Positions 1 to 64,000 of a stretch of DNA of 64,000 nt are shown piece after piece (the stretch's first letter is position 1; each line of letters begins with the position of its first letter). The translations under genes and the position numbers were made by a program. Source of the stretch: Hemileia vastatrix (lineage: Eukaryota; Basidiomycota; Pucciniomycetes; Pucciniales; Zaghouaniaceae); assembly GCA_030280995.1 (NCBI GenBank), contig JASXTE010000002.1:41314683-41378682 (forward strand), read 5' to 3'. The notes below the pieces were generated by a model. That model worked only from the letters and a program-made list of their open reading frames with translations, was not told the origin of the DNA and did no database searches.

Positions 1-793
1 CACTGGGTAGATTTTTTTGAAGGGAATTATAAATTGATTAGAATTTTTGAGTTGAAATATTGATTATACTCCAGCTTTAAGTAAAAATAAGTATGATAAA
101 ATAAAATCAAATAGAGGCCTGAATAAAAATACTGATTGCATATTTGATCCACATCCCTTTTGATTCCTACAGTCAAAATATTAAAGTCTTCCATCAATGA
201 CTGGTAGAACATGTCACCAGTCTGATTTGTACCAAAAATAGGCTTTTATCTGAAATAAAGCCAAGATTTAGCAAGTTTCTTGTCTTCAAGGGGTGAAAGA
301 TAGCTTATATAGGCCTTCAGAATTTTCTGGGTAGCTTGGTGATGGTGATGGTTGTATGAGAGGAGATAACTTAATAGAGGTGTCTGGACTCATTTCAAAA
401 GATAAAGGTGGAAAATAGTGTGCAGGATGAAAAAATGGTGCAGGGAAGAAGAAGATGAATAAATAATATATGGGAAGATGAAAGTGGAGGAAATGGTATG
501 TGAGAAAAAATAGGCTATGAGAAAAAAAAGGGAAACATGTCATGTTGAAGGGTAGATGTTGAATCTGTGAAAAAAGATACAAAATGACATAAAGTAGAAA
601 AAATTGAGAGTTAAATACATAAGAACCTTAGTTCATGTGGTGTTAAGATCATATGGTGCTCAATTAGCCTCCATTATCATCAATTATGCAATTTGTATTT
701 ATAAAGATACTTTTTTGATGAACATGAGCACAAGTGATGATTGGAGAAAAAATAGAAAATTAATGCAAAAAAATTGCATAATTGGGCTAATTT
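1..793. other. AT-rich intergenic sequence, no recognised gene
   Basis: I see no recognisable coding sequence here. Open frames on both strands are short and low-complexity (Phe/Leu/Ser/Pro-rich). The stretch 420-560 is purine-rich on the + strand, which explains the spurious reading frame on the minus strand. Confidence 0.5.
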
Positions 794-1105
794 GATGGAT
801 GATTGTACAAGCTCTAAGAAAAATATGTGTAAGAAAAATATATGCAAAAAAAATATGTAAGAAAAATAAGTGCAAGAAAAATATCTTGCAACCATGGGAA
901 TTTTTTTTAACAAAATTTTTTATTTTTATTTTTCTGTTTTTTAAAAATGTTTGTTTGAAAAAAAAACACTCATGGTTTCAAATTATTTTTCTCGCACTTA
1001 TCTCTCTTTTAATTACTTTTCTTACACATATTTTTCTGTCTTTATGTCACTCTCTACAATATGCCCAACTTGTGCATGAATATCCCCATCAAGGATATCT
1101 TACAT
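794..1105. repeat. long imperfect inverted repeat (hairpin)
   Basis: The left arm around 816-900 and the right arm around 965-1038 are reverse complements over their best part; AGAAAAATATGTGTAAGAAAA at 817-837 matches the complement of 1017-1037. Both arms end toward the centre in AACCATG. Weaker pairing continues outwards to about 794 and 1105. The short unit TGTAAGAAAAA..AAGTGCAAGAAAAAT recurs inside the MITE just downstream (1524-1552), so this is probably a related foldback or MITE-like sequence. No TSD was found. Confidence 0.5.
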
Positions 1106-1380
1106 GGTGCATAGTGCAATTAGCATTACAACTCATTTTTGTTTCTCCATGTGCTGCAAAAATTATGAAACAAATGCTTTATGCACTTTAGCCACACTTA
1201 ACACTATTAAGTGCTAAAATAAATTGTTACATAAATGTTGTGTAATTTTTTCTCCATTTTTGCACCCCAAGACAAAAAAAACATTTTTACAGTGTAAAAT
1301 ATCCCCAATGGCGATACACCACCAAATTTTTTTGTTAAGTCACATGGTGTAACAGTTGCATAATGGCTGTGTAACAAATA

Positions 1381-1664
1381 CATAACAATTATTATTGACT
1401 TCTAGGGGACATAAAGATTGCTATATATAAATTATGCAACTGTTAAACAACTATTACACATTTGTTAGTGATATCCATGTTAAGGTTGCGGATATTTTAG
1501 GGAGGGACACAAGGTCAAAAAATATATGTAAGAAAAGGAAGTGCAAGAAAAATAACACTAGCAATACCATTTGTTACACTCCACGGTATAAAAAATGTGT
1601 AACAGTTGCATCATAAATACATAGTAATCTTTAAGTCCCCTAGAAATCAATAATAATTGTTATG
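1381..1664. mobile_element. Tc1/mariner-type MITE with TA target duplication
   Basis: A 284-bp element is bounded by TA on both sides (1379-1380 and 1665-1666). The outer 30 bp at each end are inverted repeats with one mismatch (CATAACAATTATTATTGA... against its complement at 1635-1664). Weaker inverted similarity extends to about 65 bp per arm. There is no coding capacity. A TA duplication and long terminal inverted repeats fit a non-autonomous Tc1/mariner element; whether it is related to the Tc1-like gene downstream cannot be told from sequence alone. Confidence 0.75.
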
Positions 1665-1666
1665 TA

Positions 1667-2222
1667 CAGCTAGACCAAAAATGCTTTGTGGAAAATGCAA
1701 AAAAAACTTGAACTATTGACAAATAATTTGCAATTTTATGGGAAACACCATTATCACCCAATCTAACCCTATCATCTGCTTTGAGATATTATCTGTAAAC
1801 TTCTCAAATCTACCTGTGAAACATTGTCAACATATGTGCCCCCTTTCTCCCCAGTTTTTTTGTTTCTCTTGCTCTTGCAAAGTTTTTCTATGCTCCCCCT
1901 CCAGCATCCATTGCTGTTGGCTGCTCATTTGGTGGCTTCAAAAAACCTCAGTTATTAATGGTTTTTTGATATTTTTTCACTTCTCAAACATTTTTTTCTT
2001 ATATAAGGCTTATATGATTTTTTTTTACCTTTTTTAGTGATTTTTTGTTTGATGGGTTTTTTATTGACCTTCCAAATATTTTATTATTTCATTTGAGCTT
2101 ATATGGTCCTTTTTTACTCTAATTTAGTAATTTTTTTAGGAGGGTTTTTTTATTGACCTTCAAAATATTTTATTAATTAATTACTAAACAGTTATTTCCC
2201 CTAAAACTTTTTAGTTAAAATA
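1667..2222. repeat. AT-rich spacer with a diverged direct repeat of about 94 bp
   Basis: No gene is recognised. Two tandem copies of a T-rich unit occupy about 2007-2085 and 2100-2175. They share TTATATG near the start and TTTTTATTGACCTTC with AAATATTTTATTA near the end. The second copy ends shortly before the Tc1-like start codon, so it may be the 5' flank of that element. Confidence 0.4.
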
Positions 2223-2766
2223 ATGCCATACTTGAAATATAAACCTGAATTCAAAGCTCTTTTCATCATGAAAGTGTTAAATTGTAAAAGCCTTCACAAT
2301 ATAAATCACAAACCTTCTTTTCAAATCCATGAAAACTCTCTTTGTAATTGGATTAAGCTATACAAAACCACAAAAGATGTGGTATCAGATACAACCATTT
2401 ATCTTAGAACTGGTTGTGCAATAATTTTACAGGAAGAACATAGGCAATTTATTCTAAAAATGATAGCAGAAGATATGGCAATATACCAAGATGAAATTCA
2501 GGAAAGGTTACAACAAGAGCACAATATTACAGTATCTAAATCTACTATAGGATAGGAGGTTGTAGATTTCCTTCATCTCAGTAAAAAAATTAAAACATGT
2601 AAATCCATAACAAAGCCCTTATAAAAGAGCAAACTTTTTTGCAACTGTTGGGATGCTAGAAACATCTTTTTTTAGTGTTTACTGGTGAGCTTATGATATT
2701 ATTTTTTATTTGATTTATAACTGAATTTTTTTTGGTTTATATGAGTTAGGCATATCCCTTAATAAT
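2223..2766 (+). pseudogene. Tc1-like transposase, piece 1 of 3 (DNA-binding domain)
   Basis: The first 110 codons (2223-2555) are open and resemble the N-terminal helix-turn-helix region of IS630/Tc1 transposases. A homeodomain-like segment ends at about residue 60, followed by EEHRQFILKMIAED and LQQEHNITVSKSTIG, typical of the second HTH. A stop then intervenes, but similarity continues in shifted frames (KRANFFATVGMLETSFF, then VFTGEL). The latter corresponds to the VFxDE motif holding the first catalytic Asp, which here reads Gly. The gene is cut at 2766 by a Harbinger-like insertion and resumes at 14016. It is a dead copy. Confidence 0.8.
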
Positions 2767-2907
2767 AGGGGGTGTCAGTTCTGGAAAATCCACACTTAAA
2801 TTTTGCATAGAAGTCACTTATTTCAAAAATGGGTGTCAGTTATGACCTCATATGAGCAATTTTTTGCTGGTTTTTTTTTCACAAGCACATGTTGGCCACA
2901 TAATCCC
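2767..2907 (-). repeat. 3'-terminal segment of the Harbinger-like element, with terminal inverted repeat
   Basis: It aligns with the reverse complement of 40330-40490, including the TIR, the subterminal AAATCCACACTTAAA unit, the AAGTCACTTATTT unit, GGTGTCAGTTATGACCTCA and the TTGGCCACA box. One short internal deletion removes part of the subterminal repeats. Confidence 0.8.
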
Positions 2908-4143
2908 TGTTGGCCGGTTTGTCTAGAAGGAAAGAAAGAAGAGGGTAGAAGGGAAAGAAGAAGAGGATAAAAGGAAATAAAAGAGGAGAATAAGGAAGGA
3001 AAGGAGGATGGGGCAATAAAGAAACTAATTGGATAGACAAAGAAATGACAAGGATTTAAGTGTTTATATTTGTAAGTACTTTATTATTTCTCTCTGCTCA
3101 ACTATCAACAAACTGACTATTAAAAATCTTAAAACAACCTTTATAATTTTATTTAAAATTTGAGGGGACTAACTCGCCACACAAAAAATAATAAAATATA
3201 ATGTAATGTTTAAAATATGGTGAGTAAATAAGTGATGTGGAAAAAGGGGTTTACCAAAGGCCTTTTTATAGGCAATGGGATCTCTGAAGCGCTAAAAATG
3301 AGTATATGCAAAATAGTAATGAGATAAAACAAGAAGATAAAAGAAAAGAATTGTAACATAGTAGTTGAGAGAAAAATATGAAACAAATAATTAATTCCCA
3401 ATTAAGAAAATAATTTTCCCACCATAAATCCCCAAATCAGTTAACTAATATAATGAGGAACTAAACAACCCTGTGACATAAGAACTACAAGAAAAAATAA
3501 TTCAAAACAGGTATTGCAATGTGTTTTCAGGCTTTTTAAGCAAAAAAATAAAATGTTTTGACACAAAAAAGTGTTTAATCAAATCTAATTAGATGTAAAG
3601 CAAAAATTAATTAATTGTTTTAACTATGTAATTAAATAACTAGTTCAATTGAAACAAATAATTAATTTAATGATATTTCTATTTCAATTGAGAATTTGAA
3701 TATTATTTTATTAAATAAGTGATTTAATTAATTTAATATTTCATTGACACAATTAAGGGTCAAAAAAGCGCCACTAATTATGGATAATATTTTATATGAA
3801 AAGGTTTAGTTACATATTTAAATTAAATAATTAATTTAATTACAATATAAGATAATTAAAAGGATGTAATTATATTATGAAAATTTAATTAATTAATTAT
3901 TTATTAAATACATAAAAATGCGTCCCTTTATATGGAATATGATAATTAACTTGATGTATACTTAATTTATATGATAAAAAAATTAATATAAAATTTATTT
4001 TACTTACAAAATAAAATATTTATATAATATATTATGTAATATAAATTTAATGTAAATACATAAGCTGAAAATATTATGTCCTATTTTAATTTCAATAAAT
4101 TTGTATGTTTATTTACTGGGCTCCTGGAACAGCCTGGCTGACA
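2908..4143 (-). repeat. 3' LTR of gypsy element 1
   Basis: Collinear with 8336-9572 in the same orientation. It starts TGTTGGCCGG, has a purine-rich stretch (about 2925-3010), and ends GGCTGACA. The next inward bases are the end of pol. Confidence 0.9.
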
Positions 4144-4176
4144 CTCACTCACTCTGAAAAAAACAATAAAAAAATG

Positions 4177-7100
4177 CTATGATTTTTTCTTTTTATACTT
4201 TTTTAACAGAGTAGGAAGGTTTGAAATTTCTTAACCAGGTATCCATGCATCATATTCAGATGACTTATTTTTAAAACTTAGCAAATACTTACCACCTTTT
4301 TCAGAAGTGACAATTATATCTTTAAGAATTTTATTGATTTCTGCAGTTTAAGTGATTTCTTGAGGATTTTTCTAAGGTCTTCCTCTTCTTTTAGGGAATA
4401 AATCACTGTTGTAAGGATAAGGTTTCAGCAGGCAAATGGGGAAAACAGGATTTTTTCTGTCATTTGGAGAGTATAACACAACTTCAACTGCATTAACTCC
4501 AATCATTCTTTTAACAAAAAAAGGCCCTACAAAAGGATCTTTCAATTGGTTGTTACCCTGTAAATTGAAATAGACAGTAGATATCAACACTTCATCACCT
4601 TCATTAAATTTGTGCTTCTTATGGGATTTATCCAATCTTTTCTTTTCATATTCAAATGCTTTATCAATACAATTCTGAGCATGTTTCCTGCACAGTTGTT
4701 CCATTTAAACAAAAGATTTGACACCAGGGTGTAATTCCAATTTAGGTAATTTACTATTGAGTATTTGAGCAGGAGTATTAGGGACATAACCTAGCTAAAT
4801 CTCAAAAGGCTTCTTTTGAGTAACAGAGTGAACAGAGCTATTATAAGAAAATTCAAGACCTGGGAGAAAAGTAACCCAGTCATGAGTAAATCTGTCATTA
4901 TCTTTATATTCCAAGCCAAAGGCACAATACCTTCTAATCATATCCTCTAGAGTTTTAATCATTCTTTCAGCTAGAACATTAGTCTGGGGATGGTGAGCAG
5001 TAGATAATTTTAATTCACAACCACATATATCTATTAAAGACATCCAGAATTCAGATGTAAATTTGGGATCTCTGTCAGATATAATGACCCTAGGGAATCC
5101 AACTATATTGAACATATAAGACCACAATAAGAGAGCTAAGTCTTTGGTGGAGACATCCTTGTGTGTGGGAATAAATTTGCACATTTTAGTAAATCTATCC
5201 ACTATTGCCCAAAACAAATTGTAACTGTCCTTACCTGCTAAATGAAGACCAGTGACAAAATCCATATTAATGATTTGCCAGGGAGCATCAGGTGCTTCAA
5301 TATGTTGTAATCACCCTGCTCTTTTACCTGTCAACCTTTTAGATTTCTGGCAGGAATCACAAGATTCAACATATAATTTTATATCTTTAGACATATTAGC
5401 CCACCAAGCAGTGTTTTTAATTCTAATAATTGTTTTTTCAAGATCAAAATGACTAGCTAATATGTCATCATGACAAAGTTTGAGGATAGTATCTTTCATA
5501 GAAGGAGGAATTACAATAACATTAGTAAGCTTTCTTCTATAATATATATAACCATCTTCAATAGAAAACTTTCTCTTAATTAAAGCATTTTGATACTGAG
5601 CAGGAAGAGTTTTAATCAATGCTTGAATTGAAGCATTCTTAGGATCATTTAAGATAGTAACTAATTTATTTAAATCAGAATCTTTATCATAAGAATCCAG
5701 AATTAATTGTAATAACACTTCTTCCATATAAACTATAAATATACCATGGATACGAACAGTATCATCTTAAGGTACATAAGCAGGATTGGAGTCATTATTT
5801 AGCAGAGGCAACCTGTACAGCATATCAACATTGGAGTGAACATTTCCAGCCCTATGGATAATTGTCATTCCTCCTCTGTATTCTTGAAGAGCAAGCTGCC
5901 ACCTAAACATATGTCTATTAAGTGTTTTTAGGTTTAAGAGGGAGTTCACAGCACTACATTCAGTTACCAATTCAAACTTTTGGTCATCCAGGTAGTAATG
6001 AAGCTTCTCAAGAGCCCAAACAAATGCTAAGAGCTCTAATTGAGTGGCACCATATTTCAATTCACTATTTCTCAATGTTCTTGAAATATAAAAAATTACA
6101 ACCTCTGAGGATTTATCATTAATAATTTGTTTCTGGTGAAGGGAAGCACCCAGACCAACAAAGCTAGCATCTGTGTACAGGAAAAAAGGTTTGTTGAAAT
6201 CTGGAAGAGCCAAGATAGGGGCTGTCATTAAACAACATTTTAATGCATCAAAAGATTTTTGACAGTCATTAATCCAGATAAATCAACATCTTTTCTAGTT
6301 AGTTTGGTAAGAGGCAAGGCTATGACCTGATAATATTTAATATATTTTCTATAATAGCCACACATACCCAAAAAACTTTGTATTTCTCTTACAGAAGTTG
6401 GTGCCTTTACATTTTGAATTGCAGCAAATTTGTTGTGGTCTACACAAATTTGTAGGCCTGAAACAACATGGCCAAGGACTTTCAAAGATTGAAAACCAAA
6501 TTTACACTTTTTCAAGGACAAGTTCATATAGATTTCATCCATTTTTTGAAAAACTCTATTTAAGCAAATCATATGTTCATCAGAAGTTTTAGAAAAAACT
6601 ATAATATCATCAATATACACCATGAGCCATCCCTCAATTATTTCTTGATGGAAAGTGATATCCATGACTTTTTGAAAAACTGAAGGGGAATTTTCAGGGC
6701 CAAATGGCATTCTAACATACTTATATATTCCCATATGAGTAGCAATAAGTAAAAGAATTTGAGAGTTTTTCTCAACTTGAACTTGATGATACCCTTTATT
6801 ACCATCCAGACAACTAATAAATTTTGCACCTTGCAAGGTAGCATGTATTGAATTAATTCTGGGTAAAGGATAAATATCATAAACAGTATAAGTGTTTAAT
6901 TCTCTGTAATCTTGACATAATCTAGACTTATCCTTCTCATAAGAAATCAAGACTGGGGAGATGACACAATATTTGGGGGTGACATCCAACTTCTCAATGA
7001 TATTCATTTTTAATAATGTGGCAATATTATCTTCAATATCCTTTTTTTTGTTGGAGAAGCAGGATATGGTTTTTTCTTAAGACTAGTAGGAATATCACTC

Positions 7101-7780
7101 AAGTTACAGGATAAATTAATTTTCATTTCATCCTGAAAAATTCCTAGGACATGAGAGCCATGAGCAAAAGCCATAGGGAAAGAGGTAATTGAGGAAATTA
7201 TAGAATCCTTTTGTTCACAAGTAAACTCATAACCAAAAGAAGCAGAATTTATTTCATTCAATAAGTTATCAATTTCACTTGTTGGTCTGCCTTTACACTG
7301 AATCAATAATTTAAAGGACTTTAACAGATGCACAGAAGGTTTTCTAGGGGAGGAAATTTTGAATTTTCTTTTGCCATTCAATCCCAAGGTGAAGCAATTA
7401 TTAGCTGGGTCCAATTTCACACCAAACATGGTTAAAATATCATTAGCCATAATAAACCAATTTCTTAAATTATCATTCTTCATGACAAAAAATTCACAAA
7501 TAGCTCTGACAAAATCACCATTATATTTGAAGAATACAGAGGTTTTGTGTTTGCCCATAGGACACAAAATAGAACCATACCCTCTTCATTTTTCAGATTT
7601 CATAGGTAATAATTTACTCAAATAATTCTTATCCACTGAAGCTAGTGATTTTTCAGAAACTACACTTCCTCCAGCACCATAGTCAAGAACTACCTCAACA
7701 TTTTTACCATTAATGATAACAGGTGCCTTCAAAGGGAATATGGATATAGAATTGTTAGTAATAAAATTAAATAAAGACAA
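4177..7780 (-). pseudogene. gypsy element 1 pol polyprotein remnant (PR-RT-RNase H-INT-chromodomain)
   Basis: Read from 7780 downwards. The aspartic protease has DYG in place of the catalytic DSG (about 7675). The reverse transcriptase (about 7007-6300) keeps LDGNKGYHQ and the YIDD box (about 6615). RNase H has YTDASF (about 6175), and the integrase has a CDSC zinc module (about 5350), MDF, SRDP-type and ERM acidic positions (5265-4950). A chromodomain-like tail (SSEYDAWIPG, about 4230) ends at 4177. The frame is broken by several stops and shifts near 7570, 7008, 6235, 5755, 5300, 4795 and 4372. It is closest to element 3 of this window. Gag is absent, so this copy could not move by itself. 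Confidence 0.9.
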
Positions 7781-8335
7781 TTATATACGAAATAATTATT
7801 ATTGGGACTAAAAAATAAGCTTTAATGTCAACAAACAATAAAATTACCAAATTTGTATATGGCAATTACTGGGACCAAGTACAGAGTAATATTATAGTCA
7901 ACCAAAAATGAACAAAATTAAAAATAATAAAAATTAATTTAATAATTTAAATATTAATATTAAAATTTGTGAAATTATTCTAGGACTAAGAGGTATTAAC
8001 ACTCTATAATAGTCAACTAGGAAAACAAAAAAAATATATATATAATTTTTATTGAACACTTACACTCAGTGACTCAGCACTAGGCCACAATCAATTATAT
8101 TGCAGTAAAAAATCTAATATAAGAGTTGATAGGAGCAAAGGTCAACTTACAATAGTGATTGTTAAATCAGCAACAAAGTATATAACTTTTAAATATACAT
8201 AAACCTAATAATAAGAACCCCAGTTTGATTCATGGTCGCAGAAAAAGTTTCTTTTTGCGCAAGGTGGTCCGTGCATTTTGTCATTCATCCAAAAGTTTTC
8301 CCCGTCAATTGTCATTGTATGGAAAGGCCTCCAAT
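7781..8335 (-). other. 5' leader of gypsy element 1
   Basis: Non-coding, AT-rich. It contains degenerate copies of the GGACTAA..GTCAAC unit that is repeated in the leader of element 3. Immediately after the 5' LTR, reading the minus strand, is ATTGGAGGCCTTTCC, matching ATTGGGAACCTTTCC in element 3 and ATTGGGGGTCTTTCC in element 4; this is the likely primer-binding region. Confidence 0.6.
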
Positions 8336-9572
8336 TGTTAGCCGGCTTGTCTAGAACAAATAAAGAAGAGTGTAGAAGGGAAAGAAGAAGAGGATAAAAG
8401 GAAATAAAAGAGGAGAAAAAGGAAGGAAAGGAGGATGGGGCAATGAAGAAACTAATTAGATAGACAAAGAAATGACAAGGATTTAAGTGTTTATATTTGT
8501 AATTACTTTATTATTTCTCTCTGCTCAACTATCAACAAACTGAATATTAAAAATCTTAAAACAACCTTTATAATTTTATTTAAAATTTAAGGGAACTAAC
8601 GCGCCACACAAACAAAAATAAAATATAATGTAATGTTTAAAATATAGTGAGTAAATAAGTGATGTGGAAAAAGGGGTTTACCAAAGGCCTTTTTATAGGC
8701 AATGGGATCTCTGAAGCGCTACAAATGAGTATATACAAAATAGTAATAAGATAAAACAAGAAGATAAAAGAAAAGAATTGTAACATAGTAATTGAGAGAA
8801 AAATATGAAACAAATAATTAATTCCCAATTAAGAAAATAATTTTCCCACCATAAATCCCCAAATCAGTTAACTAATATAATGAGGAACTAAACAACCCTG
8901 TGACATAAGAACTATGAGAAAAAATAATTCAAAACAGGTATTACAATGTGTTTTCAGGCTTTTTAAGCAAAACAAATAAAATGTTTTGACGCAAAAAAGT
9001 ATGTAATCAAATCTAATTCAGTGTAAAGCAAAAATTAATTAATTGTTTTAACTATGTAATTAAATAACTAGTTCAAATGAAACAAATAATTAATTTAATG
9101 ATATTGCTAATTTCAATTGAGAATTTGAATATTATTTTATTAAATAAGTGATTTAATTTATTTAATATTTCATTGACACATTTAAGGGTCAAAAAAGTGC
9201 CAATAATTATGGATAATATTTTATATGAAAAGGTTTAGTTACATATTTAAATTAAATAATTAATTTAATTACAAAATAAGATAATTAAAAGGATGTAATT
9301 ATATTATGAAAATTTAATTAATTATTTATTTATTGAATACATAAAAATGTGTCCCTTTATATGGAATATGATAATTAATTTGATGCATATTTAATTTATA
9401 TGATAATAAAATTAATATAAAAATAATTTTACTTATAAAATAAAATATTTATATAATATATTATGTAATATAAATTTAATGTAAATTCATAAGCTGAAAA
9501 TATTATGTCCTCTTTTAATTTCAATAGATTTGTGTGTTTATTTACTGGGCTCCTGGAACAGCCTGGATGACA
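8336..9572 (-). repeat. 5' LTR of gypsy element 1
   Basis: A 1237-bp partner of 2908-4143. It starts TGTTAGCCGG and ends GGATGACA, followed by the TSD ATCCC and then the resumed Harbinger sequence ATCCCTGTCA. Confidence 0.9.
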
Positions 9573-9739
9573 ATCCCTGTCAAATAAGACACCTAGACCT
9601 CCATCAACTCATCAATCCTAGTCACACACTCCTCACTGAGATTTGAAACATTTTCTTGAAACATTTTAAACAGGAATATTTCTTTATTTCTTTTTTTATA
9701 TTTTCAACCTCTTAATCTCTTATCTTGTAACATACCAGT

Positions 9740-10625
9740 TTCATAATTCCTTCTGGAAAATACAACACTCAAAATGTAACTCAAAAAAATTCTACATCAC
9801 AAAGGTCTTCCTGTAATGCAAGCCCCTCACTGGAGAAAACAAAGTCTGGACAGCTGAAAAAGGAAGATTATCTCATCATCATCAACTTCCTCAAAATTAA
9901 TTTAAAATATTATGCAGTTTTTGGATGTGAGAAGCTCACCCAAATTGGATTTTAGGCTTCATCAAAGGTCAATGGCTTCTTGTTGATTGAAAATGAAGTA
10001 AAAATGAAAAAAGGGGAGAATCAACATCAATACTAAGCAAATGAAGGAGAGGTTCAAAAGCTATCAATCCAAATTTAAAAAGGCTGATTTTGCTTCCACT
10101 TCCACTGGCTTTGGTGTTAATGATGATGATTTGGAAATTGGAATTAAAACTGTTTCCAAAAAAATCAATGTCATGTGTCCTTTCTATGAGGTAATGGATA
10201 ATCTTTTTAAATCCCAAGTTGATGTCAACCCTTTTTTATACACAATACTACTAAGGTTATACCCTCTGGCTCTCAACAAACCAATAATTCTCCCAACACA
10301 CCTGAAACTCAAGGACATCAAACCCTTCAAGCTTCTAACAATAGTTCACCTGAAGATGATCCCAACTATCAAGCAGAACAATTATTTAAAAGTAGATCTG
10401 AGTCCTCAGAGCCCTAAGATCTTAATGCATGAATGCTTTCTCTTTTCTCTTCAATTTTTTGCTAAATTTCTCATTCTTTCTTTTCTAGTCTCCTTTCACT
10501 CAAACTCAAATTTCTAAAAAGGATAAAATTTCTGAAAATGGAAATCCTGCTTTGCACGCTTCTTTAGATGAACTTCCTGAACCCTCTAGCTCAAACTCCA
10601 AAAAAAATAATTGGACTTCAACATA
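9740..10625 (+). pseudogene. Harbinger accessory gene (Myb/SANT-like DNA-binding protein) remnant
   Basis: The start region aligns with the minus-strand short ORF at 39698-39784 (MPPRHSKSQK) of the complete element, with ATG changed to ATT here. Downstream, LKKEDYLIIINFLK (about 9856) and a frame beginning at 10041 (KERFKSYQSKFKKA, then STGFGVNDDDLEIG and MCPFYEVMDNLF) look like the trihelix/SANT domain of the second protein that accompanies PIF/Harbinger transposases. A Ser/Pro/Gln-rich tail follows in another frame, with an intron-like gap near 10420-10490 (ending TTTTCTAG). Several stops and shifts make it non-functional. In this family the protein binds the element ends and brings in the transposase; that role is family knowledge, not shown here. 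Confidence 0.7.
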
Positions 10626-10689
10626 AATTAGCTTGAGCCATATTTTATAACATGGTAATACTTCAACCACCCATTTCTCCTCCCTTGAC

Positions 10690-12090
10690 AATTATTTATA
10701 GAAAAAAAATATAGGTAAGATTTTTTCACTATATATCTTGTTCAATAACATATTTATTTTTGTTCTAATCAATTTTCTCAGAAAAATCCTCTATTTCAAA
10801 AAATGACCTTGAATTTAAGAAGATGAGGTTTGATCATATGCAAATGAAAGATCAATGATTGTTAGGTTTGGAGGAAAGTTTATTTTTCTCCAATCAAATT
10901 TTGAGAAGGCTAGATTCAAGGCAGAGGGAATGGAAAGAGCTCACCTTTGCTTGGAGAAAACAAAAGACGGTGAATTTCAAAGATGAATGGCTAGTGGTGT
11001 AGTGGAAAGACAAAAATGTTTTAAAAAAAAGAATTCATTACAGAATGTATAAAAAATGGCCAATCTTATGACAACATTAAAAATTTACTTAAATTTTTTA
11101 ATTAATTAATTTTTTATTTAATTAATGGTTGGGGAATGACTTTAAAAAAAACTTTTAATCTTATAAAAAATAGTTATATCATGAGATTCCAATAACATCT
11201 TTTGTCCTTACTAGAATCTAAAATTTTTCACTTTTGGAATTCCAGATGGTAAAATAATACTGACACCTGTGCCAAAATCCTCATTTCCAACATAATTTTA
11301 TCACATCACCACAAATTTGCATTTCTGAATATAGCTAAGTCAACAAAATTTCATATCTGTTTGAAAAATTGGGAAATACCCTCCCCTACATTCTATTGAA
11401 GCAAAGGGTGGGTATCTCCAAATTTTTCGAAGTCATTAATTTTCCAAGTCAGATTTGAAAATTTGGCAATACCCTCCCCTAAATTTTATTGAATTAAGAA
11501 GTGTAAATCACCAAAATTTAATTTAATTCCATAAATTAATTAATAAATAAATAAGATAAATCAAATTCACTAGTTTTAAATTAATGAAAATTCATCAAGC
11601 CAAATTTCAGATCAAGTCTATAAACTAATTTTGTGACTTTTGACAAGTATAGACTACATGAATCCTATGAAAAAATTTAATGTTTTCATTATTAATGTCT
11701 ATACAACACAAGGTTGTTGGCTCATTAATTTAGTTTAGTAAATTAAAATATCAGATTTTTTTATTAAAAATAAATGAAAGAATAAAAAATATTTGATTAA
11801 TTTACAAACCCCCATACTTTTTTTATCTACCTAAAGTTTTGAAAATTTATTAATTTTAACTTCTTTTTTTACCAAGTTGATTTGTTGGACTAACTTCTGA
11901 GTGATCTGATAAGAGCAGAGAAAATGAGTGAAGGGTTAGACATATGAAAATGTTAAGAAACAGAAAAAAACACACCTTGATGAAAGGGCAGAAAAATAAG
12001 TAAAGAGAAAGGTTGTTTGGAGAGTATGGAACAATAAATACATAATGTTAAAATTATGATTTGCATTATGAAATGAATAGAATTAAAATT
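10690..12090. other. AT-rich interior of the Harbinger-like relic, no gene seen
   Basis: No coding signal is recognised. A diverged direct repeat of about 85 bp lies at about 11340-11430 and 11445-11515 (shared core AATACCCTCCCCTA and ATTGAA). The sequence lies between the accessory gene and the transposase remnant, so it is assigned to the relic by position only. Confidence 0.4.
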
Positions 12091-12720
12091 GGGAAAAAAA
12101 GCTCAACTTAAAAGGTCAATATCTCAGCAACCACTGAGCCTATTCAAATTGGTTTGCTTGAAATGAAAGATAGGCTTCAGAAGTATCTTCAGCTAAAAGG
12201 AAATTGGATTTGAATAAATCTAACCCTAATACTGACTCTGATTTTCAAAATTTCACAAAAACTTGAAAAGTGATGATGAGAATCCCAACAAGAGGGAGAT
12301 AAAAGTCTAGATAGTCATCAGATAAGAGTTTCAGAAGCCTTATTCTCTAATTATGCAAGATAAAAATTTGAAATAAATTAAGTGAAATTTGGAAAAAAAG
12401 GCTTAACTTCAAAGCTTAGAATCTCAGCAACCACTGAACCTAATTCAAACCTTTTTATGGTAAATGAAAGATAAGCTTCAGGAGAATCTTGTAATAAAGG
12501 AAATGTTATATAAGCAAGCCTAAACCTAATTTTTTATATAAAGACATGGAAGAGAAAAAAGTCAAATTAGGAAAAAATGGCTAAACTTTAAAGATTAATA
12601 TCTCAGAAACTACTGAAAAAAACTCAAATCGGTTAGTGAAAATTAAAGATAGCCTTCAGAAAAGTCATTAGGTAAAAGAAAATGGATATGAATAAACATA
12701 AACCTGATTTCAAGTCTTAT
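12090..12720. repeat. three diverged copies of a 150-170 bp unit
   Basis: Copies at about 12095-12250, 12395-12540 and 12570-12715 share, in order, GGAAAAAA, CTTAAC, ATCTCAGCAACCACTGA, GAAAGATARGCTTCAG and a TAACCCTAAT-like box. The copies are much diverged and have no reading frame in common. Confidence 0.6.
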
Positions 12721-13415
12721 TTTAAATTTTTTTACAAAACATGATAAGTGATAATAAAAATGACAACATGAGGAGTTGAATAAGTCCACTGTTATCCAGA
12801 TATGAGCCCTACATATATTTAAGTATGAAATTTTCATAGAAAGAAAGAGATATCATATAGACATGAAAAAAAGGAGATGAAACTTACCTTGATTGAAAGG
12901 TAGGAAAAATAGAGTGAAGTTGGAATTTGGGGGAAATTGAATGTGGAGCATGTGAAATACTTAAATAATGTGCAATGTATGTGTTTTAATGACATTGAAT
13001 CAAGAAAAGGTGAAATAGGGGAAAGGGGGAATAATGACAATGCCAAGGAGGGATGAATAGTAGGATGATGGAGCTAAAAAAAGAAAGAAAAGAGGGAGAA
13101 AAATAAAAAGGTTAATTTTAACTTTGAAATAAAAAAATAAAAACTTACTAAAAATATTTAGATACAAGAAACAAAAAAAATAATTACAAAATATATAAGT
13201 AAAAATGACTGACCTGAAGAGATGAGTTGAGAAAAAAATTAACTTCAAATATTTGAGGGATGAAAGAGGAGAGGAGGAAATGGATATGAGTGATGAAAGA
13301 AAAAAAGAGTGACTGAAAAATTATGCAATTGCAGAAAATATGCAATTTCATGTTGAGTTGAAGAAGGAAAGCAAAGAGACTTGAAAAAAAGAGACTAAAA
13401 CAGAAAATTAAAAAT
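12720..13415. other. non-coding tail of the Harbinger-like relic
   Basis: The part from about 13300 matches, in reverse, the region 3' of the transposase in the complete element (TTTTTCAGTCACTC and the segment GAAATCGCATATTTTCAGC around 39315). The rest is AT-rich with no recognisable frame. Confidence 0.5.
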
Positions 13416-13670
13416 CTAAGTCAATATGCAAATAAAAATAACTATCCTAAGGAAAAATTCCTGAGAAGTCCTGAAAAACTGTCTAAAACTGGGTATAGAT
13501 AGGTTAAGAAGTGTTTTGATGGTGAACATGGGGGTATGAAGTACTTGAGTTTTTCTTGGAAGAAGATAATGTTTCCAGGCCACTTTTGATAAAAAAAGAA
13601 AATCTTCTTCAAGATTAGAATCAGAATTGTAATCAGAGTCCAAGAGGAGATTAAGAGCTATGAAAGTCAT
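13416..13670 (-). pseudogene. Harbinger transposase N-terminus remnant
   Basis: A minus-strand frame of about 84 codons is clearly homologous to residues 11-90 of the transposase at 37908. Shared segments include FIALNLLLDSD/FMALELLLDSD, EEDF, YLLPRK, QVLHTP and RQFFRTSQE. The homology stops at about 13416, and the non-coding 3' flank follows almost at once, so the catalytic domain has been deleted. The 13780-14015 flank corresponds to the 5' end of the element, with AAGTGC-type subterminal repeats. Confidence 0.85.
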
Positions 13671-14015
13671 TGCTTAATGTAACTTATCACCATTTGAGAG
13701 TGAGCAAGGTATGACTCTTATACAGTATAAAAATGTAAATGATGTACAATGTTTTGAGTTATAAAATTTTATTCTGTGGAGTTCTGTGTATGAATGAGAT
13801 GATGCTTTCAAATAAGTGAAATGGGATGTTATGGTGCAATAAGAATTTTTGGTCGAGAAAATGCATATTTAAATGAAATAAGTGACTTATTTTATTTTGA
13901 AATCCACCAGTGTTGGGGCTAGAGTGTTTTTGAAATCAATACTTAAATAAGTGCCTATTTGGTCAAATTTAAGTGCAGATTTGTAAGTGCCAATTTTACA
14001 TAAATGACACTCCCA
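13671..14015 (-). repeat. 5'-terminal segment of the Harbinger-like relic
   Basis: Aligns in reverse with 37600-37910: ATCCACCAGTGTTGGGGCTAG, repeated CAAATTTAAGTGCAGATTTGTAAGTGC subterminal units (written here as two short pieces of one run), and the terminal TGACACTCCCA at 14005-14015. Confidence 0.75.
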
Positions 14016-14155
14016 AACGTCTATTGTCAGTAAGTTTGGTCTTAAAAGGGGTGGTGTACAAATAGTGTACATCATTTTAGAGCCAAAAATTTCTTAAACT
14101 TAATACCAGCAGTTTCTCTAACTGGTTTGGTGGCAAGCATGATCCAGCAAGATAC
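14016..14155 (+). pseudogene. Tc1-like transposase, piece 2 of 3
   Basis: The frame from about 14105 reads IPAVSLTGLVASMIQQDT, the conserved segment between the first and second catalytic acids of IS630/Tc1 transposases. It continues the gene cut at 2766 and is itself cut at 14155 by gypsy element 2. The reading QDT joins in frame with DTMTQF at 22201 once the GATAC/GACAC duplication is counted once. Confidence 0.8.
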
Positions 14156-14262
14156 TTTCACTGGAAGACCTATGCACAAGTTCAAGGGTGTTCCTGGAAG
14201 TGAGATGGAGGGAGGAGTTTAGAAACTTCTTTGAAGCACAGAGGAAATGTTCGAGGAAGTGA
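14156..14262 (-). repeat. LTR end of gypsy element 2
   Basis: About 105 bp match the right LTR: GAAGTGAGATGGAGGGAGGA, then GTTTAGAAAC and TTCTTTGAAGCACAGAGG. The same sequence occurs inverted at 22096-22200, so the two outer ends of the insertion look like terminal inverted repeats. Confidence 0.65.
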
Positions 14263-14960
14263 TTCGAAGATGACTCAAAGGAAGAGCTATTGCTTCGAGA
14301 TATGTTTGATAAGAATTCTAATATAATTTAAGGGTAATATTAATATTCTTAAGATCTCACAAAGGGTTGGAAACTCAATAATCAAAGATTTAAGTTTTAG
14401 AAATGATTACTGAGAAAAATAAGGAAACGTACAATAATAATGATTTAACCTAAAGTTCTACCACTATTAACTATATATACGTTTTATAATTTAATTCTAA
14501 AGAAATATAAAACCAAAATCTAACCCCTTTTATATTCATTACTCCTCCTCGCATTGACCTCATACCCATCCATCATTCCGCACACCACAGACCTCCAAAA
14601 ATACACCTGTTACACCTGGACCCTCCTCACTAACATCTGTTAACCCTTTAATCCTCCACTAACTATCCCGTCCATGCTCACTACCCCTGTTAATAACCCA
14701 CAGATACTTAATAAACCTTTTAGCGGAATATTGCATTAACTATTGCTCTGTGCATTGCTTATCAAAGAAAAGACTAAACACACTATTGAGAGATTGACTA
14801 ATTTAGATTTAAAGTTTAGATTAGCGCGGTTGAATAGCGAGTACACAAAGGAAAGTCACAGTTGCTATGTAGAATCATTTTCTGTGCTTTGAGTATGGAT
14901 TTAGACCTCTGTATTATTGATTTAATGAGCTGCTTTTGCCTCAAGTGTCACGTGGCGTGT
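14263..14960. other. probable LTR interior or promoter region of the antisense gene, no ORF
   Basis: No coding frame seen. The base composition becomes less AT-rich from about 14550. A C/T-rich tract covers 14540-14720. Confidence 0.35.
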
Positions 14961-14973
14961 AACAGATGCCCGG

Positions 14974-14983
14974 GTATAAAACG
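14974..14983 (+). promoter_or_regulatory. candidate TATA box for the + strand gene at 15079
   Basis: GGTATAAAAC lies about 100 bp upstream of the first ATG of the + strand gene remnant, in a locally GC-richer context (CCCGGG before, CGCGAGCTCC after). TCACACTACTTT 30-50 bp downstream could hold an initiator. Confidence 0.45.
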
Positions 14984-15078
14984 CGAGCTCCATTGAGTGT
15001 GAGACACATTCTTTTCACACTACTTTATCTGACTCCTTCTTTTATTAATTATTATTATTATTTTTCTTGTATTATGTT

Positions 15079-16018
15079 GAAATGCCCTACTTCAACTCCC
15101 ACGCCTCAACACCCCAAAGCAGATGGTTGAATTGTTACACGGAAATATTCCCAAGAATGCACAGCCCGTGACTCAATGGAGTATTTTTGCATCAAAAGCA
15201 CGGTCACATGAGGTCCTCGCCAGAAATGTGAGTTTTGCCGCTGGAGATGGGTGAAGTGTGATGCTCTCTCAAAAAATGAGGACATTGAGTGAAGATTTAC
15301 CAAGTCTAAGTACTGGATAATCCAGAAGACCAAAGAGGTGGTCAAAGACATTTGAAACATGCCGGTTGGGGATGATTGTTTGGTAGAAGAAGTTGAGGAA
15401 GAGGTTAAGGATATCGTGGCGACTTGGGTAACCCAGGCCACAGGTAGAAAATGAGGGGTGGAAAAGGAGGTGGATGAACTGGTTGAAGAGGATGAGGATG
15501 AAGTTCATATCTTGAACTGGACTCTGAGAAAGTGGCGGATGATCATCAAAGATGATGAAGAGGAGAAGGAAGTGACAGTAGAGGTCACCCTGAGGCTATT
15601 TTTAGAGCCTGGCCCAGTTTTTGAAGTAAGTCTGCCTTTTCTTGTTTCAAGATTCTGTTACAGATGACTGTATGTTTTTAGAATTCAGATGTCATTGTGG
15701 AAGCTGCACCATTGCTGCCAATTGAGGCAAGTCAACCGGCAGTTGATTTGGGGTAGGATAACAAGAAAACCCTTGACCAGGTATGGTCAAAGAAACCTTG
15801 GCAGGGTTGACGAGCTTGATTCATTGAAAATTTAAGTGATGAGATTGACAAGGCTGTCAATGCCACCTCCTTTGATGTGGCAGAAGAATTACTAGAGATT
15901 GGAGAAGTGGTACCAGTAGGAGAGGAGGAGGTATTTGAAAAATGCAAGAAGGAGATAAGGGTGGTATTGGAAAAAATGAAGAAATTGGTTTGGGAGAAAA
16001 TACAGGAGAAAATTTGAA
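15079..16018 (+). pseudogene. antisense gene remnant in gypsy element 2, Cys-rich N-terminus and acidic tail
   Basis: From about 15145 to 16018 one + strand frame stays protein-like across about six stops, most of them TGA, as expected from CGA-to-TGA change. It contains KCEFCRWRWVKCD (about 15225-15262), which has the C-x2-C-x6-C spacing of half a fungal Zn2Cys6 cluster. An acidic central region (VDELVEEDEDEV, 15470) and a charged helical C-terminus (EKCKKEIRVVLEKMKKL) follow. An intron is likely at 15626-15681 (GTAAGT...TTTTAG), since the frame is kept across it. Function is unknown; a captured or element-borne DNA-binding protein is possible. It lies opposite to gag-pol, like the antisense genes of element X. 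Confidence 0.55.
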
Positions 16019-16930
16019 ATAGAAAGTGAAAATTAAAAGAAAGAGGGAAGGAAAAAAGTAGAACGAAATTTTTGTATTTATTTATTTATTTTATTTTGTT
16101 GTTTTAATTTATATTTTTAAGATTTTGAAAAAGAAAAAGAAAAAAATATTTGAATAAAATATTGTTTTAAATTTTGAAAGAAGAAAAGAAAAAAAATATT
16201 TAACTGAGAAAATTTTAGTTTAATTTTTGAAAAGAAAAAATTTAAGTAAGAAGAAAAAAAAATAGTTGATTGAAATAATTTTGTTTGAAATGAAAATTTA
16301 ATGAGAGAAAAATTTGTTATTTGTGAAAGTTTATTTATTGAAGTTTTTTGAGAATTTCGGTTATTTGAAAAGAAAGAAAAAAATAGTTTTGAAAAAAAGA
16401 ATTTGAATGAAAGAAGTAATTTGTTTGAAGAATTTTAAAAGAGAGATTTAAAGGTTGAAGTGAAGTTTGAGAAAGATTGTCATATTGAGTTCATGAAAAA
16501 TTTTGATATTTTGAAGAAAAAGAAATAAGGAAAAAGAAAAAAAGTTTGAAAGGAGAAAAGAAAAAAAGTTAAAGGAATTATTGATCTTTAAGATTTTATT
16601 TTAATGAATTTTAAGATTTTATTTTTATTATTTTTATTATTTTATTTTATTTTTAATTTTAACCTTTTAATTTAATTTAATATTTATTTTATTTTATTTA
16701 TTTATTTTATTTATTTATTTTTAAAGAAGTTTGAAAAAGTTTTTGAAAAGAAGAAAAGAGAAAACAGAGTAAGTATTTTTTAGAAGTAAAGAAGTTTTAG
16801 AATTTTAAGAAAAGAAAGAAAAGAGAAAGAAAAGAAAAAAGAGAGGAGAAGAGAAAAATAAAAGAGAGTTATAAGGTTTTGGTTTTAAAGGATATTTAAG
16901 ATGAAAAGATTTTAGGAGTTCAGGGGTGTT
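16019..16930. other. purine-rich / AT-rich low-complexity tract
   Basis: Long runs of GAAAAGAAAGAAAA-type sequence alternate with TTTATTTTA runs (16620-16720). No gene is seen. It is the 3' flank of gypsy element 2 pol on the minus strand; any LTR start or polypurine tract in it cannot be fixed. Confidence 0.5.
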
Positions 16931-19900
16931 AGAAAAATTGATGGCTGGTTCCTAGGATATTTTGTCTGAGTCATTGAGGAAGCCTTCCCATTCCACAAGG
17001 TATTGAAGTTTTTCCTTGCGCATTCTTGAATCAAGGATATGGCTTACTTCCCACTCTATATGGTCTTCTAATTTGACCAGTTCCTGAGGGGGTTGGTTCC
17101 TGGCCGGGTATGTTTCTTGAGCCAGTTCCAGGTAAGATAAATGAAAAACATGGTGAATAGCCTTCCATTTAGGAGGTAGCTTGAGTCAAAATGCAGTTTT
17201 AGAGACTTCAGAGTCAATTTTGAATTGTCCCAAGCGTTTTTTGGCCAGTTTCTTTTATGGTTGGGTTGTTTGAATGTTTCATGCGTTGAGCCATACTTTG
17301 TCACCTGGTTTAAAGGAAGGAGCAGATTGTCAATGTTTGTTGGCCTGTTCCTTGTACCTTGGAATTCTTAATTCCAAGTTTTATTTAAGTTCTTCTTGGA
17401 GTTGTGATATGGTTCAAAGATAATGTTCGGCAGGATGACTAGTTCCTACATGGATTGAGTTGAATCAGGGATGTCTTCCATTAACAGATTTGAAGGGAGA
17501 TTGTTGTGTCAAAGAGTGAGTCAAGTTATTATAAGCAAATTTGGCCAATGGTAACCATGTGGTCCAATTGTCTTGTTAATAACTGACATACATTTGAAGG
17601 TATTGTTTGAGGATTTGGTTGACCCTTTCTGTTTGCCCATTGCTTTCAGGATGATAGGCTGTGGAGAGATTTCTCGTGATATTGAGTTGTCGACACAATT
17701 GAGACCAAAATGTGGATACAAACAATGAGCCTCTATCTGAAATAATATCATTAGGTAAGCCATGTTTGAAAAATACATATTCTAGAAACAATTTTGACAA
17801 ATATTCTGCTGTAGAAGTAGTAGTGGTTTTAATGAAAATAGACATTTTCGAAAATCTATCTACTATTACTAATGTAGCATCAAAATTATTAGAAAGAGGA
17901 AGTTGAGAAATAAAATCCATCAATAAAGATTCCCAAGTTTTAGAGGGAATAGAAAGTGGTTGAAGCAACCCATGCTTCCGGTGATGGGGAGCCTTATTCC
18001 TATTACGTTTGTAACAAGAACTTATATAGGCCTTTATTTCTCTGGTCATTCCTGGCCATAAGAAATCCCTTGCTATTAACTGGTAGGTTTTATCAACCCC
18101 AAAATGACCAGCTAATGGAGAATCATGTCGACTGTTGAAAATAAATAATTTTATTTCATTGTTGTTGGGTGTGACTACTCTACCTTCAAAAACTAATAGG
18201 CCTGATTCAATACTAAATCTTTTGGCCCCTTGCTTTGAGAGTATTTTGTCTTTTAACCCTAAAAAATAATTGTCCTTTGACTGAGCTTAGAGGATGTTGG
18301 ATAGTGGAATTTGAAACAATAGAATTGTCATCAAATTAAGTTGATGAGTCGTTAAAATTGATTCATTGAAGATTGAATTCACATTTTCTGGGTTCTTGTC
18401 AGCAAATTTGTCCCCCCGCTGTGGGTAAAAATTGTCCCAACATGACAGGATATCTGGGACAATACAGTTCTTACCTGGTTAATAGGAAATAGAAAAAGGA
18501 AATTCAGAGAGAAATTCAGCCCACCTGGCTTGAAGCCTGGTGAACACTTTGGAAGATATAAAGTATTTCAAAGCATTATGGTCAGTCAGGATTTAAAAAG
18601 GACTATCTAGGCTGAGAAGAAAAGAGCGCCATTTTTTAAGACAATGAATAATAGCTAAAAGCTCTTTGTCATGAATTTCATAATTCAATTCTGCGGCAAT
18701 GAGTTTGCGTGACTCAAAAGCAACAAGATGAAACAACTATGTTTCAGGATTGAATTGAGAAATGACCCCTGCAATAGCTTAATCGCTAGCATCTGTCTCG
18801 ACTATTGTCAAAGAAGAAGGATCAAAGTGTCAAAGAATTGGAGCTGTGGTGAACGCAGTCTTCAATGCTTCAAATTCCTTTCATTCTGTAGAAGTAAAAA
18901 CAAAAGGAATATCTTTTCTAAGAAGAGAAGTAAGATTGAAAATAGTTTTAGAGTAATCTTTAATAAATCTTCTATAGAAATTGGCAAAACCCAAAAATCC
19001 TTGGAGGGATTTAACGGTTTTGGGCTCAGGCCATTACAGGACTTTTTGGACCTTTTTGTTGTCCATGACTAAACCATCAGTGGACAATTTAAACCCCAAA
19101 AAATCAAAAGATTTGAGATGGAATTCGCATTTATTGTGCTTAGCATAGAGAAAGTGATCATGAAGGTGATTTAGAACCTGTCGAAAATGAAGAATATGTT
19201 CATCTAGCACTACGCAATATAGGGGGTGGACTTGCTAGCAAGTCCTCAACCTGAACTCAGATGGAACTCAGATGGAACTCAGACTGAACTCAGACTGAAC
19301 CCATACTGAACTCTACTTGAACACCCACCTAAAACTGTTCTGCTGAGTGGTGTTCATCCCTGATTGTATGGTTCCTTTATCAATAGCTCAATGTGTGTTC
19401 AATCTATGGTGAGTTTGGGTCCAAGGTTGCGGACTTGCTAGCAAGTCCGCCCCCCATATTGTGTGGTGTAGTGTCTTTGAGAAAATTAAAATATCGTCTT
19501 AGTAGACAACAACAAATTGTTCGACAAAATCTTGAAAGATGTCATAAACAAAAGTTTAAAAAGTAGATGGTGCATTACATAATCCAAAAGGCATGACTAA
19601 ATATTCAAAACTACCAAATCTAGTGCGCATTGCAGTCAGTGGTTCATGACCTTCCACAATTCAAAAAAGATTATAAGCGCCTCTAAGATCAATTTTAGAA
19701 AATAAATTAGCACCATTAAAAAGGGTAAGAAGCAATGACATAGGAGGAACGGGATATGCATTCTTCTTTGTGACTGTGTTGAGCTTTCTATAGTCAACAC
19801 ACAAACTAAGGCTACCATCTTTTTTCTTTACAAAAAGAACAGGGGAGCCAGTTGGAGATTTACTGGCTCTGATGAAACCTTTGGCTACATTCTCTGAAAT

Positions 19901-20890
19901 TTAGTCTCGAAGAACTTGAGATTCGTCCTTCAACAAAGAATAGACAGGACCTGCCAGAGGTACTGGACCTATCAACTCTATTTGATGGTTGTAGGGTCGA
20001 TGAGGTGGTAACTTATCGGCCTTGCAGATTGAGAAAACATTGAGGAAATCATGATAGATTTCTGGTAGAGTTGATTTAATGGCTTCAATGTTGATTTAAA
20101 TGTCCTCATCATCTTTGAGAGAATCTGTGAAGGGAAGGCCAGAATTGAGAGAGCATAATTTGACTACTTCAAGGAAATTTAAATCCTCTTTGAGTGAAGT
20201 GATTGAGCTAGAAGGGTTATCCAATCGCTCATTTAGAGAAAGATCAGATGCTTGCAAGTCATCTGGCAGAGATTTGTCCTCTAGCAGGACATTGTCAGGT
20301 TGTTTGTTTAACTCCCTATTGACCTGCATTGAAGAATAAGAAATATACTTAGTGCATGGGGTGATCAATCCCCGTGACCAATCAGCTTCAGGATTCAAAT
20401 GCGTTTAAATGTCATGGCCAAGGATGGTATCCTCCATTCTTGAGGCGTCCAAGACTGATGATTCCCACTTGAAGGGGGGAAAATTCGGAAATTTGAAAAC
20501 CCATAAAACTGTCTTACCCAATATTTGGGTTCCTCTGATTGGACCAAATAAATTGGAGTTTGATTGATATCTGTGAATTTCAGCTTTTACTTCTCGGAAA
20601 AAGATAAACTGACAAAAGAAATTGAAGCTCCAGAGTCTATAAGACAACGGAAGGGGGTATCCCCCTTAAAAAGAATGAATCTCAAGCGGTTTAAGGCAAC
20701 TCCAGTCCTTAAGACATGGAGGTTCTGTGCACTGGGAGAGATAAGATAGTTTTCTTTTCACCCAAGTAAACTATATACTGGTTTTTTGACCTTGAACTGG
20801 TACCTTCTCTTTCCTTCAACTTTACACAATCTTCTAGCTTGTGCTTACTCCCACAATACATACATAACCCATTATCTGCTCATCTCTTCC
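16930..20890 (-). pseudogene. gypsy element 2 pol remnant (knuckle-PR-RT-RNase H-INT-chromodomain)
   Basis: In order on the minus strand: a CCHC zinc knuckle CMYCGSKHKLEDC (about 20850); protease with intact IDSGAS (20629-20640); RT with [12 protein letters not shown] core (about 19800) and a Y-stop-DD box (about 19510), the X of YXDD being TAA; RNase H with VETDAS (about 18800); integrase with HFGVDKT, a CYKR replacing CxxC, MDFISQLP, SDRGSLF and TERVNQ (18050-17600), so the DDE triad is readable. A chromodomain with YLVEWEGF (about 17000) closes it. At least ten stops or shifts are present, and a MITE splits RT at 19208-19468. The Tf1/sushi-like type is inferred from the motif style. Confidence 0.9.
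19208..19468. mobile_element. 261-bp MITE with TAG target duplication
   Basis: Flanked by TAG at 19205-19207 and 19469-19471; removing one copy restores the RT frame (SKT then LDEH). Terminal inverted repeats are CACTACGCAATATAGGGGG and CACCACACAATATGGGGGG, followed in both arms by GGACTTGCTAGCAAGTCC, itself a perfect palindrome. The interior has five copies of GAACTCAGAYTG. There is no coding capacity. A related fragment lies at 46378-46480. The 3-bp TSD suggests mobilisation by a PIF/Harbinger-type transposase, though TAG is not the usual TWA. Confidence 0.8.
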
Positions 20891-21059
20891 TCTCAGATTC
20901 TTTAAGTTCACCTTTTGGATCCAGTACCTTACTGATATCTCCTGGGGTCGAGTATTTTGGTCGAGGTTTGTCCTTTCCCTTATTGGGTTTGGATTGAGTT
21001 GTCCATGGGTGTGAAGAAGGTCCCAATTTAAAATTTAGGCCTTGAGATTTGTTGGCGTA

Positions 21060-21949
21060 TCAACAATGTTGTATTTGTTCTTGGTAAATGCCATTGAGTT
21101 TGTGAGTTTGATCCGTTAAATCTGTTAAAGTAGTCATCTTCTGACCATGAAGATTTAATTGATCCAGAATCCTCGAAGGAAGTGCCTTTTTGAAATGATA
21201 CTTGAGGGCAGCATCATTCCAACCTACTTGAGTTTGAATTGCTCTGAAGTTCAAGATATATTCAGAGGCTTTACCATTATTACTCATGCAGAGGAAATCA
21301 AGTTCAATTTCCGCGTTGTCAGTTTCATTAGGGTAAACGAACAATGTAAAAAGTTGATCTTCAAGCTTTTCCAAGATATTAATGAGTAAGTGGGTTTCTG
21401 TCGAAGAGAGCATGAGAAGATAAGGTTCAAACCACTTGCTGCTTTTTTGGCTAGGAATGAAGAAGTGTAAACAACCTTTGACTGGTCGTTATTGAAGGTT
21501 TGAGGGTTGTTATGGAACAGGACCTTGCAGGTTTGTAAGAAGGGGTGCAATCTGTCTGGATGTTCTCCATCAAATTTATCAGGAGATTTCAGGGAAGGAG
21601 TTTTAAATTTTGATCCCTCCGAAGATGTTGGATTTGAAAGGGTTTTCATGAAAAGTCTCATGAAGTCTTCCAGCAAATTAGATGGTCCAGGTTCTGAAGG
21701 TTGACCAGAAGGGTGAGTAGCAGGAGCAGATGGTGCCTCATGCATCATGTTCTCTACTTCTTCTTCCTCGCTAGAATCATCAAAATCCTGGGGGATGTCT
21801 TCTACAGATTGGACTGAGTGTCCCCGTTCCCAAAGGTTGAGAGGTTCCAGGGTGTGAGTGCAGGAAACAGGCCATGTGGCTGTTGGCCTGCCTCTGGCGC
21901 AAGCCCTAGTAGTAGCCCCCGTAGGACAAGTGCATTGAACAGGTGCCAT
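21060..21949 (-). pseudogene. gypsy element 2 gag remnant
   Basis: A frame from 21949 and a second from about 21413 overlap and together cover a gag capsid region. A low-complexity N-terminus has an acidic cluster (DSSEEEEVE). The capsid has SPDKFDGEHPDRLHPFL and, after a frameshift near 21300-21400, ELDFLCMSNNGKASEYILNF with ALKYHFKKALPSRILDQL, typical of Tf1/sushi-like Gag. The start at 21949 lies 78 bp inside the LTR edge at 22027. Confidence 0.8.
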
Positions 21950-22026
21950 TTTTAAAGAATTTAAAACACCTGAAAAAAGGAAGTAGTAGTGCCAAAGAAT
22001 GAGAACTACGGAGAATTAAATTATAC

Positions 22027-22200
22027 TGTCACCGGACAACCTACGCACAAGGTTGAGGGTGTTTCTGGAAGTGAGATGGAGGGAGGAGTTTAGAAACCTC
22101 CTCAAACATTTCCTCTGTGCTTCAAAGAAGTTTCTAAACTCCTCCCTCCATCTCACTTCCAGGAACACCCTCGATCTTGTGCGTAGGTTGTCTGGTGACA
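22027..22200. repeat. 174-bp palindromic LTR remnant of gypsy element 2
   Basis: Both ends read TGTCACC inwards (TGTCACCGGACAACCTACGC at 22027, and the complement of GCGTAGGTTGTCTGGTGACA at the right). Arms of about 70 bp are nearly perfect inverted copies around a 32-bp centre. The simplest reading is that the LTR carries long inverted ends and lost its interior. Confidence 0.75.
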
Positions 22201-22660
22201 GACACTATGACTCAATTCCATTTTGAGTTCTTATTGGATAAAATATTGGTGAGAATTATTTTTGAAGTGTCTGTTTTTCTACAATGTGTAATTTTCCATT
22301 TTGTATTTTTGTAGTTACCCATTTTGAGTCCCTACCCAGAAGAAAAAAGATCTCTTGTCTTAGATAATTCAGCTTTCCATGATGAGGGTAGAATAACAGA
22401 GATTGTAAGGAAAAATGAATGTAGAATTTTATATTTACCAGATTATTCGCCTGTTTTTAGTAATATAAAAATGCTTATCAGTGCTTAAGTCTAACCTTAA
22501 AAGACATGTGAAGTTTAGTGGTGGGCCTGAAGATGAAGTGGTGATTCATGGTTGGGTGAAAATTTAATTTACTAAATATTAATTGGTAAAATTTTTCAGG
22601 CAAGTGATTACATAGTGTGACATGATTATTTCAGATAGGGATGGGTGATATAGAATGCCT
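22201..22660 (+). pseudogene. Tc1-like transposase, piece 3 of 3 (catalytic C-terminus)
   Basis: Resumes after the gypsy TSD with DTMTQFHFEFLLDKIL, then an intron-like gap (GTGAG at about 22250 to TTTTTGTAG at about 22314). SLVLDNSAFHDEGRI (22351-22395) follows, containing the second catalytic Asp (VLDN), then CRILYLPDYSPVF (about 22423-22461), the YxPxYSP box. The expected acidic residue after NxI reads within NIKMLISA. A frameshift at about 22485 leads to LKSNLKRHVKFSGG. A second short intron (GTAAAA...TTTTTCAG, about 22586-22600) precedes ASDYI. Stops and shifts make it dead. Confidence 0.85.
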
Positions 22661-23300
22661 TAGAGGCACTGGCAGAAATTAAATAAGAAAAAATAATTTA
22701 AACAACTTTCTTGTTTGATGAATAATCACTTCATAGATAGATCTTTTTGATCATATCTTAAAAATAAGTTGAAAGAATGAGAATCTTATAAATTTACTTT
22801 CCAAATACAAAATTAACCACTTGATTGTTTAATTCTTTTCTTCTAAAATAATGAAGGACTTCATAGATAGATCATTTTGAATAAATATTTAAAATAAGTT
22901 GAAGCACAAAATGTTATATAATTTGACTTCCCAATTTAAAAACCCTCTCACTCCCAAATACTAAATAGTTAAAATATAATAATTTTATCATTTCTTATAA
23001 GTTCTATTTATGATCCTAATAATAAATAAAATCATAATTTTTCTTAATAATCTAAATCATCAAATGTTTTATATTTAAACTTTATAATAAATATCATTGT
23101 AAATTTTTTTTGTTCTTAATAAACAATATCATTGTATTTTTTTTGATTGTAATGAATAAATTTTTTTTTTAATTTTTAATCTTCATAATAAATATAACTG
23201 TTATTTTTTATTTGAAATAATTGTACCTTTCTTAAGAACTTTACATTAAATAGAACAGTATTTTTTTATCTTATTAATAATAATAAAAATAAAAAATATT
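22661..23300. other. AT-rich spacer, no gene seen
   Basis: A short diverged direct repeat shares TTCATAGATAGATC..TTTTGA at about 22730 and 22860. The rest is poly-A/T-rich. No frame is recognised. Confidence 0.45.
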
Positions 23301-23309
23301 AAGATTCAA

Positions 23310-24600
23310 TGTTTTGATTCAGTTTAGATCTTAAGTAAGCTGGATATGTTTTTGCACATTGGACCAAAGCACAAGCATACAGTATAGGCACTCCCTTTTC
23401 AACCAATTCATTTGCTTCAAAGTCACCAAAAAAAGACCAATGGTTAAGTTGCATTTGTTGTAAATAAATTTTTAAATTAGAATTTTATGAGTTGGACTTT
23501 GCATAAAAACAGAAGTCCAACATAGATGAGTCATTTTCAAGATCATCATTGTTCAAATTAAGCATAGAAGATGAAATTTTTTGATGATTTTTATCTGCTT
23601 CAGGCTGGAGACCAGATTATTGACTTAAAGCTTTATTTGTGGTACCTAATATTGCTACCACAACATTGAGGGAATTTAGGTTACTGTTTGCAACATCTTC
23701 ATTTTGAACAAAGCAATTCATCCCTCATTGAAAGCTTTGGTATCTGAACTTCAGAGTCATTGTAGGCCATAAATGAATGACTTGTATTGGATTGTTTTTC
23801 TTATAAAAGTAGGTTTTATTATAAAATAATAATTTAGTTTCTTTTAAAAAGAAAAAAAGAAAATGTTACTTACCATAGCTCAATCTTAAATTTCTCCCAG
23901 GGTAGGTGTGACAATAAAATATTCAAGAAGTTTTGATGGGTTGCCAAAATTAGAAAGTTTCCAATAGGCCAGTGAAGTCCTCCCATGTAGGGTTTTATCC
24001 CTGAATTTATCAAACATGGCAATAATTTTTAGCTGTGTGCTCCAAACCAGAACTAATAGAAGCATCCAAATTTGTATAGTTAAGGTTTCCAGGAACACAA
24101 CTTTATAAATTCTGTGGGAATGATAATATCTAACTTTATATTCTATTAACAACTATATCTTTTTACAAAACAATTAGAGCAATAACTTACCTGAACAGCC
24201 CACTTTGGGTTCTTTTGTTCAACACAGCAAAAAATAGCCTGCTATTCATTTAGTGATTCTTGAACATCCAAATTTTTTTGTAATATTTGATCATAATTGC
24301 AACAATTCATCCTCTTTGCAGAAAAAATCTCACCATTGGGAATTACCACAAACCAAGATAGTGTTTCCAGTTCCACTTGTTCATGAATATGTTCAGCCCA
24401 CAGATAATTTTACTCATTATTGATTGAAGTAGTTTCTTCATCCTTAAAAGATGAGAATTTGGTGATATTGAATGGCCAAAAAAAGAAATATTTTGTGTTT
24501 CTAAGATAACTTTTTCAAATTTTTGACATTGTAGAGCCTTTCTGTAAGCAAAATCCAAGGGAGTTGGATAAAAATGAAAAAACCTGTCCCTTTAAGTAAA
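23310..24600 (-). pseudogene. decayed multi-exon gene of unknown family
   Basis: Minus-strand protein-like segments run in order: YPTPLDFAYRKA and HSISPNSHLLRMKKLLQS (24590-24350), IPNGEIFSAKRMNCCNYDQI and QKNPKWAVQ (24340-24192), HGRTSLAYWKLSNFGNPSKL and TPTLGEI (24150-23886), then a polar tail ending near 23320. Two gaps behave like fungal introns: 24153-24190 (GTAAGT...AG) and 23800-23873 (GTAAGT...AG). At least one in-frame stop and two shifts break it. I do not recognise the family. The codon-level coherence across predicted introns says that it was a real protein-coding gene, probably a repeated one given the surroundings. Confidence 0.55.
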
Positions 24601-25470
24601 ATAAGAGTTCAAAATTGACTAGGCTAAAATTTCTAGTTAGTAAGAAAATGACTTTCTGACCAGTTATTTTTAAAAGTTTTGAGATGATTGAATCAGTGTT
24701 CTTAAGTTAATATAAAGATATACAACAAAAGGTTGTACCAGTGAAAGGTTATTTAAATGATTGATATTTTATGTTTTTAAAAAGTTTTTTACTTTTGTGA
24801 AAAGATTTAAAAATTAAGTTCCTGTAGTTTAGAACTTTCCAAAAATAAAATATAAGTGTATATTTATTTGTTGTTGTGTAAAATATATGAAGTGTTAAGT
24901 AAAAATGTTATATTTGTAAGGGTAATACAAATTGTAAAATGCTATGTTTAATCTTAAGTGTTATGCATTATAATACTTTAATGATGTATGATGCTCTATG
25001 ATATTGCCTAAATTTTATTCTACAGACTTTATATTCATAGTCTATTCATGTGCCTCCTTTTTCCTTCCAGAGCTTTTACAGAGTTTATTTCGACTTTTCT
25101 GGAGCTCGTACAGACTTCAAGACTAAATTAGAACCTTAAAGCCTTAATAAAAAGTATTTTCAAATTTGAGATGATAGGGCTACATCTGAAAAAAATTTCC
25201 TCCAATTTTTGTAGCATGTGCAGCCCTATTCACTGATCTAAAAATCATTAAAGTTGAGTAAATTAACAAAAGTCAAAAATAATTAAAAATACTTAATAAA
25301 ATAATTAAAAATATAAGAAAAATAGTAAAAAATCCCATAAAATTTCCAAAGGCTCTTGAGCCTCCTGAATCTCATTTTAATTTATTTTAAATCCCATAAT
25401 AGTGTTTCTTGACAATGAGTTAATTATATTCTCTTGATGTGTTAATAGACCAATTCTCACCATAAAACCA
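24600..25470. other. AT-rich spacer, no gene seen
   Basis: Nothing recognisable. A slightly GC-richer patch at 25040-25140 has no convincing frame. Confidence 0.4.
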
Positions 25471-25476
25471 ACCATT

Positions 25477-25740
25477 TTATTTGTAATAAAATGATTCTAA
25501 AACTAAACAGCCTTTTAGATCTTCAGAATAAGTGACCCAAAATAAATTCAAAGCATCTTTTAGTGCTTTACTAAATATTATATTTCCAGAATTTCTAAAA
25601 GCCCCAGTCAATCTCCTTCTTTGTAATCCAGAAGTAGATACATTCTTTAGAATAAAAATGAATTCAGTATAAAAAATTATAGAATTTGGTACAGATAATT
25701 TCAAATATTTACTGGCTTCTATGGGAGAGACTTGGTATTT
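25477..25740 (-). pseudogene. protein-coding fragment of unknown family
   Basis: A minus-strand frame of about 85 codons, VSPIEASKYLKLSVPN through STSGLQRRRLTGAFRNSG to EDLKGCLVLESFYY, has a natural amino-acid mix unlike the low-complexity frames around it. No start or partner exon is evident. It could be an exon of the decayed gene at 23.3-24.6 kb or of another repeat. Function is unknown. Confidence 0.35.
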
Positions 25741-26280
25741 GGTATATTATGAATCATGGGTAGAGGAGTCATCTCTTCCATAGTTTATAAAAGGTGATTT
25801 GGTGATAAAAACCTATTCAATAAAAATTGAGCTGTAATATAAAAACATCATCAGTGTTAATATAGAAAAATATAGAATATAGAAAGACTTAAAAATAAGA
25901 AATATTTATAGAAAAAAATAAATTAGGGGAGGGGAAGAAATAGAAAAGTGTATTGGGTCCAGAAAGTAGAAGGGAATCAACATGTGGATACTTTTTTCCT
26001 TTTTTTGGTCACTGCATGCTTGAAGCAGACAATATCCGTAGTGGTTGTGAGTTGGAAAAATCTGGATGATTGGGTGATAGTAATGTTTCCAAAAGTATTG
26101 AAGTGGAAGAAAAAAGAGAAAAATTACATTGAAATATCTGTAATGGTTGTAACTTGAGCAAAGTTGGGCAGTTGGGAGATAAAGGCATTTCCAAAAAAAA
26201 GTACAAATTTTTTGTCAAAAGTTGAAGTTTAATTTTCATTTTCCACAAAGTTTTTTTGGTCCAGCTGTATTTTTTACACA
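25741..26280. other. AT-rich spacer with a diverged 102-bp-period direct repeat
   Basis: Two units beginning AATATCCGTAGTGGTTG (26031) and AATATCTGTAATGGTTG (26133) share about 70 bp with substitutions. Similarity to element X starts only at about 26281. Confidence 0.4.
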
Positions 26281-27326
26281 ACTTTTGTGGTATTCAAACA
26301 TTGGCAGAGGCCTTTGTTGTATTCTTTGGTTCTGTTTGTGGATGTCTTAGGTGACATTTAATTGTTAATTATGTGTTTTTCTGGTTTTTAGGCTAAATAT
26401 TTAGACTATTGATATTTGAATACTAAAATTGGATAGCCCTAGTTTATCTCTATATTTCATTTTTTTTGATATCTTTCATATTCTAAGTTTTAAGGCTTCT
26501 TTTTCTAATTTTTCATATTTTACTAGTACTGTTTAATTTTATTTTGTGTTTTTTGAGCTAACCTTAAGTCTTATGGTTAAGTGATTAGTACCATTAGATA
26601 GACCTAATTTGGAACTAAATTCCTTTTCACAATTTTATATTTACCAAATTTTGTGTTTTAAAGGTTTTTAGTAGTGTAATGTGTTTTTTAAAGTTAAATT
26701 AAGGTTTTTTGGCTTGGAAGCAGGTGCTCACCTGAAGCAGAGCTGCATGCAGACTGGCATAAGCACTTGGAAGGTGAGGGAAGCTCTTGGGAGTAATTTT
26801 TATGTGTTTTAGAGGTGGTAAATATGGAATTGGGAAGATTAGAGGTGGTCTATGTGTAGATACTGAATAAGATCATTTGGGGAAACTGTATTTATCATAC
26901 AACCATCTGGTAGTTAGATCACTGTTTCTCACTCAGTTTTCATAGTTTTTTAGCCAAAATTAGCTGTTTTTTTTCAAGGTTAGTTCTTCATTTAACTTAA
27001 AATTGGAAACTGGTTCCTATGGTGTAGCTTTGAAACCTGAATCATGTATTATTGCTGTTTTCTGTGCAACAAGTGCACTGGGTTTCTGGTTTCTGGTGTG
27101 GATTTTTCTGCATTTCAGGTTCTGTTTTAGTTTGTAGTCATTTGGGCTACTTTCTTGACTTGTTAAGCAGTCAAGAAGTGTGTTGGAAGGAATATTGTGA
27201 AAGTCTCTAATTTTCTGTAGCAATTTAATCTCAGCTGATATTTCTCAAAGGTACAGGGTTTATTCTTGTAAGGTTTTCTCCAACTCCCTTTGTCAAGGCC
27301 TACAGCTAGTACCATAGGGTTGTTTA
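26281..27326 (+). repeat. 3' part of the 5' LTR of element X copy 1
   Basis: Aligns, reversed, with 57900-56906 and, across gypsy element 3, 48143-48053 of copy 2. Landmarks include TTTGTGTTTTAAAGG, the GAAGCAGGTGCTCACCTGAAG palindrome region at 26720, CAACCATC, and CTCCAACTCCCTTTGTCAAGG with CTACAGCTAGTACCATAGGG at the end. After it come AATTTCTGGTTCC and the gag region. Confidence 0.7.
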
Positions 27327-27669
27327 AATTTCTGGTTCCAAATGTGGGGTGAGGATTTTCTAGATTTTGGAATTAATTTTACTTTTTGACACTCTTCTTT
27401 GGTGGACTTTCTGTTGGTCTAGGAGATATTTGGTTTTCCCTTTTTAAATTGGGTTTTTGGTGCTGTATCTCTCTGTGGTTGGTCTAGGGGTTCTCTCTTT
27501 ATTTAGATTTTGTGCCTCCTAGGTCTCTGAAGACTATTGGGGGGACTTTGACTATCTTTGGTGGAAACTTTGGTTAGTGTAACTGAACTATGGCTATCAT
27601 TGGTGGAAATTGGTGGAGTGTAGGTTGTCTGTGGGAAAAAGTATGGAGGTGTAACTTGCTATTATTAGG

Positions 27670-28314
27670 ATGGTTAGGATCAAGTCATGGAAAGGGCAAA
27701 TACTCTTCAGAGAAGGGGCAAAGCTGTTATTAGGTATCTTTGAAGCTTTTTCTGATGTGGATGGGGCTTCTGACTTGGATAAGGTGAAGCAGGTGATATT
27801 CTTCATTGATGATAGAGAGGCAGTAAAGGAAGTACTTAGGATGGATAGATATAGGAGCCAGGATTAGGGGAATCTAAAGGTGGAGATCATCAGGAGGTGG
27901 CCCACTGTGTATTCAATTGATGATCTTCATGGGATTTTTAGGAAAGGGGGATTTCAGGGTGGTGTAACATCTCTGGTGCAGTATTGTAAATTTATAGATG
28001 AATTAGAAGATTTTATGGATTATCTGGATGAAAGTGGTATGTCATCCTGTGAGATAGAATCAAAGCTTGTACTTTTGAGTGAGATGGGCCTGAAGGTCAG
28101 AAAGGAGGTTCAGGAATTTCTTTTAAAGGCTGTTCCCATAAAGAGACTTGTAAATGGAGAGTGTAGGATTCCTGCTTTGGGTGTTCTTAAGAAGGCTATC
28201 TTGGAAAATATGGAAATCCTGGTTGCTAAAGAGGTGGAACCTGAAAATAGAAATTTAATGGATGAAAAGGTGCGGGAAAAGATGGTGGAAGATTCAGCTC
28301 AGTGGATATTTTAG
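27670..28314 (+). pseudogene. gag of element X (one nonsense codon)
   Basis: A single frame interrupted by one TAG (27865-27867, in the context RSQD-stop-GNLK, where Trp is expected). Segments such as WKGQILFREGAKLLLGIFEAF, DKVKQVIFFIDDREAVKEVL and KVEIIRRWPTV resemble fungal Ty3/gypsy Gag capsid N-domains, which assemble the particle. No zinc knuckle is seen before the stop at 28312. It starts about 345 bp after the inferred LTR end. The assignment rests on position and general capsid style, not on a signature motif. Confidence 0.6.
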
Positions 28315-29788
28315 AATCACCCACTCCAGAAGATGATAATTTTTGTGATGTTTTAGGAATTTATAATTCTTTTTCAAAGGATGTAATAGGATCTAAAGAA
28401 TGTGCTTCACTGGATTTTTTGGATATTTAAACACCAGATTATCAATGTATCTCTTCATATGTAGATGAGCTCTGTGAGAAGGAAAACTAGACTGTTCATG
28501 ATGAAATGGCATCTTCATGAGCAGATAATGGTAGTTTGGATGAGGATGTTTCTGTTGAAATTTTTGATGGCCAGAAAAGTCTGTGTATTTTTTTTTTCTC
28601 CTGGAGAAAGATTATTTTCAGATGGTTCCTTCAAGATCAGAAGATGTATACTTGAATGAGGATTTCTATTTTGAATTTATGGATTTTATTCTGGAGGATT
28701 TGTTGGATTCTAAGAGTAATGCTGTACTAGATTATCTGGAGTTGCATAGTGAAGAATTTCAGTTGGAGGAAGATTCTCAGTTTTCCCATTCAAGCTCAGA
28801 GGATGGAAGCTGTGGTGAGGATCTCTCTTTAGGAAGTTTTTATTTTAGGAAAGATTATGTTCTGAATGAATGTCTGTTGGAGTAAAATCATTCCAAAGTG
28901 GCTCCCTCAAGATCTGAAGATTTTTTTTGGGGGAAGTTGATTTATTTAGTGTTCTGGGTCCTTTTATGGAGGATTTTTTGAAATTTCAGAAAAATTTGGT
29001 GATGGATGATTTGGAGGTAGGGAGAGTAGAATCTCATCTGCTTCACTCAACGGGAGAAGTTTTTTTTAGGGGAGGATAAAGTTATTGATGATCTGGATTT
29101 CACTGGTAAAGATGAGGTCATTTTTGATTCTCACTGGAGGGAAAATACACATGTGGTGATTCTTTATCCAATTTCAAAGGATGTAGAGCTTATGGACACT
29201 GGGATTGAAACTGGTGGTAAAGTCAGTGTATTGAAAAGGATAGGGATTTTAGTTAGTGGTCTGATTTTGGGATATCAGAATTGGAAGAGGGGAATAGATG
29301 GTTCTAGCCCTGGAGGAAAACTTATTGGTTTCAACCAGGGGATTTCAAGTATCTGATTCCTCCAAAATGAGGATAAACTACTTAACTGGTTTTTGTATTG
29401 TGTTTCTGGCTCTTCAAGATCCATATTCCACTGCCTTTTGTCTGGTTTTCTTGTGGTTTTGGTCTTTTCATCATACTCTTTGGTTTCCAAATGTCTTTTA
29501 AAAAGTTTGGGTTTCAATATAGAATACCAATTTATGCTAAAATGAAAAAAGGTATAATGAAAAAATTAAATAAAATAAAATATAAAGATTAAAAAATAAA
29601 AATTGGTTTATTTCTCCCTTCAGAAAGAGGTTAAACAGCACAATTTTTTTATTGGGAACTGGCATCATGGTGAAGTGGTTCAGTGGATGAAGATAATTTT
29701 GGTTTATGGTGATGGGAACATTTATTCCATGATTTATTTTTTTTTTCAGGTCAAATTTGGGTTTTATATTTTTTCAGTGCAACATTTT
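28315..29788 (+). pseudogene. degenerate gag C-terminus / acidic region of element X
   Basis: Short frames rich in Asp/Glu/Ser/Phe. One (28583-28885) has EDVYLNEDFYFEFMDFILED and SHSSSEDGSCGEDLSLGS. A diverged copy of its start (TCAAGATCWGAAGAT) recurs about 279 bp later at 28907, so the region was once a tandem acidic module. No protease, RT, RNase H or integrase sequence follows, and the 3' LTR begins at about 29789. Confidence 0.45.
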
Positions 29789-29854
29789 TGTTGGAAACTT
29801 TTGGTTAGAAGGTACCCATGGGTGGGGCTTCCCGATTTGATGTTGGCAAGTGTG

Positions 29855-29895
29855 GGGGTAACTGATGGGCTGGCTGCTCTATCAACAGTTACCCC
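29855..29895. repeat. GGGGTAACTG hairpin, element X copy 1
   Basis: GGGGTAACTG at 29855 is followed by a 21-nt loop and CAGTTACCCC at 29886-29895, giving a 10-bp perfect stem. It is homologous to the hairpins at 58827, 63181 and 63442. A decayed copy lies at 30104-30150 and another at 42153-42201. Confidence 0.75.
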
Positions 29896-31208
29896 AGATT
29901 TTTTTTCCAATTATTTCTCTTAATTTAGTTGAGCCCTAGTATTGGTTTCTTTTCACAGGTTTTTACTCCTCTATGACTTTAAACTGGAATTCATTTGGTC
30001 TTTGCATGCTGGTCTTTTCACTGTGTAGATTTTTGTTTTGGGTGTTGTGTTTTTTATAAGGTACCCAGGGAGGGCTCTAGATTTTATTTTGGAAAGTGTG
30101 TTGGTAACTGATGAGATGGATTCTCTGTAAAAAAGTTATTCCAAAATTTCTATTTGAAGCCTTTGGTTTTGTCCTAGTTGAATTCTAGTTCTGGTTTTCT
30201 ATTGAGGTTGAAAGTCCTCTATGAATTCAAACTGGCTTGGGGTGGCTCCATAATCTTTGGTTTCCTTGGATTGGTGGTGTATCACTGGTTGTCTCCCATA
30301 GTTTTTACATATTGGGGGGAGCCAACCCAGTGATCTTTTCTTTGGACTGGACTTGGCTTTTATTTTATTTTTGTTGATATGTGTTTATGGATGTAGTTAA
30401 GATTATTTTCTATTTTACCTTTTTTATTTTAATTTTTTATGGTGGTTATTTATGACAAAGGGATGGAAAAATTATAAAAATAAAAATTAAATGTTGTAAC
30501 CACATCAGGGCCACCTGGATGTGGGCAAGAATTGGTGGGGAATGCCTCATCAATTGGCAGGAAAATGATATTTTTTGTTTGATTTTACTTATTTATTTTA
30601 TTTATAACTTTATTTATTTTTATTTCTTTATTTCTTTATTCTATTTTAGTTTATATAAAATTATTTAAAAAAATATTTTAAGGTGTATCCACTTCAGGTT
30701 ACTCTTGGATGTGGGTGAGGTATCAGGGGATAAGCTCATCAATTGTCTGGGGGATACCATTTGTAATATTTTATTTTATTATAAATTTTTATTTTTTTTT
30801 GTGTTTTAAATCTCTTAGAATTTTGGGGATTTATAATTCCATTTTATTTCAATGTTTTTATTTATTATTTTAGTTGTAATTTAATAATGGAAATGAATAA
30901 AAAAAAAGAAGAAGAGAATTTTTTTTTGTATTTCAGTCACCACAAAAAAACAGCCAGAACCTGCTAGAAGGTGCCAACCCCTCAATCCATTTTTGATTAA
31001 AGGATAACTCAGATTTGATACTGCACAAGCTGGAATTCTCAGTTTTCAGTGCACAGTCTTCTCAGAAGAATTACAGCTGAGATAAAACTGAATCAAATCA
31101 AAGATAGAATTGGCACCTGCTATCAGGTGCACACATTTCTTTTCTGGTGAGTTCTTAAATTTTTATTTTATTTTACTTTATTTTTATTTTCAGGTCAATT
31201 TTCAAAAT

Positions 31209-33131
31209 TTATTTTATAATAGGTAAAAAGAATAAAAGATCAGAAGAAACTTTCATGAAACCATTTCTGGATGAGGAAGCTTCTGCTTTGTGGTTGGAAT
31301 TATGTTGAAGTTTTTGTCTTTTTTTGGGATTGGGGGAGGTCCTATGATCCTTGAAGTGTATATTTCTGGCCATGTGATATGAGTTGAAATAGTCAGGAAT
31401 TAGTTTGTAAGGAAGGTTGACTGAAGAAGAAGAAAAAGAAGAAGAAGAAGAAGAAGAAGCTGAAATAGAATGTTGGAATGTATGTTTGATTATCCTGGAA
31501 ATCTTCCCATGGTTGTCCAGAATTTTCTTTCTTAGGATCTTCCCAAATTTATTTAGTGTTATATGAAGGGAAAAGGCCTTCAACATGTTGGAGCACATAA
31601 TGCTAAGGTTTTGCTTTGTGGCCCCATATTCCAAGGTTAAAGAAGATTTAAGGGTTGGGCCAAATCCAGCAGTAGATTCAGTAGGAGGGATACCATCTAA
31701 ACAAAAATAATGGAATCAGATATTAATTTTTTTTAAATAAATTGGATAAATAAATTGGTACTTACAGATGGGAAGCTAGTCAAATCTATAAGCTTCTGGG
31801 ATTTTATTTTCTGAGGATAGAGGAATATTGGTGAATGAAGGGTCTACCAAGGACAGATAAGGACTTTCAGATTCTTCTTCCACTGAATGAGAAGAGGGTG
31901 GATGGCATTAAGGTTAAGTTTGAGGACAGTTTCAAGTGTCTGAATTGTTGATATTGTTTGAAGGAATTTTTGTATTGTAAATATTTAAAGGATATGTTGT
32001 GTGCACAGGTTGTGATGTTCCAGGACTGTGGCAGGATGATTCAGCTAAAGGTGAACGGGAAACTGAATGTTTTCCCTTGGCTAAAGTTTTGGAGGAGAAA
32101 TAAATGTCAGAAGAATAATTTACTGTAAGGGGAGAGGTACAATTTCTTCTTTTGGTAGAAAGAGGGGATGTTGGTTTTGGAGAAGTATTTGGTGCTCTGT
32201 TAGTTTTTTGTTGGGGAAATATAGCTGATCTTCTCTATTGTTGTTTTTGTGTTGGGATAGAGTGCTGGTAGTTTCTCTATGATTTCTTGTTAATTTTTTT
32301 TGCTGCATAGCTCTGGGAGCAGAAGGTGGAAGTTGTGACATGGATGCAGAAATACATGTTGAGATGGAAATACATGATGGCACAGATACATTTTGAGGAG
32401 AAGAGACACATTGAAGTCTGCCTAAGAGTCTAGGAGAAGCTGTGGTTGAAGATTTGGGGAGAATATTATTGGTATTTGGAGCTGAGTTGGGAGGAATAGG
32501 CACAAGGGAAAAAAATAGTGACCAGACTTTGGGTTCAGTCCACATACTGAATTGAATCAATTCAGTATGGGAACTGAACCCAATTTCTGGTTGAAATTTT
32601 TTCCCTCTGTGAGGATATTTATCCTGTAGATTAGATCTCATGGACCTTCTGGATGGAGAAGAAGAAAGTGAAGATGAAGAGGGTCCATATTCTGGGGATC
32701 TGGTTGGTGATATGGATATATATTAATGAGATGGTACTGGAGAAAGAAGAGGAAGTTGTGAATCCCTGTCACTTTTCCTTTCTCTAGCATTGCAAAGATC
32801 ACAGGATTTGTAGTAGGAGGTGTAATTAATAGTTGAGGCAGCAAATGTGCAGGGTCTTTATCTGAATGCACAATTTTCAGGCATAATCATTAGGTGCAAA
32901 AAAGCAGGGGAGTTTTGTGGAAGGGATAATGAGATTTAAAAAATGGAGAAAGGGAGAAGAAATAAATAAATAAAAGAAGATTATAGATGAACAGACAAGA
33001 AGGGATATTGAAAAGATGCATAAAAGTGTAGAAATATCAATATTCAAGAATAATTGTAGAAAGTCCATCAAGACTTTAAACTGAAAACTTGTGGATACTT
33101 CCCCAAGAATATAAACTGTGGCTTTTTTCAA
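31209..33131 (-). pseudogene. antisense gene 1 of the X LTR, copy 1 (decayed)
   Basis: Runs against the X gag strand. The N-terminal part contains LPCFFAPNDYA, then KSCDLCNARERKSDRD (about 32790), the second half of a Zn2Cys6-like cluster. A Ser/Pro/Gln-rich middle (PTRSPEYGPSSSS, and 32641-32120) is followed by a conserved C-terminal block (31610-31300: MCSNMLKAFSLH, IIKHTFQHSIS, LIPDYFNSY). The same order occurs at 59248-60627 in copy 2. Stops and frameshifts are frequent. A GAA-repeat at 31425-31460 encodes a Ser run. It is probably a DNA-binding or nucleic-acid-binding protein; function is unproven. Confidence 0.6.
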
Positions 33132-33209
33132 TAGATGAGTCCTGCAGGACTAAAAACTGATAATGTGTTGGGTCAATTTGGAAGAGGGCATCCAAAGGGG
33201 GAGTCTCTG

Positions 33210-34386
33210 TGTCAGCCTAAATATCCTTAGGACTGAGTATTTCTTATGCTTAAAATAAGATAACCTTAACTAGATTAAGCTTATATCTTAAAAATAAGGT
33301 TAAAATAATAATATATATTATTTTATTATATATATATATAATTATTATTCTATTATATAATTTATAATAGTTTAAATAGCTTATCCATGGCCTAATAATA
33401 CTTATTAAGGTGTTAATGGAGTCATAATATACTTATCTTAAGTGATATGAAGTAATTATTGACATACATAAGCTTATATGTATACATAAATCTCATATTC
33501 AGTGAAATATGCAGTATATTATGTATATTTAGGTATATAAGTGGGTTTTAGCCCCTTAATAGCCTATAACCTTTGTTTTTCTGCTTATTTTAGGTCATAT
33601 GGACGAAATCAGTGGACTCACAACGCCTACAGAAGCATAGACACCTATATCAGGCGCATACACCCAGTTTGGACAACTAAAATTACTTCCTTGGATGGTT
33701 ATTCACGGATTTATGGGTTGGAAAGATGTTTTTGGGTTAATGTGGATGCTTGGGGATGTTATTGGGGGCTTGGACATTTTATTTGTTTCCTTTATATGCT
33801 TTTAGTTTCATTAAATCTCGTTTTGATCATTTATTTTACCTGTTTCTTTATGGTATCCGCTTTTATCTGGGTTTTCTATTTATGGTATGACTCTGTGTTA
33901 TTATTAATAGTGATGGAGGGTCCTTACTGGAGGTCTGGGTGTTGAAACTGCTTGAAGTGGACGCCATGGGGAGGTGATGGGCCCTCACAGTGCTGTAATT
34001 TCCGGGGATAGCAGTGACATCATCTGGATTGAAGGTCTGTGCACTCCAGTGGATTTGGGTATAAGTAAGGAGGGATTTTGACGGTTTACTATCATCATTC
34101 AATTACTACACTTCAAACAAATACTACACTACAATTATTAACATTCAGAAATATATTATAAAGCCCTTATAAATTGATATTATCTTTATAATAGCTATAA
34201 CTATATTTTATTCTTCTATTTTCCACCACTAGCACGCATTTAAATCCAAGTATTGTGAGTTTTATTTGAGTATAACTATTCTATTAGTCTTCCCCTGAGG
34301 TTTAATCACTAAATCATTTATTAATAAGTAGTAGGACCATAAAATAACACTATTATATCATACTTATATACTAGACTATACTGACA
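33210..34386 (+). repeat. 5' LTR of gypsy element 4
   Basis: TGTCAGCCTAAATATCC...ACTATACTGACA. It shares the first eight bases TGTCAGCC with the LTRs of elements 1 and 3 read in their own sense. A strong AT palindrome (ATATATAT core) lies near 33335. After the LTR comes ATTGGGGGTCTTTCC, the likely primer-binding region. Confidence 0.92.
33532..33541 (+). promoter_or_regulatory. candidate TATA box in the LTR of element 4
   Basis: GGTATATAAG precedes a GC-richer stretch in the LTR. The identical copy in the 3' LTR is at about 41277-41286. It is the best TATA-like site on the sense strand, some 850 bp before the LTR end. Confidence 0.4.
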
Positions 34387-34897
34387 ATTGGGGGTCTTTC
34401 CTTAAATTTTACTTATTATTTAGTATAAGCCTTGGGACGTGATTTTTACCTTAGTACAGCTCAAAATTAACCAAATATTTGGGTCTGCTGCATATTAGTG
34501 GGTCATCATAACTCATTGATTTCGGAAAAGAACCCTTATAATAATTGTACTAATTTTTTATCATAAAAATTAGATATTTACAGTAGTAACTGTACCCAAT
34601 ATAAACCCAATTTCACTTGGTATTTGGACACCAATATAACACCCAATTAAATTGGTATTTGGCTAAAGCTTGGTAAGCTAATTATTAACCCTTATAGAGG
34701 TCTAGTTAAACTTATTATTATATTTTTAACAGATTTTTTCGAATTTTTCTTATATTTTATTTAAATAAATAAAGATATAAATTCAGGGTAAGCTCCATTG
34801 CTTTTTTATTAGTAATATAATTACTAATATCTCTTGTCTACTAAATTCCATAGAGTTTTTTCTTTTGTAGACGTAAAATATTGTTATTCTGAACAAT

Positions 34898-37195
34898 ATG
34901 AGTGCTCCTCAGGATAGTGTAAGTGAACAGCCTGCTTATAATACCAGGTCTAAAGCTAATAAAAACTTTCCAGGACATCACCATGGAGGGACAACAGTAC
35001 CCCCAGCCAGAAAGCATGAGTATAGAGGAAAAGGACGCCCTCTTAAAAAAGATAACTATCAAAAAGACGTCTCCTCCTCTTCAGGATCAACTGTCTCACC
35101 TGGCCAAACAGGTTCTGAAGCTAGAGGAATCAAAATCTCTCATGTTCAAAAAAGTAGAGCAGTTGCAAAACAATTGCAAGGTAGGATTTCAGCAGATGAA
35201 TCAGGCAATGGCAGAACTAAAGGGAGGCCAGCCCAGTCAATCAAATCAGCAACCCCCTACCCAAGGAGGTTCCACTCACTCCCAGGAGAAAATCCTGGTA
35301 GACAAATGGAAATGGGACTGGTTTCACCAACAGTGGACAAGCCACAGTTGCAACAGGGATCCACCCCCTCATCTGACTTCCTCAGCTCACCCTTACAAGG
35401 GAAAAAAGCGCCAAAAATCAGGACTGGCAACCATCCCTTGGTAAGTAACTTACCCTCTCAGATTAGACATAATACTGATAATTACAATATAGGTAATTCT
35501 ATTGATGTTAAATCTGTACAAAAAATAGAGGAGGATTTAAGAAATTTAGGTTTTAGAGTAGATACACCTGACTTGTCTTTTGTCCATAATAACAGTACTA
35601 TATACAATGATAATACAGTTAATCCTCAGTTGCAACCACCTACTAGTGAGATGAGAAGTTCACAGGAGAGTGAGAGAATTGAAAAGGAGGACATGAAATA
35701 TTTTAACAATAATCCAACTGTCCATAGAATTGTTTCAGCATTGTGGAATAGAATGACTGATTGTGAGGAACAGACAGTTAAGCTCACTAGTGATACAATT
35801 TCATCCTTGACATTGAACATTTCTCAATTAGCAACACGTAATAAAGAATTAGAGAAAGAACATTTGTCTCTAACTCTTAAATATGATTCATTGAGTATTA
35901 AATATAATGACCTTTCAAACAAATTTTGTGAGTTAGAAAAATTATATGAAACACATTTATTAAAAACTGAATCAAGAACAAAGTTATCTTTTGCACAGAC
36001 AAATCAAAGTGTCTCTGAGCTGCTACAAAGATTAACTAAAGTTGAGATTGAAACTGCCAATCTACTGATGAACCAGGATAATCATAAGTATAATCAATAT
36101 AATAATAATCCTTTCATTGGCAAAAGTGAATCTCATTCCTTCCCTGTACCACCACAATTAAAACCATCTGGTGGTAGTGTCAAATCTGAAAATGTAAGTC
36201 ACAAATCCGTGCAGGAAGAAATACAAGACCATTTATCAAAAGTGAATGAGTTGTTGAATTTACCTAAGATTAGTGAGATAAAATCCAATCAGAAGAACTG
36301 GCCTAAAATAGATCAGTACCCAACTTATGATGGGGAAGCCAGCTCTGATTGGCAACATTTTATTCAAAGAATTGACAACTTGAAATTCTCATATAAGTTA
36401 CCAGATGAAGAGATAACATCAAAATTAATTTCTTTATTTAAGGATGTTGCTTTATTATGGTTTGAAGCTGTCTTAAGTGAGGGTAGAGACTACTCTTGGG
36501 CTGAATGGAAACAACTTATTGAAAAACAATTTGGAGGTTCTAAATTCAGGCTTACTCAGCAGAGACTGTATGAGAAGACTAGGTATAATCCGTTGAATGG
36601 TGACAAACCTATGGTATTTTTAATGAATTTAAACAAAATATTAAAAGCCATTGAGCCTCATATGGATTTTAACTTATGGAAAGATAAGATAATATACAAA
36701 TTACCTATATCTGTCAGAGACATTGTTGTAGCTAGAACATTAAATGTTACTGAATATTCTGACTTTATTAATATTTGCAATGAAATATTATTAAACCATA
36801 AGTATGAATCAAGGTATTCCACTTATAAGCAAAATGTTGAACCTGTAAAAACTCAGAATTCAAAAACACTTCAGGAGAAGAAGAAAAAACCTACTGCACC
36901 TGTAGTACCTAAAAAGTATGAAACAAATACTTTTTATAAGTGTAACAAACCTTGGGTCAAAGGTCACAAATGTGAGAAAAACATAAATATTGTTGAAAAT
37001 CAACGTGAATCTGAAACTGAAACTGAAAAAAGTAAAGAATCAAGTGATTATGACAGCAATATCTCATATAGTGATGAAAATGAAGTCTGTATGTTGGAAA
37101 ATGATTTGTCCATCTTTGAAAATCCAATATTAAATATAGACTCAAATGAATTTTTAATGAATTTTGAGGATGTTAAGATCATTAAGGATATATAA
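34898..37195 (+). CDS. Gag protein of gypsy element 4, 765 aa, intact
   Basis: An uninterrupted frame starting at ATG 34898, the first ATG after a leader of about 510 bp. The N-terminal 190 residues are basic, Ser/Pro-rich and of low order. Residues about 300-395 form a coiled coil (NKELEKEHLSLTLKYDSL and similar heptads). Residues about 465-640 are the Ty3/gypsy capsid domain (WPKIDQYPTYDGEASSDWQ, KLISLFKDVALLWFEAVL, KQLIEKQFGGSKFR). A reduced zinc knuckle FYKCNKPWVKGHKC (about 680) lacks the first Cys. An acidic tail follows. Gag builds the virus-like particle and packages the RNA. The stop comes where element 3 continues into protease. The N-terminal 175 codons overlap a second open frame that looks more protein-like. 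Confidence 0.85.
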   Translation: MSAPQDSVSEQPAYNTRSKANKNFPGHHHGGTTVPPARKHEYRGKGRPLKKDNYQKDVSSSSGSTVSPGQTGSEARGIKISHVQKSRAVAKQLQGRISADESGNGRTKGRPAQSIKSATPYPRRFHSLPGENPGRQMEMGLVSPTVDKPQLQQGSTPSSDFLSSPLQGKKAPKIRTGNHPLVSNLPSQIRHNTDNYNIGNSIDVKSVQKIEEDLRNLGFRVDTPDLSFVHNNSTIYNDNTVNPQLQPPTSEMRSSQESERIEKEDMKYFNNNPTVHRIVSALWNRMTDCEEQTVKLTSDTISSLTLNISQLATRNKELEKEHLSLTLKYDSLSIKYNDLSNKFCELEKLYETHLLKTESRTKLSFAQTNQSVSELLQRLTKVEIETANLLMNQDNHKYNQYNNNPFIGKSESHSFPVPPQLKPSGGSVKSENVSHKSVQEEIQDHLSKVNELLNLPKISEIKSNQKNWPKIDQYPTYDGEASSDWQHFIQRIDNLKFSYKLPDEEITSKLISLFKDVALLWFEAVLSEGRDYSWAEWKQLIEKQFGGSKFRLTQQRLYEKTRYNPLNGDKPMVFLMNLNKILKAIEPHMDFNLWKDKIIYKLPISVRDIVVARTLNVTEYSDFINICNEILLNHKYESRYSTYKQNVEPVKTQNSKTLQEKKKKPTAPVVPKKYETNTFYKCNKPWVKGHKCEKNINIVENQRESETETEKSKESSDYDSNISYSDENEVCMLENDLSIFENPILNIDSNEFLMNFEDVKIIKDI
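34923..35444 (+). CDS. overlapping ORF in the gag N-terminus of element 4 (173 aa)
   Basis: Open in the +1 frame relative to gag. It contains an amphipathic stretch (QLSHLAKQVLKLEESKSLMF) and then KWKWDWFHQQW, HPYKGKKRQK and IPW at the end. The overlapping frame in element 3 (54325-54891) has the same layout: a leucine-rich helix, KWQWDWINTKW, HPYQGGKRRRK and KPW. In both, the final TGG is directly followed by a donor-like GTAAGT or GTACGT. So this frame may be the true N-terminal exon of a Gag isoform, or a separate product. Its expression is unproven. Confidence 0.5.
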   Translation: MNSLLIIPGLKLIKTFQDITMEGQQYPQPESMSIEEKDALLKKITIKKTSPPLQDQLSHLAKQVLKLEESKSLMFKKVEQLQNNCKVGFQQMNQAMAELKGGQPSQSNQQPPTQGGSTHSQEKILVDKWKWDWFHQQWTSHSCNRDPPPHLTSSAHPYKGKKRQKSGLATIPW

Positions 37196-37599
37196 GAAGA
37201 TATTGTGCTTTTGGTCTTAATTTTAAAGACAATGACAAATTCACGCATGATTGGGTAACCCTTATCCCAGGTTTAGAATTTGCATATAATAGTACAGTAC
37301 ATTCTGTCACTGGCAAAAAGCCATTTGAGTTATGGTTGGGTTATGTACCTAATACCCCTGCTAAAACTCTTAATAAGTTACCTAGATTGGATATTCATCC
37401 AGGTACTAAATCTTTTCTTCAAATGCAGGAATTATGCAGAAAACATGCTCAAGAATGTATAAATAAGGCTTTTGAGTATGAAAAGAAAAGATGGGATAAA
37501 GCCCATAAAGAACAAATGTTCAAAGAGGGTGATGAAGTCCTTATTTCAACGCTACATTTCAATTTAAATGGTAATGATAAATTGAAGGATCCATTCATT
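37196..37599 (+). pseudogene. element 4 integrase C-terminal region, part 1
   Basis: In the frame of the 37336 ORF and upstream: RRYCAFGLNFKDNDKF at the deletion joint, then HDWVTLIPGLEFAYNSTVHS, FELWLGYVPNTP and KAFEYEKKRWDKAHK, matching element 3 at 49720-49400. The joint with gag at about 37190-37200 shares the bases GATAT with the donor side, suggesting a microhomology deletion. The frame is interrupted after LKDPF by the Harbinger element; the target ATT is at 37597-37599. Confidence 0.85.
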
Positions 37600-37682
37600 A
37601 GGGGGTGTCAGTTCTGGCAAATCCGCACTTACAAATCCGCACTTAAATTTGACCAAATCCGCACTTAAATAAGTGCGGATTT
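37600..37682. repeat. left TIR and subterminal repeats of the Harbinger element
   Basis: After the 18-bp TIR, the unit AAATCCGCACTTA occurs at 37619, 37633 and 37655, and inverted (AAGTGCGGATTT) at 37671-37682. A further AAATCCGCACTTT is near 37746. Such arrays are the usual binding sites for Harbinger DNA-binding proteins; that role is inferred here. Confidence 0.75.
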
Positions 37683-37907
37683 CCAAAACACACTAGCCCC
37701 AATACTGGTGGATTTCAAAATGAAATAAGTCACTTATTTCACTCAAATCCGCACTTTCTCAACCAAAAGTGCTGATTTCACCATCAAGTCCCATTTCACT
37801 GATTTGTCAGCATCATCCCATTCATACGCAGCACTCCGCAGAATAACACTTCATAACTCAAAACATCGTACATCACTTACATCTTCATATCATATCATAT
37901 AAGAGTC

Positions 37908-39167
37908 ATGCCTTCCTCACTTTCAAATCGTGATAAATTACATAAAGCAATGACTTTCATGGCGCTTGAACTGCTCTTGGACTCTGATTCCGATTCTGAT
38001 CTAGAAGAAGATTTTGTCGTTTTATCAAAAATGGCCAGGAAACGTTACCTTCTTCCCAGAAAGCCTCAAGTACTTCATACCCCCAAGTACACCATCCAAA
38101 CACTTCTTAACCTATCTACACCCAGTTTTAGACAGCTGTTCAGGACTTCTCAGGAATGTTTCCTTAAATTGCTTGAGCTTATTCAGGATCATCCCATATT
38201 TCACAATAATTCTCAAAAAGAACAACGACATCCTTCAATTCAATTGGCCATCACACTATGTCGTTTGGGTTCAAATGGTAATGGAGCCGCTTTGAAACGT
38301 TTAGAAAATGTCTTTGATTTAGGGTATGGTTCAGTTAACACTTATACCAAACGATGTATCACTGCCATCAACTCCTTGGAATCTCAACTTCTCACCTGGC
38401 CAACAAAAGAAGAGCGACTTGAATCATCTCAGGTTATGCAAGCAGAGGGCTTTCCAGGATGTATTGGTTTTGTTGATGGTACTACTATTCCTTTGAGCCA
38501 GAAACCTGGTCAAGGTGGAAACAATTACTTTGACCGTAAAAAGAGGTAGATTATTTTTAACTCCTTTCATCCTCCTTGAAACTAACACAAACAAATATAT
38601 CTTCTTTATAGATATTCAATTAACGTTCAGCTTATATGTGACGTAAACAAAAAATTTATATCATTCTTCGCTGGCTATCCTGGCTCATGTCATGACTCCT
38701 ACGTCTTCCAAAGAATGCATATTTCAAATGAACCTGAAAAATTCTTTGATGAAAATCAGTATCTTCTTGCAGATTCTGCTTATGTGAATGGAAAGTATGT
38801 ACTTCCTGCTTTTCGGGGAGCAGCTTCAGAAGACAGTCAAAATGCCAAATTCAACAATCATTTGGCAAAGTCAAGAGTCCGTATTGAACATTCTATTGGA
38901 ATCTTGAAAGGCCGTTTTTCTAGTTTAAGGGAATTAAGAAGTCCTCTTAGAAATAAATCTGAAATGGAGGCGGTGATCAACTGGATTCTGTGTTGCACTA
39001 TACTTCATAACCTACTTGCTGACCTCAAAGATCAATGGTTAGAGCTGTATGAAGATGAACAAGTTGATTCACCTCCGACTATATCCAACACTTCTATTTC
39101 TCAATCAACTAGTATAAGGGCGAAAATCCTTCCAATAACACTCCAACATTTTTCAACACAATTTTAA
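37908..39167 (+). CDS. Harbinger transposase (DDE_4 family), two exons, 397 aa
   Basis: Exon 1 is 37908-38545 and exon 2 is 38612-39167. The 66-nt intron begins GTAGAT and ends CTTTATAG, and splicing keeps the frame (DRKKR-YSINVQ). The protein has an acidic N-terminus (DSDSDSDLEEDF), a helical DNA-binding region, then the catalytic triad: Asp in GFVDGTTIPL (about residue 188), Asp in GYPGSCHDSYVF (about 240), and Glu in RIEHSIGILKGRF (about 310). The length fits the family. It cuts and pastes the element by its TIRs, normally helped by a Myb/SANT protein. No stop or shift is seen, so it may be active. The start follows TATAAGAGTC and has no upstream ATG in frame. Confidence 0.9.
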
Positions 39168-39543
39168 TTTTTTTCTCTTTCTCTTCAAATTATCAATTTG
39201 CATGTATTATTCACTGAGAATGGAAAATTTTTTTGCATATTTTTTTGGTTTTTGAATTTGCTGTTAAAGTCTTATTTTTTTTTCTCTCTGTGTTTTCTTT
39301 CATCAACTCAACATGAAATCGCATATTTTCAGCAAACACATATTTTTTCAGTCACTCAAAGGTTGGGAAAGAGTTGGAAGGGAAGATTAAGTGTTCCGAG
39401 GCATTTTAAATGAAGAAAAGGGTCTGGGAGAGGTTGAGAGGGGTGAAATGGGGATCAAAAGAGGATGGCATACAATGGGGCTGGGAGGATAGCGAAAGGC
39501 ATGGGGAGGGAAGACAAGCATGTGTTGATAGAATTGAAAGGGA
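39168..39543. other. 3' flank of the Harbinger transposase
   Basis: AT-rich; it matches in reverse the relic at about 13290-13400 (GTCACTC, CAACATGAAATCGCATATTTTC). From 39370 the sequence is G-rich on the + strand. No gene is seen. Confidence 0.5.
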
Positions 39544-40213
39544 TGGAGATTGGTGCAAACAGAGTGTGAAAATAGGAGGATGAACTCTGTTCTTCGGGCG
39601 AAGAACAGAGTTAACTTCCATAAAATATTAGCTGAAACATAGTTTTCAATTCTGTAAAAACAGTTGTAAGTAATAGAAAAAGTCACTGATTTTTTTTCTA
39701 TGTAATCCTTGCTTTACGAGGAGACTTTTGTGACAAAGCAGATTTTTGAGTTACCTTTTGAGATTTGGAATGTCTGGGAGGCATTATGAAACTGGCACAT
39801 AACAAGAAAAAAGATTAAAAAGTAGAAGAAATAAGTAAAAAAGAATGTAAACATGCCTGGTCAAAATATTGAAAATGTTGGAGATTGGTGCAAACAGAAT
39901 GTGAAAATAGGAGGATGAACTCTGTTCTTCGGGCGAAGAACAGAGTTCACTTCCATAAAATATTAGCTGAAACATAGTTTTCAATTCTGTAAAAACAGTT
40001 GTAAGTAATAGAAAAAGTCACTGATTTTTTTTCTATGTAATCCTTGCTTTACGAGGAGACTTTTGTGACGAAGCAGATTTTTGAGTTACCTTTTGAGATT
40101 TGGAATGTCTGGGAGGCATTATGAAACTGGCACATAACAAGAAAAAAGATTAAAAAGTAGAAGAAATAAGTAAAAAAGAATGTAAACATGCCTGGTCAAA
40201 ATATTGAAAATGT
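39544..40213. repeat. 335-bp tandem duplication inside the Harbinger element
   Basis: 39544-39878 and 39879-40213 are almost identical (a few substitutions, for example ACAGAGTTAACTT against ACAGAGTTCACTT). Each unit contains a 30-bp near-perfect palindrome AACTCTGTTCTTCG-GG-CGAAGAACAGAGTT (39583-39612 and 39918-39947) and, on the minus strand, the first 28 codons of the lost accessory gene (MPPRHSKSQK). Confidence 0.92.
39698..39784 (-). pseudogene. start of the Harbinger accessory gene, truncated (also in the second repeat at 40033-40119)
   Basis: A 28-codon minus-strand frame, MPPRHSKSQK then TQKSALSQKSPRKARIT, is followed by TAG. It corresponds to the N-terminal lead of the Myb/SANT-like gene whose later part survives in the relic at 9740-10625. 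A GTAACT after SQK could be a donor site. The rest of the gene is absent from this element. Confidence 0.45.
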
Positions 40214-40379
40214 CAGGAAGGGGTGTGTGCCGAGGATTGATGGGTAGGTAGCGAGGAAGGTCAGTGTGTCACATGTGACAGGGATGGGGTAAGAAAGGAA
40301 GGGATGTTTTGTGGCCAAAATGTGGTTGTGAAAAAAAACGGGAAAAAAGTGCTGATTTGAGGTCATAACTGACACCCTT

Positions 40380-40490
40380 TTTTAAAATAAGTGACTTTTT
40401 TGCAAAATTTAAGTGCTGATTTGTAAGTGCTGATTTTGTTTGAAATCCGCACTTAATTTAAGTGCGGATTTTCCAGAACTGACACCCCCT
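40380..40490. repeat. right TIR and subterminal repeats of the Harbinger element
   Basis: AAATCCGCACTTAA immediately followed by TTTAAGTGCGGATTT (40443-40472) forms a palindrome next to the TIR CCAGAACTGACACCCCCT. Variant units AAGTGCTGATTT lie just inside, at about 40410-40440. Confidence 0.75.
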
Positions 40491-40841
40491 ATTGGACCAT
40501 TTGTAGTTAAAAAGATGGTTGGTAATAATGCTGTTGAGGTTATTCTATATGAACCTTATGATAGAAAACATTCAGTATTTCCTATTTCTCTTATAAAACC
40601 ATACCATTCAAATGATACTGCTCTCTTTCCAAGAAGATCAGGAAGGCATAAACAACAACCTGAAGAAATAGTGGAAAAAGCAGAAATTGAAAAGATACTT
40701 AAAAAGAGACACCTTACTAAAGAAAAGGGAGTTGAGTATCTATTAAGATTTAAAAATAAATCAAGTGAATATGACCAGTGGATTCCAGAAAATGAAATCT
40801 CTGATCTTAAAAATCTCTTGAAAAAATTTAAATCTAAATAA
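40491..40841 (+). pseudogene. element 4 integrase C-terminus and chromodomain, part 2
   Basis: Resumes with IGPFVVKKMVGNNAVEV (the SH3-like/GPY region), then DRKHSVFPISLIKPY. A chromodomain-type tail follows: EIEKILKKRHLT, GVEYLLRFKNKSSEYDQW and IPENEIS, ending in a basic KKFKSK and TAA at 40839-40841. Chromodomains of this type direct integration to heterochromatin in related elements (family knowledge). It is in frame with 37196-37599 once the Harbinger insertion is removed. Confidence 0.88.
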
Positions 40842-40954
40842 TACTGTTCATTCAGTATATGTATTATAAAAATTAATTTTTTTATTATTCCATTCCTTAA
40901 GATTAATTAAAATGTCTTAACATTTTTTTTATTGTTTTTTTTGGGGTGAGGGAG

Positions 40955-42131
40955 TGTCAGCCTAAATATCCTTAGGACTGAGTATTTCTTATGCTTAAAA
41001 TAAGATAACCTTAATTAGATTAAGCTTATATCTTAAAAATAAGGTTAAAATAATAATATATATTATTTTATTATATATATATATAATTATTATTCTATTA
41101 TATAATTTATAATAGTTTAAATAGCTTATCCATGGCCTAATAATACTTATTAAGGTGTTAATGGAGTCATAATATACTTATCTTAAGTGATATGAAGTAA
41201 TTATTGACATACATAAGCTTATATGTATACATAAATCTCATATTCAGTGAAATATGCAGTATATTATGTATATTTAGGTATATAAGTGGGTTTTAGCCCC
41301 TTAATAGCCTATAACCTTTGTTTTTCTGCTTATTTTAGGTCATATGGACGAAATCAGTGGACTCACAACGCCTACAGAAGCATAGACACCTATATCAGGC
41401 GCATACACCCAGTTTGGACAACTAAAATTACTTCCTTGGATGGTTATTCACGGATTTATGGGTTGGAAAGATGTTTTTGGGTTAATGTGGATGCTTGGGG
41501 ATGTTATTGGGGGCTTGGACATTTTATTTGTTTCCTTTATATGCTTTTAGTTTCATTAAATCTCTTTTTGATCATTTATTTTACCTGTTTCTTTATGGTA
41601 TCCGCTTTTATCTGGGTTTTCTATTTATGGTATGACTCTGTGTTATTATTAATAGTGATGGAGGGTCCTTACTGGAGGTCTGGGTGTTGAAACTGCTTGA
41701 AGTGGACGCCATGGGGAGGTGATGGGCCCTCACAGTGCTGTAATTGCCGGGGATAGCAGTGACATCATCTGGATTGAAGGTCTGTGCACTCCAGTGGATT
41801 TGGGTATAAGTAAGGAGGGATTTTGACGGTTTATTATCATCATTCAATTACTACACTTCAAACAAACACTACACTACAATTATTAACATTCAGAAATATA
41901 TTATAAAGCCCTTATAAATTGATATTATCTTTATAATAGCTATAACTATATTTTATTCTTCTATTTTCCACCACTAGCATGCATTTAAATCCAAGTATTG
42001 TGAGTTTTATTTGAGTATAACTATTCTATTAGTCTTCCCCTGAGGTTTAATCACTAAATTATTTATTAATAAGTAGTAGGACCATAAAATAACACTATTA
42101 TATCATACTTATATACTAGACTATACTGACA
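40955..42131 (+). repeat. 3' LTR of gypsy element 4
   Basis: A 1177-bp partner of 33210-34386, with about seven visible differences. It is followed by the TSD CTCTG and then the resumed LTR of element X. Confidence 0.92.
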
Positions 42132-43470
42132 CTCTGAGTTCAGTTAAGGCAAGTGTGGGGATGAATGATGAGATGGCTTCCCTGTAGAAAATTTCCCCCA
42201 GAATTTTGGTTTGTTTCTCTGAGTCTTTAATGGTTTGATCTCTATTTGTGTATTTTTTATTTAGGTTTTGAGTCCCCCAAGACTATAAAAGGGGGGGTTC
42301 AAGTCCCCCAAGACTGTAAACTGAGGAATTTTTTTTTATGTTGGCTAAATTCAGAAAGTCTGGAAAAGAGGTCAAGTTTTTCATTTTAAATCAAAACTTC
42401 AGACAAGAATTAAAGTACAGAAGAGAATAAAGAGATGAAGCAAAATTTTCAGCATTAGCTTTGAACTGTTCGGTGAGGTTTTTACTTTTCTAAACTTCCT
42501 GTGGATTTACAGAAAGAGTGGATTAGAAATAGTCAAGCAGAGGATGAATTTATTGAGAAGAATGCTGTTGGAACCTGGTTTTTATATTTGGTAGAAGATT
42601 GGGAGTTGGTGGTTCAATGGTTCCTACATTGTCATTATCAATTCTAGAGATGGGGTTAGCTGGGCAGTCATCAGTATGAAGATCAATATGAAATTTTTTT
42701 TGAAAATTTTAATTATTTATTTATTTACCATCAGAAATACCAGGTATAGTGGAGCTAGAAGTATTGATAGTGGTGCAAAACCTTTTGGAAGGGTGTAGTT
42801 TGCTGACTAATCTGGGTATCAGAATGGAAGGCCAGGATCTTTAGGTACTGGTGGAAGATGAACCAGGTTCACGTGGAGGTGAAGAAGTTGAAGAAGATAG
42901 GGAACCAGGTCTTTAGCAACTCTTCATTAAAGATTAGGAAGCCATCACAAGAGATTCTTTATGGATTAGCTAATGGTGGTATGGTGCAGATAAGAATATT
43001 GTAAATACAGTACTGGCAAGAACCCATTTCAGAGACAGATTTTTGAAAAAGTTTAAACATGGTAGTTTAAGTGAAGAAAAGAATGTGGACATTCTTAATT
43101 GGAGGGAAGATGTGGCCTTCCAAAATTGGCAGGGTACTTGGTTGTATTGTTTGGTGCTGTTTGTGGATGTCTTAGTTGACATTAAATTGTGAATTATAGG
43201 CTATTCTGGTTTTATGGGCTGAATATTTGGACTACTGATATGTGGCTATTATCATTGGATAGCCTCAGATTATCTCTATATTTCATGAAGGCTACTTAGT
43301 CTCATTTTTAATATTTTAATATAACTGTTTGATTTTGTTTTTTATTTTTAGGCTAACATTAAGTCTTATAGTTAAGTTAAGAGTGCCATTAGATAGACCT
43401 AATTTGTCTCTAAAATTCATTTCCTAATGTTATTTTTTCCTAATTTTGTGTTTTAAAGGTTTTTGGTAGC
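42132..43470 (+). repeat. 3' LTR of element X copy 1, right part
   Basis: Continues from 33209. It is collinear in reverse with 58885-57530 of copy 2: hairpin remnant (42153-42201), two AGTCCCCCAAGACT boxes (42265-42330), the antisense gene 2 remnant, then TGTGGATGTCTTAG..GACATT and the TTTTGTGTTTTAAAGG segment also present at 26650. It breaks off at about 43470. Confidence 0.75.
42380..43110 (-). pseudogene. antisense gene 2 of the X LTR, copy 1 (decayed)
   Basis: Aligns in reverse with 58595-57960. Recognisable parts are the C-terminal AAAATTTTCAGCATTAGCTT (58560 region), GGTGGTTCAATGGTTCC (the GTIEAPPP codons), and the run around 42740-42900 that matches the Ser/Pro-rich codons and the donor region. 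The N-terminal cysteine cluster is too decayed to read and the frame is broken throughout. Confidence 0.6.
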
Positions 43471-43539
43471 ACAGGGGGAAAATGTATGAACTAGATGTCG
43501 GGTTCATTTTTGGTCACAGGGCAAATTTCTGGGTCTATT

Positions 43540-44320
43540 CTATAAAGTATCCCTGTTTCAACACAACAAGAGATGGCTGAAGGATGGCTCTTAGTATATA
43601 TTGATGTTATCATAGTGTTTTCAAAGACATATGATAAGCATTTAAATCACCTAAGAAGAGTATTTTAAAAAATTGATGAAATTAATATGAAAATTTCATT
43701 GAAGAAATGTAAGTTTTGGGTTCAATCTTTGAAAGTAATTAGACATGTTGTATTTGGCTAACAATTTTTTTTGAGAAGAGAAAAGTAGCAGCAATAAAAA
43801 ATATTGATATACCCAAGAATGTGAAAGATGTTCAAAGCTTTCTAGGTATGTGTGGATATTATAGGCGGTATATAAAAAATACCAGTCTGTTGTAGCCCCT
43901 TTAATAACACTAATCAGGAAAAATGAGGCTTTCATTCAAAATAATAAAAGACAACAATTCTTTGATAAATTAAAGGAATTTTTAATGACAGCCCCAATAT
44001 TGGGACTTCCAGATTTAAACCTCCCTTTTATCTTGTATACTGATGAAGTCTTTACAGGGTTAGGTGCTGCTTTAAAGAAAAAACAGATAATAAATGGTAA
44101 ATTATCTGAAGTATTTATCTGTTATATATCCAGAACCTTAAGAAAACTGAATTAAGGTATGGTCCTACTGAACTGGAATTTTAAGCCTTGGTGTGGGTCC
44201 TGGAGAAACTTAATTACTATCTGGAAGACCAGAATTTTGAATTAATTACAGATTGCATACCATTCTCCCTTTTACATTTAAAAAACTTCAGTCTAGCACA
44301 TACCAAAACTTTAAATATTG
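43540..44320 (+). pseudogene. gypsy element 5 relic (RT-RNase H of the element 1/3/4 family)
   Basis: Fragments in sense: EGWLLVYIDVIIVFSKTYDKH (the YXDD box reads YIDV, so the second Asp is lost), EINMKISLKKCKF, VQSFLGMCGYYRRYIKN, the RNase H start LYTDE, and EDQNFELITDC. Stops and shifts are frequent. No LTR is recognised on either side; the left edge meets the truncated X LTR. Confidence 0.85.
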
Positions 44321-46377
44321 AGGTTCACAATTTTGCTACTTCTTAATATATAAAACCAAGTGGAAATTGAATTGAAATTGAAATTTCCCACATACCCTTT
44401 TCCCCAGGAACAGGAATCTCAATAAAATTTTTCACTCTACTTTGTCTTCATTTCCCTTGCTCCTCCCATCTCTCTGTCTGTAATGCACACAGTATGGAAA
44501 CAGTTCTAAACACGGGCCTTAGACCTTCCTTTAAATGGTCTCAATTTCCACAATTTTTTGCCAACTCCAACTTTTTAGATATTTATTGGGTATCTGAAAA
44601 AATAAGCTCCCACCTCTAAATATTATAACAAAATTAAGGCTGACCTTGGTGACCTCACAATCATTAATTTTTGTGCAGAAAGGATACAAAATGAATCATG
44701 GTATGTTGTTATGTGGATATCTAAAACTATTAAGTCTGCCCAAATTTAGATGAAGAAGAAAGCTTTAGTTTTAACAAGAGATTATTTTAATGGAAAGAGT
44801 TGATTGGTCATTAATTCAAATGGGCTTATAGGTTTTGTGCTTTCAAAACTTTTCAACAATCCCCCCAGAAGCAGATTTAAAGCAAAAAAGCTTCTTGAAA
44901 ATTTGAATAAGAGTATAGCAATTTAGCATATAAGTAATATTGGTTCAGGGGAATGAAATTCATTTGAGCTGTCCCTCTTTTTTCAAAAAAAGGTGAGGAA
45001 ACAAAATACCATCAGCATACTTATTTTATCTAATATATGAGGCAAAAATAATAAGAAGATAAATAGATGAGTAGAAAGAGGGGTAAGTTGAAGATAATAA
45101 AAATAAAAATAAAAATTCTTACAATAAATTGTGGCCAAAATAAATGTATAAACTAAAAATCTATAACTAAAAAATCTTCTTAAGTTTTTCATGCTGTAAC
45201 AATGTCTCTTTCTCTCTTTTATTCTCATGCCATTAATCTAGCTCTCCACATTACTCTATTTCAAAATTTTTATCTGTTTAAACATATATATACAGTTAAA
45301 TTTAATGATCAATAGCTGTATCTTTGTTGTCTATAGGTAAATGATTGATAAAAAAACTGCAGAATTTTTTATGTTACCAGGGAGTCAATCCAAAAAATCC
45401 ATATAAACCAAAATGATAATACCCAATGAGAAGCAGATAAAATATTGGATTTATTGAAGATAATGTGTCAAAAATGAAGAAGAAGGAGAAAAGAGGGACT
45501 ATTCAGATGGTTTTAAAATGAAAGATTCCCCTCAAGTTGATGATGGCCTTGGGATGATTAGGTGTTGGTGTATGATTTTCCCCAACTTTTCCAACTTCTC
45601 CCACCCATGATTTGGTGTGCGATTCTTCATCTATTGACTCACAGACTTTGCATCTAACCTCAAATAGTATGAGGATGTTTTATGCCTAGCCAGTAAGCAA
45701 AAAAGCTGGCTGGATAGTCATTTGAAATGGAGGAAGGGGAGGAGAAAGTGGGGTGGGTGGATGCCAGGAAGAGATGGAGGGTAGTGATGGAAGGGAGATG
45801 GAAAAAGCATTAGTGAGTAGAATGAGCTTGTAACAGGCAAGAGTTGATTCATTTTTCTTGGAAATTGTTGAATCTTTCTTCTGGATATGAGATGAACTAT
45901 GAGTAACATGAGATACAATAATAATAAAAATAATAATAATAATTATCAAGAAAAAATAAAAAAAAGGAAAAAAAAGACTTACCTGGGGAGGTGAGATTAA
46001 GAATAGATAGAAGGAATAGAAAGGATGGGATGAAGGTGATATTGTGCAGCAACATTGGAAGCGTGGGATATCCAGAAATCTGTCCAATATGTGGTTATGA
46101 AAAATTGAGGATAAAAATTTCAGATAAAAGGTGAAAATGGACACATAAAATGTCTAATAACCAAAATATTTTCAAAATCAATTGTGGAAGACAATTAAGG
46201 TCTAAGGATTTTTATCCACAATTAATTTAATTATGGATCCACTAATGTTGACATCCCCTAATGAAAATATAATGAAAGTTTAAATGAAAATTTTTCTAAA
46301 ATTTAATTCAATTTTATAAATACCCCAATTAACCAGTAATTTTCACACAAATTAAATAATGGTCACCACATAATATT
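44321..46377. other. AT-rich spacer, no recognised gene
   Basis: Frames on either strand are short or low-complexity. The minus frame at 45686-46144 is Phe/Ser/Ile-rich and overlaps a purine-rich tract and an (AAT)n patch at 45915-45945, so I do not call it. Confidence 0.4.
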
Positions 46378-46480
46378 TGGGAGGGACTTTCTAGCAAGTC
46401 CTCAACTTGAAGTCAGATGGAAGTCATATTGAACTCTTACTAAACCATTCTTGAACACCAACTTGAACTATTGTAAAAAC
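46378..46480. repeat. fragment related to the 19208-19468 MITE
   Basis: GGGAGGGACTTTCTAGCAAGTCC and TCAACTTGAAGTCAGATGG correspond to the left arm and first internal repeats of the MITE in gypsy element 2. TTGAACACCAACTTGAACT also matches. The right arm is missing. Confidence 0.6.
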
Positions 46481-46849
46481 CTAGTTAAATCTTTTCCAGT
46501 ATAATAATGAAAGTGAAATAAACTCATCTTCTATTTTGAATGAAAAGAGTTTCAAAAGTCATTCCAAACACTGTATACCTTGAGCACATATTTTTTAATC
46601 AATATTTCAAATTATAGCTCAAGATGGGGCTGAAAACCCATTTTAATTAAAAAATTTTCAAGTGATTATTGCATCCTAATTTAATTCTTATTTAAAAAAT
46701 ATTGAAACATATTCAAAACCATGTTTAACTATTTAATACTATTTAAATTTTTTACCAGAATTTTCCAATCTATGCAGTTCAGAAAACTAATATAAAATGC
46801 ATTTTTTTATTCACTCAATAATATTTTGCAATCATGTAACATATTTTGA

Positions 46850-47210
46850 GTGAGGAAAAGTGAATTTGAATATTCACTTGCAAAGTATTATCCAGTATGT
46901 AAATGTAAAATGATAATTCATATATATAATGAAAATGATTTTGAATATTCATCCAAAAATAATCATACATAATAAAACTTATATTGAATACACACATGAA
47001 AATTAATATTGGATATGCATATGCAAAATCATGCTTCATAATTATATGCAGTATCATATTGGATATGCATGTTAAAAATAAATATTGAATATGCATATAA
47101 AAATTAATATTGCATATTAATATGCAAAACTCATATTGAATCTTCATGTGCATATGCAGAATCAAATTCCATATACATATGCAAAATCATATTGAATAAA
47201 ATATTAAATT
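46850..47210. repeat. degenerate array of ATATTGGATATGCATATGCAAAATC-like units
   Basis: About ten diverged units of roughly 30 bp contain TATTGRATATGCAT and TATGCAAAATCAT. The minus-strand frame across it (Ile/His/Tyr/Met-rich) is a by-product of the repeat. Confidence 0.6.
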
Positions 47211-47655
47211 TTATATTGAGTATTAATTTATTTTAATATATGTCATATAATTTTTTAAATTGATTTTGTATTTTTTTATTTTATCATATCTTATGATATT
47301 AATTTTATTTATTTCATTGCATCAAGTTAAATTGAATTTTATTATATTATATTATATTGAATTTTATTATATTGAGTTGTATTAGATTATGTGTTATATA
47401 ATTTTATTTTATTTTATTAGAATTTTATTTTATTTTATTGCACTTATGTGATTCCTTTTTAAAATATATTATAATGTTTTGTTTTGTTTTATCTCATTTT
47501 ATACCATTTGTATTTATCTTTTTTCAATTATAGTAATTATACTTATATATCTTTTTTTTATTTTGATTTACATTATAATTAGTCTTAATTTCATTTAATT
47601 TATTTTTTGAATTCAATGGATGCTGCTGTATAGCCATATAGCAGCATTAATTTGG
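47211..47655. other. AT-rich low-complexity spacer
   Basis: Dominated by TTTTATT, ATTATATT and similar runs. No gene is seen. Confidence 0.5.
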
Positions 47656-47659
47656 TTAT

Positions 47660-48052
47660 AATTAACTGGTAAACTCCAATGTACAGCAGTAGATCAGAGA
47701 TCACATTAATAAAATTGGATGTGGTACTCTGATGTATGGCTGTAGATAAGGGTTCAAATGTATAAAATTGGATGTGGTACTCTGATTTATAGCCATAGAG
47801 CAGGCCTCACATACAAAAAATTGGATGTGGTACTCTGATGTATGGCCAAAGATCAGGGTACACATGCATAAAAATGAGTAGTGACTATGATGTTTGGCTG
47901 TGGATCAGATCACATGCAAAAATTGGATGTGGTACTCTGATGTATGACCTAAGATCAGAGTTCACAAACATAAATTTGAATGTGGTACTCTGATGTATGG
48001 CTGTAGATCAGAGGTCACATACAAAAAACTGGATGTGGTACTCTGATGTACA
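47660..48052. repeat. 53-bp minisatellite, about seven units
   Basis: Units share TTGGATGTGGTACTCTGATG then TATGGCYGTAGATCAGRG and TCACAT. GGATGTGG starts near 47717, 47770, 47823, 47923, 47978 (variant) and 48031, with one decayed unit near 47876. The array ends exactly where the LTR of element X copy 2 begins (TGTAGTC at 48053). Confidence 0.85.
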
Positions 48053-48143
48053 GTGTAGTCAATCCTATAGTACTAGCTATAGGCCTTGACCAAGGGAGTT
48101 GGAAAAAACCCAGAGAGAAAATCCCCTGTCCCTTTATAAAAAT

Positions 48144-48965
48144 TGTCAAGGTACACTTTTAGTCTAGAAGATTTGGTACGTAGTTCTATGAGGATTTAAA
48201 AGGTTTAAATGGGTTCTCAACAAATTTGTACGTATTTCTTAATTCAAAGATGAATTTTTTACTCAATAAAAGAGGTAGGATTAAAATATTAATATAAATT
48301 ATAAATTAGAATTACGCTATTGTAAATACTAATGATATAGAATATAAGAATAAGTGTTTAGTTGGTTAATATTTGTAAAAATGGTTTGGTAAGATAGAAT
48401 GATCAAAAGACAACAAAAAGAGAGGCCTTTTATAGGCAAAGGAGAGACAAAGCACGGAAATCAAATTCTAAAAACAGTAGGAAAATAGAGAGAAAAAGAA
48501 CATTCCAGAAAGAGTATTTCAAATAATAAAGTTATTCCAAAAAGAAGGCGTCAAAAAGATGTATTTACAGAGTATGTCAGAAATACATCAATATTTTTAA
48601 TATTTACTGTAAATGTCAATCCCAAATAAGAAATTTGATTTGTTTGTATATATTTAATATTATTTGAATATTTAAATCTTATTTTATCTTTGTATTTTAT
48701 TTTCTTTAAATATAAAGTTTTATTTTTCCCAACCTGTCAATTGAGCACGGTGTTAGAGAAAAATATAAGGGACAAAATTATAATTTTAATTTTACTTATT
48801 TATTTAATTAGTTAATTTAATTTTTACATTCTGTAAATAGTTAATTTATAACTAATTTTAATGTAACTAAATGATAATTAAATAATAATTAAAGATGATA
48901 AGGTGCGGCTTCATCCAGTAAATAATTACTTATTTCACTGGGTAAGTCTAGTAGCCTGGCTGACA
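48144..48965 (-). repeat. 3' LTR of gypsy element 3
   Basis: TGTCAAGGTACAC...GGCTGACA in + orientation. It differs from 56084-56905 at about four sites (for example TTCTATGAGG against TTCTACGAGG). Confidence 0.95.
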
Positions 48966-48999
48966 CTCCCTTACTCTAAAAAAAATAGTAAAAAAAATG

Positions 49000-51900
49000 C
49001 TATGATTTTTTCTTCTTATACTTTTTTAGTAGAGTAGGAAGGTTAGATATCTCCTTCCTAGGTATCCAAGAATCATATTCAGATGATTTATTCTTGAATC
49101 TCAATAAGTATTCTGTACCTTTCTCAGCAGTGACTATTCTGTCATTTAATATTTTTTCAATTTCTGCTGTCTCAGTGATTTCATTTGGGGTTTTCTTTGG
49201 TCTACCCCTCCTTCTTGGAAATAAATCACTATTGGATGTGTAAGGTTTCAAAAGAGATATTGGAAAAACAGGATGTTTTCTGTCATATGGGGAATACAGA
49301 ATAACTTCAACTGCATTACCTCCAATCATTCTTCTGACAACAAAAGGACCAACAAATGGATCTTTTAATTTGTTATTACCTTGTAAGTTGAAGTGGACTG
49401 TAGAAATCAATACTTCATCACCCTTTTTAAAAGTGTATTCTTTATGGGATTTGTCCTATCTTTTCTTCTCATATTCAAATGATTTTTCAATACATTTTTG
49501 AGCATGATTTCTGCATAGTTGTTGCATTTGAAGAAAAGATTTTACACCAGGATTTATATCCAATTTAGGTATTTTGTTATTGAGAATTTGGGCAGGAGTA
49601 TTAGGAACATATCCAAGCCAGAGCTCAAAAGGCTTTCTTTGAGTAACAGAATGAACAGTGCTATTATAAGCAAATTCTAACCCAGGAAGTAAGGTAACCC
49701 AATCATGAGTGAATCTGTCATTATCTTTATACTCAAGGCCAAAGGCACAATATCTTCTTATCATGTCCTCTAAAGTCTGAATCATTCTTTCAGCTAAACC
49801 ATAAGTCTGAGGGTGATGGGCAGTAGAAAGTTTCAGATCATAACCACAAACATCCATCAGAGACATCCAGAATTCAGAAGTAAATTTAGGGTCTCTGTCA
49901 GAGATTATGGCTTTAGGAAAACCAGCAGTATTAAACATATGAGACCACCATAAGAAAGCTAATTCTTTAGTGGAAACATCCTTGTGGGTAGGGATAAATT
50001 TACACATTTTTGTGAATCTGTCCACAATAACCCAACAAGAGTTATAACTGTCTTTACCAGCAATAGGTAATCCTGTTACAAAATCCATGTTTATTATTTG
50101 CCATGGGGCATCAGGAGGTTCAATATGTTGCATTATTCCTGCTCTTTTACCAGTTAATCTTTTTGATTTTTGGCATGAATCACAGGATTCAACATATAAT
50201 TTTGTGTCTTCAGACATATTAGCCCACCAAGCAGTGTTCTTAATTCTGATCATTGTTTTGTCAAGATCAAAATGTCCAGCTAATATGTCATCATGACAAA
50301 TTTTCAAGATGATTTCTTTCATAGAAGGAGGAATAACAATAACATTACTCAACTTTCTTCTATAATATAGATATCCTTCATCAATTGAAAATTTTCCTTT
50401 TTCCAAACCTTTTTGGTACTTTGGTGGAAGGGTTTTAATTAATGCTTGTATTGAAGCATTCTTTGGATCATTTAATATGGTGCATAACTTTTTCAAGTCA
50501 GTGTCCTTATCATATGATTCCAGAATAAGCTGTAATAGCTCTTCCTCCATATCAACCACATATATCCCATGGATATGGATAATTTCATCCTCAGGATCAT
50601 AAGCAGGATTTGAGTCATCATTTGGTAAGGGTAACCTTGATAACATATCCACATTTGAGTGACCAATACCAGCTCTGTGAATAATTGTCATTCTCCCTCT
50701 GTACTCTTGAACAGCCAGCTGCCATCTAAACATATGTCTATTAGGTGTTTTCAAGTTTAAAAGGGATTTAACTGCACTGCAGTCAGTGACAAGTTCAAAT
50801 TTCTGGTCATCTAGGTAATAATGAAGCTTTTCTACAGCCCATACTACAGCTAAACACTCTAATTGAGTAGCACCATATTTCAATTCACTATTTCTCAAGG
50901 TTCTTGAAGTATAACAAATTACTACTTCTGAAACTTTATCATTTATCACTTGTTTTTGATGGAGGGCAGCACCAAGACCAATGAAACTGGCATCAGTGTA
51001 CAAAACAAATGGTTGATCAAAGTCAGGTAAAGCAAGAATTGGTGCTGACATCAAACAGTGTTTCATAGTGTCAAAGGCTCTTTGTCTTTCACTATTCCAG
51101 ACAAAAGCAACATCCTTTCTAGTTAATTGGGTAAGGGGTAAAGCTATGACTTGGTAATTTTTAATATACTGTCTATAGTATCCACACATTCCCAAAAAAC
51201 TTTGGAGCTCTCTTACTGTTGTAGGAGCCTTTCACCTGTTGTATGGCTGCCACTTTGTTCTGGTCAACACATATCTGTAAGCCTGAAACAACATGACCAA
51301 GAACTTTTAAAGAATGGAAACCAAATTTACATTTCTTCAAAGCAAGTGTCATATTTATTTCATCCATTTTCTGGAATACTTTACACAGGTGTTTAAGATG
51401 GTCCTCAAATGTTTTTGAGAATATAATGATATCATCAATATAAACCATCAGCCAACCTTCAATTATCTCTTGATGGAATGTGTTATCCATTACTTTTTGG
51501 AAAACAGAAGGGGCATTTTTAGGGCCAAATGGCATCCTAATATACTTATAAATACCCATATGAGTGGCAATCATCAGAAAGTTCTGAGAATTTTTCTCAA
51601 CAGGTACCTGGTGATATCCCTTATTACCATCCAAACAGCTGATATATTTAGCACCCTGTAAAGTAGCATGTATAGAGCTGATTCTAGGTAAAGGATAGAT
51701 ATCATCAACAGTATAAGTATTTAGTGCTCTATAATCACCACATAACCTGGCTTTATCTTTCTCATAAGAAATTAGGACAGGTGAGATAACACAATATTTA
51801 GGTGTTTCAACTACCTTTTCAATAATATTCATTCTTAAAAGGGTAGAGATATTATCTTCAATATCTTTTCTCTTTGTGGGAGAAGCAGGATAAGGCTTCT

Positions 51901-52240
51901 TCTTTAAACTAGGTGGTATATCAGTTAATGGGCAAGACAATGAAAGTTTCATTTCCTCTTTAACTAATCCCAGTTCATGTGACCCATGAGCAAAGGCCAT
52001 AGGAAAAGATTTTATCAAGTTAATGATGGAATCTTTATCCTCACCAGAAAGTTGTTCTCCAAAAGAGGCATTGTCAATTTCAGACATAAGGGCATGCATT
52101 TCCTTTGTAGATCTTCCTTTATATTGAACCACAGAATTACATGTGTTCAATTCTGGTTTTAATAATTTTTTAGGGGAGGAAATTTTAAATTTTCTCTTCC
52201 CATTCAACCCCATTGTGAAACATTGGTTTGAAGGATCCAA
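49000..52240 (-). pseudogene. gypsy element 3 pol: RT-RNase H-integrase-chromodomain (broken)
   Basis: From 52240 down: RT with CLDGNKGYHQ (about 51640), FGPKNAPSVFQ and YIDD (about 51437), then a one-base insertion near 51225 (GTGAAAGGCTCC) that shifts the frame. It continues with FLGMCGYYRQYIKN, RNase H YTDASFIGLGAALHQ (about 51000), and the integrase HHCC-type module with CDSCQKSK (about 50170). The catalytic acids are MDF (50085), SDRD (about 49900) and AERM (about 49795). A TAG replaces Trp after FEYEKKR (about 49457), then come the GPFVVRRM region and a chromodomain (GTEYLLRFKNKSSEYDSWIP, about 49090). All catalytic residues seen are intact; only the stops and the shift disable it. Confidence 0.93.
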
Positions 52241-52258
52241 TTTTATGCCATACTTGGT

Positions 52259-55024
52259 TTAAATATCATTCCCTACAATAAACCAATTGCTCAAGTTATC
52301 ATTTTTCATGACAACAAAATCACAAATAGCTCTTACAAAACCATGGTTATATTTAAAAAACACTGTGGCTTTGTATTTACCAATGGGGGACAAAACAGAG
52401 CCATACCCTCTCCAATTTTCAGAAATGATAGGCAACAGTTTAGATTTATAGTCTTGATCTACTGAGGCAAGTGCTCTTTCAGATACTACACTTCCTCCAG
52501 CTCCAGAATCCAGAACAACTTCAATGCTGGTTCCATTAATCAAGACTGGTGCCTTAAGAGGGGCAATAACAATTGAGTTATCCTCAATGTTCTTTATGAT
52601 CTCAGCATCCTCAACTGTAGATAAATCATTATTATCAACGTCAATAGTATTTAAATAATGAATATCTTCTTCCAGCATCAAGATTTCTTGTTGAGATTCA
52701 TATGAAATATTGCTGGCACAATCACTTGATGTATCATCCAGTGCCACTGTGTCATCAGCATGCTCCTCTGTTTGTTCCACAAGATTTATCTTCTTGTCAC
52801 AAACATGGCCTTTCTGCCAAGGCTTGTTGCACTTGAAGAAAGTGTTTGTTGCATACTTCTTTGGTGCAACAGGGGCAGAAGGTTTACCAACCTTTTCCAG
52901 AGGTTTCTGTTGGTAAGTGGAGGGTTTCTCCAAAGGGGTCCTAGGAATGAATCTTCTTGCATCATACTTATTGTTTAGAAGTATCTCATTGCAAGTATTA
53001 ATGAAAGAAGAGGGTTCTTTGGAGAACTCAGTCCTAGCCACAATCAAGTCTCTCAGAGACATTGGTAATTTATAGAGGATCCTGTCCTTCCATAAATCAA
53101 ACTCCATATTTGGGTCCATTGCCCTTAAGATTTTTACAAGTTTCATTAAAAACTCAATAGGTTTATCAGTAGAAGAGCTATATCTAGTTTCCTCATACTG
53201 CCTTTGTTGAGCCATTCTGAACTTGGAGCCACCAAATTGTGCTTTAATTAATTTCTTCCAATCCTCCCATGAGTAGTCATTCCCATCCAGGAGAACAGAT
53301 TCATACCACATCAGGGCAACATTAGTGAACAAAGAAATTAATTTGGACACAATTTCCTCATCTGGGAGTTTGTAAGAATTTTTTAAATTATTAATTCTGC
53401 AAATAAATTGTTGCCAATCAGAGGAAGAATCACCATCAAATGTTGGGTACTGGTCAAGTTTTGGCCAATTCTTTTGATTTGAAGGAGTCTCCTTAGTACT
53501 AGCTTGTTTCTGAGTAAGAAGCAGCTGTAATTTCTCTAATTGTGCTGAAATCTCATTGTTTAATCCTTCTGTTTCAGATCCTGGTGCATCATCAGTTTTT
53601 GATGGAAACTCAGTGTTATCAACAGGTATTTCTGGATCAATTTTTATTTTAGATGAACTAGCCACAGGTACTGGTTGAGAATCCTGCACTATATGTTCCT
53701 TCACAGAATTGTCAGAATATTTTTGGTCATTTAACAATGAGTTCAATGTTTCTTCAATGGTTGTTAGTCTTGTTTTCATTCTTGGAAGACTAGATAAACT
53801 TTCATTGACAGTTGCAAAAGATAATTGATTTTTATGTTGAAAAGATGACAACTGGTCACTCAATCTTTTCAGATTTATCTTATCTATCTCTACCTCCTGG
53901 CAACAGGCAGATACAGTATCTTTTAGTTTAGACAAATCATTTTTTATATTTTGTCATAAAGCAATTTTCTTTTCATGGGTTGCTTTGTAATGAGACAATT
54001 CATCAGAGACTCTCTGTGCTTCACTTTTTAATGCTTGATAACCCTGATCAGTTAACAAACTATTATATCTCTGAGTCGATTGCATATTGTTCATTATATG
54101 ATTTTGCTTGGCAATAATATCTCTCAAGTGCTCATCATTAATTCTTGCTACATCTGGAGTGTTTCTCAATAAGGAAACTGAGTAACTTTCCAGACTCTCA
54201 TAGAACTCAGGGTCAAGAGTTTCATCAATCACAGCCATATCAGGATTAATCATTGAGGTAGCAATTAAAAGTAATGGATTGGATACATGAGATAACTGTC
54301 TACTATTCCCAGCCTCTATAGGTCTCAAGGTTTCATCTTGCCTTCCAGATTTACCTGAAGGAACAGAGTCAGCCACAAGAAAAGGCACTTGAGAATCAAT
54401 AGAGGGACGTACCAGGGTTTGCTGGGTATCACCATATTGGGCTTCCTTCTTCTTTTGCCTCCTTGATAAGGGTGTGGAGGAGTGGGGTTTGCCTGGGTGG
54501 GCCTTGATGGACCTACCTGAGGTAATTGATGCTGATTTTGAGCTAAGTAGTCCCACTTTGTGTTGATCCAGTCCCACTGCCACTTGGACACTTCTACCAT
54601 CTCTTGGGATTGGGGAGCCAATTGTTGTTGATCCCTGGGAGGAAGAGGTTTCCTTTTCTCTTGGAGAGAAGTATTTTTTATTTTCTCCCATTCTTCCAAG
54701 GCATCTACCCTTACCTTTAGTTTTAAGCTGTCTGTCTTTAACTCCTTTATGTGGGTTGACAGATTCTTTATCTGCTGGGACAACGGCATCTTTTTTATCT
54801 TGAAGCCTCTTGGAAGCTCTTCTGGTGGGTTCGTCCTGGGTTTCTGATCCTGAGTATTGTCCACTAGGATTTCTACTTCTTCCATTTCCACATCCTGTTT
54901 GGGGCAAGGATTTATTAGTTTGAGAAATTCTTCTTGTTAAAGGAGAACTTACAGAAGTAGGCTCATCATAATCAATTAAGTCTAGTTCTTCTTCACGTGC
55001 AGTAAAACCACTTTGATCAGTCAT
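52259..55024 (-). pseudogene. gypsy element 3 gag and protease (one internal TGA, one TAA at the end)
   Basis: ATG at 55024. The N-terminal 300 residues are polar; an in-frame TGA near 53957 follows HEKKIAL. The frame goes on through a coiled coil, the capsid (WPKLDQYPTFDGDSSSDWQ, about 53450), a reduced knuckle FFKCNKPWQKGHVC (about 52830), an acidic linker, and the protease with VVLDSGAGGSVVSE (about 52500). A TAA near 52258 sits where element 1 has TTA (ND-I-stop-T), so it is a Leu-to-stop change; pol continues in the same frame. Gag and Pol appear to have been one polyprotein. Confidence 0.9.
54325..54891 (-). CDS. overlapping ORF in the gag N-terminus of element 3 (188 aa)
   Basis: Open in a different frame within gag. 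It has a Leu/Lys-rich helix (SQQIKNLSTHIKELKTDSLK), KWQWDWINTKWDYL, PPHPYQGGKRRRK and KPW followed by a GTACGT donor-like site. The parallel frame in element 4 (34923-35444) keeps the same motif order. The frame is free of stops although the main frame is already broken nearby. Whether it is translated is unknown. Confidence 0.5.
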   Translation of the reverse strand: MEMEEVEILVDNTQDQKPRTNPPEELPRGFKIKKMPLSQQIKNLSTHIKELKTDSLKLKVRVDALEEWEKIKNTSLQEKRKPLPPRDQQQLAPQSQEMVEVSKWQWDWINTKWDYLAQNQHQLPQVGPSRPTQANPTPPHPYQGGKRRRKPNMVIPSKPWYVPLLILKCLFLWLTLFLQVNLEGKMKP

Positions 55025-55029
55025 TTTAA

Positions 55030-55720
55030 GATTCTACTGAAATGAAGGAAAAGAGACAAAAATTAATTAGTCTTTTATTTTTAATTTTTATTTAACAGAA
55101 ATAAAAATAAAAATAATAAAAAATCTTTTTAGGACAAAAATCAACTTAAATAAAATTAATAAAAAAAAATTTAAAACCAGGATAATGCAATCAACTGTAG
55201 AAATAAATTAGAATTTCTATTAATTTTTATTTTCAGGATTTAAATCAACTAATTTATTACCAGGATTTATTGTCAACTGAAATAATCAAATATGAATCTT
55301 TATTAATAAAAATTATTTTAACTGATTACTTAACTACCAGGACTTAATGTCAACTGAAGTAATTTAAATATGAATTCTATTACTTAAAAAGATTTATTGG
55401 ATTACCAGGACTCAAAGTCAACTGAAGTAATGAAATGTTAATTATTTATTAAAAAAAAATATAATTGTCAGGACAATTTGTCAACTGTAACAATTAATTA
55501 ATCAGGACAAATGTCAACTGTAAAATTATAATAATTATTTTATTTAATAAAATATATTATTGTCAGGACAGTTTGTCAACTGGAACAATTAAAATTCAAA
55601 TTAATCAGGACAATTGTCAACTGAAAAATGATAATAATTAATATTAATATATAATTATTTTATTACCTCTGGGACTAAGAACAGTTATTGCTCTATTATG
55701 GTCAACCAGGAAAAATAAAA
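55030..55720 (-). repeat. leader repeat array of gypsy element 3
   Basis: About ten copies of CAGGAYNNNNTGTCAACTG spaced 40-80 bp apart, for example near 55178, 55259, 55338, 55396, 55459, 55501, 55561 and 55603. They are separated by AT-rich filler. Element 1 keeps three decayed copies. They lie in the 5' untranslated leader, where packaging or translation signals usually sit. Confidence 0.75.
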
Positions 55721-56083
55721 AAAAATATAATAATAAAATTAAATTCCAATTACCAGACACCTCCCCCTGCAAAATGAGCAAATTAATGCCACTTACAGAG
55801 TGCTGAGTAAAAGGAAATACGTCGCAAATGAAGAGTGAAGAGTAACCCACAAATAGTAATCACAATAATTACCACGATATATACGATCTTTAGTCAGTAT
55901 ATGAACTTAAGTTTTGGAGCGCGGTTTGATTCCCGTTCGCAGCAAAAACTTTTATCACGTGACGTATGACGTTCGTCGTTTTCTTGCCTCCACTCGTCCT
56001 TTACAGGTGCTTCTACGCCGATGGTCCTCTCGATTACGCCTCAAGTAACGTTGCGCCGTCGATATTTCGGAAAGGTTCCCAAT
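55721..56083 (-). other. 5' leader of gypsy element 3 next to the 5' LTR
   Basis: GC-richer than the rest. Read on the minus strand, the LTR is followed by ATTGGGAACCTTTCC. On the + strand, GCGCGGTTTGATTCCCGTTCGCAGCA, split here as GCGCGGTTTGATTCC and CGTTCGCAGCA (about 55920-55945), resembles the T-arm and acceptor end of a tRNA. A decayed counterpart is in element 1 at 8222-8247. Confidence 0.5.
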
Positions 56084-56905
56084 TGTCAAGGTACACTTTT
56101 AGTCTAGAAGATTTGGTACGTAGTTCTACGAGGATTTAAAAGGTTTAAATGGGTTCTCAACAAATTTGTACGTATTTCTAAATTCAAAGATGAATTTTTT
56201 ACTCAATAAAAGAGGTAGGATTAAAATATTAATATAAATTATAAATTAGAATTACGCTATTGTAAATACTAATGATATAGAATATAAGAATAAGTGTTTA
56301 GTTGGTTAATAGTTGTAAAAATGGTTTGGTAAGATAGAATGATCAAAAGACAACAAAAAGAGAGGCCTTTTATAGGCAAAGGAGAGACAAAGCACGGAAA
56401 TCAAATTCTAAAAACAGTAGGAAAAGAGAGAGAAAAAGAACATTCCAGAAAGAGTATTTCAAATAATAAAGTTATTCCAAAAAGAAGGCGTCAAAAAGAT
56501 GTATTTACAGAGTATGTCAGAAATACATCAATATTTTTAATATTTACTGTAAATGTCAATCCCAAATAAGAAATTTGATTTGTTTGTATATATTTAATAT
56601 TATTTGAATATTTAAATCTTATTTTATCTTTGTATTTTATTTTCTTTAAATATAAAGTTTTATTTTTCCCAACCTGTCAATTGAGCACGGTGTTAGAGAA
56701 AAATATAAGGGACAAAATTATAATTTTAATTTTACTTATTTATTTAATTAGTTAATTTAATTTTTACATTCTGTAAATAGTTAATTTATAACTAATTTTA
56801 ATGTAACTAAATGATAATTAAATAATAATTAAAGATGATAAGGTGCGGCTTCATCCAGTAAATAATTACTTATTTCACTGGGTAAGTCTAGTAGCCTGGC
56901 TGACA
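56084..56905 (-). repeat. 5' LTR of gypsy element 3
   Basis: Partner of 48144-48965. It is followed by AAAAT and the resumed LTR of element X (AAAGTGAGATTTACCTGCTAC). Confidence 0.95.
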
Positions 56906-57960
56906 AAAATAAAGTGAGATTTACCTGCTACAGTAAGTTGGTTCCTGTTTGATGGAGCCCATTTTCCAACACACTTGACCGTATGATCAGCCAAGAAATT
57001 ATTCTCCAGACAGACTACCAAGCCAAAGAACTGAAATGTAGACCAATTTCCACACCAGAGAAAGCAATGATACTTGATGTAGGTTGCAAATCCACACCAG
57101 ACACAGCAATAATACTTGATATGGCTTGTAAGACTATCCCAGAGAAGCCAGTTGCCAAGTTAAGTTAAATGAAGAACTCACCTTCCAACAAACAAAGCCA
57201 ATTGTGGCCAAAAAACAGTGAAAACTGAGTGAGGAACAAGGATATCACCTCTGGATGGTTGTATGATAATTAAAGTTGCCCCAAACTGTCTTTTATTCAC
57301 TATATACACAAAGACCACTATCTAAGAGCCCATGCACACCAACAAATTTGGCATTTCTGAGCGCCAAATTGCATAAAACCCCTCTAGAAACGCTTCCCAG
57401 CCTTCTTGAACTGAGGCGTACGGTCCGTCTGACATCAGGAGGCCCGCTAGAGGTGGCCAGACAACCCTGAAGCCAGAAAACCATCAAAAACCTCCAAAAA
57501 TACCAAAAATACATAGAAAAATCTACTACAACTGCTAAAACCTTTAAAACACATAATTAGGTTATAACAAAATTTTGACATGAAATGTAGAGAAAAATTA
57601 GCCCATTCTAACAGTACTAAGCACTCAACCCTAAGACTCAAAGTTAGCCTGTAAAATACAAAAAACAAAATTAAACAGCTATCTTTTTAAATAAAAAATG
57701 AGAAATTATCACCTTAATACTTAAACTCTGAGAAATGTCATAAAGTCATTAAATATAGAGAAATCCCGGGGCTATCAAATGGTAGTACTCACATCCCTGC
57801 AGTCCCAATATTCACAGAATAATTCCAGAAAAACACCCAATTATTATATAATGCCATTTAAGACATATCAAAACAATTCCAAATAGAACAACAAAGGGAT
57901 ACACCAATGTTGGAAGACCACATCCTCCCTTCAATAGAGAATTTCCACATTCTCCTTCAT
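56906..57960 (-). repeat. X LTR segment upstream of the antisense genes (copy 2)
   Basis: Reverse counterpart of 27290-26281. No gene. It contains the short GC-rich stretch at 57405-57470 (GTACGGTCCGTCTGACATCA, GGCCCGC), which has a near relative at 59655-59695 (CAGACGGCCCGCCTGACG), so the same GC-rich word occurs twice in this AT-rich LTR. Confidence 0.65.
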
Positions 57961-57970
57961 CAAAACCACC

Positions 57971-58595
57971 ATGTTCAGCTTTCTTTCCAAATCTGCTACT
58001 GACATGGGTCCTTGCCAATACTGCATTGACAACAATCTCATCTGTACCATCACACCACCAGCTCATCCCTACAGAGCCTCCTGTGATGCCTGTCACTCTA
58101 GGAAGAAGACTTGTTTCAGACCTGGTCCATTTTCCTCTTCAACATCTTCTCCTCCTCCAAAACCTGACCCACCTTCTACCAGCACCAAAAGATCCAGATC
58201 ATTCATCCTAATCCCCAGACTGGTAAGCAAATTACACCCTTCAAAAATGAGTTCCAACCCTGCTACAACCACTAGCTCTACAATCCCTGGTCCTTCTGAT
58301 GGTAAGCCCAATACTTCTTCATACTGAAATTAAATCTTAAAAATTTCCAGTTAGTTTTCATCCAGAAAGTGATTATAAAAATGTGGGAACCATTGAAGCA
58401 CCCCCACCTAATCCATTCCTCACCATCAAAGACAAATTCCAACAACATTCTTCTCAACAGAAGAATCTCATTCTAAATTACTTCCAATCAACTCCTTCCA
58501 GGAATCCAAAGGACCTTGAGAAAAGAAAGAACCTCATTCACCAGTTCAAAGCCAATGCTGAACATTTTGTTACATCTCTTGATTCTTTTCTGTAA
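57971..58595 (+). CDS. antisense gene 2 of the X LTR: Zn2Cys6-like protein, two exons, 191 aa
   Basis: Exon 1 is 57971-58301 and exon 2 is 58351-58595. The 49-nt intron begins GTAAGC and ends TTTCCAG, and the frame is kept (SD then VSFHPE). The ATG has a good context (ACCACCATG). The N-terminus has C15-x2-C18-x6-C25-x12-C38-x2-C41-x6-C48, the exact cysteine spacing of a fungal binuclear zinc cluster, with RKK between the last two cysteines. A Ser/Pro-rich linker follows, then a helical C-terminus (IKDKFQQHSSQQKNLILNYF, ending SLDSFL). No stop or shift is seen. Such clusters bind DNA in fungal regulators. It is far shorter than usual regulators and lies antisense in an LTR. The decayed copy is at 42380-43110. 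Confidence 0.65.
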
Positions 58596-58639
58596 TTGCT
58601 TCTTGCCTGAAAATCTTGATTTAGAAATAAAAAAAATAA

Positions 58640-59100
58640 TTCCCTCAGTTTAAAGTCTTGGGGGACTAATCCTCAGTTTTAAGTCTTGGGGACTAAAAGC
58701 CTTCATTTTATAGTCTTGGGGGACTCAAAACCCTCAGTTTATAGTTTTGGGGGACTCAAAACCTAAATCAAAAAGACAGAACCAGAGATCAAAACATTAA
58801 AGACCAAAGAAACAAAATAACATTCCGGGGTAACTGTTCTACAGAGCAGCCAGCTCATCAGTTACCCCCACACCTTCCTTATAAAAATTCAGAGACTCCC
58901 CCTTGGATTCCCTCTTCCAGAATCACACCAACTCCCATTATCAGTTTATAGTCCTAAAGAACTCAACTATTAAACCATCCTTAGTTTATAGACTTGGGGG
59001 ACTGTCCATTTCTCAGATTAAAGTCTTGATGGACTGACCAGTGTTCAGTTTAAAGTCTTGATGGACTAACAAGTGTTCAGTTTAAAGGCTTTACGGACTA
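58640..59100 (+). repeat. cluster of AGTTTAAAGTCTTGGGGGACT boxes
   Basis: Boxes of the type CAGTTTAWAGTCTTGGGGGAC occur about nine times: four between 58645 and 58760, five between 58940 and 59095, some as AGTCTTGATGGACT. Others are near 63085 and 63350, and in reverse at 42265, 42310 and in 33060-33170. They lie between antisense genes 2 and 1, so they could be promoter or terminator elements of either. Confidence 0.75.
58827..58868. repeat. GGGGTAACTG hairpin, copy 2, first
   Basis: GGGGTAACTG, then TTCTACAGAGCAGCCAGCTC and AT, then CAGTTACCCC: a 10-bp perfect stem with a 22-nt loop. The loop is conserved as well as the stem in the two further copies. Confidence 0.85.
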
Positions 59101-59247
59101 ACAAACCTGCATAAAAAAGGACAGAGCCACCTCCATGCACAATGCTCTGCAGCCAACCTGCTTAACTTCCACTCTTTCTTCATCATCTGCACATCACTGA
59201 TAAAACTTTCATTCATCTCTTTTCTCTTCATTATTTTTCCTTCACAG

Positions 59248-60627
59248 ATCACAACTGGATCCTCAGATTTTGATCCATTGGACCTTCCCTGCTTCACTGC
59301 TCCAAAGGACTATGCTTGTAAACAGTGCATACACATGTGCAGAACTTTCACTTTCACTCTTCCTACTCCTCAGGCCAAATTCTATAACAGAGCCTTGATT
59401 CTTGTAACTCTAAAAAGAAAAGATGTGACAGAAACCCCAACTATCCAATACCTCCACCTTCACCTTCACATAAATATTTATTTCAAATCTCCTACCAGGT
59501 CACCAGAACTTGGACCTTCTTCTCCTTCCAGAAAATCACGCTTTTATATTCCCAAAACACTCCCTAAAAGACCTAATTTATCTTCTCAAGAAACAGCCTT
59601 TATCTCAGCAAATATGGCTAAAAAAACTTCAAAATCAGCTCCAAGCTTCTAGACTCCATCCAGACGGCCCGCCTGACGTTGGGCAGGCCGCCTGCCTTGA
59701 AGAAAGCAAAAATCAGGCTCAAAACTGCCAAATCCAGCCAGATAACAGCCAAATTCCTCCATCAAACACTAACAACTCTACACAACAACCTCCTAAGTCT
59801 CCCAGAGCAATGCGTACCACCACCATTTCTTCATCTGACCACACCAAAAATTCCAACATCTTTAGAAAGCCTGATTGAGGACCCTCTGAAAGCACCAGAG
59901 CACCCAAAACTGCTCCCAAACAAAAAAATCCTGTTACTTTTCAAGAATAACTAACTTCACCTCTCCTCTAGCCACCAACTATTCCTCTGATAGTTCCCTT
60001 TCTTCTAGATCTTCATCTAGCAAATCACAATCAGCTTCCAGGTCACCTTCTCCTGGTCTTTCCTTCAACTAACCTGGCACTTCTCTGCCAGTATCTAACC
60101 CACCTGCGCCAAGTAATAATATAAACAACAACTACAACAACAGCAGACCTGATTCTCCACCCAGGCCACAGGAACCTCCTTCTTCTCCTTCATCTTCTCA
60201 ACAAAATTTAGAGGATGACCATGAGAATACATACCTCCATCTAATTGATCTTCCTTCAACATCTTTTCAGAGTTCTTCAACAGCTCAACATAAAATAACA
60301 CCTAAGAATGATGTGTTCTAACATGCTTAAGGCTTTTTCTCTTCATTGTCTGTTGAATGAATTTGAAAAGAATTTGAGGAAAAAGCTCCTTGATGAACAC
60401 TAAAAGATGTCTAGAATAATCAAGCACACCTTCCAACACTCTATCCCCACTTCTTCCACTTCTTCCCAAAAATTACCTTCTAATCTGGTCCCTGAACATT
60501 ACAACTCATATACTCTTTCCAGCTGCCTACATCACAAAGAACACAGTTCTTCCTACAATCCTGAAAAAAAGCAAAAATGACTCTATAATCCGGACCAACC
60601 GCCAGAGGCTTCTTCTTCCAGACATTA
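59248..60627 (+). pseudogene. antisense gene 1 of the X LTR, copy 2 (frameshifted)
   Basis: Opens after an acceptor-like TTCACAG at 59241-59247 with LDLPCFTAPKDYACKQC (about 59280). The second cysteine group is readable only in another frame (SCNSKKKRCDRNP, about 59395; C-x6-C). After an intron-like gap ending CCTACCAG (about 59500) comes SPTRSPELGPSSPS, as in copy 1. A Ser/Pro/Gln/Asn-rich middle is broken by stops, and the conserved C-terminal block (MCSNMLKAFSLH, RIIKHTFQHSIP, LVPEHYNSY) is at 60312-60510. It is the partner of 33131-31209. Comparing the two gives a protein with an N-terminal Cys cluster and a conserved C-terminal domain of unknown function. Confidence 0.6.
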
Positions 60628-60639
60628 AATTAAATAAAA

Positions 60640-60818
60640 AAGAAATTAATAATTCACTAAATAAAGAGAGCAATAATAGTTAGAAGATATATATAAAAAA
60701 TTTGTTTAATTTTGATTTAATTTTTAATTTTTAATTTTTAATTTGATTTTAATATTAATATTAATTTTAATTTTAATATTATTTTAATTTTAATTTTAAT
60801 TTTAATTTTTGTTTCCTT
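60640..60818. other. AT-rich lead into the hexanucleotide array
   Basis: TTTAATTTT-type sequence grades into the regular array. No gene. Confidence 0.5.
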
Positions 60819-61378
60819 TTTATTTTTATTTTTATTTTTATTTTTATTTTTATTTTTATTTTTATTTTTATTTTTATTTTTATTTTTATTTTTATTTTTA
60901 TTTTTATTTTTATTTTTATTTTTATTTTTATTTTTATTTTTATTTTTATTTTTATTTTTATTTTTATTTTAATTTTAATTTTTATTTTTATTTTTATTTT
61001 TATTTTTATTTTTATTTTTATTTTTATTTTTATTTTTATTTTTATTTTTATTTTTATTTTTATTTTTATTTTTATTTTTATTTTTATTTTTATTTTTATT
61101 TTTATTTTTATTTTTATTTTTATTTTTATTTTTATTTTTATTTTTATTTTTATTTTTATTTTTATTTTTATTTTTATTTTTATTTTTATTTTTATTTTTA
61201 TTTTTATTTTTATTTTTATTTTTATTTTTATTTTTATTTTTATTTTTATTTTTATTTTTATTTTTATTTTTATTTTTATTTTTATTTTTATTTTTATTTT
61301 TATTTTTATTTTTATTTTTATTTTTATTTTTATTTTTATTTTTATTTTTATTTTTATTTTTATGCTTTTTTTATTTTA

Positions 61379-61409
<31 letters not shown>

Positions 61410-62360
61410 TTATTTTTTATTTTTATTTTTATTTTTATTTTTATTTTTATTTTTATTTTTATTTTTATTTTTATTTTTATTTTTATTTTTATTTTTATTT
61501 TTATTTTTATTTTTATTTTTATTTTTATTTTTATTTTTATTTTTATTTTTATTTTTATTTTTATTTTTATTTTTATTTTTATTTTTATTTTTATTTTTAT
61601 TTTTATTTTTATTTTTATTTTTATTTTTATTTTTATTTTTATTTTTATTTTTATTTTTATTTTTATTTTTATTTTTATTTTTATTTTTATTTTTATTTTT
61701 ATTTTTATTTTTATTTTTATTTTTATTTTTATTTTTATTTTTATTTTTATTTTTATTTTTATTTTTATTTTTATTTTTATTTTTATTTTTATTTTTATTT
61801 TTATTTTTATTTTTATTTTTATTTTTATTTTTATTTTTATTTTTATTTTTATTTTTATTTTTATTTTTATTTTTATTTTTATTTTTATTTTTATTTTTAT
61901 TTTTATTTTTATTTTTATTTTTATTTTTATTTTTATTTTTATTTTTATTTTTATTTTTATTTTTATTTTTATTTTTATTTTTATTTTTATTTTTATTTTT
62001 ATTTTTATTTTTATTTTTATTTTTATTTTTATTTTTATTTTTATTTTTATTTTTATTTTTATTTTTATTTTTATTTTTATTTTTATTTTTATTTTTATTT
62101 TTATTTTTATTTTTATTTTTATTTTTATTTTTATTTTTATTTTTATTTTTATTTTTATTTTTATTTTTATTTTTATTTTTATTTTTATTTTCATTTTTAT
62201 TTTTATTTTTATTTTTATTTTTATTTTTATTTTTATTTTTATTTTTATTTTTATTTTTATTTTTATTTTTATTTTTATTTTTATTTTTATTTTTATTTTT
62301 ATTTTTATTTTTATTTTTATTTTTATTTTTATTTTTATTTTTATTTTTATTTTTATTTGT
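60819..62360. repeat. (ATTTTT)n hexanucleotide array, about 1.5 kb
   Basis: About 255 tandem copies of ATTTTT with very few interruptions: ATTTTAATTTTAATTTTT near 60968, ATGCTTTTTTTATTTT near 61363, ATTTTATTTTATTTTTTATT near 61402, and one C near 62192. Being a multiple of two codons, it gives false long frames of alternating Phe-Tyr or Phe-Ile and, in reverse, Lys-Ile. Copy 1 has only a short T-rich run at the matching place (31157-31190). Confidence 0.97.
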
Positions 62361-63180
62361 ATTTGTATTTTTAATTTTAATTTTAATTTTAATTTTACTG
62401 ATTATTACTTAAACTACTAACATATCAAAAAAATTTGAAAATAATTAAACAAAATTTCCCAACAAAATATGAAAAATGAGTAATTAAAATGAAATGAATA
62501 ATAATAAGATGAGATAAATAATAATTACAAATGGTATCCCCCAGCCCATTGATGAGCTGATCCCCTGATAGCTTACCTACATCCAAGTGCACCTTGATAT
62601 GGATACACCATTAAATAATTTTTAAATGAATTGAGATTAAAATAAATTAAGAAAATAATATCAGTAACGATAAGATGAAATGAAATTAAATTAAATTAAT
62701 AAAATAAAAAAAATATGATAAGGATAAAAAAGGAAAATAGCATTTCCCGTCCAATTAATGAGTCTTTCCCCACCAATGCTTTCCTACATCTAGGTGACCC
62801 TGATTTCGTGACACCATATAATATAATTTATTACTTTTCCCCTTCTTTATATCCTAAGAACCCCCATAAAAATTAAAAGAAAAAAAGAGAAAAAAGAAAA
62901 TAATCTAACACTTCTATCTAACACACCCATAGACTCAAAAATAAAAGGAAAAAAAATGTGCGGCTCCATAGAAAGTCCAGTCCAAGGAAATGATCACTGT
63001 GTGGGCTCCCTCCAATAAGTAAAAATGATGGTATACCACCAGTGATTTACCACCAATCTAAATTGACCAAAGAAGCTAGTCCCAAGCCAGTTTAAAGTCA
63101 TAGTGAACTTGATACCTGAATAACATAAACCATAACTATGAATCATATAGGACAAAAAAATACTTGAAACAGAAAATATG
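62361..63180 (-). repeat. X LTR segment upstream of the hexanucleotide array (copy 2)
   Basis: Reverse counterpart of 30770-30150 in copy 1: the GATGAGCTGATCCCCTGATA box with CCTACATCCAAG, a second diverged copy of the same box at 62740-62810 (AATGAGTCTTTCCCCACC), and the GGCTCC...CAGTCCAAGGAAATGATCAC segment. No gene. Confidence 0.65.
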
Positions 63181-63222
63181 GGGTAACTGTTCTACAGAGC
63201 AGCCAGCTCATCAGTTACCCCC
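63181..63222. repeat. GGGGTAACTG hairpin, copy 2, second
   Basis: Same stem and loop as 58827-58868, about 4.35 kb away in the same LTR. Confidence 0.85.
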
Positions 63223-63441
63223 ACACTTTCTATAATAAAATCTAGAAGCCCCCCTGGTTGCATTCTAACAAAAAAAACACAACATCCAAAACAATAAATT
63301 AAAACTAATTTGAGTGAAGAGTTCAGCACTTGAAGGCCAAAATAATTTCAGGTTTAAAGTCATAGAGGAATAAAACCTGTGAAAAGAAACCAATACTAGG
63401 GTTCAACCAAATTAAGAGAAGGGTTTGGAAACAGACAATCT

Positions 63442-63483
63442 GGAGTAACTGTTCTACAGAGCAGTCAGCTCATCAGTTACCCC
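63442..63483. repeat. GGGGTAACTG hairpin, copy 2, third
   Basis: GGAGTAACTG with the same loop (one change) and CAGTTACCCC. One stem pair is weakened. It lies about 70 bp inside the LTR start. Confidence 0.8.
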
Positions 63484-63589
63484 TACACTTTCCAAGATCA
63501 TACCTAGAAGCCCCACCCATGGGTACCTTCTAACAAAAAAAATTTTCCAACAAAACAGATGCACAGCATCACCAAAATCCAAAATTTAA

Positions 63590-64000
63590 ATAATGGTCCA
63601 TAATTTATCCTCATTGTAAAGTCAATCTTCTTCACTTCTAGTGCCTCTTGGGTAAAATCTCTTAGCCTAATCAGAAGCCACTTTCTTCTTTAAGACTGAA
63701 TTATCTAGCTTCTCCAAAACATAAGAACCTCCAGAAAGCTAAGATCTGACTCTGTAAGGCCCATTCCATCTGTCAGCAAACATTTTTCCCCACTGACTCT
63801 CCAAACTTCTATTATACACCAAAACCAAAAACCATGTTTCAAGGGATTCCTGAGTCTATGAGCCAACTACTTGTCCCAGTTTCAGACTGATTGTTTTGTT
63901 ATCTTCATCATTCTAGAGTATTTCTTCTCTTGACATTCCTCTCTACATTCCAACTGGTCCATCCAGGCAGAGAGAAAATCTTCTGTTGAGAATACATCTT
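63590..64000 (-). pseudogene. element X integrase C-terminus (GPY/F module), partial
   Basis: The minus strand reads STEDFLSAWMDQLE, then FLVLVYNRSLESQWGKMFAD and RWNGPYRV, SYVLEKLDNSVLKKKV and RFYPRG, the typical end of Ty3/gypsy integrase, which helps hold the target DNA. Two stops (after RVRS and after VASD) and others upstream break the frame, so this copy is dead. The sequence continues past the window edge. It fixes the strand of element X copy 2 and shows that the LTR genes are antisense to pol. Confidence 0.85.

What the first reader, a model, noticed from the sequence alone, without database searches (positions are those of the whole stretch)
48053..63552. Giant (about 6.7 kb) LTR carrying two genes antisense to gag-pol
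Two copies of element X in opposite orientation (26281-43470 and 48053-64000) share the same order of landmarks in the LTR: hairpin, box, antisense gene 1, hairpin, antisense gene 2, LTR end. In copy 1 the LTR end sequence is present both before gag (26320-26680) and at the far end (43140-43470) in direct orientation. In copy 2 the LTR directly follows integrase. LTRs of this size with two antisense genes are unusual, and the genes would be duplicated with every insertion.
Basis: partly seen in the sequence, partly recalled or inferred. Interest (0 to 1): 0.88.

Follow-up and report, generated by a model that had tools for sequence, protein, structure and literature searches.

The report
Rust retrotransposon with two antisense genes
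The supposed giant repeat is really the tail end of a separate 13-kb mobile element in what appears to be the coffee leaf rust genome; it carries two conserved, intron-containing genes pointing backwards between its replication genes and an ordinary 1.1-kb terminal repeat, a known but poorly understood arrangement with an unusual kind of gene.

Summary
The landmarks are real, the giant LTR is not. Five copies with both LTRs were found; their 4-bp target duplications are perfect in three and differ at one base in two. The '6.7-kb LTR' is 1.0 kb of Y2's 3' LTR plus 5.7 kb of the antisense-gene region. The genes are real proteins: gene 2 exon 1 is 330 bp in 31 of 31 aligned copies; between subfamilies dN/dS is 0.17 (gene 2) and 0.09-0.11 (gene 1 ends); antisense GT-AG introns are conserved. 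Both encode a six-cysteine Zn2Cys6-like domain with swapped halves and are probably paralogues. A hairpin box occurs three times per element. New variant of the pol-3'LTR antisense-gene class (Grande, Retand, Boty). A self-regulating role is inferred; there is no RNA evidence.

The parts
48054..48143 (-). Outer end of the 3' LTR of Y2 (includes X2 target duplication AAAAT 48139-48143)
   Evidence: 93.3% to Y4 LTR bases 94229-94318; ends ...GACTACA
48144..56905 (-). X2, a separate Gypsy element inserted into the 3' LTR of Y2; LTRs 48144-48965 and 56084-56905; gag-pol 49000-55033
   Evidence: 99.5% direct repeat, TSD AAAAT, RNase H and integrase Pfam matches
56906..57922 (-). Inner part of the 3' LTR of Y2 (starts TGTGG at 57922)
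   Evidence: 79.8% to Y4 LTR; PPT-like GAAGGGAGGA before it
57923..63624 (.).
   Evidence: Aligns to Y4 100969-105189
57971..58301 (+). Antisense gene 2, exon 1 (ATG 49 bases from the LTR edge), six-cysteine domain; open in Y2
58302..58350 (+). Intron of antisense gene 2 (GT...AG)
   Evidence: GT kept in 30 of 31 copies, AG in 30 of 31
58351..58595 (+). Antisense gene 2, exon 2; open in Y2
   Evidence: dN/dS 0.29 Y5-Y2
58827..58868 (-). Hairpin box, copy between gene 2 and gene 1
59250..60610 (+). Antisense gene 1 (approximate ends); reading frame interrupted in Y2
60705..62397 (.). (TTTATT)n array, about 282 units, in the Y2 pol-3'LTR region
63180..63221 (-). Hairpin box, second copy
63441..63482 (-). 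Hairpin box, third copy, next to the integrase end (approximate ends)
63625..64000 (-). Start of the Y2 integrase part; continues beyond the window to 64506, where element X3 is inserted
   Evidence: 83.1% to Y4 100074-100968; X3 LTRs in L002/L003
26286..27326 (+). 5' LTR of Y1
   Evidence: 71.5-74.6% to Y4 LTR
27655..28311 (+). gag remnant of Y1 (most of pol is missing)
   Evidence: ORFs resemble the Y4 gag ORF by eye; Y4 gag-pol query gave no match here above the cut-off
29772..33209 (.). Antisense-gene region of Y1, first part (gene 1 on - strand, broken)
33210..42131 (+). X1, a separate Gypsy element inserted into Y1; LTRs 33210-34386 and 40955-42131; TSD CTCTG
42132..43110 (.). Antisense-gene region of Y1, second part (gene 2 on - strand, broken by a one-base insertion and stops)
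43111..43469 (+). Truncated 3' LTR of Y1
   Evidence: 75.6% to 26286-26674

Best explanation
The feature is the 3' part of element Y, a ~13-kb Gypsy-type LTR retrotransposon of a rust fungus (by assembly statistics Hemileia vastatrix). Order: 5' LTR (~1.09 kb), PBS, gag, protease, RT, integrase, two hairpin boxes, antisense gene 1, third hairpin box, antisense gene 2, PPT, 3' LTR. Shown: this anatomy; that both antisense genes are or were translated proteins kept by selection between subfamilies; that they carry introns on the antisense strand; that X1 and X2 are insertions into Y. Inferred: the genes are transcribed from an antisense promoter in or at the 3' LTR (the gene 2 ATG is 49 bases from the LTR edge); because the genomic RNA is the opposite strand, their introns are not spliced out of it and so survive retrotransposition; the six-cysteine domains bind DNA as a Zn2Cys6-like cluster and tune transcription or copy number of Y itself, as proposed for antisense genes of plant Retand/Grande and shown for HTLV HBZ. 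I give the anatomy and coding status about 0.95, and the self-regulator role about 0.45.
For: Y4: LTRs 93231-94318 and 105190-106282, 96.0% identical, TSD ACGT/ACGT, PBS TGGCGCCCAACGTGGGG, PPT GGAGGGAGGA; Pfam aspartyl protease 3.1e-6, RVT_1 2.2e-4 (below its cut-off), Integrase_H2C2 1.3e-16 in that order. The antisense region lies once in the element, outside both LTRs. Same arrangement in Y5 (with a 29-kb insert) and, piecewise, in the C42 copy (5' LTR+PBS+gag, integrase, gene 1, gene 2, 3' LTR; TSD ATAC/ATAC), C26 (TSD CCGG/CCGG) and C84 (ACGT/ACTT). Gene 2 exon 1 is 330 bp in 31 of 31 copies; 11 in-frame stops in total against 64 and 216 in the other forward frames and 106, 111, 316 in the reverse ones. 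dN/dS Y5-Y2: exon 1 0.17, exon 2 0.29; gene 1 first 105 codons Y4-Y2 0.09, Y5-Y2 0.11; gene 1 last exon 0.10-0.27 in 7 of 8 pairs with a value, 0.54 for the close pair Y4-Y5. Wrong-frame controls mostly 1 or more. Introns: gene 2 donor 30/31, acceptor 30/31; gene 1 donor 4 of 4, acceptor 3 of 4 copies that hold it. Open two-exon gene 2 in 10 of 18 Y4-like and 14 of 31 of the other set.
Against: No RNA or protein evidence. The Zn_clus matches are below Pfam's cut-off (19.4, 20.4 and 14.1 bits against 21) and cover half the profile each. No homologue in the protein collection, and AlphaFold2 gave no usable model (pLDDT 49.7). The middle of gene 1 showed no constraint in the frame tested (0.69-1.00; Y5, whose frame was used, is shifted there). 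One wrong-frame control was low: the reverse strand in register, 0.29, as expected when codon positions mirror. Y4 and Y3 carry stops in gene 2, Y1 a frame shift. Within the Y2-like group dN/dS is 0.66, i.e. near-neutral decay after insertion. Only 3 of 10 distant copies tested showed the 5' LTR at the predicted place.
Confidence: 0.75

Rival explanations
1. A giant LTR of 6.7 kb with two antisense genes in each LTR of element X.
For: Shared order of landmarks in two inverted copies, and the direct repeat at both ends of copy 1.
Against: X1 and X2 have their own 1177- and 822-bp LTRs with perfect TSDs; Y LTRs are about 1.09 kb and the gene region is single-copy per element.
Confidence: 0.01
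2. The antisense region is an unrelated host gene pair or another transposon inserted once into an ancestor of Y and now only hitch-hiking, without function for Y.
For: Genes look like host transcription-factor fragments; pol-3'LTR antisense genes of unknown origin exist in other families (PMC7264820, passages).
Against: Kept in five of five local Y copies and in the 39 other best-scoring places for each of two queries (best-scoring by selection); purifying selection between subfamilies argues that the proteins matter for spread.
Confidence: 0.15
3. The proteins do not matter; what is selected is antisense RNA (silencing or interference with sense transcripts), and the open frames are relics.
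For: Antisense transcripts can regulate retroelements without coding (discussed in PMC7264820, passages).
Against: Third-position excess in the antisense frame and wrong-frame dN/dS of 1 or more; frame kept over 330 bp in 31 of 31 copies.
Confidence: 0.1
4. The proteins act on the RNA or integration side (export, packaging, nuclear import or target choice), perhaps through the hairpin boxes, rather than on LTR transcription.
For: Three hairpin boxes per element in 5 of 5 copies, placed between pol and the 3' LTR; 14 of 209 pair cells are G-U on the sense strand against 8 that would be G-U on the antisense strand.
Against: Covariation is weak: pairs with two-sided change 2, reached by 293 of 500 shuffles; no Rfam family over the boxes; nothing links protein and box.
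Confidence: 0.2

Closest known systems
Retand lineage of plant Gypsy elements
   Same: Long region between pol and 3' LTR (2.9-6.6 kb there, 4.2 kb in Y4), antisense ORFs with a putative DNA-binding domain, tandem arrays in that region (PMC11963269, passages)
   Different: Plants only; TRP28 domain there, none found here by Pfam; here two paralogous six-cysteine genes with introns, in a fungus
Maize Grande (gene 23), rice RIRE2, bean PvRetro13
   Same: Antisense gene between pol and 3' LTR; Grande's is transcribed from its own upstream promoter and its protein is nuclear (PMC7264820, passages)
   Different: One antisense gene is described in the passages seen; no zinc cluster; plant hosts
Boty / BcGypsy1 of Botrytis cinerea with antisense gene brtn
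   Same: Fungal LTR retrotransposon with an antisense additional gene (PMC7264820 passage; title of Zhao et al. 2011 seen in the reference list of PMC8365987)
   Different: One gene; I did not see its sequence, so relatedness was not tested
HTLV-1 HBZ
   Same: Antisense gene near the 3' LTR with a nuclear regulatory product (mentioned in PMC11963269 and PMC7264820 passages); spliced (recalled)
   Different: A retrovirus with a leucine-zipper protein (recalled); works-like comparison only
Fungal Zn2Cys6 (GAL4-type) domain, PF00172
   Same: Six cysteines as two C-x2-C-x6-C triplets, basic stretch K-K/R-K in one triplet
   Different: Triplets in swapped order: the first matches profile 18-35, the second 1-15; sub-threshold scores

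Membership tests
Ty3/Gypsy LTR retrotransposon (element Y) | Paired direct LTRs starting TG and ending CA | tested here: met
   Y4 TGTGG...CTACA, 1088/1093 bp, 96.0%; also Y5, C42, C26, C84
Ty3/Gypsy LTR retrotransposon (element Y) | Target-site duplication | tested here: met
   4 bp: Y4 ACGT/ACGT, C42 ATAC/ATAC, C26 CCGG/CCGG; one mismatch in Y5 and C84
Ty3/Gypsy LTR retrotransposon (element Y) | PBS after 5' LTR, PPT before 3' LTR | tested here: met
   TGGCGCCCAACGTGGGG and GGAGGGAGGA; PBS seen also in Y5, C42, C26, C84 with changes in some; tRNA-Lys identity is recalled
Ty3/Gypsy LTR retrotransposon (element Y) | Domain order protease, RT, integrase | tested here: met
   Pfam on Y4 ORFs; the RT match is below its cut-off
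Elements with antisense ORF between pol and 3' LTR (aORF-3R) | ORF antisense to gag-pol, located between integrase and 3' LTR | tested here: met
   Y4 102637-103922 and 104504-105150 on the - strand
Elements with antisense ORF between pol and 3' LTR (aORF-3R) | Present in most copies of the family | tested here: inconclusive
   5 of 5 local copies; elsewhere only best-scoring places were seen (40 of 10,573 and 40 of 4,980 first-look candidates)
Elements with antisense ORF between pol and 3' LTR (aORF-3R) | Antisense transcription | not testable with these tools
   No RNA data
Retand lineage | TRP28 (PF04195) antisense ORF | tested here: not met
   No such match in the ORFs scanned
Zn2Cys6 transcription factor (PF00172) | Profile match above the curated cut-off | tested here: not met
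   Best 20.4 bits against 21
Zn2Cys6 transcription factor (PF00172) | C-x2-C-x6-C ... C-x2-C-x6-C spacing | tested here: met
   Gene 2 linker 12 residues, gene 1 linker 15; order of halves swapped
Element with LTR of several kb holding genes | Both LTRs contain the genes | tested here: not met
   LTR about 1.09 kb, genes single-copy in Y4

The most novel reading that the evidence does not exclude
Y carries a self-made antisense control module: two duplicated, spliced genes for a circularly permuted zinc-cluster protein, driven from the 3' LTR, acting through three built-in palindromic hairpin boxes to set sense transcription or RNA fate of the element - a fungal counterpart of retroviral HBZ/Rev-type control that arose independently of plant Retand and Grande.
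Probability: 0.22. Interest if true: 0.75.

Novelty: new variant of a known kind. Interest (0 to 1): 0.5.

Why it matters
Antisense genes between pol and the 3' LTR have turned up in plants and in Boty, but their role is unknown (PMC7264820, passages). Here there are two paralogous ones with a recognisable DNA-binding-like motif, introns that prove which strand is meant, a signature of selection, and thousands of candidate places in one genome, so the question 'what do these antisense genes do for the element' becomes testable from strand-specific RNA data and copy comparisons. It also shows how nested insertions can mimic a giant LTR.

Tried and rejected
Giant LTR: rejected by own LTRs and TSDs of X1/X2 and by paired Y LTRs. 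Y2 as a solo LTR: rejected, it continues into integrase and gag beyond the window. Structure prediction of gene 2 exon 1 (20 sequences) failed, pLDDT 49.7, so no fold search was made. PDB sequence search gave one chance-level match, E 0.58. Protein homologue searches gave none at E 0.01. Rfam gave two sub-cut-off matches in 56900-64000, neither over a hairpin box. Paper searches; no paper on such an element in rust fungi appeared in the listings seen, and 'LTR retrotransposon' + 'Zn2Cys6' + 'antisense' gave 0 papers; subscription papers are not covered. First analysis of the gene 1 last exon used the wrong phase (values 0.92-1.71); redone in all three phases. In one search one of eight stretches (L021) was misplaced and gave no match; one of ten gene 1 stretches (L068) gave no match. 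The 3' LTR ends of C260, C103, C348 (20.66 Mb) and C579 were not reached by the stretches fetched.
Full report
Where it is. The window lies in contig C338 of an assembly of 747,610,610 bases in 791 contigs. One contig (C26) is 71,415,227 bases long, exactly the largest scaffold of the Hemileia vastatrix Race I assembly, which has 747,980,110 bases in 794 scaffolds (PMC10652848, part 1 of 2 of the text read).

Self-comparison of the window shows that both gag-pol units have ordinary LTRs. X2: 48144-48965 and 56084-56905, 99.5% identical, with AAAAT on both sides; X1: 33210-34386 and 40955-42131, 99.4%, with CTCTG on both sides. A third element, X0, has LTRs at 2908-4149 and 8336-9578. The sequence around X1 and X2 that carries the hairpins and antisense genes is a different repeat, Y. 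The Y1 sequences left and right of X1 correspond to Y2 59035-58890 and 58894-57537: the five shared bases are the target duplication, so X1 jumped into an intact Y1 region. X2 sits inside the 3' LTR of Y2, whose outer end is 48054-48143 and inner part 56906-57922.

What Y is. Flanking stretches of the same contig hold further copies. Y4 is uninterrupted: LTRs 93231-94318 and 105190-106282 (window coordinates continued to the right), 96.0% identical, TSD ACGT/ACGT, PBS and PPT in place. ORFs for gag-protease, RT, RNase H/integrase run to 100968 on the + strand; Pfam finds aspartyl protease, RT (below cut-off) and Integrase_H2C2 in Gypsy order. Between 100969 and 105189 lie two genes on the other strand. 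Y2 and Y3 form a tandem on the - strand with three LTRs: 91745-92807, 79410-80470 and the X2-split one; Y5 is 130638-141668 plus 170930-173050 with about 29 kb inserted between. Y1 keeps LTR, a gag remnant and the antisense region but has lost most of pol and the end of its 3' LTR.

Copies elsewhere. A query of Y2 LTR plus gene 2 gave 10,573 first-look candidates; the 40 scored (one is Y2 itself) match nearly the whole query, the 39 others at 87-90%. A Y4 gene 2 query gave 4,980 candidates; 40 scored, the 39 others at 95-97%. These are the best places, not a random sample, and candidates are not copies. I tested ten distant copies for the second LTR by fetching the predicted place: three of ten (C42, C26, C84) have it, followed by PBS and gag; one (C579) holds the 3' LTR of another copy there; six show no LTR there, perhaps because of nested insertions. 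C42 runs 24185627-24198960 with ATAC on both sides, and integrase, gene 1 and gene 2 were each found at the expected places. C26 runs 42680873-42693872 with CCGG on both sides; C84 8808464-8821479 with ACGT/ACTT. Y5 has ACAA/ACGA.

The antisense genes. Gene 2 starts 49 bases from the 3' LTR edge. Exon 1 codes for a six-cysteine domain C-x2-C-x6-C-x12-C-x2-C-x6-C and a Ser/Pro-rich tail; exon 2 for about 80-86 residues. In 27 of 28 fetched Y2-like stretches (the 28th was misplaced) plus Y2-Y5, exon 1 is 330 bases in 31 of 31, while Y1, not in that set, has a one-base insertion. The intron keeps GT in 30 of 31 and AG in 30 of 31; the whole two-exon frame is open in 14 of 31. Among Y4-like copies 10 of 18 are open (16 fetched plus Y4 and Y5). 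Gene 1 has the same domain with a 15-residue linker; its intron has the donor GTAAGTACC in 4 of 4 copies that hold it and AG in 3 of 4. The two domains are 31-35% identical over the aligned part, which I read as an old duplication. Introns with GT-AG on the antisense strand, kept in a retroelement whose genomic RNA is the other strand, show which strand was meant to be mRNA.

Selection. Pairwise Nei-Gojobori values in the antisense frame: gene 2 exon 1 Y5-Y2 dS 1.07, dN 0.19, ratio 0.17, differences by codon position 23/16/47; exon 2 0.29. Other pairs range from 0.17 to 0.73 in exon 1; medians of Y5, Y4, Y3 against 28 Y2-like copies are 0.20, 0.21, 0.30, and 0.66 within the Y2-like group, where neutral decay since insertion dominates. 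Gene 1, first 105 codons: 0.09-0.38 in the eight pairs computed; last exon 0.10-0.27 in seven pairs, 0.54 for Y4-Y5 and undefined for Y2-Y1. The middle of gene 1 gives 0.69-1.00, but in a frame that is shifted in the reference copy, so it says nothing. Controls in other frames are 0.93 to 2.66 except the in-register reverse strand, 0.29.

Domain. Pfam Zn_clus matches are weak and half-length: the first triplet of gene 2 matches profile 18-35 (E 0.0011 and 0.00055), the second triplet of gene 1 matches 1-15 (E 0.052). So the halves seem to stand in swapped order. This is a lead; no model or homologue backs it.

Hairpin boxes. A short-word search of the 244 kb with four boxes found 15 places, which are three per Y element in five of five: two next to the integrase end and one between gene 2 and gene 1. 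Arms of 10 bases (GGGGTAACTG/CAGTTACCCC) enclose a second short stem. 90.0% of pair cells are standard; covariation is only suggestive (5 two-sided cells, reached by 10 of 500 shuffles, but the number of such pairs, 2, is reached by 293 of 500).

Mechanism and place among known systems. Position, orientation, size of the region, tandem arrays and a DNA-binding-like product match the Retand pattern and the wider class of antisense ORFs between pol and 3' LTR (PMC11963269 and PMC7264820, passages only); a fungal case with one antisense gene, brtn in Boty, is known. I therefore file Y as a member of that class and as a new variant: two paralogous, intron-bearing, six-cysteine genes plus a thrice-repeated hairpin in a rust fungus. 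That they regulate Y from the 3' LTR is the most likely role in my view but is inferred.

Noticed in passing
window 37596-40491: X1's integrase is interrupted by a PIF/Harbinger-like insertion with DDE_Tnp_4 transposase ORFs 37857-39167; a related stretch lies inverted at 13448-14017. It also holds a 335-bp tandem duplication 39533-40213.
   Followed up: partly
window 60705-62397: About 282 units of TTTATT inside the Y2 pol-3'LTR region, a 1.7-kb expansion not seen at that place in Y3 and Y4.
   Followed up: no
window 48054 to 92807 (beyond the window, loci L002, L003, L005): Y2 and Y3 form an LTR-internal-LTR-internal-LTR tandem with X2 and X3 nested in it; the outer flanks show no matching TSD by eye.
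   Followed up: partly
Y3 (L003) and Y4 (L007), gene 2 exon 1: Both copies carry stop codons at the same two neighbouring codons of the first cysteine triplet although their subfamilies differ elsewhere; shared conversion or chance.
   Followed up: no
window 43564-44284: A Gypsy pol fragment directly follows the truncated 3' LTR of Y1; 84.3% to X3's pol.
   Followed up: no
window 58642-58763 and 58983-59104: 31-32-bp tandem units (CCCTCAGTTTAAAGTCTTGGGGGACT...) between gene 2 and gene 1; similar units are visible in Y3, Y4, Y5 alignments.
   Followed up: no
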